Below are positions 1-64,000 of a stretch of 64,000 nucleotides of DNA, piece by piece; the first letter of the stretch is position 1; every line of letters starts with the position of its first letter. The notes below the pieces were generated by a model. The model was not told the origin of the DNA and did no database searches. It saw nothing but the letters and a program-made list of their open reading frames with translations. The translations under genes and the position numbers were made by a program. This DNA is from an uncultured Gammaproteobacteria bacterium (lineage in GTDB: Bacteria; Pseudomonadota; Gammaproteobacteria; Enterobacterales; Psychrobiaceae), in contig CAJXRU010000006.1 in the NCBI GenBank assembly GCA_913060565.1, positions 1 through 64,000 on the forward strand, in the 5' to 3' direction.

Positions 1-47
1 GAGATCATGCCTAGTCTCGTGGGCTCGGAGATGTGTATAAGAGACAG
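1..47 (+). other. Illumina Nextera P7/i7 adapter left on the contig end
   Basis: These bases are synthetic. Positions 1-5 match the 3' end of the P7 primer, 6-13 (CATGCCTA) match the reverse complement of Nextera index N706, 14-28 match the Nextera read-2 linker, and 29-47 are the 19-bp Tn5 mosaic end. Genomic DNA starts at 48. Translated, this stretch gives the well-known artefact peptide ending VGSEMCIRDR, so the apparent start codon at position 7 is false. The match is from memory of the adapter sequences, but the full consecutive agreement makes chance very unlikely. Confidence 0.97.
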
Positions 48-273
48 GTATTTAAAAGTGCAGTCTGAGTTTTTTGCGCTTAATTTCTGGGATAAGTATC
101 AATATTTAGATACACTATTGGCGAAAAATTTAGGGGAGTTGTTGAAAGATAACCGACGTTTGTACCCTTTACCGATGTTAGGTGTGCCTGGATGGTGGCC
201 AGCAAATGAAGATAAAACGTTTTACGATAATAAACATTATTTTAGAGCAAAACGTAAAGCAACAGTAAGTTAA
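48..273 (+). CDS. C-terminal fragment of a DUF3025-like protein
   Basis: About 75 codons of a gene whose 5' part lies beyond the contig end. The open frame continues into the adapter, so no start is visible. The segment PLPMLGVPGWWPANED followed by FYDNKHYFRAKR resembles the C-terminal signature of DUF3025 proteins, a proteobacterial family of unknown function. The stop is at 271-273, and lpxM begins 10 bases later on the same strand, so they may share a transcript. Family assignment is from memory and moderately sure. No function can be given. Confidence 0.6.
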
Positions 274-283
274 TGGATTTTTA

Positions 284-1240
284 ATGAGCAGTTTGGATAA
301 ATACCTTTATAAAGTGCCTTTCAAGTGGAGTTTTTTACATCCCAAATATTGGGGAACTTGGCTAATGGTGCTGTTTTTAGTGATATGTGCCTACACACCG
401 GTGAAAATACGAGATTGGATTGCAGTGCGATTAACGGGGTTTGTGTATCGCATTGCAAAGAAACCCGTTCATGTGATTGATTGTAATTTAAAAGCGTGTT
501 TTTCTGATATGACTGAAGAAGAGCGTAAAGCACTTATATACAAAAATATCGAAATGTTTTTACTCTCGGTACTTGGCCAGGCAGAGCTGGCGTTTCGTTC
601 TAAATGCCACATTATGAGTCGCTATAATGTTCAAGGTCTTGAGCATTTTAAGAAAATTGTCGACGATGGTGAGCAAGCCATTTTTGTTGCTGGACATACG
701 TGGGGACTAGAATACGCAGGGACCTACTTTATGGCTGGTGGCATGCCAATGGTGACCTTTATTAATGAGCATAAAAATCCTATTTATAACTGGTTATCGG
801 TGAGGCAACGAACTCGTTTTTGTGACAGTGTCTATGTACGTGAAGGTGGTATTCGTGTCATGTTAAAGGGCATGAAAGAAGGTAAACATTTGTTCTTTCT
901 TCCAGACCAAGATCATGGAGCAGACAAGTGTGAGTTTGCTACGTTCTTTGATACTCAAAAGGCATCATTGCCAATTTTAAGCCGATTATGTAAAGCCACC
1001 AAAGGGAGAATTATCCCTCTGCATATTGCCTATGATGTTGAATACCATCGTTTCAACTTAACGATTGAGCCGCCATTTGATTGTTCAGGCGCAGAAGACT
1101 GTAAAGAATCGGAAGCTCAGTTTTTAAATCATTTGTTAGAAGATTTAATTATGAGGGATTTAACGCAATACATGTGGATATTACGTATATTAAAGACTCG
1201 TCCTGAGGGCGAAAACTGCATTTATAAGAAAAAGAAATAG
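284..1240 (+). CDS. lpxM: Lipid A biosynthesis acyltransferase, LpxM (MsbB) type
   Basis: Inner-membrane enzyme that adds a secondary acyl chain to Kdo2-lipid A. At 318 residues it is close to the usual LpxM length (about 320). One N-terminal membrane segment is seen near residues 24-42. The catalytic H-x4-E motif is HTWGLE at residues 138-143. The LPDQDHG stretch followed by a Phe-rich FATFF near residues 207-222 is the LpxM rather than the LpxL version of this motif. ATG start at 284 with a short leader after the preceding gene. A hairpin at 1276-1296 follows. The choice between LpxM and LpxL is an inference from the LPDQDHG motif. Confidence 0.88.
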   Translation: MSSLDKYLYKVPFKWSFLHPKYWGTWLMVLFLVICAYTPVKIRDWIAVRLTGFVYRIAKKPVHVIDCNLKACFSDMTEEERKALIYKNIEMFLLSVLGQAELAFRSKCHIMSRYNVQGLEHFKKIVDDGEQAIFVAGHTWGLEYAGTYFMAGGMPMVTFINEHKNPIYNWLSVRQRTRFCDSVYVREGGIRVMLKGMKEGKHLFFLPDQDHGADKCEFATFFDTQKASLPILSRLCKATKGRIIPLHIAYDVEYHRFNLTIEPPFDCSGAEDCKESEAQFLNHLLEDLIMRDLTQYMWILRILKTRPEGENCIYKKKK

Positions 1241-1275
1241 CATTGACTGTGAGAGTCGCATTACACCATTTTACG

Positions 1276-1296
1276 GCTCGTCTGTTACAGGCGAGC
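1276..1296 (+). terminator. Hairpin after lpxM
   Basis: Nine-base stem (GCTCGTCTG with CAGGCGAGC, one G-U pair) around a TTA loop, followed by an A/T-rich stretch without a clean T-run. It lies between lpxM and the TonB receptor gene, so it could be a weak terminator for lpxM or a leader hairpin of the receptor operon. No TPP riboswitch core is visible in this 81-base gap. Confidence 0.45.
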
Positions 1297-1321
1297 AATT
1301 ATTAATTTTACTGGAAAATCA

Positions 1322-3442
1322 ATGAAAACAGCATTATCGCTTATTAGTTTAGCCATCCTTTCTTCACCTACATTCGCAAATTCAGACACTGAGAAAAAAT
1401 TAGAAGTTATCGAAGTAACGTCTAATTTTCGCCAAGCAAACGTAATGAAAACTGCGGGTAGCATTTCTGTTATTGGTAACAACGAAATTGTTGATCGGAA
1501 TGCGATGCATACTCAAGATCTATTAGGAAATTTAGCTAACGTCAATTTTTCAAGTGGTGCTAGCCGCGGAAACTTTGTCCAAATTCGTGGTATTGGGTTA
1601 CGAAGCCAGTTTGTTGATCCTATCAATCCGTCGGTTGGGTTATTAATTGATGGCATTAATTACGCTGGACTAGGTGGTGCAGGCGCGTTGTTTGATGTTG
1701 ACACCGTTGAGTTATATCGCGGTCCTCAAGGGACGCAATTTGGTAATGATGCCATGGCAGGGATTATCGCCATTGATTCAACACCAGCAACAGCTGACCA
1801 AACCAATAGAGCGATGTTAAGCATTGGTGATTACGGTACCTTTGGCGCCGGTATTGCAATGGGCGGCGCCATTACAAATAATGTTAACGCTCGTTTGTCA
1901 GTTCAAACGCAGCAAAGTGATGGCTATGTTTCTAACGATCACCTAATGCGCGACGACACCAACGATATTGATGAAAGTAATGTAAAGCTGAAAACCAATT
2001 GGCAAGCAACCGAAGACTTGGTGATTAACACAACCTTACATTTTATTGATGTTGATAACGGCTATGATGCTTTTTCATTAGATGAAAATGGCCGTACATT
2101 GTCCGATGAACCCGGTCAAGATACACAAGAGACTAAAGCTATTGGTGTAAATGCTTATTATCAAGGCTTTGATAATGTAGAGCTTCAGGTATTAGCCTCA
2201 AGTTTAGACAGTGATTTATTGTACAGCTACGACGAAGATTGGTCGTATGTTGGTATTCGTCCAGGCTGGGAATACAGTGCATTTGATGCCTATACGCGTA
2301 CTCGTAAACAATCAAATGTAGATGTTCGCTTACTGTCAAAAGGTGCAACGTTGTTTAATAACACAACGTCATGGGTTGCAGGTATTTATTTAAGTGAGCG
2401 TGATAGTGGTCTAACGCGTGCATATACTTATGCCGACCAAGATTTTGTCAGCGATAATCAGCATAGTGATCAGGCTATATACGGTGAGTTGCAGCATCAA
2501 CTGTCACACAAAACCAGCATGACATTTGGCGCTCGTATCGGGCAATACGATATTGACTATGTTGATAATAATGGTGTTTCACGCAAGGTTGATGACAATC
2601 TCTATGGTTTACATTTTAATGTAACTAATCAAGTCAACGAACAGGCAATGACTTATGTGTCGCTATCTCGCAGTGATAAAGCCGGTGGTGTTAATGGGGA
2701 CGCATTAGCAAAAGTAGGTAGTATTTCTGATCCAGCTTTACAGTCTCAACTAGCAACTAATGCGACATTTGATCCTGAGACCTTATACAGCGCTGAATTT
2801 GGCGTCAAAGGGCGTAGTTTAGATAATAATCTTAACATTCGTTTGGCCGCATTTTATAATTATAGAAAAGACCCACAATTGAAAGGTTGGGTAACTGATA
2901 AAGTTGCTGATAACAGCGCTGAAACATTTATTGGTTATAACGACAATGCAGGCTCAGGCCGAGGTTATGGTATTGAATTAGAAACGCGTTATAGCTACAA
3001 CGATAACCTAGATTTGTATTACAACGTGGGTTATTTAATAACGCGTATCAAAGATTATGTCGTGATCAATAAACACGGTAGTAATTTGAATATGCATAAT
3101 CGTCAAATGGCCCATGCGCCGGAGTATCAATTTAGCGGCGGCGCAAAATATCAGGCGGACAATGGATTTTATGCCAATGTAGCAGTACAGGGTAAAGACT
3201 CTTTCTATTATTCTGATGGTCACAATCAACAATCAGATTTTTATGCATTAACCAATATTACGCTTGGCTATCAAGGCAGCGATTGGAAAATCAATTTAGC
3301 CGCTAATAATGTGTTTGACCGAGAATATGCGGTGCGTGGTTTTTACTTTGGCAACGACCCACGAAACGGCTACGAAGCGCGTAATTACGTTCAGCTAGGT
3401 TCGCCTTCAACCGTCAATCTATCAGTTGAGGTTAACTGGTAA
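1322..3442 (+). CDS. TonB-dependent outer-membrane receptor, probable thiamine (or thiamine precursor) uptake
   Basis: 706 residues with a signal peptide (about residues 1-19, cleavage after TFA). The plug domain spans roughly residues 40-155 and includes QIRGIGLRSQF and VELYRGPQGTQFG, both typical of TonB receptors. A 22-strand barrel domain follows, ending in an aromatic residue (VEVNW). It should import a scarce ligand across the outer membrane using TonB energy. The substrate is inferred from neighbours: it overlaps a YkoF-like thiamine-binding protein gene, then a PnuC-family permease and a thiamine-kinase-like gene, all co-directional with overlaps. The sequence alone does not reveal the ligand, and it could be another vitamin. 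Confidence 0.85.
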   Translation: MKTALSLISLAILSSPTFANSDTEKKLEVIEVTSNFRQANVMKTAGSISVIGNNEIVDRNAMHTQDLLGNLANVNFSSGASRGNFVQIRGIGLRSQFVDPINPSVGLLIDGINYAGLGGAGALFDVDTVELYRGPQGTQFGNDAMAGIIAIDSTPATADQTNRAMLSIGDYGTFGAGIAMGGAITNNVNARLSVQTQQSDGYVSNDHLMRDDTNDIDESNVKLKTNWQATEDLVINTTLHFIDVDNGYDAFSLDENGRTLSDEPGQDTQETKAIGVNAYYQGFDNVELQVLASSLDSDLLYSYDEDWSYVGIRPGWEYSAFDAYTRTRKQSNVDVRLLSKGATLFNNTTSWVAGIYLSERDSGLTRAYTYADQDFVSDNQHSDQAIYGELQHQLSHKTSMTFGARIGQYDIDYVDNNGVSRKVDDNLYGLHFNVTNQVNEQAMTYVSLSRSDKAGGVNGDALAKVGSISDPALQSQLATNATFDPETLYSAEFGVKGRSLDNNLNIRLAAFYNYRKDPQLKGWVTDKVADNSAETFIGYNDNAGSGRGYGIELETRYSYNDNLDLYYNVGYLITRIKDYVVINKHGSNLNMHNRQMAHAPEYQFSGGAKYQADNGFYANVAVQGKDSFYYSDGHNQQSDFYALTNITLGYQGSDWKINLAANNVFDREYAVRGFYFGNDPRNGYEARNYVQLGSPSTVNLSVEVNW

Positions 3443-3711
3443 TGAAGTTATCGATTGAAATTAGTAATTACCCCCTCAATGAAGATTATATTCCACCGAT
3501 TAAGGACTTTATTGAGCGGCTCAAAGCAACAGACGGCTTACGTATTAGTTGCAACACAATGAGTACCCAGATCTTTGGTGATTACGATGTTGTGATGGCT
3601 GTACTGAGCGAAGCGATGAAATATTCATTTGAGCATTTTGGGAAAATGATATTCGTGTGTAAGTTTATCAATGCTGATTTAGATCCTGTTCTAAAGCCTC
3701 ACGATGATTGA
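3442..3711 (+). CDS. Small YkoF/MTH1187-like thiamine-binding domain protein
   Basis: 89 residues. The ATG at 3442 shares one base with the receptor stop codon, so translation is probably coupled. The pattern MKLSIEISNYPL near the start and the conserved N-T-M-S-T-Q-I-F-G-D-Y-D segment (about residues 38-49) resemble the YkoF/MTH1187 family, an alpha/beta fold that binds thiamine or hydroxymethylpyrimidine. No signal peptide is seen, so it should be cytoplasmic. The family call is from motif memory. Its place between a TonB receptor and a PnuT-like permease supports it. Confidence 0.65.
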   Translation: MKLSIEISNYPLNEDYIPPIKDFIERLKATDGLRISCNTMSTQIFGDYDVVMAVLSEAMKYSFEHFGKMIFVCKFINADLDPVLKPHDD

Positions 3712-4333
3712 GTTTTTTAGTTCTGCCATTGACGGACTCATAGCAAGCTCTCCCTGGGAGCTGCTTGCTGTTGCGCTAGCTGTTGCCTATTTAATATTGG
3801 CGATGAAACAAAGTCAGTGGTGCTGGCCAGCCGCTTTTGGATCAACGACTATTTATACCGTTCTTTTTTGGGATAGTGCGCTATTAATGGAGTCAGCCCT
3901 TAATGCGTATTACTTGCTAATGGCTATTTACGGCTGGTGGGCATGGCATAAAAAAGATGACGCTGGGTTGTCAGCGCCTATTCAATCGTGGTCATGGCAA
4001 ATGCATGTTAAAGTCATTGGAGCTCTTTCAATAATTAGCGCTGTGGGTGGTTACATCATGGCAAATTATACGCATGCAGATTTTGCGTATCTCGATACTG
4101 TCACAACGGTGTTTGCTGTCTTTACCACGTGGATGGTCACCCAAAAAATACTCGAGAATTGGATATATTGGCTAGTAATTGACGCTGCATCTATCTATTT
4201 GTATTTAGCCAAAGGCTTTAATCCAACAGCATTATTGTTCATGTTTTATTGCGTGATGGTAGTATTTGGCTATGTTAAATGGCGCGCTCAATATCTAGCA
4301 TCAACTCAGACGCTGGCGCCGCAACGTGCTTAA
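3704..4333 (+). CDS. pnuT: PnuC-family permease, probable thiamine transporter PnuT
   Basis: 209 residues with about six to seven hydrophobic membrane segments. The motif NAYYLLMAIYGWWAW (about residues 66-80) is characteristic of PnuC-type facilitators, which import a vitamin and rely on a kinase to trap it. It overlaps the preceding gene by 8 bases and the following kinase-like gene by 8 bases. PnuC imports nicotinamide riboside, whereas PnuT variants beside thiamine kinases carry thiamine. The substrate is therefore inferred from context, and nicotinamide riboside remains possible. Confidence 0.7.
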   Translation: MIEFFSSAIDGLIASSPWELLAVALAVAYLILAMKQSQWCWPAAFGSTTIYTVLFWDSALLMESALNAYYLLMAIYGWWAWHKKDDAGLSAPIQSWSWQMHVKVIGALSIISAVGGYIMANYTHADFAYLDTVTTVFAVFTTWMVTQKILENWIYWLVIDAASIYLYLAKGFNPTALLFMFYCVMVVFGYVKWRAQYLASTQTLAPQRA

Positions 4334-5204
4334 TGCGTCAGCGCTTGCATTAACTCAATACTTCTCAGGCTTTGTGATTGTCGATGTTTTACCGATGATG
4401 GGAGGCCTGAGTCAGCGTCTCTATTTAGTTACTTATCAATCAAACCAAATAACGGCACAATGCGTTGTTCGCAGCATTAGAGATAGCCTATTGGCTCGCC
4501 AAGAATACGCCTTAATGCGCCATGCTGGTAAACTCTCTGCTAACCTGAGTGCGCTTGAGAGCATTACAATCGATGGTCAATTGCTTAACTTGATAATAAT
4601 GGATTATATCGATGGTAGTTTAGCTAAGGATATTCCTTTAAGTTCTTATCATCTCAACACTATTGCCCGCCAACTATCGTTATTGCACCAAAGTTTTCCA
4701 AGTGCGCCTATTCAGCGGCCATCAGTGAATAAACTGTCGTTGATTGATGATTATTGGACCTTGATTACTGATGCGACCATTGAGGATAAAATTCGTTATC
4801 AGAGGTGTTATGCACTGCTACGCAATCTTTCCTTTGATAATACGGCGCTTATTCATGGGGATCTCAACCTAAGTAACTTAATTGTGACTTCTGACAATGT
4901 GGTGTGGTTAGATTGGGAATATGCGAGTGTAGGCGATGCTTATTTTGATTACGCTGCATTTATTGTTGAATGCGATCAGGATATTGAAAGTCGGTTTATT
5001 GGCTATCTTGAGTCATATAATAGCACTGTCATTGATCTTGAAAGGTTATCGTATTTTAAACTCTATTACGCACTAATCAGTTGGTTATGGTGTGTGGGGT
5101 TAGCTGAATCAAAAACGCCGCAACTGAGTGCGGCGCTTAATAAATATCGTGATGAAATTGATCAGTTAGTTACTGTCATTGTTTCCAACGATATTTCATT
5201 ATAA
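4326..5204 (+). CDS. Thiamine/choline-kinase-like phosphotransferase
   Basis: 292 residues of the APH/choline-kinase fold. The catalytic loop is IHGDLNLSNLIV (about residues 178-189; D is the base, N binds metal), followed by WLDWEYASVGDAYFD, which supplies the metal-binding D. This is the last gene of the receptor/permease operon and would phosphorylate the imported vitamin, trapping it. By context it is a thiamine kinase (ThiK-like), but the fold also phosphorylates choline or aminoglycosides. The ATG at 4326 overlaps pnuT by 8 bases. Its 3' end overlaps the convergent yvcK gene by 43 bases. Confidence 0.7.
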   Translation: MLNASALALTQYFSGFVIVDVLPMMGGLSQRLYLVTYQSNQITAQCVVRSIRDSLLARQEYALMRHAGKLSANLSALESITIDGQLLNLIIMDYIDGSLAKDIPLSSYHLNTIARQLSLLHQSFPSAPIQRPSVNKLSLIDDYWTLITDATIEDKIRYQRCYALLRNLSFDNTALIHGDLNLSNLIVTSDNVVWLDWEYASVGDAYFDYAAFIVECDQDIESRFIGYLESYNSTVIDLERLSYFKLYYALISWLWCVGLAESKTPQLSAALNKYRDEIDQLVTVIVSNDISL

Positions 5205-6121
5205 ACATCAATGAGTGCCGCTTTTAGCTTGATCCTATCATGATAAGGAGAGGTTTTACTGGCAATATCACGGTAGTAATAATCACCTTTAGATTTTGAA
5301 CATTCTGCATTAATCAAGATAGCGTCGGGTCCGGTTAACGTCGTGATATCGGTAGACCATTTTAGCAGTGCGCTTTTAGAAATATGACCTGCGGGGCTAT
5401 TTTCTGCTATCAAGTTAGTAATAAAAATTTTCTTTGCTTTGCTTTTGGCAATCGCTTGTTGAATTTCAGGCATGATAAGTGGCGGCATGATGCTTGTGAG
5501 CAAGCTGCCTGGTCCAATAATCAATAATTGTGATTTTTCAATCGATTGAATTGCCTCAGGCGTTGCACTAACTTGTGGCTCTAACAATAAGCTCTGGGGC
5601 ATTGCAGACATTTCATCAATATGAGTTTCGCCAAAAACCCGTTGCCGCGTTTGAGTAACAGCAACAAGGTGCGTGGGTTGCTCTGACATTGGAATAATAC
5701 TGCTTTTAACATCAAGCATTTCTCGAATGACATTAATAGCGTCCAGTGGCCGAACGCTCATTTGGTCCATCGCCAGCAGCATTAAATTACCCAGATTATG
5801 CTCCGCAAGTTCGCTTTGACCAATAAATCGATATTCAAATAATTGGCTTGCAACGGTAGGACGGGTGGTTAGCTGATTGATGCAATTGCGTAGATCACCC
5901 CATGCAATACAGTTTTCTGCTTCTCGCAGACGTCCTGTCGAGCCGCCATTGTCGGTGGTGGTTACAATACCTGTTAGTTTTTCGCCGAGATGAGAAAGAG
6001 ACGAAAGAACACGGCCTAAACCGTGACCACCGCCAATGGCGACGACATGATCTAATTTGTCAAACGGAGAAGTTGTTGAAAGTGTTGCTGTAATTGGGCT
6101 AGAAATTTGAGAGGTAGCCAT
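5162..6121 (-). CDS. ybhK: YvcK/YbhK-family (UPF0052) putative gluconeogenesis factor
   Basis: 319 residues. The nucleotide-binding glycine-rich start AIGGGHGLGRVLS (about residues 29-41) and TTTDNGGSTGRLR (about 55-67) define the CofD/YvcK family. In Bacillus, YvcK binds UDP-GlcNAc and is needed for growth on gluconeogenic carbon and for cell shape. The E. coli member YbhK is less studied. The family is clear and the precise role here is not. It is transcribed alone, convergent with the kinase-like gene, and the two stop-codon ends overlap (5162-5204). Confidence 0.85.
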   Translation of the reverse strand: MATSQISSPITATLSTTSPFDKLDHVVAIGGGHGLGRVLSSLSHLGEKLTGIVTTTDNGGSTGRLREAENCIAWGDLRNCINQLTTRPTVASQLFEYRFIGQSELAEHNLGNLMLLAMDQMSVRPLDAINVIREMLDVKSSIIPMSEQPTHLVAVTQTRQRVFGETHIDEMSAMPQSLLLEPQVSATPEAIQSIEKSQLLIIGPGSLLTSIMPPLIMPEIQQAIAKSKAKKIFITNLIAENSPAGHISKSALLKWSTDITTLTGPDAILINAECSKSKGDYYYRDIASKTSPYHDRIKLKAALIDVYNEISLETMTVTN

Positions 6122-6199
6122 AAAGAAGAACCAGTAATTACCATAAAGTCTATTCTAGTGAATATTAAGAAATGTTACAACTTTATGGCGTTTAGGGGA

Positions 6200-6466
6200 T
6201 TAAAACTCGCAAGTAATGTCGATATCCGAAGTTGGCGTGGTGCAACAGGTGAGGATTTCTCCATCTCTTATATAGGCGAGAGGTTCGGTTGTATAAGCAA
6301 CAGAGCCACGGTTTAATTGGCAGCGACAAGCACCGCAGGTGCCATCCCGACAGTGATAGTTTACCTTGAGTCCTTGGGACTCAAGGTATTCTAACGTCGT
6401 GATTTTACTATCAGGAGCGATAGCTTCATCACATTGCACGTTATTGTAGGTCACTGTTTTATTCAT
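6200..6466 (-). CDS. yfaE: 2Fe-2S ferredoxin YfaE, class I ribonucleotide reductase maintenance
   Basis: 88 residues. The plant-type ferredoxin cluster motif is YHCRDGTCGACRC (about residues 37-49), with the fourth ligand in the ILTCC segment near residue 74. YfaE supplies electrons that restore the diferric-tyrosyl cofactor of NrdB. It lies 22 bases after nrdB on the same strand, the standard gammaproteobacterial arrangement, so it is the third gene of the nrdAB unit. Confidence 0.9.
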   Translation of the reverse strand: MNKTVTYNNVQCDEAIAPDSKITTLEYLESQGLKVNYHCRDGTCGACRCQLNRGSVAYTTEPLAYIRDGEILTCCTTPTSDIDITCEF

Positions 6467-6488
6467 AAAACTATATTACAGCTAACGT

Positions 6489-7619
6489 TTACAGATCAAA
6501 ATCGTCAAACTCATCGTTATCTAACTCGCTGTCGATTTGACCAACGAGATACGATGAAATTTCACTTTCTTGCGGCGCAACCTGTACATTGTCTGACACT
6601 AAGTAGGTATTAATCCACGGCAGGGGATTTGTCTTAGTCTCAAATGGTGGCACATGACCGATGGCTATTAATCGCTGATTGGCTATGTATTCAACGTATT
6701 GTTTTAGAATTTCGCTATTCATGCCAATCATTGAGCCGTCTTTGAATAAGTAATCAGCCCAATTTTTTTCTTGCTCAACGACATTCATGAAAATTTGTAA
6801 GCCTTCATCTTTCATCTGCTCACTGATTTCTTTCATCTCTGGGTCATCTTTACCTTCAGCCCATAAATTAAGAATGTGTTGCGTACCCGTTAAATGAACT
6901 GACTCATCGCGGGCAATTAATTTAATTATTTTAGAATTACCTTCGAGCAATTTACGTTCTGCAAACGCAAACGAACAGGCAAAGCTCACATAGAAACGAA
7001 CAGCTTCTAATGCATTTACAGAACACATACATAAAAATAAGCGTTCTTTAAGCTTGCGCTTGCTAACTTCAATGCTACGACCTTCAACGTTGTATGTACC
7101 TTCACCTTGTGCTTGTAAAAGCTGTGTTGTCACAATAACGTCGTCAAAGTATTTAGCGATGTCTGATGCACGATCAAGGATATTCTCATTAATTAAGATA
7201 TCATCAAACACATCGGAAGGGTCGGTAAATAGGTTACGTAAAATATGCGTGTATGAACGAGAGTGAATCGTTTCAAAAAAGCCCCATGTTTCAATCCATG
7301 TTTCCATTTCTGGCAATGAAACTAGCGGTAGTAATGTCACGTTGACACTACGGGCAGCGATTGAATCTAACAACGTTTGGTACTTTAGGTTACTAATGAA
7401 GATATGTTGTTCACTTTTAGTGAGCTGTTGCCAATCCATACGATCTTTTGAAATATCAACTTCTTCTGGGCGCCAAAAAAATGAAATTTGTTTTTCAATC
7501 AGCTTTTCAAAAATCGGTAGTTTTTGCTGATCGAAACGAGATACGTTGACTGAATTGCCCAAAAACATTGGCTCAAGTAGTGGATCATTCTTTGTTTGGT
7601 TAAACGTTGAGTAGGTCAT
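6489..7619 (-). CDS. nrdB: Ribonucleoside-diphosphate reductase beta subunit (class Ia)
   Basis: 376 residues, the E. coli NrdB length. The radical tyrosine sits in [11 protein letters not shown] (Y123 here). Helices carrying the diiron ligands can be followed, for example [11 protein letters not shown] near residue 236. The acidic and aromatic C-terminus FDDFDL is the tail that docks on NrdA. Together with NrdA it makes dNDPs from NDPs. It is separated from nrdA by a 96-base gap holding a strong terminator-like hairpin, so nrdB output may be tuned relative to nrdA. Confidence 0.97.
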
Positions 7620-7679
7620 GGTGGCCTCTAACTTATCCTTAAATTGCCTGCTGGCTTTTATTATTATCTTGGTCGGTCA

Positions 7680-7713
7680 AAAATGACTCAGGCGAATCGG
7701 CCTGAGTCATTTT
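7680..7713 (-). terminator. Intercistronic hairpin between nrdA and nrdB
   Basis: A perfect 14-bp inverted repeat (AAAATGACTCAGGC at 7680-7693 with its complement at 7700-7713) around a 6-base loop begins 2 bases after the nrdA stop. On the minus strand the stem is followed by TTTTTG, the form of an intrinsic terminator. Since nrdB must be expressed, it probably works as a partial terminator or RNA-stability element. Confidence 0.75.
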
Positions 7714-7715
7714 AT

Positions 7716-10001
7716 CTATATTTTACACGCGCCGCCTTCACAGCCTTCATCTTCTTTCTCAATAACAATATCGCCTTGAGAATCATCAGCACCATCACGA
7801 GTGTTGTGATAATAAAGTGTTTTAACTCCGTATTTGTAAGCGGTTAATAAATCTTTAATGATACGCTTAATAGGGACTTTACCACTATCAAATTTAGCTG
7901 GATCGTAATTTGTGTTGGCTGAAATTGCTTGGTCGACAAATTTCTGCATTAAGCCTACAAGGTGTAAATAACCGTCGTTACTTGGAATATTCCAAAGCAG
8001 CTCATAGTCATTTTTAAGGCTTAAATAATCAGGTACAACTTGTTTTAAAATACCATCTTTACTCGTTTTCACACTAATCAAACCACGGGGTGGTTCAATG
8101 CCGTTAGTGGCATTTGAGATTTGTGATGATGTCTCTGATGGCATCAAGGCAGACAAGGTCGAGTTACGTAAGCCATGCTCTTTAATGTCTTGGCGTAGTG
8201 ATTCCCAATCAAGTTTTAATTCGTTAGAACACAGTGCATCAAGATCTTTCTTGTAGGTATCTATTGGCAAGATGCCTTTGGCATAAGTCGTTTCATTAAA
8301 CCAATCACACGCACCGACTTCTTTTGCCAGTTTGTTTGATGCTTTTAGCAAATAATACTGTATCGCTTCAAAGGTATCATGGGTCAATTGGTTCGCGCTG
8401 CCATCTGAATAACGTACGCCGTTCTTAGCAAGGTAATAAGCGTAGTTAATGACGCCTATGCCTAGGGTACGACGCGCCAAGCTCGATTGTTGCGCCGCAA
8501 TAATAGGGTAATCTTGATAACTTAGCAGATTATCGAGTGCGCGTACTGCCAGCTCAGCAAGCTCTTCTAATTCATCCAGTGATTTAATGATGCCTAAGTT
8601 AAATGCAGACAGAGTACATAGGGCAATTTCACCGTTTGGATCGTCAAAGCTTTGCAGTGGTTTAGTCGGTAATGCAATTTCTAAACATAAGTTAGATTGT
8701 TTAATTGGTGCCACACTCGGGTCAAACGGACTGTGCGTATTACAGTGATCAACGTTTTGAAGATAAATACGGCCTGTACCTGCTCGTTCTTGCGCAAATA
8801 ACGAGAATAATTCAGAGGCTTTAATCGATTGTTTGCGAATTGAATCATCTTGCTCATATTGCGTGTAAAGCGCTTCAAATTTGTCTTGGTCTGCAAAAAA
8901 TGCATCATATAAACCTGGCACATCACTTGGTGAGAATAAGGTAATGTCTTGGCCTTTAATCAAGCGTTGGTACATTGTTTTGTTAAACTGAACACCGTAG
9001 TCCATGTGACGAACACGGTTTTCTTCAACGCCACGGTTATTTTTTAACACTAATAACGATTCAACTTCAAGATGCCAGAGTGGGTAAAACAACGTTGCAG
9101 CACCGCCACGTACACCACCTTGTGAACAACTTTTAACTGCGGTTTGGAAATGCTTATAAAATGGAATACAGCCAGTATGGTTAGCTTCACCGCCTCGAAT
9201 TGGGCTTCCTAATGCTCTAATACGACCTGCATTGATTCCGATACCAGCGCGTTGACTCACGTATTTAACGATTGAGCTTGATGTCGCGTTAATTGAATCA
9301 AGGTTGTCATCACACTCAATCAGTACACATGAACTAAACTGACGTGTTGGTGTACGCACACCAGCCATAATCGGCGTAGGTAACGAAATTTTGAACTGCG
9401 ATACCGCATCATAAAAACGGACAATATATTTCATACGCGTTTGTGTTGGGTATTTAGAAAACAGTGCAGCTGCAATTAACATATAAAGGAACTGCGCGCT
9501 TTCGAATATTTCACCCGTACTGCGATTTTGAAGTAGGTATTTACCTTCTAATTGTTTCACAGCGGCATAACTGAAATTTAAATCACGAGAATGATCTAAC
9601 GCGTCGTTCATCAGGTTAAATTCTTCACGCGTATAATCATCTAAAAGATGTTCATCATAGCGCTTCTCGGCACACATTTTTACTGTGTGATGATAGATGT
9701 GCGGTGGCTCAAATTGGCCATACGCTTTCTTACGAAGATGAAATATGGCTAGGCGAGCAGCCATGTATTGATAATCAGGTGTTGTTTCAGAAATCTGATC
9801 CGCGGCGGCTTTAATAATGGTTTCATGAATATCTTTGGTTTCAATGCCCATGTAAAACTGAATATGTGCTTTGATCTCAACCTGAGAAACCGACACATTA
9901 TCTAGTCCTTTTGCAGCCCAATCGAGTACTTTATGGATCTTATCCAGATCGATAGGTTCTTGTTTACCACTACGCTTGGTCACCAGAAGATTTGTATTCA
10001 T
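7716..10001 (-). CDS. nrdA: Ribonucleoside-diphosphate reductase alpha subunit (class Ia)
   Basis: 761 residues, identical in length to E. coli NrdA. It has an N-terminal ATP-cone (about residues 5-95), the active-site cysteine in QSNLCLEIALP (near residue 435) and the C-terminal redox pair CEGGACKI. The ATP-cone senses ATP/dATP. The enzyme reduces ribonucleotides for DNA synthesis. The ATG at 9999-10001 is preceded by a long untranslated region carrying candidate NrdR and DnaA sites, consistent with replication-linked control. Confidence 0.97.
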   Translation of the reverse strand: MNTNLLVTKRSGKQEPIDLDKIHKVLDWAAKGLDNVSVSQVEIKAHIQFYMGIETKDIHETIIKAAADQISETTPDYQYMAARLAIFHLRKKAYGQFEPPHIYHHTVKMCAEKRYDEHLLDDYTREEFNLMNDALDHSRDLNFSYAAVKQLEGKYLLQNRSTGEIFESAQFLYMLIAAALFSKYPTQTRMKYIVRFYDAVSQFKISLPTPIMAGVRTPTRQFSSCVLIECDDNLDSINATSSSIVKYVSQRAGIGINAGRIRALGSPIRGGEANHTGCIPFYKHFQTAVKSCSQGGVRGGAATLFYPLWHLEVESLLVLKNNRGVEENRVRHMDYGVQFNKTMYQRLIKGQDITLFSPSDVPGLYDAFFADQDKFEALYTQYEQDDSIRKQSIKASELFSLFAQERAGTGRIYLQNVDHCNTHSPFDPSVAPIKQSNLCLEIALPTKPLQSFDDPNGEIALCTLSAFNLGIIKSLDELEELAELAVRALDNLLSYQDYPIIAAQQSSLARRTLGIGVINYAYYLAKNGVRYSDGSANQLTHDTFEAIQYYLLKASNKLAKEVGACDWFNETTYAKGILPIDTYKKDLDALCSNELKLDWESLRQDIKEHGLRNSTLSALMPSETSSQISNATNGIEPPRGLISVKTSKDGILKQVVPDYLSLKNDYELLWNIPSNDGYLHLVGLMQKFVDQAISANTNYDPAKFDSGKVPIKRIIKDLLTAYKYGVKTLYYHNTRDGADDSQGDIVIEKEDEGCEGGACKI

Positions 10002-10153
10002 TATTATTATCCGTTGCTGTTATTACGAACCCACGTTCCGCGATGCAATGCATCACGCTGGTAAGTAGTCCTTTTACTTTGCAAATCCCAACTAAGAATA
10101 ATAAAGGGCGTTAAAATTACTTTATTTTCTTTAGTGTTTGCTTTGGCCTAAAT

Positions 10154-10200
10154 ACACAAGATATAGGTTTTTAAAAAATGTGGGATACAAGATAAGGTGG
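10154..10200 (-). promoter_or_regulatory. Tandem candidate NrdR boxes upstream of nrdA
   Basis: Two 16-base elements start 31 bp apart, three helical turns, as is usual for NrdR targets: 10154-10169 (ACACAAGATATAGGTT, 13 of 16 to the consensus I remember) and 10185-10200 (ATACAAGATAAGGTGG, about 11 of 16). They lie about 150 bp before the nrdA start. NrdR is the ATP/dATP-responsive repressor of ribonucleotide reductase genes. The second box is weak; the spacing is the main support. Confidence 0.55.
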
Positions 10201-10238
10201 ATTACGGGATATTGCAAGTGTTAAAAAATAGGATAAGC

Positions 10239-10247
10239 TGTGGATAA
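10239..10247 (-). promoter_or_regulatory. DnaA box (TTATCCACA) upstream of nrdA
   Basis: The minus strand reads TTATCCACA, the exact high-affinity DnaA R1-type 9-mer, about 238 bp before the nrdA start and 39 bp beyond the second NrdR box. In E. coli, DnaA binds the nrdAB promoter and links dNTP supply to initiation, so this position makes biological sense. A single 9-mer can occur by chance. Confidence 0.55.
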
Positions 10248-10417
10248 TTTACATTTGGTAACACAGGTTAGTGGGAACTATCATTTTGAGGATTACCTCC
10301 GGTTAATTTTAAAATTTTCAATTTTAAATCACCATTTTTTAATTATTTTTTTTATCATTCGAACGCTTGATTTAACACCATTTTGAAGGCGCTAAATCTT
10401 ATACAAAACGTCAACTT

Positions 10418-11092
10418 TTATTCATTGATCGCTAAAATAGCACAAAGATCTAAGCAACGATCGATTAAATGATCACTATGCCATGTATGAGCAGGATCGT
10501 TTTCAGGAATATAGCCATAGTTGGCGGCAACGCTTTTCATATTGGCTGCGACAGACGCTTCAATATCTGTTCGAGCATCACCAACATACATAATTTGGGC
10601 AGGGCTAATATTGATTTTTTCAGCGGCTAACAGTAAAGGTCTTGGACTGGGCTTCGCAACCTCTAATGTATCGCCACATATTACAACAGCGCAATTTGCC
10701 AATCGTGGGTAATGGGCCAACAACTGTGCTGTATAGAGTGTTGGTTTATTGGTCACAATGCCCCAAACAATGTTCTGTTCTTCAAGTTTGTCTAATAATT
10801 GATTGACGCCATTAAAATAACTCGTCTGCTCATTAATATACGCTGTGTAGTTTTCTAAGAACTCACTACGAAGGGCGCTGTATTGCTCGTGAGACAAATC
10901 TACGCCATATCCCGCTTTTACCAACGCTAACGATCCTTGCGAAGCTGTTTGATAAATTAGATCATCTGACAATAATGGCAGATTATCTCTTGCAAGCAAT
11001 CTATTAACTGCGCCCCCAAGATCGAGAGCGGTATCAAGTAAAGTACCATCGAGGTCAAATAATACGGCTTTAATATTCATTGAATCATTCAT
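10418..11092 (-). CDS. gph: Phosphoglycolate phosphatase, HAD superfamily
   Basis: 224 residues. HAD motif I is LFDLDGTLLDT (about residues 11-21), motif II lies in GIVTNKP (about 110), and motif III/IV are KPSPRPL (about 146) and YVGDARTDIEA (about 168-178). Gph removes 2-phosphoglycolate made during repair of DNA 3' ends. It lies 31 bases after ubiG on the same strand, a pairing common in gammaproteobacteria, and probably shares its transcript. Confidence 0.88.
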   Translation of the reverse strand: MNDSMNIKAVLFDLDGTLLDTALDLGGAVNRLLARDNLPLLSDDLIYQTASQGSLALVKAGYGVDLSHEQYSALRSEFLENYTAYINEQTSYFNGVNQLLDKLEEQNIVWGIVTNKPTLYTAQLLAHYPRLANCAVVICGDTLEVAKPSPRPLLLAAEKINISPAQIMYVGDARTDIEASVAANMKSVAANYGYIPENDPAHTWHSDHLIDRCLDLCAILAINE

Positions 11093-11123
11093 GGTACTTC
11101 CCTTTATAACAATAGGATTAACG

Positions 11124-11864
11124 TTAGCTGTTAGGTTGACAATAAATGAGGTAATTCACCGATAAATCATTATTAGTCTTAAATTGTTCAGTCAATGGGT
11201 TGTAATGAACACCAATAGCATCGAGACAACGCGCGTCGCTGTTATCGACAAAGCGAATTAATTCACTTGGGCGAATAAACTTCTTATGTTCATGGGTGCC
11301 TTTTGGAACAAGCCTTAAAATATGTTCGGCACCGATAATGGCCAATAAATAAGCACGGTTAGTACGATTAAGTGTCGAGAAGAATACCTGACCACCTGGC
11401 TTAACCAATTTAAAACAGGCGCGAACAATTGATTGAGGATCCGGTACGTGCTCAAGCATTTCCATACAGGTGACAACGTCAAATGAATGAGGTTGCTGCT
11501 CGGCTAACGTCTCCACGGGTATTTGTTGATAGCTAACATTGCTTACACCTGATTCTAGGGCATGTAATTTGGCCACATTAAGTGATTGCTCTGCCATATC
11601 AATTCCCAGTACTTGTGCGCCAAGCTTTGCCATTGATTCACTTAAGATCCCGCCGCCACAACCAACATCGATGACACGTTTTCCGAATAATCCGTCTGCT
11701 TTATCACTCACATAATTTAATCGTGTTGGATTCATTAAATGCAGCGGTTTAAATTCGCCGTGTAAATCCCACCATTGCTGTGCTAACGCAGAAAACTTTT
11801 CAATTTCTTGAGGATCGACATTAACAGCATCATTTAATGGCTGTTCTAGATTAGATTGAGACAT
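11124..11864 (-). CDS. ubiG: Ubiquinone biosynthesis O-methyltransferase UbiG
   Basis: Class I SAM-dependent methyltransferase performing both O-methylations of the ubiquinone ring. Motif I is [13 protein letters not shown], with further motifs QVLGIDMAE and [15 protein letters not shown]. The frame opens further upstream from a GTG at 11966, giving 280 residues. I chose the ATG at 11862-11864 (246 residues) because it matches the family length (about 240) and the family-like start around [17 protein letters not shown]. Neither start has a good ribosome-binding site. Divergent from gyrA and followed by gph. Confidence 0.9.
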
Positions 11865-12102
11865 AGGAAGGTAAACATCATTAACGAGAAAGGCCACATT
11901 ATAAGGGTCTTGATATAACAAGCACAACCCATATGTTGTAAACGCATGAGCGCTATTTTGAGACACTTTTAAAGGTGGTTAATAAGTAGTCAATAAAATG
12001 GTGTTTTTATCAAATTTGGCCGTTAATGGCCCTAGAATCCAAAATTAAGGGATATTAGCGCTAGTAACATCGACACACTGTGCTAGAATCAGGCTCTATT
12101 TT

Positions 12103-12131
12103 TTGCCTTTTGTGTCGTATTACAATAATAA
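12103..12131 (+). promoter_or_regulatory. Candidate sigma-70 promoter of gyrA
   Basis: TTGCCT (12103-12108), a 17-base spacer and TAATAA (12126-12131), placed 52 bases before the gyrA start. A reasonable but unproven promoter in the 217-base gap between ubiG and gyrA. Confidence 0.35.
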
Positions 12132-12183
12132 ATATTACATACAATAGGTTTTGTTTTAACAAACACAGGGATCTTAGGGATTT

Positions 12184-14823
12184 ATGACTGAGTTGGCCAA
12201 TAGTGTATCGCCGATTAATATCGAAGACGAATTAAAGAATTCGTACCTTGATTACGCCATGAGTGTAATCGTAGGGCGTGCCTTACCAGATGTGCGAGAT
12301 GGTTTAAAACCAGTACATCGCCGCGTACTTTTTGCAATGGATGTGTTAGGTAACGACTGGAATAAAGCGTACAAAAAATCTGCCCGTGTGGTTGGTGATG
12401 TAATTGGTAAATATCACCCTCACGGTGATAGCGCTGTTTACGACACTATCGTACGTATGGCACAGCCTTTCTCATTACGCTATCCATTGGTTGATGGTCA
12501 GGGTAACTTTGGTTCTGTAGATGGTGATAGCGCGGCGGCAATGCGTTATACCGAAATCAGAATGAAGAAGATGGCCCATTCATTATTAATCGATCTTGAA
12601 AAAGAAACGGTTGATTTTGCGCCTAACTACGATGGTACAGAACAAATCCCAGTTGTATTACCAACGCGAATTCCTAATCTATTAGTTAATGGCTCATCAG
12701 GTATCGCGGTAGGTATGGCAACAAACATCCCACCACATAACTTAAATGAAGTTATCTCTGGTTGTTTGGCCTTTATTGAAAATAACGATATTACCATTGA
12801 TGAATTATTGGAATATATTCCGGGTCCTGATTTCCCAACTGCGGGTATTATCAGTGGTCGTCAAGGTATTATCGATGCGTATAAAACCGGCCGCGGTAAA
12901 GTGCGTATTCGTGCGAAAGCCGAAATTGAAGTGGCAGATAATGGTAAAGAAACCATTATCGTTCATGAATTGCCTTATCAAGTAAACAAAGCGCGCCTGA
13001 TTGAAAAAATGGCGGAGCTAGTTCGCGATAAGAAAGTTGAAGGCATTAGTGCATTACGTGATGAGTCTGATAAAGACGGCATGCGTATGGTTATCGAAAT
13101 CAAACGCGGCGAAGTGGGTGAAGTTGTACTAAATAACCTGTATTCACAAACGCAAATGCAAGTATCTTTCGGTATCAATATGGTGGCACTTGAAGACAAT
13201 CGTCCTAAGTTGTTTAACCTAAAAGAGATGCTACAGAGCTTTGTACGTCATCGCCGCGAAGTAGTAACACGCCGTACCGTATTTGAATTGCGTAAAGCAC
13301 GCGAACGTGCTCATATTCTTGAAGCATTAGCGATTGCATTAGCAAATATCGATCCTGTGATTGAAGTGATCCGTAACTCTGCAACACCTGCTGAAGCAAA
13401 AGTTGCATTAGTTGCTCAAGGTTGGGATTTAGGCAACGTTGCTGCGATGTTAGAAAGCGCGGGTGATGATGCGGCTCGTCCAGAGTGGTTAGAGCCTGAA
13501 TTTGGTATTCGCGATGGCAAATATTACTTAACAGAAACACAAGCACAAGCGATCTTAGAACTTAAGCTTCATCGTTTAACAGGCCTTGAGCACGAGAAAA
13601 TCTTAGGTGAATATAAAGATATTCTTGAGCTTATAGCTGAATTATTAAACATCCTAGGCAGCCCTGAGCGCCTAATGGAAGTGATTGTTGAAGAGCTGGA
13701 AGCTGTACTTGCTGAGTTTGGTGATGAACGCCGTACTGAAATCACTAACGCGTCACATGACTTGTCGCTTGAAGACTTAATCAATGAAGAAGATGTTGTC
13801 GTAACGCTTTCTCATGAAGGCTACGTGAAGTACCAGCCGCTGACAGAATATGAAGCACAGCGCCGTGGTGGTAAAGGTAAAGCAGCGACTAAGATGAAAG
13901 ATGAAGATTTCATTGAACGTCTGTTAGTTGCTAATACCCATGACACCATGTTGTGTTTCTCAAACCGCGGTAAAATGTACTGGATGAAAACCTACCAGCT
14001 GCCATTAGCTTCTCGTCAAGCGCGCGGTAAGCCAATTGTTAACTTACTACCTCTTGAGAAAGACGAGCGTATCACCGCTATTTTACCTGTACGTGAGTAC
14101 ACTGAAGATAAATGTATCTTAATGGCTACTGCTGCAGGTACAGTGAAGAAGACAAATCTAACGGCTTATTCTCGTCCACGTGCAAACGGTATTATTGCTG
14201 TTAATCTGCGTGATGATGATGAGTTAGTTGGCGTAGCATTGACTGAAGATGATAGCGAAATCATGCTGTTCTCTGATGAAGGTAAAGTAGTTCGCTTTAG
14301 CCAAGAGCAGTGTCGTGCGATCGGTCGTACCGGTACTGGTGTACGTGGTATGAAGCTTAAAGAAGGACAAAAAGTAGTATCACTGATTGTTCCTCATGGC
14401 GATGGTTGTATCTTAACGGTTACTGAAAACGGTTACGGTAAGCGTACTGTCCTAGAAGATTACCCTGCGAAGAGTCGTGCGACTCAAGGTGTTGTCTCTA
14501 TTAAAGTAAGCGAACGTAACGGACTAGTGATTGGCGCTGTTCAGGTTGATGAAAATGATGAAATCATGATTATCTCTAACAAAGGCACGTTAGTTCGTAC
14601 TCCTGTTGATGGCGTCTCTACCGTTGGTCGTAATACGCAAGGTGTTACCTTGATCCGTACTATTGAAGGTGAAAAAGTTGTAGCACTACAACGTATTGAA
14701 GAAATTCAAGCGCCTGAACACGATGGCGAAGCAATCGACGGTGAAGTTGCTGAAGGTGAGGCGAGCGATAGTGCCGCGCCGCAAGTTGACGGCGATGCAA
14801 CACCGCCTAATGACGCACAATAA
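12184..14823 (+). CDS. gyrA: DNA gyrase subunit A
   Basis: 879 residues. Breakage-reunion domain with the catalytic tyrosine in [10 protein letters not shown] (Y122 by E. coli numbering). The six-bladed C-terminal beta-pinwheel carries the GyrA-box QRRGGKGK (about residue 559). The last 30 residues are an acidic tail. The quinolone-resistance region reads [10 protein letters not shown], so positions 83 (Ser) and 87 (Asp) are the susceptible type. It introduces negative supercoils together with GyrB. A clear terminator follows. Confidence 0.98.
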
Positions 14824-14837
14824 CAGCACAATTTGAA

Positions 14838-14862
14838 AGAGCGCCTTAGGGCGCTCTTTTTG
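14838..14862 (+). terminator. Rho-independent terminator of gyrA
   Basis: Stem AGAGCGCC/GGCGCTCT with a TTAG loop (14838-14857) followed by a T-run. It lies 15 bases after the gyrA stop. Confidence 0.92.
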
Positions 14863-14904
14863 TTTGTACATTAATTTATTTTATACAATTTATGAGGGAT
14901 TAGA

Positions 14905-15990
14905 ATGAACGCGGTTTATAACTTTTGTGCAGGTCCTGCGATGTTACCTAAAGCGGTAATGGAAAAGGCGCAAAGTGAATTTATTAATTGGCAGCAGCAT
15001 GGTATTTCGATCATGGAGTTTAGTCATCGTGACAAACACTTCATGGACGTTGCACAGGCGGCTGAAGCAAACCTGCGAACGCTCATGAATATTCCCGACA
15101 ACTATAAAGTCTTATTTTGTCATGGCGGCGGGCGCGGACAATTTGCGGCTGTGCCAATGAATTTGATTGGTATGACAGGTAAAGCTGACTATTTGGTGAC
15201 AGGATCGTGGTCAAAATCAGCGGTGACTGAAGCGAAGAAATACGGTGAAGTCAATGTCGTTGCGACTCAAGCAACGGTTAATGGCCAACATGGCGTCGCG
15301 TCTCCAGTTGATTGGAAACTTAGTGATGACGCCGCTTATTTTCACTACTGCCCCAATGAAACCGTTGATGGTATCGAGATGAGCGAGGAGCCACAAGTTA
15401 ATGCACCGTTGGTGGCTGATTTGTCTTCAACCATTTTATCCCGTGAAATTGATGTATCAAAATATGGGGTGATATACGCTGGCGCTCAAAAGAATATTGG
15501 ACCATCGGGTTTATCCATTGTCATAGTTCGCGATGACTTATTAGGTCACAGCTTGCCAACGACGCCATCGATTATGGATTACCAATTAGCGAGTGACAAC
15601 GATTCTATGTTCAACACCCCGCCAACATTTGCGTGGTATCTGGCAGGTGAAGTCTTTAAGTGGTTATTAGAACAGGGCGGTGTTAAAGCGATTGAGCAAA
15701 AGAATATTGAAAAAGCCAAGTTACTTTATGATGCTATTGATAATTCTGATTTTTATGTCAACACAGTCGCTCCAGCGTATCGCTCGCGAATGAACGTGAC
15801 ATTTTTACTGTCTGATCCTAGCTTAGACAAGAAATTCTTAGCGCAAGCACAAGATGCTGGACTAATGGCACTTAAAGGCCATCGTAGCGTGGGTGGTATG
15901 CGCGCGAGTATTTATAACGCGATGCCATTAGAAGGCGTTAAAGCCTTGGTTGATTTTATGGAACAATTTGCGGCGCAACATACCCATTAG
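14905..15990 (+). CDS. serC: Phosphoserine aminotransferase
   Basis: 361 residues, the E. coli SerC length. It is a class V PLP aminotransferase: the start [16 protein letters not shown] is the family signature, and the PLP lysine is in [12 protein letters not shown] (about residue 198). It makes 3-phosphoserine for serine synthesis and also acts in pyridoxal phosphate synthesis. Independent of gyrA because a terminator intervenes. A long perfect hairpin at 16016-16052 follows. Confidence 0.96.
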
Positions 15991-16015
15991 ATCAGCTACA
16001 CTTAAAAATAAGAAT

Positions 16016-16052
16016 AAAGTCGACATATTATGGGACATAATATGTCGACTTT
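16016..16052. repeat. Perfect 17-bp inverted repeat between serC and nhaA
   Basis: Arms at 16016-16032 and 16036-16052 are perfect complements (AAAGTCGACATATTATG on the left) around a 3-base GGA loop. With A's before and T's after, it can act as a bidirectional terminator for serC. It is also 49 bp before the nhaA start and could be a protein-binding palindrome. Confidence 0.8.
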
Positions 16053-16101
16053 AACAGGCGTTTATCTTATGATAGCGCCATTATATTTTTGGAGTGTGTA
16101 A

Positions 16102-17289
16102 ATGAACGCTGTAGAAGAGTTTATTAAGAAAGAGTCCTCGGCAGGTATCGTTCTGATATTTGTTACTATTATTGCCTTACTGTTAAAAAATACCGGCCTT
16201 TCAGAGATTTATGATGCATTTCTCGACACGCCAGTTGAGATCCGATTTGGGGCATTGCATATCGATAAACCACTATTATTGTGGATAAACGATGGCTTGA
16301 TGGCGGTATTTTTCTTGTTAATTGGTCTTGAAGTTAAACGAGAAATAATCGAAGGTCATCTCTCTACACCTGCGCAAGTTGTATTACCTGGCTTCGCTGC
16401 TGTTGGTGGTATGGTTGTTCCTGCGGCGGTTTATCTTTATTTTGTTGGCACCGATACAGCAGGCACCCAAGGCTGGGCGATTCCTACTGCCACTGATATT
16501 GCCTTTGCACTGGGCGTGCTCTCATTGTTAGGGAAACGGGTGCCAGTGTCGTTAAAAATCTTCTTGATGGCACTCGCTATTATCGATGATTTGGGCGCCA
16601 TCGTCATCATCGCCTTGTTTTATACGGCAGAGCTTTCTACATTATCAATTGGTGTCGCCATGGCAGCGTTAACTGGTTTAGTTATTCTAAATCGCTTAGG
16701 CGTTGACCGTAAAGCTGCCTACATCATCTTAGGTGTCATATTATGGGTAAGTGTTCTTAAATCAGGCGTGCATGCCACGCTCGCAGGTGTAGCACTGGCA
16801 TTTACTATTCCTATTAAACAACGCAATATCCCAGCAGGTTATCAAGAGCGGTCAATGCTTAAATCTATGGAGCATGACTTGCATTATTGGGTCGCCTTTT
16901 TCATTTTACCTCTGTTTGCCTTTGTTAATGCGGGCGTCGATTTCACGTCTATGTCAGCCGATCAAATCTTAACTCCTGTACCTATCGGGATTGCAGCTGG
17001 CCTGTTTATTGGCAAGCAACTTGGAGTATTTGGATTTAGCTGGCTTGCCATTAAGCTTGGATTAGCAAAGTTGCCGGACAACAGCAGTATGACGCAACTT
17101 TATGGCGTGGCAATCTTAACGGGAATTGGTTTTACGATGAGCCTATTTGTAAATTCATTGGCTTTTACTGATCCTGCTCAGTTTATGTTTGCTGATAAAT
17201 TAGCCATTTTAATCGGATCGTTTACGTCAGGCATACTTGGTTACATGGTGTTACGATTTGCAAAACATGAACACGCGTTAAAGAAGTAG
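16102..17289 (+). CDS. nhaA: Na+/H+ antiporter NhaA
   Basis: 395 residues with about 11-12 membrane helices. The ion-binding aspartates are seen in TATDIAFALGVL (about residue 132) and LAIIDDLGAI (D-D about 162-163). It exchanges 2 H+ in for 1 Na+ out in the inner membrane, giving sodium and alkali tolerance. A single-gene unit between a hairpin and a terminator. No nhaR is adjacent. Confidence 0.95.
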   Translation: MNAVEEFIKKESSAGIVLIFVTIIALLLKNTGLSEIYDAFLDTPVEIRFGALHIDKPLLLWINDGLMAVFFLLIGLEVKREIIEGHLSTPAQVVLPGFAAVGGMVVPAAVYLYFVGTDTAGTQGWAIPTATDIAFALGVLSLLGKRVPVSLKIFLMALAIIDDLGAIVIIALFYTAELSTLSIGVAMAALTGLVILNRLGVDRKAAYIILGVILWVSVLKSGVHATLAGVALAFTIPIKQRNIPAGYQERSMLKSMEHDLHYWVAFFILPLFAFVNAGVDFTSMSADQILTPVPIGIAAGLFIGKQLGVFGFSWLAIKLGLAKLPDNSSMTQLYGVAILTGIGFTMSLFVNSLAFTDPAQFMFADKLAILIGSFTSGILGYMVLRFAKHEHALKK

Positions 17290-17316
17290 ATTGCGATTAC
17301 TAACTCACACTACGTT

Positions 17317-17341
17317 AAATGCACCTTCGGGTGCATTTTTT
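17317..17341 (+). terminator. Rho-independent terminator of nhaA
   Basis: Stem AAATGCACC/GGTGCATTT closed by a UUCG tetraloop (17317-17338) and followed by T's. Closes nhaA before the chemosensory block. Confidence 0.92.
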
Positions 17342-17376
17342 ATGGTATAAAGTTATTCTTTATTATTAAGCTTTGC

Positions 17377-17406
17377 TTGACTCTAATACAAACTTATGGA
17401 TATGCT
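17377..17406 (+). promoter_or_regulatory. Candidate sigma-70 promoter of the chemosensory operon
   Basis: TTGACT at 17377-17382, an 18-base spacer and TATGCT at 17401-17406, 83 bases before the first STAS gene. This is the best match in the 148-base gap after the nhaA terminator. Confidence 0.5.
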
Positions 17407-17434
17407 AGATTTATATTCAGCTTGAACTAATAAA

Positions 17435-17448
17435 TTGATCTAAATCAA
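17435..17448. promoter_or_regulatory. Exact FNR/EtrA-type palindrome TTGAT-N4-ATCAA
   Basis: TTGATCTAAATCAA matches the FNR consensus at every specified position. It lies downstream of the candidate -10 (about +29 from the predicted start), a position expected to repress that promoter when FNR is active without oxygen. Alternatively it serves a promoter not recognised here. Confidence 0.6.
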
Positions 17449-17488
17449 TTATTGCTTGAGCAACCCACAATAAGTTTAAGGACATTGC

Positions 17489-17773
17489 ATGGAAGCGATC
17501 ACATTTTGTTTGCCACAATCATTAGACATCTCGGTTGTAAACGAGACTCAGCAGCTGATGTTAACGCAACTCCAATCCCAACAAGACATAAATCAAGTCA
17601 ATATTGATGCAAGAGAATTATCTCGTATTGATACTGCTGGCTTGCAGTTACTTACCGCTTTGGTTATTGATATTAATCGTAAAAGTATCGATTTATCTTG
17701 GATCAATGTTAACGATGAGCTTTTGACAAGTGCTTCTCGTCTCGGCTTAAACCACCTTCTAAAATTAAACTAA
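17489..17773 (+). CDS. STAS-domain protein, first gene of the chemosensory operon
   Basis: 94 residues forming one STAS domain (MlaB/SpoIIAA-like). The core pattern NIDARELSRIDTAGLQLLTAL is the STAS signature, and the residue at the usual phospho-serine position is threonine (DTAGL, about residue 54). It likely acts as a protein-interaction adaptor in the signalling array. A ribosome-binding site (AAGGA at 17478-17482) precedes the ATG. Homologues often head alternative che clusters next to cheY, as here. Its partner is unknown. Confidence 0.75.
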   Translation: MEAITFCLPQSLDISVVNETQQLMLTQLQSQQDINQVNIDARELSRIDTAGLQLLTALVIDINRKSIDLSWINVNDELLTSASRLGLNHLLKLN

Positions 17774-17797
17774 CCCCTGAATTTATAGGAAAAAAAA

Positions 17798-18160
17798 ATG
17801 GCAAAGATCTTAGTAGTTGATGACTCTGCTTCAATCAGAAATATGGTTTCATTCACGCTTAAACAACAGCAATACGATACTGTTGAGGCGTGTGATGGTA
17901 AAGAAGGGCTAGATAAAGCAAAAACGGAGCGGTTTGATTTGGTGATCACTGACGTCAATATGCCAGTGATGGACGGCATTGCACTATGCGGTGAGTTACG
18001 TCAATTACCAGCATTTAAATTTACACCAGTATTGATGTTAACAACTGAAAGCTCTGCAGAAATGAAACAACGTGGTAAAGCCGCCGGTGCAACAGGCTGG
18101 TTGGTCAAACCATTTAATCCAGAAAAATTACTCTCAACGATAAAACGCGTAATAAGGTAG
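17798..18160 (+). CDS. cheY: CheY-type response regulator
   Basis: 120 residues, a single receiver domain with no output domain. The acid pocket is VVDDSAS (D8, D9), the phospho-acceptor is D52 in VITDVNMPVMDG, the switch threonine is in MLTTESS, and the conserved lysine is in LVKPFNP. It would be phosphorylated by the CheA encoded 9 bases downstream. Because this cluster has no flagellar genes, its output need not be the motor. Confidence 0.93.
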   Translation: MAKILVVDDSASIRNMVSFTLKQQQYDTVEACDGKEGLDKAKTERFDLVITDVNMPVMDGIALCGELRQLPAFKFTPVLMLTTESSAEMKQRGKAAGATGWLVKPFNPEKLLSTIKRVIR

Positions 18161-18169
18161 CCATAGTTT

Positions 18170-20242
18170 ATGAGTATCGATCTGTCTCAATTTATTCCAA
18201 CCTTTTTAGAAGAAAGCTTCGAAGGGCTAGAATTAATGGAATCAAGCTTGCTTGACCTTGAGCAAGGAGATATAGATACAATTAACGCGATTTTTAGAGC
18301 AGCGCATTCCATAAAAGGTGGCGCTGGAACCTTTGGGTTTAATCGCGTTACTGATTTTACCCATGACGTTGAAACCTTACTCGATGAAATGCGTGATGGT
18401 CGACGTAAAATAGAACAACGTGATGTTGATTTGTTATTACGCTCTGTTGATTGTATCCGTTTGCTTATTGAAGCCGCTCGTGATGGCGTTGAATGTGACG
18501 CGCCAAGTATTCAAGATGTGCATAATGCACTGGCGCAAACCCTTAATAAAGCAGTCAACCACCAAGAAGAAGCGGAAAACGTCGAGCAGGAAATTGTCGA
18601 GACCTCGAATGAAACGCCATGTTGGAAGATTAGTTTTATTCCCCATCATGAAATGCTGCAAACCGGTAATGATGTGCTGCACATCATTAATGCGTTGGCA
18701 GAATTAGGTCCTGTCACTCAGGTCGTCGAATGCGAAAGTATTCCGCCTCTTGATTCTATTCATCCAGAAGAATGTTACTTGTCGTGGCAGATTACGTTGC
18801 AATCGAGTTGCAATAAAGGCGACATCGATGAAGTCTTTGAATGGGTGGAAGATGAATGTGACTTAATTGTCGAACAAGTTAAGAATGAATTACCCGAAAT
18901 AGTTGACGAATTTGAGGCCGTTTCAGACAATGTAGAGACACCTCCTTTACCGACCCCTTCCCAGAAAACTGATGTTGAATCTGTCAGCGCAGTTAAGCCA
19001 AAAGTCAGTAATCCAGAAGGGGGCTCAATACGCGTTGGGATCGATAAAGTTGACGCCTTAATTAATCGTGTTGGAGAATTAGTTATCACCCAAGCCATGT
19101 TAAAGCAGGTTGGTAATGATTTAAGCCATCAGCAACATGATTTAGTGGAAAAGTTACTTGAAGGATTAGTGCAACTGGAAGGAAATACTCGTGACCTTCA
19201 AGAAGATGTTATGCGCATTAGGATGCTACCGATAAGTTTTGTGTTTAATCGTTTTCCGCGAATGGTTTATGACATTAGCAGTAAGCTTGGTAAGAAGATT
19301 GAACTCAAACTCTCTGGTGAGCAGACCGAACTCGATAAAACGGTGATGGAAAAAATAGGTGATCCTTTGGTTCATCTAGTGAGAAACTCACTCGATCATG
19401 GATTGGAAATGCCCGATGAGCGTATCGCGGCCGGTAAAGATGAAACCGGCACCGTTCATTTGCACGCCTATCATCAAGGTGGCTATATCGTTATTGATAT
19501 TATTGATGATGGACGAGGTTTAAATACGCAGCGCATTAAAGAAAAAGCGTTAGAAAAAGGATTAATTTCAGCAGAACAAAATCTATCCGATCAAGAAATT
19601 AATGAATTGATATTTGCGCCGGGCTTTTCAACGGCTGATCAAGTTAGCGATCTTTCTGGTCGCGGCGTTGGTATGGATGTTGTCCGCCGTAATATTGAAT
19701 CCTTAGGTGGGCATGTTGCTCTGACCTCAACACCAGGAGAGGGCTCAACATTTTCCGTCAGCCTTCCTTTGACCTTAGCAATTCTCGACGGCCAGTTAAT
19801 TCGAGTGGCGTCCGAAACCTACATTGTGCCGTTAATTTCAATCATTGAATCGGCGCAGCTTAATCACAATAACGTTAAGGCCGTTGCGGGAAATCCGAGT
19901 CTTTATTGTTTCCGTGATGAATACATCCCAATCTATTCAATTAGGCAGTTGTTTTCTCTACCGAGCAGTCAATCCCCACTTGATGAAACAATGGTGATTA
20001 TTGTTGAAAGTAGTGGGAATAAATATGCGTTATTGGTTGATGACTTACTTGATCAACAACAAGTTGTATTGAAAAGTCTCGACTCGAATTATATGCCAAT
20101 TGAAGGAATTTCAGGCGCAACTATTCTTGGTGATGGTGGCGTTGCGCTTATCGTCGATATTAAAGGATTAAGTGCATTGAAACAGCAAATGTCTTGTGAG
20201 ATATCACATGCGTTCGAGCACACTGTGGAGAGTGTCGCATGA
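18170..20242 (+). CDS. cheA: Chemotaxis histidine kinase CheA
   Basis: 690 residues in the order HPt (phospho-His H46 in FRAAHSIKGGAGTFGF), a linker, a dimerisation domain (about 285-350), HATPase (N-box LVRNSLDHGLE, G1 IIDDGRGLN, G2 SGRGVGMDVV) and a C-terminal CheW-like domain (about 545-675). The region around residues 150-225 resembles a P2/CheY-binding segment. It overlaps cheW by 4 bases. It phosphorylates CheY and CheB in response to receptors encoded in the same operon. Confidence 0.96.
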   Translation: MSIDLSQFIPTFLEESFEGLELMESSLLDLEQGDIDTINAIFRAAHSIKGGAGTFGFNRVTDFTHDVETLLDEMRDGRRKIEQRDVDLLLRSVDCIRLLIEAARDGVECDAPSIQDVHNALAQTLNKAVNHQEEAENVEQEIVETSNETPCWKISFIPHHEMLQTGNDVLHIINALAELGPVTQVVECESIPPLDSIHPEECYLSWQITLQSSCNKGDIDEVFEWVEDECDLIVEQVKNELPEIVDEFEAVSDNVETPPLPTPSQKTDVESVSAVKPKVSNPEGGSIRVGIDKVDALINRVGELVITQAMLKQVGNDLSHQQHDLVEKLLEGLVQLEGNTRDLQEDVMRIRMLPISFVFNRFPRMVYDISSKLGKKIELKLSGEQTELDKTVMEKIGDPLVHLVRNSLDHGLEMPDERIAAGKDETGTVHLHAYHQGGYIVIDIIDDGRGLNTQRIKEKALEKGLISAEQNLSDQEINELIFAPGFSTADQVSDLSGRGVGMDVVRRNIESLGGHVALTSTPGEGSTFSVSLPLTLAILDGQLIRVASETYIVPLISIIESAQLNHNNVKAVAGNPSLYCFRDEYIPIYSIRQLFSLPSSQSPLDETMVIIVESSGNKYALLVDDLLDQQQVVLKSLDSNYMPIEGISGATILGDGGVALIVDIKGLSALKQQMSCEISHAFEHTVESVA

Positions 20243-20742
20243 CTGAATATGAAAGTTTAAGTGTCACTAATAATAGTAGTAGACAATTTTTGTCCTTTAT
20301 ATTAGCTGGCGAAGAATACGCAACGGATATATTAAAAGTTCAGGAAATTAGAGACTGGACACACGCGACCATTGTCCCTAATTCGCCAGACTATGTTGAA
20401 GGCGTAACTAACCTGCGCGGCCAAATTATCCCAATCATTAATTTAAGAACGCGCTTTTCACTGCCATCAGACGACAACCTAAAAAATAGAATTGTTATTG
20501 TTCTAAATGTCGACGATGGGCATCGTACACGTTTGATGGGTTTACTGGTTGATGCGTTTGCTGAAACTTACGATATTAATGATTATGAAATAAAGACTGC
20601 ACCCAGCAAGATTAGTGTGATTGATGATGAGTTTATTATTGGACTCGCCAGCGCTAATGAAAAAATGCTGATTTTATTAGATGTCGACGAATTACTAACG
20701 TCACAAGAATTAACCCCAACGGTAAACGACAACGTTGCTTAA
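20239..20742 (+). CDS. cheW: CheW coupling protein
   Basis: 167 residues, a single CheW domain. It couples receptors to CheA. The conserved pieces are FILAGEEYATDILKVQEIR and EGVTNLRGQIIPIINLR. Translationally coupled to cheA through an ATGA overlap. A second, opposite-strand CheW (29006-29500) exists in this window. Confidence 0.93.
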   Translation: MTEYESLSVTNNSSRQFLSFILAGEEYATDILKVQEIRDWTHATIVPNSPDYVEGVTNLRGQIIPIINLRTRFSLPSDDNLKNRIVIVLNVDDGHRTRLMGLLVDAFAETYDINDYEIKTAPSKISVIDDEFIIGLASANEKMLILLDVDELLTSQELTPTVNDNVA

Positions 20743-20769
20743 TGGATTATCTGTTCGAGGAGAACAACA

Positions 20770-23085
20770 ATGAGGAACAACACGCCGGTGACTGACCGTA
20801 GAATTCCACTTATTCCGGGTCAAGATTTGGTCACTAAAACGGATCTGCAAGGTCGAATCACTTACGTTAATCCCGCATTTATCGAAGTCAGTGGTTTCAC
20901 TGAGCAGGAATTAGTTGGGGAACATCATAATATCGTACGTCATCCCGATATGCCTCAAGCGGCCTTTAAAAATATGTGGTCGACGCTTGAAATGGGCCGC
21001 CCATGGGTTGGTATGGTGAAAAATCGTTGTAAGAATGGCGATTACTATTGGGTTAAGGCTAACGTGACCCCGTTAATGAAAAGTGGTCGAATCAACGAAT
21101 ATATGTCGGTTCGCGCCACCCCAACTGAACAGGAAGTTGATGATGCAGAACAGCTATATGCTCAGTTAAATCGAAACGAGGCGAATCTCCCTGAGCCAAG
21201 TGACATCAGCGCAAAACTCTTTCAAAAAACGTTTAATAAATGGTTATACAGTAGTCTAGCGATTTCAGCGGCCATTAGCGTGCCACTGTTTTTTAGCCCC
21301 ATCGCTGCACTCGATTTTATCGGGCCGTTAGTTGGTATGGCTATTTTAGCGTTTGGTGCCAATAAAGTGTTTAGAGGGTCGGTATTACCGGGTATTGATA
21401 ATTCTATTTTGGAACTTCAAAAAATTACAGAAGGTGATTACAGCCGCGAAATAGATGTAACGCAAGCGGGGGAAGCGGGTGAGTTGATGCGGATGGTCAA
21501 ATCAATTCAAATAAAACTTGGCTTTGAAGTTAACGACGCGAAACAAAAAGCACAACGTGCTGAACGAGTGAAAGTTGCACTGGATAATGTGACGTCGAGC
21601 GTAATGATGGCCGACAACAGTGGCCATATTATTTACGTCAATGACGCTGTGAATACCATGTTCAATGAAGCTCAGGCAGATATCCAACAACAGCTCCCAA
21701 GTTTTGATGCCAGTAACTTGATGGGTCAAAACCTATCAATGTTTGACATTGAGCAAGGTCATTCACAATCACTTATCGATGCGTTAAAGAATCCGTTTAA
21801 CTCGCAGTTGGCGATGGGAAGTCGACGATTTAATTTGATTGCGGCGCCAGTAATAGAAGATGATGGCACGCGATTGGGCTCCGTCGTTGAATGGAGTGAT
21901 GTTACTCAAGAATTAGCTGCCCAAGCTGATGTTGAGAAAATTATTCAAGATGCGTCAATCGGGATGTTAAATTCACGCCTGAATACGGAGCAATATAGCG
22001 GATTTATTGGCAATGTAGCACGTGGCATGAATGAAATGTTAGATGCCATTGTAGCGCCTATTGGCGAAGTAAAGCGTGTAGTATCAGACTTATCAAAAGG
22101 TAAACTTGACTCTCGAATGTCGGGTGATTTTAGAGGAGAATTCAGTGAGCTGGATAATTCTTTGCAAATTGCCATGGTTAAGCTTGAAGAAATTGTAGGT
22201 GAGATTCGTACTAATAGTGGTTCAATCGCCGCCGGCGCGGAGGAAATATCTAAGGGTAATACCACCTTAAGCACCCGCACCGAAGCACAGGCTGCAAGCC
22301 TCGAAGAAACAGCTGCGAGCATGGAAGAAATGACAGCGACAGTGAAGCAAAATGCTGACAACGCATCACAAGCTAATTCTCTTGCAGAAAATGCAAAAGT
22401 GCTTGCTGAGAAAGGCGGTGAAATTTCTGAGCGCGTGGTTCACTCAATGAGTGAAATTAGCAGTTCAAGCACTCAGATTTCTGAAATTATCGGTGTCATT
22501 GATGAAATTGCGTTCCAAACTAACCTACTTGCCTTAAATGCGGCTGTTGAAGCAGCCCGAGCTGGCGAGCAAGGACGTGGTTTTGCTGTTGTTGCGGCAG
22601 AGGTTCGTAATCTTGCACAGCGCAGTGCAAGCGCTGCAAAAGAGATTAAAGGACTAATCAGTGACAGTGTGTCAAAAGTAGAAGAGGGTGGACGATTCGT
22701 TGATGAATCCGGCAAAGCACTTACTGAAATAGTCACTGCAATCCATGAAGTTTCTAGCATCGTCAACGAAATTGCGATGGCGAGTAAAGAGCAGGCAACT
22801 GGCATTGATCAAGTGAATGTCGCTATCAACGATATGGATGAAGGAACACAGCAAAATGCCGCCTTAGTGGAAGAAGTGGCGGCAGCTTCTGAAGGTATGG
22901 AAGAGCAAGCGGTGCAATTGCGCCAATTGGTTAGGTTCTTTTCTGTGGGGGAAGCTACTGAGACAAAAAACGTAGCCCCAGTATCCAGACCTGTCGACGT
23001 TGATGATAGACCGGTAAACGGAGCCACATCGAGCAGTTATACAAGTTCGGTGAGTGAATCTGATATGGAATGGGAAGAATTCTAG
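20770..23085 (+). CDS. PAS-containing methyl-accepting chemotaxis receptor with CheR-tethering tail
   Basis: 771 residues. It has an N-terminal Aer-like PAS (about 18-125) with [16 protein letters not shown], two close membrane segments (about 158-200) with almost no periplasmic loop, a HAMP-like part, a second PAS (about 265-370), and a long coiled-coil signalling domain with the hairpin tip [20 protein letters not shown]. The last five residues, EWEEF, fit the CheR/CheB-tethering pentapeptide (x-W-x-x-F). The lack of a periplasmic sensor implies sensing of an internal signal such as redox state or oxygen; whether a FAD or heme is bound is unknown. Confidence 0.92.
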
Positions 23086-23094
23086 GGACTTATT

Positions 23095-23970
23095 ATGGAT
23101 CCAGTTAAACTTGGGCAAGGAAAAGGACTTTCCACTCTCAATGATCGAGAGAGAGAATTTCCTTATCAACAAGCTGATTTTGAACATGTTCGTCAAAAGA
23201 TATATAACCATGCAGGTATATCGTTGGCAGATCATAAAAAAGATCTCGTCTATAACCGTCTGGTGAGACGGTTACGTGCCCTTAAACTTGATTCATTTAA
23301 AAGTTACCTTGAGTATCTAGACAGTGCTCCCAAAGAAATGTCGCAATTTGTTAATGCGATGACAACCAATCTCACCTCTTTTTATCGAGAAGCGCATCAC
23401 TTTGAATATTTAAGCAATACATATATTCCACAACTAGCCAAGTCTGGTCAGCGTAAATTACGTATTTGGTCATCAGCATGTTCCGTGGGAGAAGAGCCTT
23501 ACAGTATTGCCATTAGTTTATTGGAAGCAGGCATTTCAATGGAACAATGGGACATAAAGATATTAGCAACAGATATAGACACCGATGTGCTAGCAACGGC
23601 TAAAGAGGGTATCTATCCGATTGACCGGGTCGATAGTTTATCGCTGGCAAGAAAAAGATTAGGTTTTTTACGAGGAAAAGATTGTCATAGCGACAAAGTA
23701 ATCGTTAAACCTTCGTTAAAAGAGTTATTGCATTTTGAGCATTGTAACTTGATGGAATCATGGAATATTCAAGAAAAACTTGATGTGATTTTTTGCCGTA
23801 ACGTTATGATTTATTTTGATAAAGAGACCCAGACAAAACTTCTCGATCGCATGACTGGATTATTAAAACCTGGTGGCATGCTATTTATTGGTCATTCTGA
23901 GTCACCGGCAAGATCGATGAAAGACTATCAGTTACTCGGTCGTACAATGTATCAAAAGCGACAAGCATGA
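23095..23970 (+). CDS. cheR: Chemoreceptor glutamate methyltransferase CheR
   Basis: 291 residues: N-terminal helical CheR domain and SAM-binding domain with RIWSSACSVGEEPYSIA (about residues 122-138) and DVIFCRNVMIYFD (about 231-243). It methylates receptors. The receptor encoded just upstream carries a matching C-terminal docking peptide. The ATG is 9 bases after the receptor stop, and the gene overlaps cheD by 4 bases. Confidence 0.95.
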   Translation: MDPVKLGQGKGLSTLNDREREFPYQQADFEHVRQKIYNHAGISLADHKKDLVYNRLVRRLRALKLDSFKSYLEYLDSAPKEMSQFVNAMTTNLTSFYREAHHFEYLSNTYIPQLAKSGQRKLRIWSSACSVGEEPYSIAISLLEAGISMEQWDIKILATDIDTDVLATAKEGIYPIDRVDSLSLARKRLGFLRGKDCHSDKVIVKPSLKELLHFEHCNLMESWNIQEKLDVIFCRNVMIYFDKETQTKLLDRMTGLLKPGGMLFIGHSESPARSMKDYQLLGRTMYQKRQA

Positions 23971-24599
23971 ATATGGGCATTAAAGAGATACAGGCTCCAA
24001 TACACACGTTGCCACAATATCCTGAATTTAAGCATATACGTCAATTTTGGATGCCCAAACGTAAGCGTGTTGCGGTAAAGGTAGTTGCTGGGGATTTTTA
24101 TGTTTCAGGCCAAGATGAAGTGATATGTACTGTACTCGGTTCATGTGTTTCTACTTGTATTCGAGACGTTAAGACAGGCGTCGGTGGTATTAATCATTTT
24201 TTACTGCCTGATGCAGATTGCGACATCTTATCCTCATCAAATCGCTATGGTGTTTTCGCCATGGAGCAATTAATTAACGCGATAATTAAGTACGGTGGTC
24301 GCCGCGAAAACTTTGAGATTAAGGTTGTTGGTGGTGGCAATATGATGGCGGGTCCTAATGACATTGGTTTGCGCAATATTGAATTTGTGGAGCAATTTTT
24401 AAAGACAGAAGGATTGGCAGTAAGTGCGCTGGATGTTGGAGGCCTACAAGCCAGAAGAATCCAGTATATTGCAAAGACAGGGCAGTTAATGGTGCAAAAG
24501 CTCAAAGATAGCAATAATGCACGTACTATGGCATTAGAGCTTGAGAGTCAAAGAAATATTCAACAACAAACAAATGATGACATTGAATTGTTTGATTAG
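23967..24599 (+). CDS. cheD: Chemoreceptor glutamine deamidase CheD
   Basis: 210 residues. The catalytic cysteine is in VLGSCVSTCIRD (about residues 51-62) and the histidine in GGINHFLLPD (about 70-79), the signature of CheD deamidases. CheD converts receptor glutamines to glutamates and in some species supports CheC. A CheC-like gene lies about 5.5 kb downstream (30112-30735). Confidence 0.93.
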   Translation: MNMGIKEIQAPIHTLPQYPEFKHIRQFWMPKRKRVAVKVVAGDFYVSGQDEVICTVLGSCVSTCIRDVKTGVGGINHFLLPDADCDILSSSNRYGVFAMEQLINAIIKYGGRRENFEIKVVGGGNMMAGPNDIGLRNIEFVEQFLKTEGLAVSALDVGGLQARRIQYIAKTGQLMVQKLKDSNNARTMALELESQRNIQQQTNDDIELFD

Positions 24600-24615
24600 G
24601 GAAGAGGGAAATAAG

Positions 24616-25695
24616 GTGATTAAAGTTCTCATTGTTGATGATTCAAAATTAGTTAGAGAGATTGTGTCTGAAGTCATTACAAACTTTGCAGATATGACAG
24701 TGGTGGGCGCTGCAAAAGATGCGTTTGAAGCACGAGAGATGATTAAGAAACTTGATCCCGATGTGGTGACATTGGATGTAGAGATGCCGAAAATGGACGG
24801 CATAACATTTTTGAAAAACTTAATGCGACTACGGCCAATGCCAGTCGTCATGTTGTCAACACTCACTCAACAAGGGGCTGACACGACGTTAGAGGCGTTA
24901 GCTTGTGGCGCTGTTGATTTTATATCCAAGCCTCGTTCTAGCGCATTATTAAACGACTTAACGCAATTTAGTGATGAGCTTTACCAAAAGTTAAAACTAG
25001 CCTCTACTGTTAACGTCAAAAAAGTTGGGAGCAATCAGAGCAAGGCGCTGATAAATGCTGATTTTGAGCCACTACACATTAAGCATCATATTATCGCACT
25101 CGGCGCTTCAACTGGGGGGACAGAGGCACTACGTGATGTATTGTCGATGTTACCCGAAAATTCGCCTGCCGTGGTGGTGACACAGCACATTCCCGAAAGC
25201 TTTAGTCGTCGGTTTGCACTGAGATTGGGCGAATATTGTAAAATGACCGTGCATGAAGCTAAAGATGGCCAGTTAATTGAACCAGGAAATATTTATATAG
25301 CGCCTGGCTCTCATCATTTAGTCATCGAGCAGGTGAATCATCATTATCGCTGCCGACTAGATGACTCCGCGCCGTGCAATAGACATAAACCGTCGGTTGA
25401 TATTATGTTCCAATCGCTTGCAAAACTAACAACCGTTGATGTTTACGCTGGGTTGCTGACTGGAATGGGAAGTGACGGAGCTAGTGGTTTAAAATTGTTA
25501 AAAGACAATGGTCATTTTACGGCTATTCAAAATAAAGCAACTAGTATGATTTGGGGAATGCCTGGCGCCGCGTTCTTGCTCGACGCCCATCGTATCGATT
25601 TACCTATTTCGCAAATTGCACCTGAGTTAATCAAACAAGTTAATGAAACTCTCCATGGCTCTTCAATGGTAAGGAGGACGAATGAATCGGCATAA
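24616..25695 (+). CDS. cheB: Chemotaxis response regulator methylesterase CheB
   Basis: 359 residues from a GTG at 24616. The frame is open from 24541 inside cheD, but the purine-rich AGGGAAGAGGG ending about 6 bases before 24616 and the receiver start [14 protein letters not shown] favour this start. Receiver domain with phospho-Asp in [12 protein letters not shown], then the esterase triad Ser ([11 protein letters not shown]), His ([10 protein letters not shown]) and Asp (GMGSDGASG). It removes receptor methyl groups when phosphorylated by CheA. Its 3' end overlaps the next receptor-like gene by 14 bases. Confidence 0.94.
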
Positions 25696-26923
25696 TGTAA
25701 TCGTGCTTGTTAGTCAGCTGGTTTGTATTGCTGTAATAAGTGGCTGTGTTTTTGGGCAGGTACCTGATGGGTATCTCTATCTTGGGTTGACTGTTTTATT
25801 GGCGTTGCAGGTTATGCAGTTTGTGCTGCATCGTAAGTCGCTTAATATGGTCTTTGATAACGCAAATATTACCATTGAATCTACGTCCTCATCTAATGTG
25901 GTCAGTCAAGACATCGAGCAAAAATTGGGAGAAATGTTTGTTGAATTAGAGCAGACGTTTTCGTGTGAACGACAGGTAATTGGCAATGAGATAAACCGTA
26001 CATCGGGATTACTCAGTGAAGCGGTGCTTGGTATGAGTGAGTCGTTTCATAATATGAAAAACATCAGTGACCGCCAACATTCGTTGTTAAACGCTCATGT
26101 TAATCATGAGCAAGTTGATGATAACGATAATACATCTAATAAGGCTGATTTTGAAAAAGAGTTGTCAATGCACGAATTTTTAGAACAATCTTCACGTCTT
26201 ACTAACGAGTTTGTTCAAGTCGTCATTAATAACTCTAAACAAAGCCTTAAAACGTTAAGTCACATTGACCATATGGTGAAGCAAGTAGACAGTATTTTTA
26301 GTCTACTTCAGAATGTCGAAGGATTGGCCAATCGTACGAATCTTTTAGCACTCAATGCGAGTATTGAAGCTGCAAGGGCAGGTGAAGTCGGGCGTGGTTT
26401 TGCTGTGGTGGCAGATGAAGTACGTTCGTTATCCATTAGCTCTTCTGAATTAAACGAACAAATTCGTGGAAAGATCAGCGGTGCCAAGGCAACGATTGAG
26501 TCATTGCGCAGCGGTGTTGAAGAGATGGCGTCAGCTGATATGTCTCAAACTTTTGAAACACAATCAAAAATTAACGAAATGACTGGCAAAATGGGGCTAA
26601 TTAGCCGTAACATGGAAGAAAGTATTACTGAGTTAACAACAATGAGTAATGAGATGGATACGGCTGTTGGAAATGCCGTGCGCTCATTACAATTTGAGGA
26701 CATGACTTCGCAGGCACTAGCGTCCATTTCAACCAACATTGAGCAGTTTGATGCATTAAGTCAACAACTTCATGACGTTGGTGGTAGTAATGACTCACTG
26801 TTTGTGAAAGTCGATAAAATTAATGCTGTTTGTCAAGCAGTTAGAAAGCATACCACCAGTATTGGTGAGCATCGTACCGTGTCTCAAGAGACGATGGACG
26901 AAGGCGAAATTGAATTGTTTTAA
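25682..26923 (+). CDS. Short membrane-anchored chemoreceptor-like protein
   Basis: 413 residues. Two adjacent hydrophobic segments (about residues 5-24 and 28-48) anchor it with only a short periplasmic turn. The remainder is cytoplasmic coiled coil with an MCP hairpin tip ([19 protein letters not shown], about residues 219-237). No sensory domain is present, and the signalling domain is shorter than usual, so it may dimerise with other receptors or sense the membrane. A protein of this shape follows cheB in some Vibrio-type clusters, as I recall. Confidence 0.8.
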
Positions 26924-26948
26924 TACCAGAATAGATTTAGGAGTTTTT

Positions 26949-27257
26949 ATGCCAATCGTAAGTTCAACATCATCTAATAGTAAAGATGTTTTGATTACAG
27001 TGTCAGATCGTTTTGATTTTTCTCAGTATAAATTATTCAGAGAAAGTTATTGTGAATGTAACACCCCGGGAACAGAGTTTAGATTAGATCTGAGTAGTGC
27101 CAATTATATGGACTCTTCAGCATTAGGTATGTTGCTACTACTTAAAGAGCACGCCGATAAAATCAAAGGCAAGATTATTATTGAGCGTCCGAATGATTCA
27201 ATTAATAAGGTGCTTGAGATTGCTCAGTTTCACCATTTAATGGAGATTGTCCGCTAA
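26949..27257 (+). CDS. STAS-domain anti-sigma-factor-antagonist-like protein
   Basis: 102 residues. ATG at 26949 with AGGAG at 26939-26943; upstream in-frame codons lie inside the previous gene and are ignored. STAS fold with DSSALGMLLLL, where the second Ser is at the SpoIIAA phospho-serine position. It lies 8 bases before a receiver-PP2C-HATPase gene that can both dephosphorylate and phosphorylate such a protein, so the two form a partner-switching pair like HsbA/HsbR of Pseudomonas (family knowledge). The downstream target is not visible. Confidence 0.82.
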   Translation: MPIVSSTSSNSKDVLITVSDRFDFSQYKLFRESYCECNTPGTEFRLDLSSANYMDSSALGMLLLLKEHADKIKGKIIIERPNDSINKVLEIAQFHHLMEIVR

Positions 27258-27265
27258 GTGCGGTT

Positions 27266-28990
27266 ATGATGATGCAGTCGCAAAACAGGGATATCCTGAT
27301 AATCGATTCGAATCAAGATAACGTTGAGCGCCTGACTCAGATTATTAGTGAGGAAGGCTTCGCGGTATCCAGTGCTCAAAACGGTATGCAAGGATTAGTA
27401 AAATTTTATCAGCATAAACCGGATCTTGTGCTCATTGATTTTCACGCCGAAGGCATGAGCGCAATCGAGACATGTCGTCAAATTAAGGCGCTGGCAACCA
27501 ATGTGTTTGTACCAGTATTGATGATTTCAACCTACCTTGATGATGAACAAATTAGCACCTGTGTTGAAGCCGGTGCTGATGATATTGTATTTAGACCATT
27601 TTCACTGGCAATATTTCGTTCAAAAATTTACGCGATGTTTCGCATTGCAAACCTCTACAGTAAACTCTATACCCTAACATCGGAGCGTCAAAACGATGAG
27701 GAATTGGCAGAACAGCTGTTTAGTACCGTTGTCGAAAAGGGCAACGTTGCCAAAGAGCATATCAGTATATTTAAGCGCTCTGCCGAAACATTTAGTGGTG
27801 ACGTCCAATTAACCGCTCTTTGTCCTAATGGTGATATTAATGTGCTATTGGGGGATTTTACAGGGCATGGTTTGAGCTCCGCAATCGGTGCGATACCGTT
27901 AGCTGATACGTTTAGAGCAATGACGGATAAAGGGTATTCTCCGTTAGAAATTATTAAGCAAATAAATCGGAAAATGCATCAACTGCTGCCGACGCATATG
28001 TTTCTAGCAATGACAATGGTGAGTTTATCTGTCAACGAACAAATTGCTTATATTTGGAATGCCGGTATGGAAGACTCATTTGTCTTTGATTCTAAAACGG
28101 GAGAGCTAAGGCAACGCATCGGATCTTTTCATCCACCGCTTGGTATATCAGCCAATCTTTTATTGGATATTAGACCTGAAGTGATTCCGTTAACAAAAGA
28201 CGACAGAATTATTTTATATAGCGATGGCATTGTTGAGGCGAGAAATGCACAAGGGGACTTTTTTGGGGAACAACGTTTCATAGAGGCAACCCAACAAGGG
28301 TTTGTAGATAATGATGTCAAAGGGCATATTATTGCGGCGTTAGAGGTATTTTGTGAAGACTTACCGCAAGATGATGATATCTCTCTGGTAGACATTAACT
28401 GTGATGTCTCGTTATATCAGGCACTCTTTCCTGTCGCTGAAAGCGAAAAAGAAAAAATTCTCAATAGCACTATTGAAGACGAATTTACGGGGAGATGGTC
28501 GTGGCAGATGGCACTAATGGGCGAGAAACTGGCAACTGTTAATCCTATTCCAATTATCATCAATCAGATTAATGAAATGGAAGGGCCTGGCGACCAGTGG
28601 CATGGTTTATATACGGTATTAACTGAACTCTATGTTAATGCGTTAGATCACGGCGTTTTAGACCTTGATTCAAGCTTGAAAAATTCACCTGAAGGGTTTG
28701 CACAGTATTTTCAAAAGAAAGAAGAACGACTTGCAGTCTTGGGGAACGGTTACATTAAAATTAAGCTCGAATATACCTCCACCGATCAAGGGGGAACGCT
28801 TGATATCATGATGATTGATTCGGGGATTGGCTTTGAATTTACACCTTGGGTTGAAGAGCTAGGTGATATTGAACTTGCTAAAAATGATTTTAGTGGTCGT
28901 GGTATCAAATTAGTCACTGAGCTTTGTCAAAAGCTCAGCTACCATGAGAACGGCAGTGCGGTTAAAGCCACTTACACATGGAACAAATAA
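27266..28990 (+). CDS. Receiver - SpoIIE-type PP2C phosphatase - HATPase kinase fusion
   Basis: 574 residues. An N-terminal receiver (about 7-125; phospho-Asp in LVLIDFHAEGMS), a PP2C/SpoIIE phosphatase (about 165-375; metal-binding GDFTGHGL and DDISLVDI), and a C-terminal HATPase of the anti-sigma (SpoIIAB/RsbW) type (about 405-570; N-box LTELYVNALDHG, G1 DSGIGFEF, G2 FSGRGIKLV). CheA or another kinase could phosphorylate the receiver and switch the phosphatase/kinase balance on the STAS partner encoded just upstream. HsbR-like architecture. Confidence 0.87.
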   Translation: MMMQSQNRDILIIDSNQDNVERLTQIISEEGFAVSSAQNGMQGLVKFYQHKPDLVLIDFHAEGMSAIETCRQIKALATNVFVPVLMISTYLDDEQISTCVEAGADDIVFRPFSLAIFRSKIYAMFRIANLYSKLYTLTSERQNDEELAEQLFSTVVEKGNVAKEHISIFKRSAETFSGDVQLTALCPNGDINVLLGDFTGHGLSSAIGAIPLADTFRAMTDKGYSPLEIIKQINRKMHQLLPTHMFLAMTMVSLSVNEQIAYIWNAGMEDSFVFDSKTGELRQRIGSFHPPLGISANLLLDIRPEVIPLTKDDRIILYSDGIVEARNAQGDFFGEQRFIEATQQGFVDNDVKGHIIAALEVFCEDLPQDDDISLVDINCDVSLYQALFPVAESEKEKILNSTIEDEFTGRWSWQMALMGEKLATVNPIPIIINQINEMEGPGDQWHGLYTVLTELYVNALDHGVLDLDSSLKNSPEGFAQYFQKKEERLAVLGNGYIKIKLEYTSTDQGGTLDIMMIDSGIGFEFTPWVEELGDIELAKNDFSGRGIKLVTELCQKLSYHENGSAVKATYTWNK

Positions 28991-29005
28991 TTAATTAGAA
29001 CGGCG

Positions 29006-29500
29006 TTAGATTGCCGCCTTAAGCTGTTGTAATTGTGTTTCACTGAGTAACTTATTCACATCAAGAAGTAATACTAAGCGTTCATCCACTTCCACTAATC
29101 CTTGAATATAGGCAACATCAATAAAGCCTCCGACGGTAGGCTTATCACGAATGTCCTTATGATTGACCGCATGCGTATCAGACACTGAATCAACGACTAT
29201 ACCAATAACATTTTGGGCTTCGTCTCCAACAATGTTTAACAAGATCACTACGGTGGTGGGCCCATAGGGAATGGATTCAAGTCCAAACTTTTCCCTTAAG
29301 TCAATGATCGGTACGATATTTCCTCGTAAATGTAAAACGCCTTTGACGTAATTAGCTATTCCTGGAATGCTAGTAATATTGCTCCATTCACGAATTTCAT
29401 TAACCATTAAAATATTGACGCCATACTCTTCATCATTTAACGAAAAGGTTAAAATTTGTTCTGTGTCTGATTGAAGCCAGCTACTGTGGTTAGTGTCCAT
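29006..29500 (-). CDS. cheW: Second CheW coupling protein
   Basis: 164 residues, a single CheW domain with LTFSLNDEEYGVNILMVNE and GVLHLRGNIVPIIDLREKF. It is on the opposite strand to the surrounding signalling genes and convergent with the PP2C fusion gene, so it is expressed separately. It could recruit a different receptor subset to CheA. Confidence 0.92.
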   Translation of the reverse strand: MDTNHSSWLQSDTEQILTFSLNDEEYGVNILMVNEIREWSNITSIPGIANYVKGVLHLRGNIVPIIDLREKFGLESIPYGPTTVVILLNIVGDEAQNVIGIVVDSVSDTHAVNHKDIRDKPTVGGFIDVAYIQGLVEVDERLVLLLDVNKLLSETQLQQLKAAI

Positions 29501-29743
29501 ATCTTTTTACCTAATTCCATTGTCTTTGAAGATTATTGAGTTGACCTAATAAAACTATTGAACCATGAAAAGTGGATTGATCTCAACATTTAGTATTGTT
29601 TTTCATTAAAAAGTCTGTCTATTATATTAATTAAATAGCTTAACCGTGCTCAAGGAACAAACAGAGTAATTTTGATAACGCAGTTAGTTAGTCCGTCAAT
29701 GTGATTAACTCATTCAAATATTTTAGTCTCAAAGGAGAGAGAA

Positions 29744-30115
29744 ATGGCAGAGCCTAAATCTGTATTAGTCGTTGATGATAGTCGTTTGACCCGCATGATG
29801 ATTGTCAAAATGATCAAGACCCATCATAGTGATTGGCCAATTACTGAGGCCACATCCGTTAGTGAGGCGCTTGAATGTGTTAACTCTCAAACGTTTGATT
29901 TCATTTCCTTAGATCACAATATGCCTGATGGCACTGGTTATGAGATTTTACCGCAAATTAATATCGCTCAGCCTGCTGCTCACATTGGAATATTTACCGC
30001 AAACATTCAAGCTGTTGTAAAACAGCGCTTTGAAGAGCTTGGCGCGACATTTTATGGTAAACCCATTAGTGAAGCGATGATTCTACAGTTCACTGCTGAT
30101 GGAGGCCAATCATGA
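29744..30115 (+). CDS. Stand-alone CheY-like response regulator
   Basis: 123 residues, receiver only. DDSRLTR acid pocket, phospho-Asp in FISLDHNMPDGTG (about residue 53), switch Thr in IFTANIQ and Lys in YGKPIS. The ribosome-binding site AAGGAGAG is at 29733-29740. It overlaps a CheC-like phosphatase gene by 4 bases, so the two probably form a phosphorylation/dephosphorylation pair. Confidence 0.9.
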   Translation: MAEPKSVLVVDDSRLTRMMIVKMIKTHHSDWPITEATSVSEALECVNSQTFDFISLDHNMPDGTGYEILPQINIAQPAAHIGIFTANIQAVVKQRFEELGATFYGKPISEAMILQFTADGGQS

Positions 30116-30735
30116 CATCAGACATTTTTACTGAAGATTATTGCGATACCTTATGTGAATTATTCAATATTGGGATGGGACGAGCTGCGGTGTCATTTAG
30201 CGAGATGGTCAATGACGAAGTCCTTTTAACAGTTCCATCATTGAAAGCAGTTGATTTCAATACCGCAATGGAACTGTTTCAATGTATTTCTCCAGGTAAT
30301 GTAAATGCCGTTGAGCAATATTTTGAAGGGCGCTTTTCGGGTAACGCATTTCTGTTTTTCAATGATGAATCGAGCTTACAACTGGTACGCAGTATTTTAG
30401 GTGAGGGCAATTGGGGCAGTGAACTTGGAGAACTAGAACAAGAAGCGTTAAAAGAAGTATCAAATATCATTCTGAATGCGTGTTTTGGTTGTATCGCCGA
30501 TGTGCTTGATTGCGAACTTGAAAGTAGTGTTCCTGATCTTATTTGTGGCGAGATTAATGACGTTTTTGACGTTGAACGAATGCGCATCGGTGAAAATCCG
30601 CTAGTGCTTACATTATCGATGTCATTTAGTTTGCCAAATAAAAAAATTACAGGCCAAGTAAGTTTAATAATGGCAAGTGACTCAATTAAACGCTTAATTA
30701 CAGAGTTAGAGCGTTTTATGACCTTGTATGTCTAA
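30112..30735 (+). CDS. cheC: CheC-type CheY-P phosphatase
   Basis: 207 residues with both halves of the CheC fold. The first phosphatase motif follows D-x3-E-x2-N-x22-P exactly (DTLCELFN, then P 22 residues later). The second is E-ALK-E-VS-N-x22-P, with Glu replacing the first Asp/Ser. Two active sites point to CheC rather than CheX. It would dephosphorylate the CheY-like protein encoded upstream. CheD, its usual partner, is encoded in the same region. Confidence 0.8.
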   Translation: MTSDIFTEDYCDTLCELFNIGMGRAAVSFSEMVNDEVLLTVPSLKAVDFNTAMELFQCISPGNVNAVEQYFEGRFSGNAFLFFNDESSLQLVRSILGEGNWGSELGELEQEALKEVSNIILNACFGCIADVLDCELESSVPDLICGEINDVFDVERMRIGENPLVLTLSMSFSLPNKKITGQVSLIMASDSIKRLITELERFMTLYV

Positions 30736-30746
30736 GGGGTTATAAA

Positions 30747-32819
30747 ATGCATAATATTGTATTTGATAATACCAATTGTGGGCTAATTGTTATTGATAAC
30801 GAAGGCGTTATAGTCGATGTTAATCAATGGTTTGTGAAACATAGTGATAGACGAAAACTTGAATTAGTAAATCAAAATATTTTTGACTGTTTTGAATTGG
30901 GCAATGGTTTGACCGTCAAACGGGCTATTGAGCAAGCGACAAATTATGGCATGTCATCGATTTTATCAAGTGCGTTGCATCCTAGGTTATTCCCACTTTA
31001 TGCGCATGCTCATAAAAAAGATAAATTGATGGAACATACTTGTTATGTAAAGTCATATAGTGTCGATGGCACGCGCTTTGCCCTCATCCAAATCCATGAT
31101 GTAACAGATTCAGTAATGAGAGAACGATTATTACGTAATCGTACCAAAGATTTGTCCATTTTTTCCTTAGCCGTTAAACACAGCCCTAGCGCTGTTGTTA
31201 TCACTGATGCATTGGGTATCATCGAATATATTAATCCTAAGTTTACCGAAATCACTGACTTTGAAGGCTACGATTGCATTGGTCGACCGTATTTTAGCTT
31301 AGGGCGTCTATCTAATAATGAAAAGATTGAAGAAAACATTTGGCGCATGCTAGAGCAGCATCAAGAGTGGGTCGGCGAACGTTGTAATCTGAAGAAAAAT
31401 GGCGAAAAGTATTGGGCAAACGAACATATTTATCCGATTCTCGATGGTGATAATTGCATTAGTCATTTTGTTGCAATGCAGGATGATGTGACTCAATTTA
31501 GAAATATTTCAAGAAAATTTAGCTATCAGGCCGCACATGATGCTCTCACAGGTTTAATCAATCGACAAGAATTCGAGGGCATTCTTCGGGGGACTATTGA
31601 CGGTAATAACGATGAACCCGATACCCATTCGTTATGTTTTATAGATATTGATCAGTTTAAATTAATTAATGATACCTGTGGTCATATCGCCGGTGATGAA
31701 CTGTTACGTCAAATATCTGTGTTATTTAATCGTCATTGTTCAACTGACGATACCTTAGCAAGAATTGGCGGTGACGAATTTGCACTACTACTTCATGGCC
31801 ATGATATTTCTAAGGCTAAATTAACTTGCGAAATGCTTATTCAATTGGTTGAAGGCTTTAGATTTCGTTGGAATGAACACGTTTTTAAACTGGGCGTTAG
31901 CATTGGTGTTACCGAAATTTTTAGCGACAGCATCAACTACGTAGAAGCCATTAAACAAGCCGATAGTGCATGTTATGCCGCTAAAGATGCAGGACGTAAT
32001 CGCTATCATGTTTATCAAGAAAATGATAAAGCACTCGCTCAGCGAAAAGATGATACTTACTGGGCAACAAAAATAAATAGTGCCCTCGAGAATAACCGGC
32101 TAGCTTTGTATGCTCAGCCAATAGTTTCTTTACAGACTAAACAAAAAATTAGTCATGAGATTCTAGTAAGAATGATTGATGATAACGGAAACTTAATACC
32201 TCCTGGGTTATTTTTACCGGCTGCGGAGCGATTCGATTTGTCTCACAGAATTGACCAATGGGTAATCGATAATACCTTGGCATGGTTATGTGAACATCAT
32301 AATGATATCGACCATATCGACCATATATCCATTAATTTATCTGGTTTGTCGTTGAGTAATGAAATGCTGCTACAGCACATTATTAAAGCAATAAAGGCAA
32401 ATAAGGTACAGGCCTCAAAACTTTCGTTTGAAATAACAGAAACAGCCGCCATTGCAAATTTAACGCACGCGAAACTTTTTATTAGTGCACTAAATGCCTA
32501 TGGATGTAAGTTTGCGCTAGATGATTTTGGCAGTGGTTTGTCATCATTTGCTTATTTAAAAAATCTAAAAGTCGATATGTTAAAAATTGACGGTATGTTT
32601 ATCAAAGATATGCTCAAAGATCCTATTGACGAAGCAATGGTTAAATCAATTAACGATGTGGGCAAGGTCATGGGCATGGAAACGATTGCTGAATTTGTCG
32701 AAAATGATGAAATTCGTCAACGTCTTGAAGAAATAGGCATTAATTACGGGCAGGGATATGGACTTGGAAAGCCAGTACCTATAGATGAAATCATCATTAA
32801 AAGTGTGGAACTTATTTAA
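30747..32819 (+). CDS. PAS-PAS-GGDEF-EAL cyclic-di-GMP signalling protein
   Basis: 690 residues: a first PAS-like domain (about 1-115), a second PAS (about 130-250, ITDALGIIEYINPKFTEITD), GGDEF (about 265-425; signature GGDEF intact, so diguanylate cyclase activity is possible) and EAL (about 440-690). The EAL signature is EIL (HEILVRM), but DDFGSGLSSFAYL and the ITETA and GQGYGLGKP segments are intact, so phosphodiesterase activity is probable. It directly follows cheC and links this chemosensory block to c-di-GMP. Confidence 0.92.
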   Translation: MHNIVFDNTNCGLIVIDNEGVIVDVNQWFVKHSDRRKLELVNQNIFDCFELGNGLTVKRAIEQATNYGMSSILSSALHPRLFPLYAHAHKKDKLMEHTCYVKSYSVDGTRFALIQIHDVTDSVMRERLLRNRTKDLSIFSLAVKHSPSAVVITDALGIIEYINPKFTEITDFEGYDCIGRPYFSLGRLSNNEKIEENIWRMLEQHQEWVGERCNLKKNGEKYWANEHIYPILDGDNCISHFVAMQDDVTQFRNISRKFSYQAAHDALTGLINRQEFEGILRGTIDGNNDEPDTHSLCFIDIDQFKLINDTCGHIAGDELLRQISVLFNRHCSTDDTLARIGGDEFALLLHGHDISKAKLTCEMLIQLVEGFRFRWNEHVFKLGVSIGVTEIFSDSINYVEAIKQADSACYAAKDAGRNRYHVYQENDKALAQRKDDTYWATKINSALENNRLALYAQPIVSLQTKQKISHEILVRMIDDNGNLIPPGLFLPAAERFDLSHRIDQWVIDNTLAWLCEHHNDIDHIDHISINLSGLSLSNEMLLQHIIKAIKANKVQASKLSFEITETAAIANLTHAKLFISALNAYGCKFALDDFGSGLSSFAYLKNLKVDMLKIDGMFIKDMLKDPIDEAMVKSINDVGKVMGMETIAEFVENDEIRQRLEEIGINYGQGYGLGKPVPIDEIIIKSVELI

Positions 32820-32833
32820 ACTGAACTCGGCCT

Positions 32834-32860
32834 AATTAGGGCAGTTATTCTGCCCTAATT
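32834..32860. terminator. Hairpin between convergent GGDEF-EAL gene and rbgA
   Basis: Perfect 11-bp stem AATTAGGGCAG/CTGCCCTAATT around TTATT, placed between two convergent stop codons. No strong T-run on either side, but the position suits a shared terminator. Confidence 0.7.
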
Positions 32861-32870
32861 GATAAAAAGA

Positions 32871-33806
32871 TTAACGACGACGTTTCTTCTTGGGTTTCTT
32901 CTTTTTCACTTTTCCTTCAAGCGTTTCTTGAGCAAGTTTTTCAGCAACCTGAGCTTCTTCTACGACCGCCATTTGTGGCGTCTCTAAGCATATCTTTCCA
33001 ATAGTACCTTGTCGAAACTCATGCAGTAGAATTTCACACGTTTTGTGCATATCTACGCGGCCACCAGCACGTTTAAACCCGCGTACATTACCGATAGCTT
33101 CAATTAACTCCCAGTCGTTTTGCGGTAATTCATCGAGCTTATAGCGCTCTTTAATCATCAATGGATAATCCTTTAAAAAATACTCGCCAGCGTATGACGC
33201 AATATCTTCGTATTCAAACGCTGTATCTTTAATGGCACCCGTGATAGCCAATCGATAACCACTGTGATCATTGTGTACTTTTGGCCATAGAATGCCAGGC
33301 GTGTCACACAGCACAATGCCATTTTTCAAATTAATGCGCTGCTGGCGTTTGGTAACGGCAGGTTCATTACCTGTTTTGGCAATGATTCGTCCAGCAAGGA
33401 TATTAATGATTGTCGATTTACCAACGTTGGGGATCCCCATAATCATCGCACGAATATCCTTACCTGTTTCATCACGATGAGGTACTAGTTTGCGGCACAG
33501 TTCGAGTATTTTAGCGACTTGTGTCGGTTCATTCGCCGTTATTGCTAGCGATGAAATACCTTGTTGACTATTTAGGTGTTCCTGCCATTGAGCAACCACC
33601 TCGTCATCAGCCAAATCACATTTGTTGAGTACCTTGATAAGCGGTTTATCACCACGTAATTCATTGGCAAATGGGTTCTCACTAGAATAGGGAATTCGTG
33701 CGTCAACGACTTCGATAATAATATCGATTTGCCCCATGACTTCTGTCATTTCTTTACGGGCTTTGTGCATGTGACCGGGGAACCACTGGATAGAGTTTCT
33801 ACTCAT
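32871..33806 (-). CDS. ylqF: Ribosome biogenesis GTPase RbgA/YlqF
   Basis: 311 residues. Circularly permuted GTPase motifs in the order G4 (NKCDL, about residue 61), G1 (GIPNVGKSTI, about 124-133) and G3 (DTPG, about 170). The N-terminal IQWFPGHMHKA is the RbgA signature. A lysine/arginine-rich C-terminal tail is likely to contact rRNA. It acts in late 50S subunit assembly. This is the last recognisable core gene; its upstream side faces the genomic island. Confidence 0.93.
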   Translation of the reverse strand: MSRNSIQWFPGHMHKARKEMTEVMGQIDIIIEVVDARIPYSSENPFANELRGDKPLIKVLNKCDLADDEVVAQWQEHLNSQQGISSLAITANEPTQVAKILELCRKLVPHRDETGKDIRAMIMGIPNVGKSTIINILAGRIIAKTGNEPAVTKRQQRINLKNGIVLCDTPGILWPKVHNDHSGYRLAITGAIKDTAFEYEDIASYAGEYFLKDYPLMIKERYKLDELPQNDWELIEAIGNVRGFKRAGGRVDMHKTCEILLHEFRQGTIGKICLETPQMAVVEEAQVAEKLAQETLEGKVKKKKPKKKRRR

Positions 33807-33843
33807 TTGATTTTGTTGCCTTTTTTGTTTTTCTTTAGTCTCA

Positions 33844-33863
33844 TGGGGTACATTGTGGGGTAC
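33844..33863. repeat. Direct repeats TGGGGTAC near the island's left edge
   Basis: TGGGGTAC occurs at 33844-33851 and again at 33856-33863, 12 bases apart, 38 bp upstream of the rbgA start. Short tandem motifs of this kind can be arm-type integrase sites at an element end. The second att copy would lie beyond the right edge of the window, so this cannot be confirmed here. Confidence 0.35.
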
Positions 33864-34007
33864 TAAAAGTATGAGTTCGAATTTGTTATAAATATAGGTA
33901 TAAATCTATTTTAACTGATGCCGTTTAATATATATATTAAAGAACACTCATTTCTAACAAAGAAAAGGGAGATTAGTGTATTTCTTTTTGAATTTCCCCC
34001 TACCTAA

Positions 34008-34616
34008 TCACCTTCGTTTATTCTTATTGTTGCGCCTTTTATTATTCGTGTGTTTCTTTTGTGCCTGTAAGTGTAAGTCTTTAAACTTTTGTAATTCAGC
34101 TTTTGTCTCTTCTAGCTCATTCTGTAATTGTGTGTTCTGCTCAGAGATATTTGTTGAATCCTTAATCGCATCTTTTAAGTTTTTATGTTCGTTCTGTAAC
34201 GACCTTAAAGCGCTCCTACTTGCTTTTAATTCTTCTTGTTCGCTTTTTACACAGTCTGATTCATTATTAATGAGACGTTCGATTGTTTTATTTCGAGGGA
34301 GATTATGAACTTTGGCTAAATCGTCCAGGCGTTTATTCGTTACTGTATCAATTACAAAGTTGAAAGATTTAGTACTCTTTCTATTGTCACGAGTTTGTTT
34401 TTGTCGCCACGCGTTTTTCATATCTCTCGATATTAATGTTTTCTTATCTTCAGAGAGGGAGCTTAATGCATTGAGAATGCTTTCGGATATGCCAGTTTGA
34501 GAAATTGAAATCCACGTTATGTTATATCCTTTATTCTGAAGATAACTAATTGCCCAATTGCAATGTTTTTCATTCCTATCTTTTATCCATGTAAATAAAT
34601 CTGTTTGAGGCTTCAT
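34008..34616 (-). CDS. MatP-like ribbon-helix-helix protein with coiled-coil tail
   Basis: 202 residues. Residues about 62-117 resemble the MatP C-terminal DNA-binding region: a basic AWRQKQTRDNRKSTKS helix, a beta strand FNFVIDTVTNKRLDDLA, then NKTIERLINN, giving the ribbon-helix-helix spacing. Residues about 118-190 are a heptad-rich coiled coil, and the end is Lys/Arg/Asn-rich. MatP organises chromosome termini; a mobile-element relative could act in element partitioning, segregation or silencing. Similarity judged by eye. Confidence 0.5.
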   Translation of the reverse strand: MKPQTDLFTWIKDRNEKHCNWAISYLQNKGYNITWISISQTGISESILNALSSLSEDKKTLISRDMKNAWRQKQTRDNRKSTKSFNFVIDTVTNKRLDDLAKVHNLPRNKTIERLINNESDCVKSEQEELKASRSALRSLQNEHKNLKDAIKDSTNISEQNTQLQNELEETKAELQKFKDLHLQAQKKHTNNKRRNNKNKRR

Positions 34617-34725
34617 ATTAATAGCATCCCTAAAAATCTTAATAGTTACGTTGTGTCATTCCATCTGAATTTATAAAGAATTCAAGTGTGACTTATACTG
34701 TAACAGATAATCATACGCGATACGA

Positions 34726-34787
34726 TACGGCGTACCGCTACTAATTACGTTACTTGTAACGTGATGGTGATTGATTACGGCGTACCG
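34726..34787. repeat. Repeat-rich region: direct repeats and inner palindrome upstream of 34923 gene
   Basis: TACGGCGTACCG occurs at 34726-34737 and 34776-34787 (50 bp apart). Between them is the palindrome ACGTTAC-TT-GTAACGT (34747-34762). The 306-base gap 34617-34922 contains these and the promoter-like pair described separately. Direct repeats before a large DNA-binding-like gene suggest iterons or operators. Confidence 0.6.
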
Positions 34788-34833
34788 ATACTTATACTAT
34801 GATTTTAAGTGATTTGTTAGAAATATAAGGGGT

Positions 34834-34894
34834 GGTGTATGCTATAAAACATTATTTGTAATTTTGTTTTTAGATAGGCTAGGTGTATGCTATA
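34834..34894 (+). promoter_or_regulatory. Repeated 13-mer with extended -10 look before 34923 gene
   Basis: GGTGTATGCTATA at 34834-34846 and 34882-34894, 48 bp apart. Each copy contains TATGCTATA resembling an extended -10 element, and the second is followed by AATTA, 28 bases before the ATG. They may be duplicated promoters or binding sites of the downstream protein. Confidence 0.5.
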
Positions 34895-34922
34895 TAATTA
34901 AATTTCTTCAGAAATAGTTGTT

Positions 34923-36365
34923 ATGTATTTAGAGTCAATATTTATAAAATATGAAAATATTCAGGCAGCAGAGAAATACTTTATAGTAAAATTATTACAG
35001 TACTTAGATGATGAAATTTCGATAACTAAACCTGTTAAGTTCATGGTTGATGAGTTTGGAATACACGCTCGTGTTGTGTCTAGTTCGATTCGTTATTTAA
35101 TAAAACATGATTACTGTGTCCAAAGTAAAATAAAAAAGACTCGAGGGAGGTCACTTACAAAGTTGACAATTCAGCCGAAATTAATTGAATTAATAAATGA
35201 CTGTCAAAGTTTAAATGTTAAGTATCACAGAACTTTAATTGATGACCTCTTGTGTACAGCTCCTTTGTGTCGCGATACCGAAACAGGTAAGCAACATCCT
35301 CTGACATTGTCGTGTCGTTTACTGCTGATTGTTTTACTGAGCCATTCTAATAAATGCGGTGTCGTTCGAGGTTTAGGGGGAACAATGTTATGCCAATTGA
35401 CAGGAATGAAGAAAGCTAGATTAAAATCAGAACTAACTAAGTTAAAAGATTTTGGCTATATTCGTTCATCAGTTTCGGGGTTGAATGGCGAGTACCTATT
35501 AGGAACTGTCAACACAGTCTATTTTCTTAATTTAACAAATACGAGATATCGTAATACTGGCTACTCCGGAGCCGTTATTTTGTTTCCGGTCAATATGTTT
35601 AAAAGTCATGAAGCAAGTAACCTTATTACTTTGGGCGTCAAAGCAAGGAAGATGAAGGATGAAATGAGTGATAGTTTCAATGCTCCCCTTAACCCCATTT
35701 TCTATGAATTTAGACATTACAAGCCTTTTTATGATGATGTCCGTAATATTGATATTAGAGAATTAAGTCAATTTTTTGGAACCAAATTAACCAAAAACCC
35801 AGGAACTTATTTACAACTAAAAATATCTGAATACGCATCATACCTGCTGTCAACTCATTGGAAGACGTTGATAGGCTCTAGAGTTTTTCACTGTGAATAT
35901 TTAATGTCCCAAATTAGAATGGAAGCTCTTGCTACGAGATATAGATCCAGAAAGGAAAGAGGCTCTACCCATGAGGATGAGCAAATAGAATTGTTATATG
36001 AGATGATTTTTTCGTTAGCAATGGAATTAGCACTTACTATTAAATCAGCTGTGGAACCTATAGAGTCAAAAGTTCAGTTCAAATTTGAAGATATGGATTT
36101 CGTAATTCTTCCCACTGGCTTAAAAGGTGGGATTAGCGCCAGGAGTTATCCATCAATAGAGCTGCATTCGAAAAATATGAACGATAAGCTAACAGGTTTT
36201 TATCTTTTAAATGAGCTTTTCGAACATATTGGGGATGAAGATGCTGGTATGAGCAAAAAAGTTTCTTTATCAGTTGAAGAGCAGTATAAATATGGCTTAC
36301 TTACACGACCTAATCCAAAAAAAGAAAAATATCTCTACAAGGTGAGGGAATTAAAGGTGTTCTAA
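34923..36365 (+). CDS. Unrecognised protein with winged-helix-like segments, possible replication initiator
   Basis: 480 residues, not assigned to a family with confidence. Residues about 20-85 and 145-185 each look like a winged helix (short helices then a basic turn: KKTRGRSLTKL; TGMKKARLKSELTKLKDFGYIRSS). No membrane segment or enzyme motif is seen. The gene lies behind two sets of direct repeats and before a YagK/YfjJ-type gene, which suggests a replication or regulatory role for the mobile element. The region is noticeably more AT-rich than the core genes. Confidence 0.6.
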   Translation: MYLESIFIKYENIQAAEKYFIVKLLQYLDDEISITKPVKFMVDEFGIHARVVSSSIRYLIKHDYCVQSKIKKTRGRSLTKLTIQPKLIELINDCQSLNVKYHRTLIDDLLCTAPLCRDTETGKQHPLTLSCRLLLIVLLSHSNKCGVVRGLGGTMLCQLTGMKKARLKSELTKLKDFGYIRSSVSGLNGEYLLGTVNTVYFLNLTNTRYRNTGYSGAVILFPVNMFKSHEASNLITLGVKARKMKDEMSDSFNAPLNPIFYEFRHYKPFYDDVRNIDIRELSQFFGTKLTKNPGTYLQLKISEYASYLLSTHWKTLIGSRVFHCEYLMSQIRMEALATRYRSRKERGSTHEDEQIELLYEMIFSLAMELALTIKSAVEPIESKVQFKFEDMDFVILPTGLKGGISARSYPSIELHSKNMNDKLTGFYLLNELFEHIGDEDAGMSKKVSLSVEEQYKYGLLTRPNPKKEKYLYKVRELKVF

Positions 36366-36492
36366 TGTTGATTGAGTTTTAGTTTCATTTTAAATAGTTT
36401 GCTGTTGTTAGGTATATAACTCCAGAGTAGTCAAGTTAGCAATACCTGATAATTAGCACAGCTAGACTTGTGAAATAAATTAAAGACTTCTA

Positions 36493-36614
36493 TATGGTGG
36501 AGATTGTTAACGTCGGTATAACTAGTATTAGTAAGTTAACTAAGTCTATACCTAAAGCTATCCATTAAATAATTACAAGTATCAACATTCTTATGTGTAA
36601 CTAAAACCACCATA
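36493..36614. repeat. Nested inverted repeats in the gap before the YagK/YfjJ-type gene
   Basis: Within the 260-base gap 36366-36625: TATGGTGG (36493-36500) pairs with CCACCATA (36607-36614); GGTATA (36515-36520) pairs with TATACC (36547-36552); GTTAAC occurs at 36506-36511 and 36535-36540. This nesting could fold into a cruciform of the kind used as single- or double-strand origins by rolling-circle elements. Confidence 0.5.
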
Positions 36615-36625
36615 GGAATACTGAT

Positions 36626-37282
36626 ATGAAAGTAAGGCATATAACCAATCAGAACTTAACCCTCTCTAGTCAAGACACTTATAATGATTACCCAATCCAG
36701 ACTCATTGTGGGGCGTTAGCTATCAATTATCTAGAGCGTATTGATAAAACGTTGGTATATGCTTTACTAGAGCACGCAAGAACATTTGTAATCAGGGTTG
36801 ATTTAAGGCTTCCTGCTAATAAAATTAATGATAAGACTAATGTAATTTCTAAGTTTTTTGATTCACTTAAAGCACAGATACGAGCTGACTTATTGAAAAA
36901 AGAGAAAGGTGGTATACGAGTTCATCCTTGTACGCTGAGATATATTTGGGTTAAAGAAAAAGATACTTCTATTAATAATCATTACCATGTGTTGCTGTTA
37001 CTTAATCATGATACCTATCATACATTAGGTGATTTTAAGGCTGAGGAAGGGAACATGGCTGCTCGGATTAAAAAGGCGTGGACGAGTGCGTTAAATATTG
37101 ATTTTGGTGAATGTGTAAGATTGGTCTATTTTCCAAGGAATCCAACATACAGTATCAACGCGAACTCAAAGGATGCCCCTCAAGATATCAATAGTGTGAT
37201 TCATCGGACTAGTTATTTTGCTAAGGTTAAAACTAAGTCATACGGAGACGGTAAAAGGTCATTTGGCTGCAGTATGAACTGA
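36626..37282 (+). CDS. YagK/YfjJ-domain, inovirus Gp2-type protein
   Basis: 218 residues. The pattern HARTFVIRVDLRLP, then VISKFFDSLKAQIR and NNHYHVLLLLN followed by a conserved IKKAWTSAL, matches the YagK/YfjJ family annotated as inovirus Gp2. Members are found in filamentous phages and genomic islands and are thought to act in replication; HYH resembles the HUH metal motif of rolling-circle enzymes. The catalytic role is inferred. A bidirectional terminator follows. Confidence 0.7.
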   Translation: MKVRHITNQNLTLSSQDTYNDYPIQTHCGALAINYLERIDKTLVYALLEHARTFVIRVDLRLPANKINDKTNVISKFFDSLKAQIRADLLKKEKGGIRVHPCTLRYIWVKEKDTSINNHYHVLLLLNHDTYHTLGDFKAEEGNMAARIKKAWTSALNIDFGECVRLVYFPRNPTYSINANSKDAPQDINSVIHRTSYFAKVKTKSYGDGKRSFGCSMN

Positions 37283-37414
37283 TATGTGCTTGTTGTTCAC
37301 TTTTTAGTGTAAAACCTGATAAAAGGAAGCTCACTACCTAAAATAGTTCAGATGCCTTTACTGGTAGGGTTTACAAGATCCCATAATTCCAAAATGAGTA
37401 CTTGAACATACCAA

Positions 37415-37442
37415 AAAAGAGCTGCTGAAATGCAGCTCTTTT
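37415..37442. terminator. Bidirectional terminator
   Basis: Stem AAAAGAGCTGC/GCAGCTCTTTT (11 bp) with a 6-base loop, A's before and T's after, between the Gp2-type gene (+) and the small hydrophobic protein gene (-). Confidence 0.9.
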
Positions 37443-37447
37443 GACGT

Positions 37448-37687
37448 CTAATCGAATAGGCTAGCGATACCAGCTACTACTCCACCAGCAATAGCTAATG
37501 GAACAGCTACAGGAGCCGCTGCAACGCCTAAACCAACAGTTGCAGCACCAGAGGCTAGTGTTCCAATTACAGCGCCTGAGCTTGCTGCTACGACGGTTCT
37601 ACCGACGCTTACTTCTGATGTGCCTGTTAACTCTTTTGATACTTCATTGCCACTTAAGCCAATGGCGAGTGCTTTTTCAATTGTCAT
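37448..37687 (-). CDS. Small glycine/alanine-rich hydrophobic protein
   Basis: 79 residues. A polar N-terminal third is followed by two Gly/Ala/Val-rich hydrophobic stretches (about residues 33-55 and 57-78) with glycine-zipper spacing, ending SLFD. A GAGG ribosome-binding site lies about 10 bases upstream on the minus strand. No family recognised. It could be a membrane-inserting peptide, holin-like protein or bacteriocin-like product. It sits between the replication-like gene and the recombinase gene. Confidence 0.55.
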   Translation of the reverse strand: MTIEKALAIGLSGNEVSKELTGTSEVSVGRTVVAASSGAVIGTLASGAATVGLGVAAAPVAVPLAIAGGVVAGIASLFD

Positions 37688-37762
37688 CTATGATCCTCGT
37701 TTAAAGTTGAATGTGAGCAAATATACTCACGTTAGTAACTGAATTGGTTTTGATGTACGTGC

Positions 37763-38323
37763 TTACAATTCCAATTCAATAAAATCCCGATCAACATCTT
37801 CTTGGGTAATTCCGATGTATCTCAGGGTTGTGCCCTCAGAGCTATGTCTGAGCATTTTCATCACACGCGCGATGTCTTTTGTCTTGTGGTAAAGATGATA
37901 ACCACGAGTTTTACGCATTGAGTGGGTGCCTAAGCGAAGATTTAGCTCTTCGCCAACGAGTTCAAAGGCTTTTGAGACTGCGCGCCGTGTAAGCGGCCTA
38001 GGGGCTCTATTGATAGCTTGTTGATTACGGTGTGATTGAAATAAGTAGATGTGGTGTGGGTAGGTTAACTTGATGTCATTAATCAGAATGATGGTTTTAG
38101 CGTTGAGCTTTATCTCAGCACGTTTGCCTGTTTTCCCTTCGTAGATAATTAAACGTTCATCTTGAATATCAGTGAACTTAATTGATAACAAATCTGAGAT
38201 ACGTAATGCCAGGTTTAAGCCAATGTTCCAAAGTTGACTCATTTGCTTAGAGCAACGTCGTTCAAGTAAATGGCTAATTAGCCTAACCGTATCTAGATCT
38301 TTTACTGCATGTACTTCAGCCAT
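37763..38323 (-). CDS. Small tyrosine recombinase/integrase
   Basis: 186 residues, essentially a catalytic domain only. Active-site residues: Arg in LALRISDLL (about residue 37), Lys in the beta-hairpin EGKTGKRAEI (about 60), H-x-x-R in THSMRKTRG (about 138), His in LRHSS (about 158) and the nucleophile Tyr in TLRYIGIT (about 168). The short length resembles FimB-type or island recombinases lacking the core-binding domain. It may excise or invert part of this element; a second, larger integrase is at the right edge. Confidence 0.85.
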   Translation of the reverse strand: MAEVHAVKDLDTVRLISHLLERRCSKQMSQLWNIGLNLALRISDLLSIKFTDIQDERLIIYEGKTGKRAEIKLNAKTIILINDIKLTYPHHIYLFQSHRNQQAINRAPRPLTRRAVSKAFELVGEELNLRLGTHSMRKTRGYHLYHKTKDIARVMKMLRHSSEGTTLRYIGITQEDVDRDFIELEL

Positions 38324-38351
38324 AATTGAATCTCCGTGTCGTTAGGGGAAA

Positions 38352-38771
38352 TTAACCAATCTCGATACTCACTTCAAAGGCATCCATCGCGTGATATTCA
38401 ATGAAATTGCAAATGAAGGTATTGATGAACTGATAGTTAGCAATTGCGCAATGCTCACGACCAAATAACGTCGTGAGTCGTAATCTCTTAAAACAGATAT
38501 CAATCTCTTTCGCTAGTTCGGCAAATGGATGGCCCTGATAAGAAAAGTCAGTCATGTAAATTAACTGCCAGCGAGATTGAGAATGCTCGATACGAATTTC
38601 GACGGGATGGTAACCGCCATATTCAGCTGAATAATCAGGATCTCTATAATTGAAGGTTAACGCCTGGCTAGCCTCAACATCAATCTGTTGGGTGCGCAGA
38701 GCAGCGTTAAGTATCTTAAAAAGTTTATTGGGTAGTTTTATCCCTTGAGGTTTAATAAATTCTAATTGCAT
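38352..38771 (-). CDS. DUF2787 family protein
   Basis: 139 residues. NYRDPDYSAEYGGYHPVEIRI and YMTDFSYQG, then FAELAKEIDI, form the DUF2787 signature as I remember it. The family is common on Vibrio and Shewanella genomic islands next to radC and recombinases. Function unknown. Same strand as the recombinase gene, 28 bases before it, so possibly co-transcribed. Confidence 0.7.
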   Translation of the reverse strand: MQLEFIKPQGIKLPNKLFKILNAALRTQQIDVEASQALTFNYRDPDYSAEYGGYHPVEIRIEHSQSRWQLIYMTDFSYQGHPFAELAKEIDICFKRLRLTTLFGREHCAIANYQFINTFICNFIEYHAMDAFEVSIEIG

Positions 38772-38849
38772 GGGGTTATCCTTGAAGTGCTGGGAATATT
38801 GGAAATAGTTTGATTGAGGTAAAGAGCCGATAGACTGGTGAATAGTGTG

Positions 38850-39326
38850 TTAAAGCAATCCACGTTCGGCAAAAGAGCTGGTGGTCTTGCCAACGACAAC
38901 ATGATCAAGCACTGAAACATCAATGAGACCAAGTGCTTGAGTCAGCCTACTTGTAATGGCTATATCAGTTTGCGAAGGTTTACTTGAACCAGAAGGGTGG
39001 TTATGTGCAAAAATCACCGCTGCTGCGTTATGAGTAAGCACTGTCTTAACAATCTCACGTGGATAAACACTAGCGGCATTGATAGTGCCAAAGAACAGCT
39101 CTTGAAAATCAATCATCTGATGCTGTGAATCAAGCAGCATTACTGCAAATACTTCCCTCTCATAATTTCCCAACTTAAACCTTAAGAACTCCTTAGTGGC
39201 CTCAGAGCTCGTAAATGCATCTTCACGAACGTACTTACAGGCCAATATCTCAGCCGCTGCTTCTAACACTTGGTTCTCAGTCATAGGCGTATCAAACGTA
39301 TATGTCTGGTTGTTTGTAGTGTGCAT
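38850..39326 (-). CDS. radC: RadC-family JAB-domain protein
   Basis: 158 residues, the JAB/MPN domain of RadC without the N-terminal helix-hairpin-helix part. The metal-binding signature HNHPSGSSKPSQTD (H-x-H-x7-S-x2-D) is intact. These truncated RadC proteins are typical of mobile islands and phages. Despite the name, no repair role is established. Divergent from alpA. Confidence 0.88.
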   Translation of the reverse strand: MHTTNNQTYTFDTPMTENQVLEAAAEILACKYVREDAFTSSEATKEFLRFKLGNYEREVFAVMLLDSQHQMIDFQELFFGTINAASVYPREIVKTVLTHNAAAVIFAHNHPSGSSKPSQTDIAITSRLTQALGLIDVSVLDHVVVGKTTSSFAERGLL

Positions 39327-39459
39327 AATCCGTCTCCTTTTAGTTTATGGCGTCTAATGCACACAAGTAATATATGTCTCAAATATTTTTGAATGGCATC
39401 GAGCGTAAATTTTTACCCATCAAGCCAATGCTGTGAATGAACACACAGGATTAAAGACG

Positions 39460-39645
39460 ATGAGATTTATTAAATTAAAAGAAGTGATGGAATGTACTGG
39501 CTTGGGTCGCTCAACGATTTACAAATACATTGAGAAAGGAGAATTCCCAAAGTCAATTTCATTAGGCGAGAGGGCAGTCGCTTGGCTAGAAAGCGAGGTC
39601 CATGATTGGATGATGGCGAAACTAGAAGAGAGAGGAACGGCATAG
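39460..39645 (+). CDS. alpA: AlpA-family excisionase/transcriptional regulator
   Basis: 61 residues from the ATG at 39460. An in-frame ATG at 39433 exists, but AGGA at 39449-39452 and the usual family start RFIKLKEVMECTGLGRSTIY favour the inner start. MerR-like winged helix with the C-terminal VHDWM typical of AlpA. In CP4-57 AlpA activates integrase expression and element excision. Here it may control either of the two integrases. Confidence 0.85.
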   Translation: MRFIKLKEVMECTGLGRSTIYKYIEKGEFPKSISLGERAVAWLESEVHDWMMAKLEERGTA

Positions 39646-39717
39646 AACATCGCTATTCACAAGACATGGCCGATCGCATATAGTGGCGTTTTGTAGTCAT
39701 TCATGAGCAAGGACGTT

Positions 39718-41097
39718 ATGAATATAAAACACCTCAAAAACCTTCCCTACCAATTTGCTTTTAATCAGCACAATGAAATTGTTCATATATCAACTGTACA
39801 AAGTGGTCTTAAATGCAACTGTTTTTGTGCGAGCTGCGGTGTCGCTTTGGTTGCGCGTAAAGGACAGAAGAATATACAACATTTCGCACACCATTCAGAG
39901 CAAGAGCGGGATTGTGCTGGTGGGTTAGAAACAGAATTGCACTTACGTGCAAAAGCTATTATTGAAAGAAACATGTCAGTGATGTTTCCAATGAGGTTTT
40001 TAAATTCGAAAGAACGTCAGATTGTACCGCTCGAAACTGTTGTAATTGAAGTTTATAAGGGAGATAGAAAACCTGACTTAATCGTCACTGTTGATGGTCA
40101 TGAATATTTAATAGAGATTGCCGTTACTCACTTTTCTGACTCAAAGAAAAAGTTAGCCTATCGAGAAATGGGAGTCTCTGCATTTGAAATAGATTTATCC
40201 AATTTATACGTAGATGATGTTCTTGAGCTTGATAAAGAGATAGAACAAGCGCTGATGACAAATTCAAATGTAGCAAGTATGGCTTGGGTGTCGTTGAATT
40301 TATGCTCTCCAATAGGGCAGCAAGTTAAGGTGCAAGAACATCAAGATTCTCAGCAGTTAATCGAGCGAAACAATAAATTGAAAACAGATAATGATAAACT
40401 AGAAATCCAGTTGGTCAGCAATGCCAAGTACCTCGAATCTAAGAAGCATATAGAGGATAAAATTAGAGAGTTTGATAATGTTAATCGTGAAATAAGCTCA
40501 AGAAAAAAACAACTTATCGCCTTAGATCGAACTGTAAAAAATCAAATGGAGACAGTAGTAAGCTATAATAAAGAATTACCAGTACTTCATGAAACATTAA
40601 TTGGACAACATAAAACGTTATTAAAAAAGCATGATGCAGCGACGGCTAATCTGACTAGACTGCATATGAAAGTTCATGATGTTAGTAATGAGCTTAGTGG
40701 CATTTCGAAAAGAATGGAAACAGCACGACACGAAGAAGAAATATTTGAGAATAAAAAACTAGAATTTGAATATTTTGAAAAGCACGTTGATTATTTGTTG
40801 GAAATGTTAAATGCACGCGGTTGTGATGTTAGGAAAGCAGCGGAATTGACAGAAAGTATTCATGAGATTGAATACACTCTTAAGGATAAGAAAGAGAAGC
40901 TTGAAGGTGAAATCTCATTAATAACTGCTGAGAAGCTTGAAATACAGAATAGAGCTAACTGTGAGTTAAAAAAACTTAATGAACATCGAGATAAACTAAA
41001 ACTAGATATTGAGACCTTTAAGGCCCAAAGAGACAAAGCACAATCAGAAGCGTTTAAAGCTGAAAGAATGAAAAAACAAATATTACGTTCAGAATAA
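39718..41097 (+). CDS. CoiA-like nuclease domain with long coiled coil
   Basis: 459 residues from ATG 39718, preceded by AAGGA; an ATG at 39703 is the alternative. The N-terminal region has a zinc-like CNCFCASCG and HFAHHSEQERDC as in CoiA, followed by a PD-(D/E)xK-type core: KPDLIV then YLIEIAVTH (about residues 118-138). Residues about 215-455 are continuous coiled coil. CoiA proteins process DNA in competence, but island members are probably nucleases acting on other DNA. A defence or element-maintenance role is possible. Confidence 0.65.
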   Translation: MNIKHLKNLPYQFAFNQHNEIVHISTVQSGLKCNCFCASCGVALVARKGQKNIQHFAHHSEQERDCAGGLETELHLRAKAIIERNMSVMFPMRFLNSKERQIVPLETVVIEVYKGDRKPDLIVTVDGHEYLIEIAVTHFSDSKKKLAYREMGVSAFEIDLSNLYVDDVLELDKEIEQALMTNSNVASMAWVSLNLCSPIGQQVKVQEHQDSQQLIERNNKLKTDNDKLEIQLVSNAKYLESKKHIEDKIREFDNVNREISSRKKQLIALDRTVKNQMETVVSYNKELPVLHETLIGQHKTLLKKHDAATANLTRLHMKVHDVSNELSGISKRMETARHEEEIFENKKLEFEYFEKHVDYLLEMLNARGCDVRKAAELTESIHEIEYTLKDKKEKLEGEISLITAEKLEIQNRANCELKKLNEHRDKLKLDIETFKAQRDKAQSEAFKAERMKKQILRSE

Positions 41098-41218
41098 GTT
41101 TTACTCGAAATAATGAAAAACCAGCGGCCACTATGTGACGGCTGGCTCTTCTACCCACCCTTACCCGTAGTACAAAATTGCGATTCGACTAATAAGAATA
41201 CCGTTCGTCTAGCTTTTT

Positions 41219-41373
41219 ACAAAGCAACAATAATGCTCTCCTAAATTGGTTAGACTCGCGGTGTAATAGCGTAATGGCTTTTTACACGGCGTGTTATAGA
41301 TATAACTAATCTTACCTTGTTCGTGGTATTTCCACTCTTTTGGCGTTGAGGTGCCATTGCCTATTGGGTTCGT
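41219..41373 (-). pseudogene. Start-less protein-like open frame (possible gene remnant)
   Basis: In the 281-base gap 41098-41378 the minus strand has about 50 codons open between two stops (TAG at 41374-41376, TAG at 41219-41221). The translation looks protein-like (GTSTPKEWKYHEQGKISY, then CKKPLRYYTASL), but no ATG, GTG or TTG start is present. It could be the tail of a gene truncated by insertion or deletion, or chance. The rest of the gap shows no feature I can support. Confidence 0.3.
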
Positions 41374-41378
41374 CTAAA

Positions 41379-42035
41379 CTACCAAACTGCTGGATATTCT
41401 ACAATATCCGGAACTGAAAATCCGTGATTAAGAAGCTGTTTTCGCAATACAAATTGGAGCATAAGAGCGTGACCTGTATTTTTTTCTAGCTTTAATTTTT
41501 CATTTAGAAAATAGTTTAACGCATTAAATACTTCACTCAGTGCTAATTGCTCACTAATGCTTGATTTCCATAATGAATCTTGGTCGTACTGATTAGTTTT
41601 ATCACTCAAGTCACGAGGTAAAGAATATGACTGATATACAATTCTAAATAGGTTATTACCTTGATGGTGAATAACAATTTTTTGCTGTGGCACGTGAGAA
41701 ATACGGAAAATGCTGCCTTGTGCTATGTCAAAGTTCATTAAGTGACTTAAAATTATTTTACCTTCTACTTTAAAGAACTCCACTTCGTTATCATCACTGT
41801 AATTCCAATATACCTTAAATGAATTACGACGTAGTTTATGACCAAATAATTCAAGCAATGGCTTTAGTTGTTGCTCAGTTCCTAGTTTGCTTCCATTTTT
41901 CCAAGCACTAACGATTGATTGTTGTGTCCGACATGCGTCTTTAATCTCGTTTTGAGTCCATCCTTCATTAAGTGCTAATTTTATTAGTTGTTTAGTCTGC
42001 TTGAATGGTCTTTTTTGTTTCTTAGTTGAATTCAT
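41379..42035 (-). CDS. Helix-turn-helix protein of unknown family
   Basis: 218 residues from the ATG at 42033-42035, preceded by GAGGGA; a TTG upstream is less likely. Residues about 15-60 form a helix-turn-helix (QLIKLALNEGWTQNEIKDAC, then TQQSIVSAWKNGSK), like an XRE-type repressor. Residues 65-218 match nothing I recognise and may be a ligand-binding or dimerisation domain. It lies beside the BREX operon in the opposite direction, so it may regulate the island. A terminator-like hairpin overlaps its leader. Confidence 0.65.
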   Translation of the reverse strand: MNSTKKQKRPFKQTKQLIKLALNEGWTQNEIKDACRTQQSIVSAWKNGSKLGTEQQLKPLLELFGHKLRRNSFKVYWNYSDDNEVEFFKVEGKIILSHLMNFDIAQGSIFRISHVPQQKIVIHHQGNNLFRIVYQSYSLPRDLSDKTNQYDQDSLWKSSISEQLALSEVFNALNYFLNEKLKLEKNTGHALMLQFVLRKQLLNHGFSVPDIVEYPAVW

Positions 42036-42047
42036 TATATCCCTCAA

Positions 42048-42073
42048 AAGACAGGTGAGAAATCACCTGTCTT
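42048..42073 (-). terminator. Hairpin with GAAA/TTTC loop between 42-residue gene and HTH gene
   Basis: Perfect 11-bp stem AAGACAGGTGA/TCACCTGTCTT closed by 4 bases; on the minus strand it is followed by TT. It comes after the stop of the small 42-residue gene and immediately before the ribosome-binding site of the HTH gene, so it may be a terminator or attenuator. Confidence 0.65.
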
Positions 42074-42084
42074 ATCCATAACAA

Positions 42085-42213
42085 CTATTTTTTTTGATTT
42101 GGATTTAGTTGCTTACCTTTATTTCCCTGAACTTTAGCATAAGCATTATTAGAACCAGAAGTTCTTTTATTAGGATTATTTTGATTTGCTTTATGATTGT
42201 TTTGGTTTGACAT
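42085..42213 (-). CDS. 42-residue Asn/Gln/Lys-rich small protein
   Basis: Encodes a 42-residue, strongly hydrophilic peptide starting MSNQNNHKANQNNPNK and ending KQLNPNQKK. ATG at 42211-42213 has GGAGA 8 bases upstream on the minus strand, which supports real translation. No hydrophobic core, so probably disordered. I have a vague memory of similar Asn-rich small proteins beside island regulators but cannot name a family. Upstream of the HTH gene on the same strand and divergent from the BREX operon. Confidence 0.6.
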   Translation of the reverse strand: MSNQNNHKANQNNPNKRTSGSNNAYAKVQGNKGKQLNPNQKK

Positions 42214-42430
42214 GGTATTTCTCCGTTAATTAGTGTTGAAAGTCACGGTCTAGTTTATGTGTGAGTTAAAAAATAAAAACTGATATTTTAATGATAATTA
42301 GTAATATTGAGAGATACTATCGAAAGTAGTTAGTTATCGGCATTGGTGGGTATTGATTATTCAAGGAAGAACGGATTAATAAGGCAACTTATATCAATGG
42401 AATAGAAAATCAATGATGTAATCAAAATGA

Positions 42431-42463
42431 TTGTATCGTTATTTCGCAATTGTTATAGTATCG
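42431..42463 (+). promoter_or_regulatory. Candidate promoter/operator of the BREX operon
   Basis: TTGTAT (42431-42436), a 17-base spacer and TATAGT (42454-42459), 32 bases before the brxR start. GTATCG occurs twice (42433-42438 and 42458-42463), overlapping the -35 and -10. This would suit self-repression by BrxR, which is known to bind its own operon promoter in other BREX loci. The rest of the gap 42214-42430 is AT-rich with no other feature I can support. Confidence 0.4.
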
Positions 42464-42491
42464 CCAATATCAACATTGAACTGCATAAAAC

Positions 42492-43388
42492 ATGACTATT
42501 AAAGCACTAGAATTGCTTTCTCATGCACAAAAAGAACGACTAGCCTTTATCGACTTTAGTTTGCAATACTTCGGGCAAGTGACTCGTGCAGACATTATTC
42601 AACGATACAAAACCGGTCTTGCAGCTGCAACTCGTGATTTTTCACTTTATAAAGAATATGCAGCCGATAATTTAATCCTAAAACATCAGACTAAAAGCTA
42701 TCATCGTGTAGATTGCTTTCAACCTTTATTTGAACATAATCCCGACGCTATATTAGCTGGCTTATGCCGTGGGTTTGGTGATGGGTTATCAAATGACGTA
42801 CAACCAAGTGAGGTCTGTTTTAATTCAATTAAACGAGCACAGCCCAATGTAGACGTTGTTTCTTGTGTCATGCGTGCAATTACTAATCAATTAGCAATTA
42901 GAATAAAATACTTCTCTGTATCAAATGGGGAATCTATTAGGGAAATAATACCTCATTCAATTGCTAATAATGGTTCAAGATGGCATGTAAGGGCATATGA
43001 CCGTAAAAATAAAGGGTTCAGAGACTTTGTATTATCAAGACTAACTAACGTTGAAATAATCTCAGCTGAGCTTCGTAATGTTGAAACAAAAGATAACGAT
43101 GCTCAATGGAACTGTATTTTAGAGTTAGATATCAAGGCTCATCCTGATCTCAAACATAAGAAAGCAATTGAACTTGATCATGAAATGCATGACGGTTTAC
43201 TAACACTTGAAATTAGAGCAGCGCTAGTTGGCTACCTACTAAATGAATGGCGAGTAGATTGTTCCGAAAATAATATACTTAATCCCAATCAATATCAGCT
43301 TGCTCTAGTCAATCGTAAACAAATTATAAACGTTGAAAATAATAATTTAGCACCAGGTTACTTTAAGACAGAAATATATAATGATTAA
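42492..43388 (+). CDS. brxR: BrxR-type WYL-domain transcriptional regulator
   Basis: 298 residues: an N-terminal winged helix (about 10-95, VTRADIIQRYKTGLAAATRDF), a WYL domain (about 125-195; LAIRIKYFSVSNGESIREIIPHS, WHVRAYDRKN) and a C-terminal WCX-like extension. The position as first gene of a BREX operon is that of BrxR. Known BrxR proteins repress their BREX promoter and may sense a nucleic-acid signal through WYL. It overlaps brxA by 8 bases, so it is co-transcribed with the operon. Confidence 0.85.
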   Translation: MTIKALELLSHAQKERLAFIDFSLQYFGQVTRADIIQRYKTGLAAATRDFSLYKEYAADNLILKHQTKSYHRVDCFQPLFEHNPDAILAGLCRGFGDGLSNDVQPSEVCFNSIKRAQPNVDVVSCVMRAITNQLAIRIKYFSVSNGESIREIIPHSIANNGSRWHVRAYDRKNKGFRDFVLSRLTNVEIISAELRNVETKDNDAQWNCILELDIKAHPDLKHKKAIELDHEMHDGLLTLEIRAALVGYLLNEWRVDCSENNILNPNQYQLALVNRKQIINVENNNLAPGYFKTEIYND

Positions 43389-44163
43389 TGAACAACAACT
43401 AATTGAATTTGGTTTTAAATTTGGCCGCAATGGTGCACATTCAGCAAGAAGTATGATGATAGAAGAGTTAAAACAACTTCTATTTTCTCGTGAAGAGTCA
43501 GCCACAAAAAAAGACTATGAAGATGATATCATCAACTTCAATATATTACATAAGCCAACTGAAAAATCGCGTGCGTTAACCTTTAGGCATTTAGTTGATC
43601 TATATGGAATGTCTATGGATATTCAATTATTTAACGTATTTCGCCAATGGTGGGAACTATCAGAAGATGCACAGCCTATCTTAGCATTGCAGCTTGCTGT
43701 TGCTCGTGATCCAATTCTCAGAAATTCTGCCAGCGTTATTCTTCCGCTTCAGCTCGGTGAACATTTACCTCGTGAAATAGTAGAGCAACATTTGGCTAAA
43801 GACGATCCTGATCGCTTTAGCGCAGCATCGTTAAAGTCATTCGCACAAAATATTAATGGCACATGGACTCAAGCAAGTTATTTAGAAGGTAAAGCTAAAA
43901 AGTACCGTTCACAACCTAAAGCTACCTATGTAAATCTAGCCTATGCATTATTTTTAGCACACTGCCATGGGTTATCTGGTCAACGTATGTTCGACAGTTT
44001 TTGGTGTCAAATATTATCTCAAGATAAAGAACATTTGTTTGAGTTAGCGCACAGAGCTTCCTTGAGAGGTTTAATAAACTTCAAACAGGTCAGTGAAGTG
44101 ATAGAAGTCACCTTTCCAAACATAGAGTTACCTAAGGTAACCCAGTCAAAGGAGCAAGGTTAA
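43381..44163 (+). CDS. brxA: BREX protein BrxA (DUF1819)
   Basis: 260 residues. The C-terminal half shows the DUF1819 pattern: NINGTWTQASYLEGKAKK, YVNLAYALFLAHCHGLSGQRMFDSFW, LAHRASLRGLINF. It is longer at the N-terminus than typical BrxA (about 200). BrxA is a DNA-binding BREX component needed for defence in some systems. It overlaps brxR by 8 bases and abuts brxB with no gap. Confidence 0.82.
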   Translation: MINEQQLIEFGFKFGRNGAHSARSMMIEELKQLLFSREESATKKDYEDDIINFNILHKPTEKSRALTFRHLVDLYGMSMDIQLFNVFRQWWELSEDAQPILALQLAVARDPILRNSASVILPLQLGEHLPREIVEQHLAKDDPDRFSAASLKSFAQNINGTWTQASYLEGKAKKYRSQPKATYVNLAYALFLAHCHGLSGQRMFDSFWCQILSQDKEHLFELAHRASLRGLINFKQVSEVIEVTFPNIELPKVTQSKEQG

Positions 44164-44709
44164 ATGTCAGATCGCCTATCTAAATTATTGCAAAGCTTTG
44201 ACAGCCATATCAGCATTCCATGGCCTAAAGCCGTTTCTGCTGACGAACGCACTATTTTTGTTGTTTACAACAAAGAAGACGAATTAAAGCTCCGAGCCAG
44301 AATCGGCGAGTTTGAAGCCAGTACTACGCAAAGTGGTCATCCTTGGCTTCAGCTTGACCTAACTCATAGCTTTGAAAACTGGATGGAAGAACAAGACTAT
44401 AAAGAAACCTACTTTGAAGACCCTGAATATCTCAAAGGGCTTTATGAAGACTTTTCAGATGAACTTATCGAAAATTTAAAGTCTCAATTTATAGAAAAAC
44501 AAGATGTAAATGGTGTTGTTGCCTTACTCGGCTGCGGAGCATTATTTGGGTTTGCATCCGTATCTGGCTTAGTTGAAGAAATAGCAAAAGAGGTAAAAGG
44601 CCGATTAGTCGTTTTTTTTCCAGGCGAACACCAAAACAATAATTACAAACTTTTAGATGCCAAGGATGGGTGGGGTTACCACGCAACTGCCATCACAGCA
44701 ATGACATAA
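44164..44709 (+). CDS. brxB: BREX protein BrxB (DUF1788)
   Basis: 181 residues, near the usual BrxB length of about 200. The opening SDRLSKLLQSFDSH and the segments TIFVVYNKEDEL, WLQLDLTHSFENWM and RLVVFFPGE match the DUF1788 pattern. BrxB is a small core BREX protein of unsettled biochemistry. Begins directly after the brxA stop codon, with brxC 13 bases downstream. Confidence 0.82.
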   Translation: MSDRLSKLLQSFDSHISIPWPKAVSADERTIFVVYNKEDELKLRARIGEFEASTTQSGHPWLQLDLTHSFENWMEEQDYKETYFEDPEYLKGLYEDFSDELIENLKSQFIEKQDVNGVVALLGCGALFGFASVSGLVEEIAKEVKGRLVVFFPGEHQNNNYKLLDAKDGWGYHATAITAMT

Positions 44710-44722
44710 GGAATATAATAAA

Positions 44723-47700
44723 ATGCTAAACCGCGACATTTATTTAAACGATCCACTTACTAGCCGCCTTGCTAACAATGGTGTTGCCCAAGTAAAAGAT
44801 GATTTATCTAAAACTGCACTAGAAACCTTAGAATATGAATTAAGAACCTTTGTTTGTGATGGTGCTTATGCCGCAGGCATGGAAAAAATACTTGATGCTT
44901 ATCTACAAAATGTGAAAAATGATGGCGAGCAACCCGGTGTTTGGATAAGTGGATTCTTTGGCTCAGGTAAATCGCATTTAGCAAAAATGCTTCGTACTTT
45001 ATGGACCAACCAAAAACTAAATGATGGTAGCTATGCACGTAGTTTAGTAGACCTACCTAGTAATATTGCTGCTCAATTTGATGAGCTATCTAAACTTGCA
45101 TCTCAACACCAAGGCTTACATGCTGCTTCTGGTACCTTAGGTGCAGGTGCAGGTGAACAAGTTCGTTTAGCATTTTTAGGTATTATTTTTAAATCAGCAT
45201 GCTTACCAGAGCAATATCATTTAGCTCGTTTTGTTATCTGGTTAAAAGAAGAAGGTGTATTAGAACAAGTACAAGCTTATATTACTGAAAATGCCAAAGC
45301 GAAAGAAGGTCGCGACCCTTGGACACATGAATTAAAAAACCTTCATGTTTCTCCTATTATGGGTAATGCCTTACTTCAAGCACTACCAGGCATGGCTAGT
45401 GACGTAAAAGAAGTGCGTGATATGTTACGTGCACAATATAAAATTGTTGACGACGTAACCAATGATGAAATGGTTACCGCAATCATGGATTCCTTAGCGG
45501 TAAATGGTGAACTGCCTCTAACATTAGTGGTACTTGATGAAGTGCAACAATACATTGGCGACGATGTTAAAAAAGCTTTCGATGTACAAGAAGTGGTTGA
45601 AACTTGTAGTGGTAATGGTCGATTAAATTCTAAGTTACTCTTTGTGGCAACAGGTCAAAGCTCTTTAACAGGTACTGCGAACTTAAGCCGTCTGAAAGGA
45701 CGCTTTCAGGTGCCTGTGCAACTTGAAGATACCGATGTTGATTCAGTAATCCGTAAAGTAATTCTGCAAAAAAATGAATCAGCTCGCCCTCAAATCCAAA
45801 GCGTTATTGATAACGAGTTAGGTGAAATTTCACGTCATTTACGTGGCAGTATTATTGAACACAACAAAGATGATGAAAAATGGATGATTGCAGACTATCC
45901 GCTATTACCTGTTCGCCGTCGTTTCTGGGAAAAAGTATTACCAGCATTAGATAAAACAGGAACTGGCTCCCAATTAAGAAACCAACTCCGCATTGTTCAT
46001 GGCGCAACAAAAAGTACGGCTGAATTTAGCCTTGGTTATGTTGTACCTGCGGACTTTATTTATGACGAAATAGCTATAAACCTTGTTCAAAGTGGCGCTA
46101 TTGGTAAAGATATTTACGAAACTATTAGTCGCTTAAAAGGTGGCGATACCGACCAAAAACTCCAAGGACGTATTCTTGCACTGATTTTACTAATCAGTAA
46201 ATTACCAACCGATATTGAATACGGCATAGCTGCTACAGCGGATACTCTGGCTGATTTATTGCTGGAGAATTTATTGGAAGGTAAGCATGAACTTCGTGCC
46301 AATGTACCTAAGCTATTAACTCAATTAGTTGACGATGGTTTGGTTATGCCAATGCAAACTACGGCAGGTGAAGAGTACCGTTTACAAACAATTGAAAGCC
46401 AACAGTGGTACGACGAATATCGTCAGCAAGAAAATGATTTCAAAAGTAACCTGCAGAGAATAGAAGTATTCCGTTCAAAAGAAATTCAGAGGTATGTACA
46501 AAAGCAAGTTGCGCAGTCAAGAATTACGCAAGGAACCGTTGCAGAATCACGTATGATCAACCTAGAGTTTGGTAATGAACTACCAAGCGATGCAGATAAA
46601 AAATTATATGCCTGGGCACCTGAAGTACTTGAAAAACAGTTCAATGATCTTGCGCGTGGTGCAAACCCTGATTCTGCAACCATTTTTATTTATGTACCAA
46701 CTACACAGCGAGATGAACTACGTAAAGCTATTATTAAATTAAAAGCCGCAGAAAGTACCATTGATGTTCGTGGTGCTGCTAAAACCGATGCGGGTAAGGA
46801 AGCTTACGCGGCCATGGAATATCGCTTTAAAGAAGCTGATCGAGCGAAAAAAGCGATTTTAAATGATATTTTTGCCCAAATACAAGTAAAACTCGCAGGT
46901 GGTCAAGAGGTTGAAGGCGAATCTTTAGCCGAGCAAATTCAAAATGCAGGTGTATTAGCCTGTCAGCGTTTATTCAGCAAATTTAAAATGGCTGACAACA
47001 AAGGTTGGGCAAAAGTATTCCAACGCGCAAGTACACAAGCTGATGCTAATGCACTTGAAGCCATTGAACATAATGATGAAGCTGACAAACACCCTGTGTG
47101 TGCCGAAGTAAAACGCTTTATTGGTGTAATGAAAACAGGCCGTGAAATTATCGACACCTTTAAGGGGGCACCTTACGGTTGGGGTAAAGATACTATTGAA
47201 GGTGCGCTATTTGCTATGTTAGCGGCAGGTGTCTTAAAAGCCTCAGACGGACAAGAAAAAGCGGTAGATGCTAAGAGCCTTGATAGATCATCAGTGACGC
47301 AAACTAAATTCCGTCCTGAAAATGTCACGCTATCTAAAGTGCAAATAATTAAAGTTCGCGGGTTAATTAATGCATTGTTACCTGAAGGACAAAATTGCAA
47401 TACAGGTGAAGAGCAAAGCAAACTACCATTAGCCATTATTAACGCTAAACAAGTTGCGCGTAGTGCAGGTGGTGAATCTCCATTACCATTGGCACCAAGT
47501 ACCAGTGTGCTTACCAATCTTGAAATGTATACAGGTAACGATCAATTACAACAAGCCTTTGATGCCAAAGACGACATTCAAAGCCAGTTCACTCAATGGC
47601 AAGATCAAGCTGATCTAGTTAAAGCAAGAACAAACCAATGGCATGAACTTAATACGGCCATGCGTTACTGTAAAGACTTAGCTGTTCATGCCAACTTAAC

Positions 47701-48202
47701 ACAGCAAATGGACTCAATTGTTGAAAGCCGAAGCTTACTCGTTGAGCCAAACCCAGTTACGCCGCTACTTCAACAAGCAGAGTCAGCTCTACGGGATGCA
47801 ATTACTGCCAAACTAGCTGAATATGAAGAAGAGTTTAATGCCTGTCATCGCGATCTTACCGACGATACTAATTGGCTGAAGCTTGATGACGTTAAAAAGC
47901 AAGCGTTATTAGCCAAACGTAGCCTTTCAACTATACCAAGTGTTGATTTATCTTCAGCTGCCGCAGTTTACGATGCATTAGAAGAAACTAGCTTTGTGCA
48001 ATGGAGTGATCGAATTTCAGCATTGCCAGGTCGTTTTGACGCTGCGCTTAAAGATGCAATTAGTGAGCTTGCTCCAAAAGTAAGGTACTGCCGCTTAAAT
48101 AAGCCAATGATTGAATCAGAAGATCAATTGCTAGATTGGCTTGCGGAAGTTGAAGCTCAAATACGTGTAGAACTTGCCAATGGTCCAGTAGTTCCGAGTT
48201 AG
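44723..48202 (+). CDS. brxC: BREX P-loop ATPase BrxC/PglY
   Basis: 1159 residues, the size of BrxC. Walker A is GFFGSGKSHLAKML (about residues 76-89), and LTLVVLDEVQQYIGD (about 269-283) is the Walker B region. Long helical and coiled segments follow, and an AAA-like ATPase plus a C-terminal helical part are evident. It is a core BREX protein required for exclusion and usually for methylation. A 9-bp inverted repeat lies directly after the stop, and pglX begins 54 bases on. Confidence 0.93.
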   Translation: MLNRDIYLNDPLTSRLANNGVAQVKDDLSKTALETLEYELRTFVCDGAYAAGMEKILDAYLQNVKNDGEQPGVWISGFFGSGKSHLAKMLRTLWTNQKLNDGSYARSLVDLPSNIAAQFDELSKLASQHQGLHAASGTLGAGAGEQVRLAFLGIIFKSACLPEQYHLARFVIWLKEEGVLEQVQAYITENAKAKEGRDPWTHELKNLHVSPIMGNALLQALPGMASDVKEVRDMLRAQYKIVDDVTNDEMVTAIMDSLAVNGELPLTLVVLDEVQQYIGDDVKKAFDVQEVVETCSGNGRLNSKLLFVATGQSSLTGTANLSRLKGRFQVPVQLEDTDVDSVIRKVILQKNESARPQIQSVIDNELGEISRHLRGSIIEHNKDDEKWMIADYPLLPVRRRFWEKVLPALDKTGTGSQLRNQLRIVHGATKSTAEFSLGYVVPADFIYDEIAINLVQSGAIGKDIYETISRLKGGDTDQKLQGRILALILLISKLPTDIEYGIAATADTLADLLLENLLEGKHELRANVPKLLTQLVDDGLVMPMQTTAGEEYRLQTIESQQWYDEYRQQENDFKSNLQRIEVFRSKEIQRYVQKQVAQSRITQGTVAESRMINLEFGNELPSDADKKLYAWAPEVLEKQFNDLARGANPDSATIFIYVPTTQRDELRKAIIKLKAAESTIDVRGAAKTDAGKEAYAAMEYRFKEADRAKKAILNDIFAQIQVKLAGGQEVEGESLAEQIQNAGVLACQRLFSKFKMADNKGWAKVFQRASTQADANALEAIEHNDEADKHPVCAEVKRFIGVMKTGREIIDTFKGAPYGWGKDTIEGALFAMLAAGVLKASDGQEKAVDAKSLDRSSVTQTKFRPENVTLSKVQIIKVRGLINALLPEGQNCNTGEEQSKLPLAIINAKQVARSAGGESPLPLAPSTSVLTNLEMYTGNDQLQQAFDAKDDIQSQFTQWQDQADLVKARTNQWHELNTAMRYCKDLAVHANLTQQMDSIVESRSLLVEPNPVTPLLQQAESALRDAITAKLAEYEEEFNACHRDLTDDTNWLKLDDVKKQALLAKRSLSTIPSVDLSSAAAVYDALEETSFVQWSDRISALPGRFDAALKDAISELAPKVRYCRLNKPMIESEDQLLDWLAEVEAQIRVELANGPVVPS

Positions 48203-48242
48203 AGCAAACTATTAATAAGAGCACCTAAATTAGAGTTTGCTC
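48202..48242 (+). repeat. Inverted repeat between brxC and pglX
   Basis: GAGCAAACT (48202-48210) and AGTTTGCTC (48234-48242) form a 9-bp stem with a 23-base loop. No T-run, so unlikely to be a strong terminator; perhaps an RNA processing or stability element in this 54-base gap. Confidence 0.55.
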
Positions 48243-48256
48243 AAAAGGAATAAAAA

Positions 48257-51200
48257 ATGAGAACACCATTAGATAAAGCATTACGTGGCAAGCTAGAAAA
48301 AAACGTTGAAAAAGCCCGTGATATTGTCGAAATAGCAGTAGCAGAAGCGCTCACTCGTTTAGGTATTAGCGATGGAAGCGCACCAAGTTATTTATCTGAA
48401 GCAGAACGTAAACTAAGAAACCGTTTACGTGCCCATGGCCGCCAGTTAGGTGATGCATTAAACAAGGAATCAGGTAACCAAGAAACTGAACTCTTAATTA
48501 ACGAAATGTCATACGAGCATTGGCATCGAATGCTATTTGCTCGCTTTTTAGAGCAAAGTGACATGTTAATGTACGACCAAAACACCCACGTTACTTTAGA
48601 TGAGTGTTTTGAGTTAGCTGAAGAAGAAGTCGATATAACAGATGGTTGGGAATTAGCAGGTCAATTAGCACAGAAAATGCTACCACAAATATTTCGTGCT
48701 GATTCGCCAGTGTTTGAAGTAAAGCTTTCAATTAACCATGTTAATACTCTAGAGGAGCTAATAGCCGATTTACACCCTGACACTTACCAAGCGTCAGATT
48801 CTCTCGGTTGGTGTTATCAATATTGGCAAAATAAAAAGAAAATTGAAGTTAATGAACAAATAAAGTCAGGATTAAATGTTGGAGCGAAGGAATTAAGCCC
48901 TGTTACTCAATTGTTTACTGAACCCTATATGGTTAGCTTTTTGCTCGACAATGCTTTAGGTGCTTGGTGGGCAAAACGCCGATTAACATCAGATGACTTA
49001 CAAACAGCCACTAGTGAACAAGAGCTACGAGAACTCGCTGCTATTCCAGGTGTTCCACTAGAATATTTACGTTTTGTTCAGAAAGAAGATACATGTGCCC
49101 ACAGCGGAGAGAAGGTAAAAACTTGGGCTAACGCCGCAGGTGATTTTGACAAGTGGCCTGAAGATTTAAGTGAACTTAAAACACTCGATCCCTGCTGTGG
49201 TTCAGGTCACTTCTTAGTCGCTAAATTCCTAATGCTAGTGCCAATGCGTATGGAATTAGAAGCATTAACCGCTAAGCAAGCGATTGATAGAGTTATCGCT
49301 GAAAACATCCATGGTTTAGAACTAGATCAACGTTGTGTTGAGCTTGCTGCTTTTGCATTAGCCCTTGAAGCCTGGCGTTATCCAGATGCTGGTGGCTATC
49401 GTCAATTACCTGCGCTACAACTCGCTTGTTCTGGCATGTCAATTAATGAAGCACAAAAAGAGTGGGAAGGCTTAACTAAGGATGATGAAGAGTTACAAGG
49501 TGCTATAGAGTGGATGCAAAAAGCGTTTAAAGATGCCCCCATTTTGGGGAGCTTGAATGACCCTCATAGAACATTAAGTACTGATAAGCTGCCCTGGGTT
49601 CAGCTTCAAGATAAAATCAATAACAAACTTGAAGTTAGTAATGAAACACTACTAACTTCAATGGGGTTAGCTAAAGTTGCACAATTTTTATATGAAAAAT
49701 ATGACTGGGTCATTACAAACGTTCCTTATCTAGCTAGGGGAAAGCAAGTTAACAAACTTCGCACATATTGCGAGAAAAACTATCCTGTCTCAAATGTAGA
49801 TTTAGCAACTGTGTTTCTTGAACGTTGTCTCGAACTAAATAATAGCAATGGCACTATTAGCCTTGTTTTACCACAAAACTGGTTGTTTTTAACTAGATAT
49901 AAAGATTTTAGAGAAAAACTGCTTAAGAATAATATATGGAATATGGTAGTAAGGCTTGGAACCAAAAGCTTTCAAACACCAATGTGGGACTTCAATGTGC
50001 AGCTTATCTCATTATCAAATCATGTTGATGATGGAAAAGAAAGCTATATAAATGGCCTTGATGTGTCAGATTCACAAAAAGCTTTTGAAAAAGCTAATTC
50101 TTTGAGTAGCTCTGAACTAAAGGTAGTTAAAGTTTCAGAACAATTATCAAATCCAGATTCTATTATTACTTTTGAAGAAGCTAGTAATCTAGATTTATTA
50201 GGGAAATATGCTATTTCTATGCGAGGAATCGTATCCGGCGACACTGATAAGTGGATAAAAAAATATTGGGAAATTAAAGATGAAAAATATCGCTATTTGC
50301 AAAGCACACCAAGTCATACTGAAATTGGGCTAGGAAAGGAAAGTGTTATAGATTGGTCAAAGAAAGGAGTGGGGATGTTACGCCCTGGCACTTCAAACTT
50401 GGCTTATGGTAATAAAGGAGTTGCTTTAGGGCAAATGAATATATTACCAGCGACTAATTATGATGGTTCGTTATATGATAATAATACGGCTACAATCGTT
50501 CCTCATGACATAGATCATTTACCTGCCATATACAGTTTTAGCTCATCCCAAAAGTTTAACAAAGTTGTAAGGCAGATAGATCAAGCTCTGAAAGTAACTA
50601 ATGCGACTCTACTAAAAGTTCCATTCGATATAGATTACTGGACTTCAGTTGCAAAGAAAGACTTTCCAAATGGTCTCCCTCAGCCATACTCAAACAACCC
50701 ATCTCAATGGGTCTTCCACGGTCATCCTTGTGCATCAGTAGTTTGGGATGAAGAAATAAAAACTACTGCGGTCAGTGAATTACGCCAAGACGATACAGTT
50801 CTACAAGTCGCCGTTGCTTGTTTGTTAGGTTATCGATGGCCAGCAGAGTTTGATACTGAAATGGAACTGGCTCCTGAAGTGCGTGAAATCATCGCTAAAA
50901 ACAAAGTCTTTGATGATTTAGTGGATGATGATGGCATTGTTTGTATTCCTGCAATCCGTGGTGAAAAGCCCGCTGTTGATAGATTAGAAGCTATTTTACA
51001 TGCTGCATATGGTGATGAGTGGTCTGCTACTGTACTCAATAATCTATTAAAGTCCGTTAAGTCTCGCGACTTAAACCTATGGCTGCGTGATAAATTCTTT
51101 GAACAACATTCAAAGTTATTCCAACATCGCCCATTTATTTGGCAAATTTGGGATGGGTTATCAGATGGTTTCTCGGCATTAGTTAATTATCACACGCTAG

Positions 51201-51673
51201 ATTACAAAGGATTAGAACGTTTAATTTACACCTACCTTGATGATTGGATCAGTACTCAAATTCAACAAGAAAAAGATGGGGATGAAGGCGCTGAACTAAG
51301 ATTAACCGCTGCAAGAAACTTAAGAGAGCAACTAGAAGCGATTCTTTTAGGTGAGAAGGATCTCGATATTTTCGTACGTTGGAAGTCACTAGCCGAACAA
51401 CCTATCGGCTGGAATCCAGATTTAAATGATGGAGTGCGCTTAAACATCCGCCCATTTATGCAAGCCAAAGACGTCGGAAAAAAAGACGCTGGCATATTGC
51501 GCTCAAAACCAAACATCCATTGGAAAAAAGACCGAGGTACCGATGTTGCTTCAGCCCCATGGTTTGATCTTGGCTTGGAATACGGTGGTAAACAAGGCGA
51601 CCGAATAAATGACCATCACCTGACTTTAGCTGATAAGATTGAAGCTAGAGATAAAATAAAAGAGACTAATTAG
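48257..51673 (+). CDS. pglX: BREX adenine-specific DNA methyltransferase PglX
   Basis: 1138 residues. SAM-binding motif I is LDPCCGSGHFLVAKF (about residues 310-324). The catalytic motif IV is NVPY (ITNVPYLARGKQ, about residue 488) in place of the usual NPPY. Several GRG-like target-recognition segments follow, then a long C-terminal helical domain. PglX methylates adenine in a short non-palindromic site to mark host DNA, and in many BREX types loss of PglX abolishes defence. The recognition site cannot be predicted. One base separates it from the next gene. Confidence 0.9.
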   Translation: MRTPLDKALRGKLEKNVEKARDIVEIAVAEALTRLGISDGSAPSYLSEAERKLRNRLRAHGRQLGDALNKESGNQETELLINEMSYEHWHRMLFARFLEQSDMLMYDQNTHVTLDECFELAEEEVDITDGWELAGQLAQKMLPQIFRADSPVFEVKLSINHVNTLEELIADLHPDTYQASDSLGWCYQYWQNKKKIEVNEQIKSGLNVGAKELSPVTQLFTEPYMVSFLLDNALGAWWAKRRLTSDDLQTATSEQELRELAAIPGVPLEYLRFVQKEDTCAHSGEKVKTWANAAGDFDKWPEDLSELKTLDPCCGSGHFLVAKFLMLVPMRMELEALTAKQAIDRVIAENIHGLELDQRCVELAAFALALEAWRYPDAGGYRQLPALQLACSGMSINEAQKEWEGLTKDDEELQGAIEWMQKAFKDAPILGSLNDPHRTLSTDKLPWVQLQDKINNKLEVSNETLLTSMGLAKVAQFLYEKYDWVITNVPYLARGKQVNKLRTYCEKNYPVSNVDLATVFLERCLELNNSNGTISLVLPQNWLFLTRYKDFREKLLKNNIWNMVVRLGTKSFQTPMWDFNVQLISLSNHVDDGKESYINGLDVSDSQKAFEKANSLSSSELKVVKVSEQLSNPDSIITFEEASNLDLLGKYAISMRGIVSGDTDKWIKKYWEIKDEKYRYLQSTPSHTEIGLGKESVIDWSKKGVGMLRPGTSNLAYGNKGVALGQMNILPATNYDGSLYDNNTATIVPHDIDHLPAIYSFSSSQKFNKVVRQIDQALKVTNATLLKVPFDIDYWTSVAKKDFPNGLPQPYSNNPSQWVFHGHPCASVVWDEEIKTTAVSELRQDDTVLQVAVACLLGYRWPAEFDTEMELAPEVREIIAKNKVFDDLVDDDGIVCIPAIRGEKPAVDRLEAILHAAYGDEWSATVLNNLLKSVKSRDLNLWLRDKFFEQHSKLFQHRPFIWQIWDGLSDGFSALVNYHTLDYKGLERLIYTYLDDWISTQIQQEKDGDEGAELRLTAARNLREQLEAILLGEKDLDIFVRWKSLAEQPIGWNPDLNDGVRLNIRPFMQAKDVGKKDAGILRSKPNIHWKKDRGTDVASAPWFDLGLEYGGKQGDRINDHHLTLADKIEARDKIKETN

Positions 51674-51674
51674 C

Positions 51675-52787
51675 ATGAGTACTGTTAATCCAATAAACCA
51701 ATTAAGTATTGAGGGGTTTAAATCAATCCGTTCGATGAAGAATCTTCAATTAAATAGACTTAATGTTTTAATTGGCGCGAATGGTGTTGGTAAAAGTAAC
51801 TTTGTTTCTTACTTTAAATTACTAGGTGAAATGTTAGATAGTCGCTTGCAGGTTTGGAGTCAAAAACAGGGTAAGGCTGAACGAGTGTTAAGCTTTGGTG
51901 TTAAAGAGACATCCGAATTTTCATCATTTGTTACTTTTGGCATTAATGGTTATAAATTTATTCTTGAACCAACGATTGATGGCGGATTTACTTTCAGCCT
52001 AGAATCTTTATATTTTGATGGCCCTTACTATGGAGAGAAATGGATTGCCTTAGGCTCTGGCCATAGTGAAGCCAAATTAAAAGAAAAATTTGAGAAAAGT
52101 AAAAAATGGACTGAAGCCGATTATTGCTATAGCTCAATATCTAGCTGGCGTGTATATCATTTTCACGATACGAGTGATACGGCAGGTGTAAAGCGGACCT
52201 GTGAAGTTCATGATAATGAGTATTTAAGAACTGATGCATCTAATTTAGCTGCTTATTTGTATCATTTAAAATCTGAATCGCCAGATGTATATAGTCAAAT
52301 ACGCAAGACAGTACGATTAGCTGTTCCATTTTTCGATGACTTTGTTTTAAAACCAACCAAACTAGATAGTGAAGAAGAACAAATTCGCTTACTTTGGACA
52401 CAGTTAGATAGTGATTATGCATTGTGGCCAAGCCAACTGTCTGATGGCTCTATACGCTTTATTTGTTTAGTAACGGCACTAATGCAACCATCAGCGCCAT
52501 CTACGATAATTATTGATGAGCCAGAACTCGGTTTACACCCTTATGCAATAACATTGTTAGGCGCTTTATTAAGATCTGCCTCTCAACGTATGCAGGTTAT
52601 TATTTCGACACAATCGGTTCCGCTTCTTAATGAGTTTGAAATAGATGATTTAATTGTAGTGGAACGAGAAAAAGGTGGTTCGATTTTTAAACGTTTAGAT
52701 GAAACCAAATTTGAAAGTTGGTTAGAAGATTATTCAGTTGGAGAGCTTTGGGAGAAGAACATTTTAGGTGGGAGACCATCAAAATGA
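51675..52787 (+). CDS. RecF/AAA_21-type ATPase inserted in the BREX operon
   Basis: 370 residues. Walker A is LIGANGVGKSNFVSYFK (about residues 32-48); ABC-type signature LSDGSIRFICL (about 255); Walker B IIIDEPELGLHP (about 276-287); then QVIISTQS. This is the small RecF/SMC-like ATPase found in defence pairs such as PARIS (AriA), OLD and retron effectors. It overlaps the DUF4276 gene by 4 bases. Placed between pglX and pglZ, where core BREX operons normally have nothing. Confidence 0.85.
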   Translation: MSTVNPINQLSIEGFKSIRSMKNLQLNRLNVLIGANGVGKSNFVSYFKLLGEMLDSRLQVWSQKQGKAERVLSFGVKETSEFSSFVTFGINGYKFILEPTIDGGFTFSLESLYFDGPYYGEKWIALGSGHSEAKLKEKFEKSKKWTEADYCYSSISSWRVYHFHDTSDTAGVKRTCEVHDNEYLRTDASNLAAYLYHLKSESPDVYSQIRKTVRLAVPFFDDFVLKPTKLDSEEEQIRLLWTQLDSDYALWPSQLSDGSIRFICLVTALMQPSAPSTIIIDEPELGLHPYAITLLGALLRSASQRMQVIISTQSVPLLNEFEIDDLIVVEREKGGSIFKRLDETKFESWLEDYSVGELWEKNILGGRPSK

Positions 52788-53461
52788 TTAGAGTTCATGT
52801 GATATGTGAAGGACAAAGTGAAGAAGCTTTTGTAAATGAAATATTATGTCCAAGTTTTTATGCTCAAGGCATTCAACTATTACCTGCATTAATAGGTAGA
52901 CCAGGACACAAAGGTGGAAACTTTAAGTTTGAACGATTATTGCCCGAAATTGAAAAGAGATTATTAGGTGATGCTAATTGCTATTGTACTACCTTTTTTG
53001 ATTTCTATGGTCTTCCACCATCATTTCCTGGTAAAGAGGATGTAACTGTTAATGATACAATTGAACAGAAGTCTAACAAGGTAAATCAAGCCACAACAAC
53101 TAAGCTTACAGAGAGACTTGGTGAAAATGCTATGCGTCGTTTTATTCCTTTTATACAAATGTATGAGTTTGAAGGCTTGTTATTTAGTGATCCTGAAAAA
53201 ATGGCGTTAGGGATGGATAAACCCGACTTAATAGAACATTTTCAACAAATATCCAATGATTTTACAACGCCTGAACACATTAATAACAGCCCACAAACAG
53301 CCCCCAGTAAACGCATAATTAATGTCATTAGAGGGTATGAAAAACCATTAATGGGCGTATTAGCTGCTTTAGAGGTTGGTTTGGACTCAATGCGTGCGAA
53401 CTGCCAATTATTTGATCAATGGCTTTCTAATATTGAAGCTATTTCAGGGGATAGTAATTAA
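52784..53461 (+). CDS. DUF4276 (TOPRIM-like) partner of the ATPase
   Basis: 225 residues from ATG 52784 (ATGA overlap with the ATPase stop). An opening HVICEGQSEEAFVNE and the acidic FFDFYGLPPSFPG are DUF4276 hallmarks, compatible with a TOPRIM-like metal-binding fold (E near residue 8, D near 71). YEFEGLLFSDP (about 128) is also typical. By analogy with PARIS AriB and OLD it may be a nuclease released or triggered by the ATPase. Nuclease activity is inferred. Confidence 0.78.
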   Translation: MIRVHVICEGQSEEAFVNEILCPSFYAQGIQLLPALIGRPGHKGGNFKFERLLPEIEKRLLGDANCYCTTFFDFYGLPPSFPGKEDVTVNDTIEQKSNKVNQATTTKLTERLGENAMRRFIPFIQMYEFEGLLFSDPEKMALGMDKPDLIEHFQQISNDFTTPEHINNSPQTAPSKRIINVIRGYEKPLMGVLAALEVGLDSMRANCQLFDQWLSNIEAISGDSN

Positions 53462-55513
53462 ATGCAATTAATTGATTATCTAGCTGAACAACTTCGAAAT
53501 TCAGCTAATTATAATTCAGCCGTGCAGATCGCACCTGCTGCTATTTTGTGGACTGATATTGAACGTCAGTGGCAGTCTGCCATGCCTTCAATTAAGCAGT
53601 ACTTACCTGAATTAGTTGAGTTAGGTGAATATAAACCTGATGAAAGAATAGGTCCCGCTATTTGGATTAAGTGTGCCATTGCTGGTGTATTAGAAGAACT
53701 TGAGTTTCCAGAGGGTAAAACGCCTATAATTTATTTGCCAGGTGTTGGACGTAAAGATTTGCGAGCAATAGAACAATGTCCTGATGAGTTAAGGCCACTG
53801 GCAGAGTTACAATATCGTGGGTGTTGGTGGGCTTATAACTCAGCAGGTAGAGATTGGTCTGTAGGTTCATTTTTAACGAACCCTCGTGTTGGTTTAGAGC
53901 TTGATGTAGCAAAAGATAAAAAGACCCAAGCTGCGATTTTGAAAATTTTACCTGACTTATTAGAAACACCTGATGAGTCATTAAGAGGTAAAAAGTTAGA
54001 AGCTCAAGATTTCATTAATATTGTGATGGATGACCCTGCAAAAGATATTCTAGGTTGGTTAAATACCCCTGAAGATAAGCAAGCTTTATGGCAAGACAGT
54101 AAGTGGCCTATTTTCAAACAAATGTGTTTGGATAAATTTGGCTTTGATCCTGAAAAGGCCGATGTCGCGTCGGTGTTATTTAGCTTATGCGAATCCGAGG
54201 GACAATGGCTGGCTGTTTGGCAACGCTTTGAAGATACTGCGCATAACTTACCTTTATTAGTTGAAAAACTAAAGTCAGTTCAACCTGATGGATTAGCTTT
54301 TAATGCCAGTCATTTTTTATATGAAAACTTAAAAGATGAAAATGAGATTGCCGATAAACTAACTGGTTTTTCTGGGCAAGATGTAACAGTTATTAAAAAG
54401 CAATTATTAACCATTTTTGATCAACAATCGGATAGAAAATCATGGTTATGGTATGGCCTTGAGCTATCTCCTTGGCTAACGATTCTTGAGCATTTAGCTT
54501 TAGTGGTTGAACATACTGATATCGCTTTTACAGGCCCTTCAGTAGAGATAATGGCTAATACTTATAAAGAGCGCTTTTGGCAAGCCGATGCTGCTGCTAT
54601 TCATGCTATGGCGGTTGCCAAAGATATAAACCAACAACAGGTTGTGGCTGATATTTTAGCGGTAATTTATACCCCTTGGTTAGAACAAGTAACATTAAAC
54701 TTTCAAAACTTGGTTAGAGCAGAAGGTTATCCTGGTAAGTCTGGGAGATCTGATGAGGTAAATGAGTCAACCGCACAATATGATACAGGCAGTCAGGTTA
54801 TTTTCTTTGTTGATGGTTTACGTTTTGATACGGCAAAAACATTACAACAAAAGTTAGATAAGCTTTCAGTTAGTACGGCTTTAAAAACTAATTGGTGTGC
54901 ATTACCTTCATTAACCGCTACGGCAAAAGCTGCGGTAACTCCTGTTGCAGACTTACTTTCTGGTGCGCAAGAAAATGATAACTTTACGCCAATGCTTGCT
55001 GCCTCTGGTTCAGAGTTTAGCTCTTACCATTTGAAAAAGTCATTAGATGCTAAAGGTTGGCAATATTTAGATGGCTTAGAAACAGGTGAACCTAAAGGTA
55101 ATGCCTGGGTACAAACAGGTGATTTAGATAACATGGGGCATAAGCAACAAATGAAAATGCCATTGAATATTGATGCTGTATTGGAAGATGTTGTTGCTCG
55201 TGTAGAAGGGCTGTTAAAAGCTGGCTGGAAGAATATCCGAATAGTAACCGATCATGGTTGGTTATGGGTGCCAAACAAGTTAGCTGAAGCTAGTATTTCA
55301 AAAAACATGGTGAAGAAACGCTTAGCTCGTTGTGCAATATTAAAAGATAATGTTGATACTTCTGAGTTAAAAGTACCGTGGCATTGGAATGAAAATGTAT
55401 CTGTAGCAATGGCTCCTGGTATATCGGGTTATGTTGCTGGTGATTACTATAACCATGGTGGTTTGAGCTTGCAGGAATGCTTAACGCCTGTGATAAATAT
55501 TAAAAGCACTTAA
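53462..55513 (+). CDS. pglZ: BREX alkaline-phosphatase-fold protein PglZ
   Basis: 683 residues. The PglZ domain is C-terminal: IFFVDGLRFDTAK (about residues 446-458), the metal-binding VTDHGWLWVP (about 594-603) and HGGLSLQECLTPVI (about 663-676). It corresponds to what is annotated as BREX-1 PglZ type B, I think. A core BREX component interacting with PglX. It begins immediately after the DUF4276 stop codon, so the inserted pair has not broken the transcript. Confidence 0.88.
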   Translation: MQLIDYLAEQLRNSANYNSAVQIAPAAILWTDIERQWQSAMPSIKQYLPELVELGEYKPDERIGPAIWIKCAIAGVLEELEFPEGKTPIIYLPGVGRKDLRAIEQCPDELRPLAELQYRGCWWAYNSAGRDWSVGSFLTNPRVGLELDVAKDKKTQAAILKILPDLLETPDESLRGKKLEAQDFINIVMDDPAKDILGWLNTPEDKQALWQDSKWPIFKQMCLDKFGFDPEKADVASVLFSLCESEGQWLAVWQRFEDTAHNLPLLVEKLKSVQPDGLAFNASHFLYENLKDENEIADKLTGFSGQDVTVIKKQLLTIFDQQSDRKSWLWYGLELSPWLTILEHLALVVEHTDIAFTGPSVEIMANTYKERFWQADAAAIHAMAVAKDINQQQVVADILAVIYTPWLEQVTLNFQNLVRAEGYPGKSGRSDEVNESTAQYDTGSQVIFFVDGLRFDTAKTLQQKLDKLSVSTALKTNWCALPSLTATAKAAVTPVADLLSGAQENDNFTPMLAASGSEFSSYHLKKSLDAKGWQYLDGLETGEPKGNAWVQTGDLDNMGHKQQMKMPLNIDAVLEDVVARVEGLLKAGWKNIRIVTDHGWLWVPNKLAEASISKNMVKKRLARCAILKDNVDTSELKVPWHWNENVSVAMAPGISGYVAGDYYNHGGLSLQECLTPVINIKST

Positions 55514-55544
55514 TGCTACTTGTAAATGGAATGGAGTCAGCAAT

Positions 55545-56231
55545 ATGGCGTTAAGACCTGTGTTTATTGCTATTGATGAATACCCTTATGTAAAAGAAGA
55601 AATGATAGATTTTGAATGGCATAAGGGCATGGCTGTTTCGCAAAAACAAAAATCAATTGGTTCTTTGCATAAAGCAGCAAAGGAACAATTTGCACATTTG
55701 GACATACTAGAAATATCAACCAAAAGTGAACAGGCATTAGGTGTGCAATTAAGTGCGTTTAATTTGCGGGTAGAATTGAAAAGTGGTCAAAAGCTTCCTT
55801 TAGAAAATATCTTTCATGCGTCAAAAGTATTTGAGAACGGCGGTCCATATAAGGAACTGTTATCAATACCTACTCATGAGGTGAAAAGGGATGAACGCTT
55901 GTTGGAAAGTGGTAAGCTCATTGGTTTTTCTAGCAAAGGAAAAGTTTGGCCTCTGACACCTCAAACCATTTTTTATGACTGGCTTTACCTTAATACTTTA
56001 TCTTTACAAGAAGACTTGATTGCTGAAGTAAGACACTATAATGCATTTACCGATATAGAGTTTAACCCTAAAAAAAGTATTAATTGCCAAGCGAGATCGG
56101 CTGCTCTATTTGTATCTTTAACTCGAAAGGAGCTATTGAAGCAGTTTTTATCTAGCTCAGATGAATTTATACGTCAATTCAGCCTTAAATCAACCACAGA
56201 TAAACCAGAACAAAAGGACTTGTTTAGTTAA
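55545..56231 (+). CDS. NADAR-type antitoxin of a DarT1 module
   Basis: 228 residues. The family segments ALRPVFIAIDEYPYVKEE (N-term), FHASKVFENGGPYKELL (about 90-106), TIFYDWLYLNTL (about 141-152) and FTDIEFNPKKSINCQARS (about 168-185) match the DarT1-associated NADAR antitoxins as I remember them. NADAR hydrolases remove ADP-ribose from guanine in DNA. One base separates it from the DarT-like toxin gene and 31 bases from pglZ, so it is embedded in the BREX transcript. Confidence 0.78.
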   Translation: MALRPVFIAIDEYPYVKEEMIDFEWHKGMAVSQKQKSIGSLHKAAKEQFAHLDILEISTKSEQALGVQLSAFNLRVELKSGQKLPLENIFHASKVFENGGPYKELLSIPTHEVKRDERLLESGKLIGFSSKGKVWPLTPQTIFYDWLYLNTLSLQEDLIAEVRHYNAFTDIEFNPKKSINCQARSAALFVSLTRKELLKQFLSSSDEFIRQFSLKSTTDKPEQKDLFS

Positions 56232-56232
56232 T

Positions 56233-57144
56233 ATGCAAAATGAACTAGAAGATATTTTAAGAATATTAAACTCAGTATTAATAGATAGAGACACTGTTTT
56301 AGAGTTTGTTCGTAATGAATTGTCATTTGCCAATAAAAGCTCATTAGTTGTTCGTAATTTTGCGAAATCGAGCGGAATTGTCATTAAAGAAGACCTGCCT
56401 ATATTAGACTTAGATAGCCCTAATATTTTATTTTCCACTTTGCTTTCATCAAGAGGCTCCTTTCAATCCACAATTGAATTACGATTGAAAATTATTGATG
56501 AAATTATGAAAAGTCATGAAATAGGAAATTATTCGAATGTTGATGACAAAGGTGTAATTAAAGCTATCTGTAAGGAACGTGGAATAAAGGAATTGATACA
56601 TTTTACCAAGATAGAAAACGTTATAAGTATTTTGGATATAGGGTTAAATAGCAAAGACTATAATGGTGAAATTGTTAAAAGACATAACATCAATGACAGA
56701 GATAGATTTGACTATCGGACTCATATGATTTCTCTCTCAATATCATATCCAAATGATAAAATGTTTTACAAAAATCGTATCAATGACCGCAGTCAGGAAT
56801 GGGCAGTATTAAGGCTATCACCAAGCATACTTTGGGAACTTGATTGTTTATTTTGTCCAGCAAATGCAGCGAGTTCCTCAATTTCCTCAGCAAATGATAA
56901 TGCATTATCTGGTAGCCGAGCATTAAAAAAAATGTTTAATAAACAAACTGGAAATTTAAGAGTTTGTGATCCAACAGATTCTCAAGCTGAGATCCTTGTA
57001 AACAGCCATATACCTACCAAGTATATTGAGTCAGTTGTCCTTGAGAAAGAAACTGAAACCATATTAGATACAAGCTTTAACATAAACGTTGATTCTGGTT
57101 ACTTTCATAACAGGGAATATGCGTTAAAGTACTACTTTTCATGA
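56233..57144 (+). CDS. darT: DarT-family DNA ADP-ribosyltransferase toxin
   Basis: 303 residues from ATG 56233; a frame open further upstream lies inside the antitoxin gene. The N-terminal 100 residues are helical and unrecognised. The DarT domain covers about residues 105-303: LIHFTKIENVISILDIGL (H123, T125) and the catalytic-glutamate region SQAEILVNSHIPTKYI (E253). DarT uses NAD+ to ADP-ribosylate DNA bases (guanine in DarT1) and stops phage replication. Paired with the NADAR gene just upstream. Confidence 0.8.
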   Translation: MQNELEDILRILNSVLIDRDTVLEFVRNELSFANKSSLVVRNFAKSSGIVIKEDLPILDLDSPNILFSTLLSSRGSFQSTIELRLKIIDEIMKSHEIGNYSNVDDKGVIKAICKERGIKELIHFTKIENVISILDIGLNSKDYNGEIVKRHNINDRDRFDYRTHMISLSISYPNDKMFYKNRINDRSQEWAVLRLSPSILWELDCLFCPANAASSSISSANDNALSGSRALKKMFNKQTGNLRVCDPTDSQAEILVNSHIPTKYIESVVLEKETETILDTSFNINVDSGYFHNREYALKYYFS

Positions 57145-57174
57145 TCTTCAAATTTTATTAAAAGGAATTTATTT

Positions 57175-58392
57175 ATGTCAATCTTCAATCTCTTTTCTAA
57201 GAAGCTAACATCGGAATTAAGTAATGAGAAAGAAGGAGAGAAATATTTTCGTCAAGCTCTTCAGTGTTCTCAGTATGGAAATCAAGATGATGCTATCAAA
57301 TTTTTTACTAAATCCTTAGAAATTAGCCCAAATCATTCTGCGGTTTACGTTAATAGAGCTGGCTGTTATATGGTCCAAGAACGCTACTTGCAAGCCTATG
57401 ATGATTACTTGCATGCTATCGATATGGAGGATAGGGGGTACTCAATTGATGCTGAATCTAGTAAACCAGCGGCACTACAGAATATGCAAAGAATACAACC
57501 TTTCATCGCTTTTGCTCAAGAAAATGGAGAAGGCGTTAAAAACCAGCTTTCAACAGATGGCTTAGGTCATTTTACTAAGCGCTGGGCCGAAGTTTTATTT
57601 GATCAATTTTTAGGTAGCGATGTTAATACGGCAAAGCAATTTATATTAGAAGAAATAAAAGAGCTTGAGGAAATGGGCGGAGAGCACCAAGAATATGCTT
57701 TAAATTGTGGTGTTAATCATTCTGATTTTTCTAATGTAGGGGGGCAATTTGACACCCATAAAGCTTTTATGATGTTTAAAAGTGTGCTTTGTTGTTTTAG
57801 TCGAGATCCTCATAAAATGTTTGAGATAAGAACAACAATACTTAATAAATTGATGTCGTTAAGCAGCTCTAATGCACTAGGTAGTAGTAATCAGAAGGTT
57901 GATTATGTTGGTGGAATGCGGTTGGTTGAAGCTGAAGTCGATATAATGTTTATCGTTAAAAATGGTGATGTCATGTACATCAATACGGATGCCGATCATC
58001 TCTATGAATTGGATAAAGATGGTGATATGAAGTTAGATGGCAGAATTGTTAACTTTTTCTTTAAAGATTCAAATGAAGTCGTTGAAATATTTGTGGCATT
58101 TGATGATCAAGATTCGTATTCGATGTTTACAATGAATATGGGACGAGATGAAAGATTAAACTATGTTGCTCAAGCTATTTTCCAATTTATGGGGCAAAAT
58201 AATATTACCAATGTATTTTCATCGACTGCTCAGTATTCAAGCCAATACCACTATACATTTAAACTGTACAAGAAAAATGAAAAGCACTTTATGGTTAATA
58301 ACAGCCAATCTCATGCTTATTTAATAGGTGATAATTTATATAAAAGTAATAATGCTGATGAGATTAAATCAGAGTTTTGGGAAATGGCATAA
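57175..58392 (+). CDS. TPR-containing protein of unknown function
   Basis: 405 residues. Residues about 19-88 hold two tetratricopeptide repeats (EKYFRQALQCSQYGNQDDAI, then NHSAVYVNRAGCYMVQERY). The remaining 315 residues match nothing I recognise; no transmembrane segment or catalytic motif is obvious, and Asp/Asn-rich beta-like stretches are seen (KNGDVMYINTDADHLYELD). It starts 30 bases after darT on the same strand with a good AAGGAA site, so it is likely co-expressed with the defence operon. May be an accessory or scaffold protein. Confidence 0.7.
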   Translation: MSIFNLFSKKLTSELSNEKEGEKYFRQALQCSQYGNQDDAIKFFTKSLEISPNHSAVYVNRAGCYMVQERYLQAYDDYLHAIDMEDRGYSIDAESSKPAALQNMQRIQPFIAFAQENGEGVKNQLSTDGLGHFTKRWAEVLFDQFLGSDVNTAKQFILEEIKELEEMGGEHQEYALNCGVNHSDFSNVGGQFDTHKAFMMFKSVLCCFSRDPHKMFEIRTTILNKLMSLSSSNALGSSNQKVDYVGGMRLVEAEVDIMFIVKNGDVMYINTDADHLYELDKDGDMKLDGRIVNFFFKDSNEVVEIFVAFDDQDSYSMFTMNMGRDERLNYVAQAIFQFMGQNNITNVFSSTAQYSSQYHYTFKLYKKNEKHFMVNNSQSHAYLIGDNLYKSNNADEIKSEFWEMA

Positions 58393-58506
58393 GGTACCTC
58401 GATATACAAGGCTAGGTTACTACAACCACTGGGGACTAAGTTTAGTAATGTTTACCCCTTAATTTTTTAACATAACTAAATAATTTTTAAATAAAAGGAA
58501 TTAACT

Positions 58507-58761
58507 ATGACAGAAACTTTGCCTAACAATAATGAATTTAATGCCGCAGAAGCGGCATTAAGAAAAATAGGCTCTAATTTGTGGTTTGGTGGCTTAACTG
58601 ATGAATGGCAAGATTTTGTAGTTTCTAATACTGTTGAAACATTTGACACTTATGAGCTATCTATAGATCAAGCAGCGCAGAAGATGCTCGAAGTTTTTCA
58701 ACAATTAGTAGCAGCAGATCCTAGTTTGCTAAATAAAAGCCCGTGGGAAACCAAAGTTTAG
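58507..58761 (+). CDS. 84-residue protein of unknown function
   Basis: Small acidic helical protein with the segment GSNLWFGGLTDEWQDFVVSN (about 22-41). No family recognised. AAGGAA precedes its ATG by 7-8 bases. It is 114 bases after the TPR gene on the same strand; the gap shows no clear terminator. Convergent with the helicase-like genes, whose nearest stop is 21 bases away. Confidence 0.6.
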   Translation: MTETLPNNNEFNAAEAALRKIGSNLWFGGLTDEWQDFVVSNTVETFDTYELSIDQAAQKMLEVFQQLVAADPSLLNKSPWETKV

Positions 58762-58782
58762 ATCGAAAAATACCTTGGTTTT

Positions 58783-60642
58783 CTAAAATATCGATTTATC
58801 TCTAATTCTGGTTGAGATGATGTTGTTAGCATCATCTTGTTTTTCAGAAGTTAATTCTTCGGAGTATTCTCCACGCAAATAAAGCAAAATTATCGTGTTG
58901 TCATTCTCCACACTCAACAATGATGATATCTCCGCTAGATCATCTTCATCCATAGATCTTTTGAACGCATCTATTTGGCGTGAGAGGTTATAAACACTGA
59001 ATATACTCGCCATAACTCGCTTGTCTTCAGTTGATTCACCGCCACCTGGATTTACAATTTTATTAAACTCAACAGGTTGCTTTTGTTTTATTAATGATGT
59101 GAATTCAACAGCTCTATTTTTTGCACAACTTGGAGTATGATCATCAAAAGTTACACCGTTAACCCACTGTGCCTTAATCCAATTTTTATGTTCGCCTTTT
59201 AAAGCTCTACCTTGTTTTCTGTGTGGCCCATCATCTTTAAGTAGTTCAGCTCTAATTAGTTTTATTGCCTTAAGTAGTGTCGGGTTACTCGTATATGGTC
59301 TGTAATCAAACTCAGGATGAGCTAACTTTCCGGGTACTGCTACAAAACTATCTGTGTAGTATGTTTGGCTATCGTCTTTTTTTCTTGAAACCTTACATTC
59401 AGCTTGAGGAGCTATGTTGGTTCCTCGGTCAAAGCCTCTTACCTCATACTTTGTACAGATATCTTCAAATAACTTATGCAGCCCATCAAAATCGTTTGAA
59501 CCAGAACTATCTTCTAGGTGATTTAATAAGTCACTATATGCCTTTATGGCGTCAAGGTTAGTGTAGTGCTTAGCGGTGATATTACTATGGTAACCACACG
59601 CTCTACCTATGTTCGCTTGAACTATTGCAGCAATGTTGGCTATGGTGCTGTCCCATGTATTAATTAGTGTATTTTTCATTTCATGACCAAAGTTAATACC
59701 AGCTCTAAATCCGGCAACGGTTATGGCAATTAATTTGTCATCAAACATCACAGCGGTTTGATATTCTCGTTTGAAGTCATCGATGCTTGTTAGTTCAGCA
59801 TCTTCAACCCCTACCAATTTTTGACCTATTATCATTATTTGATCTTCAGAGATGCCATTACTTAAAAGTATTTCTTTAGCAACTTTCGCCTGACTACTTG
59901 GGACTCTTATTAATGACCATCCTGCTGAGTTGTGTTCTTTGAATTGACGTATGAATCGCTTTCTCAAAAGGGAGTCTTCACAAAAGTTTCGTTGATCCTC
60001 TGCTAGCTTAACTAATTGGTTATTACGATGCATCTCTCTAATGCCATGATATTCATCACTGGTTTTGTGAAAAACTAGGCTGGTTTTAAAGTTATGGCGT
60101 AATATCGAGTCAGAGCCTGCGGAGTACAAAGCACTGAAAGGAGTTGCTGAGATGAAAGCCACTTTACATTGAGTATTTTCTTTTTCTAAATACTCAAAAA
60201 TTTTAGAATACCTTACAGCTTCAGAACCAGCACCATAATGACACTCATCAATGATGATGAGTTTAGGTTGCTGGCTCTTAAATTGGCTAGCTAGAGCAGA
60301 CTCATAGTTAGTAAAGTTACTGACCACTACGTTATTGCATGGAGCTAAGTCTTGTTTAGCTTGTTCAAGTAACGATAGGTCTGCCATTGTAACCAAGTAC
60401 AATGTATCTTTTAGCTGCTTACGATCGCATATATCGGCATCAGTAAGTTTTTGCCTCTGCATGCCAGATAAAGCTAGGGCAATCCCTGATTTGCCTGATT
60501 GCATTTCAGCCGCAATGACCACAGCTCTATTATTATCAAAATCTTTAAAAGCTTTTTGTGCAGCATCACGTTGATGCTGAAAAGTATTTTCTGTTAACAA
60601 CTTTTCAATAGCATTGCGGTGCAAGTTTGCAGAATTAGTCAT
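58783..60642 (-). CDS. SF2-helicase-like ATPase, second of a tandem paralogous pair
   Basis: 619 residues from the ATG at 60640-60642 (a GTG at 60678 is the longer option; the ATG start aligns with the paralogue). Motif I AAEMQSGKSGIALAL (about 44-58), motif II IIIDECHYG, motif III FISATPF, and motif VI-like QANIGRACGYH. It has a unique C-terminal domain with YRPYTSNPTL and WIKAQWVNG. The frame aligns along its length with the upstream gene (60650-62629), roughly half identical by eye. The two genes are 7 bases apart. No family name recognised. It probably unwinds or translocates on nucleic acid. Confidence 0.78.
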   Translation of the reverse strand: MTNSANLHRNAIEKLLTENTFQHQRDAAQKAFKDFDNNRAVVIAAEMQSGKSGIALALSGMQRQKLTDADICDRKQLKDTLYLVTMADLSLLEQAKQDLAPCNNVVVSNFTNYESALASQFKSQQPKLIIIDECHYGAGSEAVRYSKIFEYLEKENTQCKVAFISATPFSALYSAGSDSILRHNFKTSLVFHKTSDEYHGIREMHRNNQLVKLAEDQRNFCEDSLLRKRFIRQFKEHNSAGWSLIRVPSSQAKVAKEILLSNGISEDQIMIIGQKLVGVEDAELTSIDDFKREYQTAVMFDDKLIAITVAGFRAGINFGHEMKNTLINTWDSTIANIAAIVQANIGRACGYHSNITAKHYTNLDAIKAYSDLLNHLEDSSGSNDFDGLHKLFEDICTKYEVRGFDRGTNIAPQAECKVSRKKDDSQTYYTDSFVAVPGKLAHPEFDYRPYTSNPTLLKAIKLIRAELLKDDGPHRKQGRALKGEHKNWIKAQWVNGVTFDDHTPSCAKNRAVEFTSLIKQKQPVEFNKIVNPGGGESTEDKRVMASIFSVYNLSRQIDAFKRSMDEDDLAEISSLLSVENDNTIILLYLRGEYSEELTSEKQDDANNIISTRIRDKSIF

Positions 60643-60649
60643 ATAACAA

Positions 60650-62629
60650 TTATTTCTCTGAAAATTGTGATTCGTCACTTAAGCTGCCAGATTTTTCAGG
60701 TAACTTATTGTGTTCTTTTTTTGCAATACTTCTTTCAATATCGTATTCACCACGCTTGTAAAGTACAAACATTGTATCGTCGTGAGGAATATTAAAGTGA
60801 TCACACATGTCCCATACATCATGAGGTGTCATAATCGTTTTAATCACTTTACGGCGAGAAATATTATAAATACTGAATACGGTCGCAGTTATGAGTTTAT
60901 TTTCTGATAGCTCACCTGAGCCGGGAGCTACCACTCGATTAAACTCGACAAACTCATCGTTATTCAACATATCTGTGAGCATAATTGTTCTATCTTTTTG
61001 CGGGCCATCAACACCTGCTTTTTCAGGGTTATCGTAACTATCGCCATTTACCCATTGCGCTTTGATCCAATTTTTCTTTTTACCGCGCATTGCTCGATTG
61101 CCTTTAACAGAAGGGGCACCTTTTTTGGTGAACTCTTCCCTTAAAATTCTGATAGCGGAAAGCATATGCTTATCTTTGGTAAATATATTGAAGTTAAAAT
61201 CAGCTTCTAAAAGGTTAGCAGGTACGGCTACATAACTATCTGTTGAGTAGGTTTCAACGTCACCTATTGGTCTGCGCCTTTTGTATTTAATCGTTAAACC
61301 TACGTCTAATCCGTTAACATGATACTCCTGGCATATGTCTTCAAAAAACTCTTTTAAACCGTCAAAGTCAGACGCGGCATGATCAGAGCATGTTCTTTCG
61401 AGATAATCTAATATTGCACCGTATGCTTCAGCCGCATTACCGTTGGTATAGTGCATGGATGTATTATTTCCGTGATAGCCACAAGCTCTACCAACGTTAG
61501 CTTGCACAACCGCAGCGACACTCGCTACTGTACTGTCCCAAGTTGAAATTAGGTTGTTCTTCATCATAGCGCCGAAGTTGATACCAGCCCGACAACCAGC
61601 AACTGTGATAGCTACTAATTTATCACCAAACAATTGAGCATCTTCAAAGTCTTTTTTGAATCTGTCTATTGTGGATAGTTCATCTTCAGGTACTCCTGAA
61701 AGAGAGTTTCCTAATATAAAAATATTATGCTCTTCTATGCCTTGTGATATGAAGAACTGCTTGGCGTCCATGGCATTACCAGCGGGTACTCTAACTAATG
61801 ACCACCCCATGCCTTCGTGATGTTTAAATTGGTTCATGAAGTTTAAGCGTTGCTCTGAATCAATTAGAAAGTTACGGCAATCATCATCTAAGTTTATTAA
61901 TCGGCCATTGTTAAGCATTTCCCTAACACCATAATATTCATTACTGGTTTTATGGAATACCAAGCGAGTACTAAAGTCTCGACGTAAAATGGAGTCTTTT
62001 AAAGCATTACTAGCTGCTTGCTTAGATTCTTGAAGCAATTGTTCGTTATGTTCTTCTTCTGCTTCTGAGCTTATTTCTAATGCTTCTTCATATTCAGTTT
62101 CTGCGCCATACAAAGCACCAAATGGAGTAGCTGATATAAATACAACTTTGCAAGTGTCATTTTCTTGCTCTAAATAGTCAAAAATACTGCTATATCTAAT
62201 ACCAGTGACATTTGAACCATAGTGACACTCATCAATGATAATTAGCTTAGGGGGATTGCCTTTAAAGTCAGCTTCTAACGCTTTTTCAAAGTTTACAAAA
62301 TTACTAACAACAACATTTTTTGCAAGTTTAAGATCATCTTCTGCCTGATCACGCAAAGCAGTGTCAGGCATTGTAACCAGGTAGAGAGTATCTTTTAGTT
62401 GTTTACGATCGCAGATATCAATATCTGATAAATTAAGTCTTTGAAAGCAACATAGGGCTAGAGCAATACCAGATTTACCTGCTTGCATTTCTGCGGCTGT
62501 AACAACGGCCCTGACATCTTTATCAAATGCAGAATAAGTTTTTTGAGCAGCATCTATTTGATGCTGGTGAAGAGCATCGCCTGAAAAAATATCTTTAATG
62601 CGTTGGCGGTGGGTTTCGGGTTGGTTCAT
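60650..62629 (-). CDS. SF2-helicase-like ATPase, first of a tandem paralogous pair
   Basis: 659 residues. N-terminal HQHQIDAAQKTY, motif I AAEMQAGKSGIALAL (about 45-59), motif II LIIIDECHYGS (about 129-139), motif III VFISATPFGALYG (about 163-175), motif V-like ITVAGCRAGINFG and motif VI-like QANVGRACGYH. An acidic insert of about 30 residues (about 176-205) distinguishes it from its paralogue. Both keep a shared C-terminal domain. No nuclease motif is seen. It is preceded by an inverted-repeat promoter and co-transcribed with the second copy. Confidence 0.8.
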   Translation of the reverse strand: MNQPETHRQRIKDIFSGDALHQHQIDAAQKTYSAFDKDVRAVVTAAEMQAGKSGIALALCCFQRLNLSDIDICDRKQLKDTLYLVTMPDTALRDQAEDDLKLAKNVVVSNFVNFEKALEADFKGNPPKLIIIDECHYGSNVTGIRYSSIFDYLEQENDTCKVVFISATPFGALYGAETEYEEALEISSEAEEEHNEQLLQESKQAASNALKDSILRRDFSTRLVFHKTSNEYYGVREMLNNGRLINLDDDCRNFLIDSEQRLNFMNQFKHHEGMGWSLVRVPAGNAMDAKQFFISQGIEEHNIFILGNSLSGVPEDELSTIDRFKKDFEDAQLFGDKLVAITVAGCRAGINFGAMMKNNLISTWDSTVASVAAVVQANVGRACGYHGNNTSMHYTNGNAAEAYGAILDYLERTCSDHAASDFDGLKEFFEDICQEYHVNGLDVGLTIKYKRRRPIGDVETYSTDSYVAVPANLLEADFNFNIFTKDKHMLSAIRILREEFTKKGAPSVKGNRAMRGKKKNWIKAQWVNGDSYDNPEKAGVDGPQKDRTIMLTDMLNNDEFVEFNRVVAPGSGELSENKLITATVFSIYNISRRKVIKTIMTPHDVWDMCDHFNIPHDDTMFVLYKRGEYDIERSIAKKEHNKLPEKSGSLSDESQFSEK

Positions 62630-62642
62630 TTGACAGTTCCAT

Positions 62643-62671
62643 TATCGTATTGTGTACTCTATTATACGATA
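62643..62671 (-). promoter_or_regulatory. Inverted repeat over the promoter of the helicase pair
   Basis: TATCGTAT (62643-62650) and ATACGATA (62664-62671) are perfect 8-bp arms 13 bases apart. On the minus strand the upstream arm overlaps a TATAAT (62661-62666), and the ATG lies 14 bases beyond the lower arm. The arrangement suits a dimeric repressor or activator binding the helicase promoter. Confidence 0.6.
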
Positions 62672-62699
62672 TGAAACTTTATAATTAAATTTTAAGCAT

Positions 62700-62735
62700 G
62701 TATTTGGCTAACTTATTTATAAGTTAGCCAAATAC
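62700..62735. repeat. Perfect 16-bp hairpin between zinc-ribbon and helicase genes
   Basis: Arms 62700-62715 and 62720-62735 are exact complements (GTATTTGGCTAACTTA on the left) with a TTTA loop. It follows the zinc-ribbon stop on the minus strand and lies about 70 bp before the helicase start. No T-run downstream, so it may be a terminator variant or a structural/protein site. Confidence 0.7.
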
Positions 62736-62756
62736 AAAGAAGCTAGGTTATCTAAT

Positions 62757-62891
62757 CTAATCCCACTCAGTCCCGCAATCACGACAACACCAGCCGCCGT
62801 TATATCTAATAATGTCATCTGAAGAACCACAATCCGGGCACTTTACTTTGCTCATCGTGAGCGTCGATGGTTTAAAACTTTTGAAAGTCAT
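62757..62891 (-). CDS. 44-residue zinc-ribbon protein
   Basis: Starts at ATG 62889-62891, where AGAGGA lies about 6 bases upstream; a longer frame to 62996 would overlap the divergent repressor start and is rejected. Two C-x2-C knuckles (KVKCPDCGSSDD and WCCRDCGTEWD, about residues 16-27 and 34-44) form a TFIIB-like zinc ribbon. Too small for an enzyme; perhaps a nucleic-acid or protein-binding accessory of the neighbouring genes. It is on the same strand as the helicase pair, with the operator for the XRE gene behind it. Confidence 0.65.
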   Translation of the reverse strand: MTFKSFKPSTLTMSKVKCPDCGSSDDIIRYNGGWCCRDCGTEWD

Positions 62892-62946
62892 TTTCAATCC
62901 TCTGTAAAAACTATTAATTCCTGTCGCTTTAATTAAAGCAAAAACA

Positions 62947-62969
62947 AAATATCCCAAAATGGGATATTT
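62947..62969. promoter_or_regulatory. Palindromic operator between zinc-ribbon and XRE genes
   Basis: Perfect 10-bp inverted repeat AAATATCCCA-AAA-TGGGATATTT (62947-62969), 25 bases before the XRE start and 55 bases from the zinc-ribbon start. Its position between divergent genes is what is expected for an autoregulated repressor. Confidence 0.7.
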
Positions 62970-62994
62970 GTAAAGTTTATTTATTATCTCCCAC

Positions 62995-63246
62995 ATGAAA
63001 ACAGAGTTATGGTCCGAGCGAGAGCAGGCATTTAGAAATGAGCTGAAAAGCTTACGTAAACGAGCTGGTTACAACCAAGGTGAATTGGCTAGCAAGTTAA
63101 ATAAACCTCAGAGCTTTGTTTCCAAATATGAAAATGGTGAGCGTCAGTTACGTTATCAGGAGATTGAATTGATTTGTATAGCTTGCGGAAGCACGATGAC
63201 TGACTTCTCAGCCACCTTTACAGAGAAAATGCCTATTTCTTTATAG
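62995..63246 (+). CDS. XRE-family helix-turn-helix repressor
   Basis: 83 residues. HTH at about residues 18-72: LKSLRKRAGYNQGELASKLN, KPQSFVSKYENGERQL, a classic Cro/CI-type domain. The DNA-binding helix sits at QSFVSKYENG. No extra domain. It is encoded divergently from the zinc-ribbon gene across a 10-bp palindrome and probably represses its own promoter and that gene. No ribosome-binding site is obvious, so translation may be weak or leaderless. Confidence 0.82.
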   Translation: MKTELWSEREQAFRNELKSLRKRAGYNQGELASKLNKPQSFVSKYENGERQLRYQEIELICIACGSTMTDFSATFTEKMPISL

Positions 63247-63338
63247 GTTGAATACAGCAATTTGTTAACTGTACAGCACAGAAAAACTAATTAGTATTGT
63301 CTTAATTTATTTTGAATATACTCGCGTGATATCCCTAC

Positions 63339-63374
63339 AAGCTTAGCTTAAGTTTTACTACTTAGGTTAAGCTT
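63339..63374. terminator. Imperfect hairpin overlapping the integrase stop
   Basis: Fifteen-base arms at 63339-63353 and 63360-63374 (AAGCTTAGCTTAAGT with ACTTAGGTTAAGCTT; two mismatches that can form G-U pairs) around a 6-base loop. It covers the integrase stop codon and could terminate that transcript. No clear T-run follows. Confidence 0.5.
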
Positions 63375-64000
63375 GTTTGTTGACGCAGTTTTTATTTTTT
63401 CACTCCACCAAACCATAATTGGCGTGCGTTGTTCAAGGTAGTCCGTCCGGTTATAACTAGCTCGCGTCTCGTTTTCGTCAGCATGTGCCAGGCATGCTTC
63501 AATTAATAAGCTATCAAACCCTTGTTCATGTAGCATAGTTGATGCGATAGCTCTTAGTCCATGTGCTACTAGCTCTCCTTTGTAACCTAACGTACGCTTG
63601 ATTGCAGCGTTAGCACTGAATTTACTCATGTGAGTATCGTTATTGCTCTTACCTGGAAAAACAAATGGGCTCGTGCTACTAATTGGACGAACTAGCTCAA
63701 GAATAGCAATAGCCTCGTCAGTGAGCGGAATACGATGTTCTCGACGTTTTTTCATTTGTGCGGCTGGTATTGTCCAAATCTTGTTTTTTAAATCTATATC
63801 TTGCCACTGTGTTGATACGGCTTCGTTTGGGCGAGTCATGGTATGTAGTTGCCACAAAATTAATAGCTTTGTTTTATCTGCTGTGCGTTCTGCGCAATAG
63901 AGCTTATCTAAAAATCCCCCGAGTTCTTCAGGCTTAATCGTTGGCATGTGCGTTACTTGGTGTTTTTTGAACACTTTAATAATCTTGCTTAAAGGGTTTG
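63348..64000 (-). CDS. P4-type tyrosine integrase, 5' end beyond the window
   Basis: The visible 217 residues are the catalytic half of a P4/CP4-57-like integrase; the frame is open to the right edge, so the N-terminal domain is missing only because the window ends. Catalytic residues: Arg in MTRPNEA, H-x-x-R in AHGLRAIAST, His in LAHADENET and the nucleophile Tyr in RASYNRTDYLEQR. The WW-type tail IMVWWSEKI is typical of the family. Such integrases usually lie next to an att site in a tRNA or gene end, so the element's right end is probably just outside. Confidence 0.88.
   Translation of the reverse strand, partial: NPLSKIIKVFKKHQVTHMPTIKPEELGGFLDKLYCAERTADKTKLLILWQLHTMTRPNEAVSTQWQDIDLKNKIWTIPAAQMKKRREHRIPLTDEAIAILELVRPISSTSPFVFPGKSNNDTHMSKFSANAAIKRTLGYKGELVAHGLRAIASTMLHEQGFDSLLIEACLAHADENETRASYNRTDYLEQRTPIMVWWSEKIKTASTNKLNLSSKT

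Follow-up and report, generated by a model that had tools for sequence, protein, structure and literature searches.

The window (the whole stretch of 64,000 nt analyzed here, from contig CAJXRU010000006.1 of an uncultured gammaproteobacterium) contains two tandem genes, helA and helB, which face the 3' end of a BREX operon of the composition brxR-brxA-brxB-brxC-pglX-[HEC-01]-pglZ, without brxL. The genes of the locus are as follows.

42492..43388, plus strand: WYL-domain protein in the position of BrxR, the BREX regulator (Pfam/PADLOC)
43381..44163, plus strand: BrxA (PADLOC PDLC02450, 328 bits)
44164..44709, plus strand: BrxB (PADLOC PDLC02469, 247 bits; Pfam BrxB)
44723..48202, plus strand: BrxC (PDLC02489 at full strength, 1457 bits; the model by which BREX loci with the pair are recognized in the order sample)
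48257..51673, plus strand: PglX (BrxX), adenine methyltransferase (PADLOC PDLC02528, 1595 bits; Eco57I, N6_Mtase)
51675..52787, plus strand: HEC-01A, ATPase, accessory gene within the BREX operon, outside its core (PADLOC PDLC04175, 489 bits)
52718..53461, plus strand: HEC-01B (DUF4276), accessory gene, start codon uncertain
53462..55513, plus strand: PglZ, the final core gene of the operon (PADLOC PDLC02566, 835 bits)
55545-56231, plus strand: DarT1-associated NADAR protein, between pglZ and helB
about 56161-57144, plus strand: DarT-like protein, start uncertain, between pglZ and helB
57175-58392, plus strand: TPR protein, between pglZ and helB
58783..60642, minus strand: HelB, 619 aa, paralog of HelA, encoded second in the pair, start codon ATG
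60650..62629, minus strand: HelA, 659 aa, SF2 helicase-like ATPase, encoded first in the pair, start codon ATG

HelA and HelB share 311 identities over 643 positions (48%, with 64% positives in BLASTP), and 7 bases separate the stop codon of helA from the ATG of helB, both in agreement with the sequence-only reading, which had described two intact, closely spaced and roughly half-identical SF2-like proteins. Both carry the Walker A, DExH, SAT and motif VI elements of SF2 enzymes and match ResIII above its cut-off, and the HelA model shows the tandem RecA core. Motif I (AEMQ[AS]GKS), SATPF and QANxGRxCGYH are found in all 21 HelA and all 19 HelB sequences examined, and the IIDECH string in 20 of 21 HelA and 19 of 19 HelB, the sole exception, a HelA, having LIDECH. 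As the motifs are intact in HelA and HelB alike, degeneration of one paralog is rejected. The two-RecA core of HelA occupies residues ~4-446 and is followed by a C-terminal domain (~447-659); a stretch of about 33 residues after motif III is present in HelA and absent from HelB.

The order helA-helB is retained at all eight loci of the order sample (394 genomes) and in 12 of 13 named relatives, in one of which (L005) HelB is split into two frames; as this arrangement recurs both in the relatives and in the order sample, it is not a matter of chance. Compared with Colwellia hornerae, dN is 0.05 for HelA and 0.11 for HelB at dS of 2.1 and 3.0, near saturation, which indicates strong constraint on both paralogs. 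A HelA-HelB heteromer is plausible; structures were predicted for single chains only, and the HelA model, used for the fold comparison, aligns with SF2 cores at Z of about 16-18 over 290-329 residues. In the helicase tree, constructed by a quick method with SH-aLRT as the only support, HelA and HelB are separated by one branch (SH-aLRT 100). The outgroup has a very long branch and joins inside HelB beside G771 and G085, a join flagged as often false, and hence the tree separates the paralogs by one branch and does not establish a HelB clade. The truncated HelA of L014, the split HelB of L005, the HelB of G369 contig 2, cut at the boundary of the fetched stretch, and duplicate copies of the same loci were not included in this tree.

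The C-terminal domain is common to HelA and HelB, as had been proposed, and has no significant match in Pfam, PDB or BFVD. The best Foldseek E-values are 1.3 (PDB) and 0.2 (BFVD), and the structure comparison yielded one VIA match at Z 2.0 among 342 chains; these results do not prove that the fold is new. No PADLOC family matches HelA or HelB at E 0.1, while 25 family members at E 1 produce scattered weak matches to six families, the best being ZacC (5.2e-5, in 6 of 25). In NCBIfam, RadD scores best for HelA and HelB alike, but far below the cut-off (E 3.6e-5 and 1.9e-6). Membership in a phage or plasmid helicase family, which the earlier reading had named as an objection, was checked and rejected, with no match in 50,697 phage records and only two in 72,556 plasmid records, in Aeromonas caviae KAM479 and in a distant Vibrio plasmid protein. 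The record containing the KAM479 match is 4.9 Mb long and labeled as a plasmid. A scan of viral_contigs yielded at least 11 loci with short matches to the core (25-43% identity), a DNA search of 5,426 E. coli genomes revealed no match, and 398 genomes sampled evenly across the phylum included the genome studied here and seven others with matches to the helicase core only (E 2e-8 or weaker).

The adjoining operon is assigned to BREX by the presence of BrxC and PglZ in one locus, accompanied by BrxA, BrxB and the PglX methyltransferase (PADLOC, Pfam); the position and WYL family of the first gene are those of BrxR (PMC9122601). The usual final gene of a BREX locus is brxL (PMC10164562), and the locus falls outside the strict definition of type 1, as PF13337 (BrxL) is absent from its own genome. 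The interval between pglX and pglZ, occupied here by HEC-01, contains GmrSD in L004, L006, L009, L012, L061 and L062. As PglX is a methyltransferase, and PglZ a nuclease in type I BREX (PMC12205998), the earlier statement that the pair has no methylase or nuclease partner does not hold.

The defense-island setting proposed for the pair is supported. The cassette between pglZ and helB (55545..58392) differs in content at other loci and is therefore placed outside the core. The stretch beyond HelB is a hotspot, with DarT1-NADAR, zeta toxin, PsyrTA, TmtA, PDC-M16 and an MqsA-like antitoxin among its occupants. The zinc-ribbon, XRE, TPR and 84-aa proteins of the window match only their own loci among those compared (tblastn, E 1e-3; 0.4-10 kb upstream of HelA, a search that remote HTH relatives could escape); accordingly, the zinc ribbon and XRE repressor are not retained as partners, and a stand-alone system formed with them is rejected. 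A hairpin with an 18-bp stem lies between the zinc-ribbon gene and helA. Upstream of helA we also observe an 8-bp inverted repeat with a 13-bp spacer (62643-62671). With up to three mismatches allowed, its version with 7-bp arms has a single occurrence in the window, compared with 3.9 expected by chance, and the repeat is not visible in 12 other helA upstream stretches; it is at most a candidate operator common to helA and brxR.

The pair is closely associated with one lineage of BrxC. The helicase profile matches seven of 394 genomes of the order sample (eight loci), and BrxC matching PDLC02489 at more than 1300 bits occurs in exactly the same seven genomes, the other 387 having neither the pair nor a full-strength match. 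All eight loci are convergent, with the pair about 8-13 kb from BrxC. Among 13 named genomes with HelA, 11 have BrxC matching PDLC02489 at more than 1300 bits. BrxL (PF13337) is found in none of the seven pair-bearing genomes of the order vs all ten other BrxC-positive ones (exact p 5e-5, relatedness ignored), nor in any of the 13 named genomes, whose completeness is unstated.

Outside the order, 369 genomes of the class sample contain ten matches to PDLC02489 above 1000 bits and two weak ones. None of these 12 genomes has the pair by a search with the profile that does find matches in the order and phylum samples, and ten have BrxL, which in seven of the eight strong matchers with BrxL lies on the contig and strand of BrxC. 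The two genomes with neither BrxL nor the pair are G489, where only BrxC and a BrxB fragment were matched in 30 kb, and G645, with about 2 kb of contig remaining downstream of BrxC.

All 17 pair-linked BrxCs are on one side of a branch with SH-aLRT 100, in a tree taken as unrooted for this statement, built by a quick method with SH-aLRT support only and drawn midpoint-rooted; it does not include G601 (split), G419, G449 and the second copy of G591 (distant), the second copy of G664 and L038 (duplicates), or G333 and G369 contig 1. Several genomes (G109, G770, G036) take different positions in the HelA and BrxC trees, which indicates that the parts have been exchanged while the linkage was kept. 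At one locus, in Aeromonas caviae (L082), transposase genes interrupt HelB, beside pglZ and pglX. Vibrio mediterranei (L007) is a counter-example to the linkage, its draft genome having an intact pair and neither the PDLC02489 BrxC nor the PDLC02566 PglZ. The other named locus without BREX of this lineage is L014, where HelA is truncated and the remaining 1.3 kb of the contig contain no HelB.

These observations are best explained, with a probability that we put at about 0.7, by HelAB being a core motor or effector component, in the place of BrxL, of a BREX variant that descends from type 1. The variant would have the layout brxR-A-B-C-pglX-pglZ plus a convergent helA-helB operon and no brxL. 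A complex of BrxB, BrxC, PglX and PglZ would recognize unmethylated sites and methylate those of the host; on foreign DNA, it would recruit HelA and HelB, probably as a heteromer, and HelAB, acting as an ATP-driven translocase or unwinding motor, could convert recognition or nicking by PglZ into a block of phage replication. As judged from sequence comparison, the motifs are intact, the pairing is conserved, the linkage to one BREX lineage is near-obligate, and BrxL is not found in the seven order and 13 named genomes; the pair would then be needed for defense, form a heteromer, have DNA as its substrate and act at the step of BrxL. BREX types lacking BrxL are known to carry SF2 helicases (PMC12839542, PMC11842806). 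Against replacement, the pair is on the opposite strand and outside the BREX operon, and the PDLC02489 BrxC occurs without it outside the order. The replacement looks like a single evolutionary event, and hence the mutual exclusion of the pair and BrxL does not amount to many independent observations. Moreover, BrxL is dispensable for defense in Salmonella BREX (PMC11341690), which means that a locus lacking BrxL does not necessarily require a substitute. A bolder version, which we hold only tentatively, is that HelA and HelB together form a heteromeric DNA translocase with two motors and a new C-terminal domain. It would have taken the place of BrxL a single time, in one BREX lineage of the Gammaproteobacteria, and would thereby define a further subtype of BREX, with a duplicated SF2 helicase as its restriction motor in place of an MCM-like AAA+ ring. 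No HelAB-type variant was found in the literature searched, the supplements of PMC12839542, which could list such loci, being outside its scope.

The pair could instead be an independent two-gene defense (or repair) module residing in a hotspot beside the PDLC02489 BREX lineage, which we consider unlikely. Its strand, opposite to the BREX operon, the intact copy in V. mediterranei, the exchange seen in the discordant HelA and BrxC trees, and the presence of other modules beyond HelB would all be natural under independence. Still, the content of the cassettes changes between loci, unlike the pair, which is constant (with BrxC at 8/8 order loci and in 11/13 named genomes), 387 of 394 order genomes lack both the pair and full-strength BrxC, the exception L014 has a damaged HelA, and no BrxL is found in the pair-bearing genomes searched. 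Of the proposal that the pair is an undescribed system, the lack of a PADLOC model for either protein is in agreement, while a stand-alone character is not supported, as BrxC and PglZ of one BREX lineage are nearly always present.

It is less probable still that HelAB modulates or protects and does not restrict, limiting BREX toxicity or repairing PglZ-made nicks in host DNA, similar to the regulatory role suggested for BrxL in Salmonella, where deletion of brxL leaves or even raises defense against several phages (PMC11341690). RadD, the best NCBIfam match, far under its cut-off, is also among the fold matches (Z 17-18), but the similarity is restricted to the generic ATPase core, and BrxL is essential for defense in the E. 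coli and Acinetobacter systems (PMC11341690).

BrxD and BrxHI are components of BREX type 6. BrxE is a type 6 component as well (PMC12839542). That the pair belongs to the BrxHI or BrxHII families, and the locus to the already defined type 5 or 6, is very improbable: the kind of enzyme (SF2) and the logic of replacement are the same (PMC12839542), but the PADLOC models of these families, BrxHII of type 5 and BrxHI of type 6, match neither HelA or HelB at E 0.1 nor the 25 family members at E 1, while they do match other helicases (PsyrT). Nor are BrxD, BrxE or BrxF among the matches listed at E 1e-5 for the proteins of the BREX operon (25 of 32 for PglX), and the portions of PMC12839542 considered here describe no tandem paralogs on the opposite strand. 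Sequence profiles thus set the pair apart, and we reject its identity with known BrxHI or BrxHII.

Returning to HelAB as a BREX component in the place of BrxL, how BREX blocks phages and what BrxL contributes are unsettled, as some systems require BrxL whereas others can do without it (PMC11341690, PMC13326643). An exchange of BrxL for an unrelated duplicated helicase would constitute a natural swap experiment, and if HelAB were required for restriction and not for methylation, the BrxL step would be a motor step open to different engines. HelAB may also serve as a marker for BREX loci that otherwise resemble type 1 with brxL missing, and offers for characterization a C-terminal domain without a known fold match.

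Comparison with known systems begins with the helicase of a Vibrio sp. MAO6 plasmid (BFG51104.1), whose similarity to the family extends as far as motif VI (99.7 bits with the A3 profile over positions 82-374; 25% identity). It is encoded by a single gene and does not keep three of the four motif strings, and the 13-kb stretch examined around it has no match to the window BREX proteins. The HelA core (~4-446) resembles FANCM (Z 18.4, rmsd 3.7, 326 aligned residues), RIG-I (Z 18.4, rmsd 3.9, 319) and RadD (Z 18.0, rmsd 4.1, 299), but the similarity to these proteins is limited to the core at 10-16% identity, whereas HelA and HelB have GRxCGYH as motif VI and an unmatched C-terminal domain. BrxL, an AAA+ MCM-like protein with an inactive Lon domain, is likewise encoded at the end of the BREX locus and regarded as a putative motor on DNA (PMC10164562), but differs in fold class from HelA, an SF2 protein with two RecA domains, and PF13337 is unmatched in the pair genomes searched. 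BREX systems of the BrxH type, with BrxHI in type 2 and BrxHII in type 3 and part of type 5 instead of BrxL, also represent BREX lineages that lack BrxL and carry SF2 helicase genes (PMC12839542). They have one helicase, in contrast to the two tandem paralogs in a separate convergent operon observed here, and HelA and HelB match neither BrxH model and have a C-terminal domain without a match. Type 1 BREX (brxA-brxB-brxC-pglX-pglZ-brxL) is the closest in layout, as the window locus has five of its six core genes in the same order, a WYL regulator upstream and accessory genes, here HEC-01, between pglX and pglZ; it differs in that BrxL is not found in the genome, the pair-linked BrxCs form a branch of their own, and the end of the locus is taken by the convergent helA-helB operon.

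The two paralogous helicase-like genes lie in tandem on the minus strand:
60650-62629, minus strand, HelA, 659 aa
58783-60642, minus strand, HelB, 619 aa

The sequence-only reading described roughly half-identical proteins 7 bases apart with intact ATPase motifs, and the comparison agrees with it on each point: identity is 48%, the gap is 7 bases, motif I, SATPF and the form of motif VI are kept in 21/21 HelA and 19/19 HelB proteins, and all 40 proteins contain DECH, 39 of them as IIDECH and one as LIDECH. Pfam ResIII is found above the cut-off in both N-terminal parts (residues 20-169 of HelA and 21-168 of HelB), while a PADLOC search with both proteins at E 0.1 matched zero models. HelA was modelled with AlphaFold2 from an alignment (mean pLDDT 79.7, pTM 0.62); in this model a two-RecA core spans residues from about 4 to 446, and the modelled core structurally matches FANCM, RIG-I and RadD (Z about 18, identity 10-16%). 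Neither PDB nor BFVD yields a significant match to the separately modelled C-terminal domain (235 residues, mean pLDDT 82.8). In the alignment of this domain, NWxKAxWxNG is invariant in 24/24 HelA and HelB rows. A plasmid of Vibrio sp. MAO6 encodes a distant homologue of the helicase core in single copy (5869-7779 of the fetched stretch); the similarity reaches motif VI. Upstream of helA in the window we observe an 8-bp inverted repeat with a 13-bp spacer (TATCGTAT...ATACGATA, 62643-62671), not visible in 12 other helA upstream stretches, and a hairpin with an 18-bp stem (62699-62736).

A scan of genome contigs yielded 13 relatives, by record titles from Alteromonas, Shewanella, Vibrio, Buttiauxella, Escherichia sp. 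ESNIH1, an Enterobacteriaceae isolate, Colwellia, Oleiphilus and Salinibius. Twelve of the 13 have the order HelA then HelB. Eleven of these were measured and show spacings from -4 to +44 bases, and the remaining one (L005) has its HelB broken into two frames. In L014, the only locus without this order, HelA is truncated and the 1.3 kb left before the contig end contain no HelB. In a quick tree of 40 HelA/HelB proteins and one outgroup, a single branch separates HelA from HelB (SH-aLRT 100). The outgroup, a very long branch, attaches inside HelB, a join flagged by the tool as often false, and hence the tree is read without a root. The simplest reading of this tree is one old duplication with both copies retained. 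Comparison with Colwellia hornerae gives dN of 0.05 (HelA) and 0.11 (HelB) at dS of 2.1 and 3.0; this shows strong constraint on both proteins, and, as dS is near saturation here and saturated in the remaining window comparisons, dN/dS gives no exact ratio.

The operon facing the pair is BREX, comprising a WYL regulator in the BrxR position, BrxA, BrxB, BrxC, PglX, HEC-01A/B and PglZ. A window-like PglZ is encoded beyond HelB on the opposite strand in 11 of the 13 named loci; in five of these 11 the helB and pglZ stop codons range from overlapping by 8 bases to 174 bases apart, and in the other six at least one gene separates them. The pglX-pglZ interval holds HEC-01A/B (ATPase and DUF4276) in the window (51675-53461), and a GmrSD-family enzyme instead in six loci of the same lineage (L004, L006, L009, L012, L061, L062). 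In Aeromonas caviae KAM479, whose locus also carries pglZ and pglX, helB is split by about 5.9 kb with IS66-family and other DDE transposase genes (17992-25721 of the fetched locus).

The helA-helB pair is invariant across loci, while the slot beyond HelB varies. In the window the helB/pglZ interval (55514-58782) encodes DarT1-NADAR and a TPR protein; elsewhere the toxin-antitoxin or defence cargo differs by genome (loci L006, L007, L008, L010, L012, L062, L066, L068, L070). We find a zeta toxin (L012 and sampled genome G369), a Sel1/SEC-C protein (L006), PsyrTA (L007, where PglZ is absent, and genome G109; the PsyrT part in L005), TmtA with a NERD-type helicase (L008), PDC-M16 (genome G036) and an MqsA-like antitoxin (genome G085). 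The zinc ribbon and XRE repressor, earlier proposed as partners of a stand-alone helicase system, have no counterpart in the other loci compared (tblastn E 1e-3, limited flanks), and in the same search the TPR, 84-aa, DarT and NADAR proteins of the window had no match. Beyond the pair on the other side, a full 409-aa tyrosine integrase adjoins an AFG1-like ATPase gene (63348-66081 of the contig, 1349-4082 of stretch L094) and no tRNA gene was found in this region, so the island may have integrated beside the AFG1-like gene. The final ORF of the contig, in its last ~50 bases, terminates in SYTHLRAHETRHDL, a peptide of the kind that read-through into a sequencing adapter typically leaves where contigs end.

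A search of the window's genome for BrxL (PF13337) found none. Among 394 evenly sampled genomes of the order, the helicase profile matches seven, and the same seven match the BrxC model (PADLOC PDLC02489) at >1300 bits, ten others matching it weakly (110-175 bits). The link between pair and full-strength BrxC is thus 7/7 vs. 0/387 (exact p = 3.6e-15), and BrxL is present in 0/7 pair-bearing vs. 10/10 weak-BrxC genomes (exact p = 5e-5), both values being descriptive as they ignore kinship. Among the 13 named genomes, whose completeness is not stated, BrxL is present in none and BrxC at >1300 bits in 11; these may share species with the order sample, and the counts must not be summed. The class sample of 369 genomes adds 12 that match BrxC, ten of them at >1000 bits; the pair is present in 0/12 and BrxL in 10/12. 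Therefore, the BrxC model covers more than the pair-bearing loci, and outside the order its members mostly have BrxL in place of the pair. BrxL is on the contig and strand of BrxC in 7/8 strong class matchers having it. Of the two genomes with neither BrxL nor the pair, G489 has only BrxC and a BrxB fragment matched in a 30-kb stretch, and the contig of G645 stops about 2 kb past BrxC.

The pair might possibly be an independent module merely neighbouring BREX. In the draft genome of Vibrio mediterranei an intact helA-helB lies beside PsyrTA (4997-8896 of locus L007) and the BrxC and PglZ models of the lineage are unmatched, the pair being either an orphan or left by a recent BREX loss; these models are likewise unmatched in the genome with the HelA remnant. 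On the other side, in a midpoint-rooted tree a branch with SH-aLRT 100 separates all 17 pair-linked BrxCs from nine pair-less ones, and inside the pair-linked group the HelA tree conflicts with the BrxC tree for several genomes (G109, G770, G036). In the simplest history, BrxL would have been replaced by the pair once (or the pair-bearing form would have a single origin), with modules then swapped among relatives and the combination retained. Such survival of the linkage through module exchange argues for functional dependence.

A regulatory or repair role of the pair is also possible. In the parts of the published work consulted, BrxL is not required for methylation and is variably required for restriction (PMC13326643, PMC11341690), PglZ is a nuclease whose nicking, in a proposed model, could bring about BrxL recruitment (PMC12205998), and BrxL-less BREX systems are reported to carry BrxH helicases (PMC11842806, PMC12839542). 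By the same logic, HelA and HelB would act as the motor of the pair-bearing, BrxL-less lineage, which we consider the most likely role. That both copies are intact and divergent suggests a heteromer, perhaps with each motor on its own strand or at its own site.

The BrxHI and BrxHII models are unmatched by the pair. No description of a pair-bearing BREX variant was found in the literature searched, and "paralog", "two helicases" and "convergent" do not occur in the main text of the fullest recent survey searched (PMC12839542). We file this system as a variant of known BREX, that is, a BREX lineage with a tandem helicase pair replacing BrxL.
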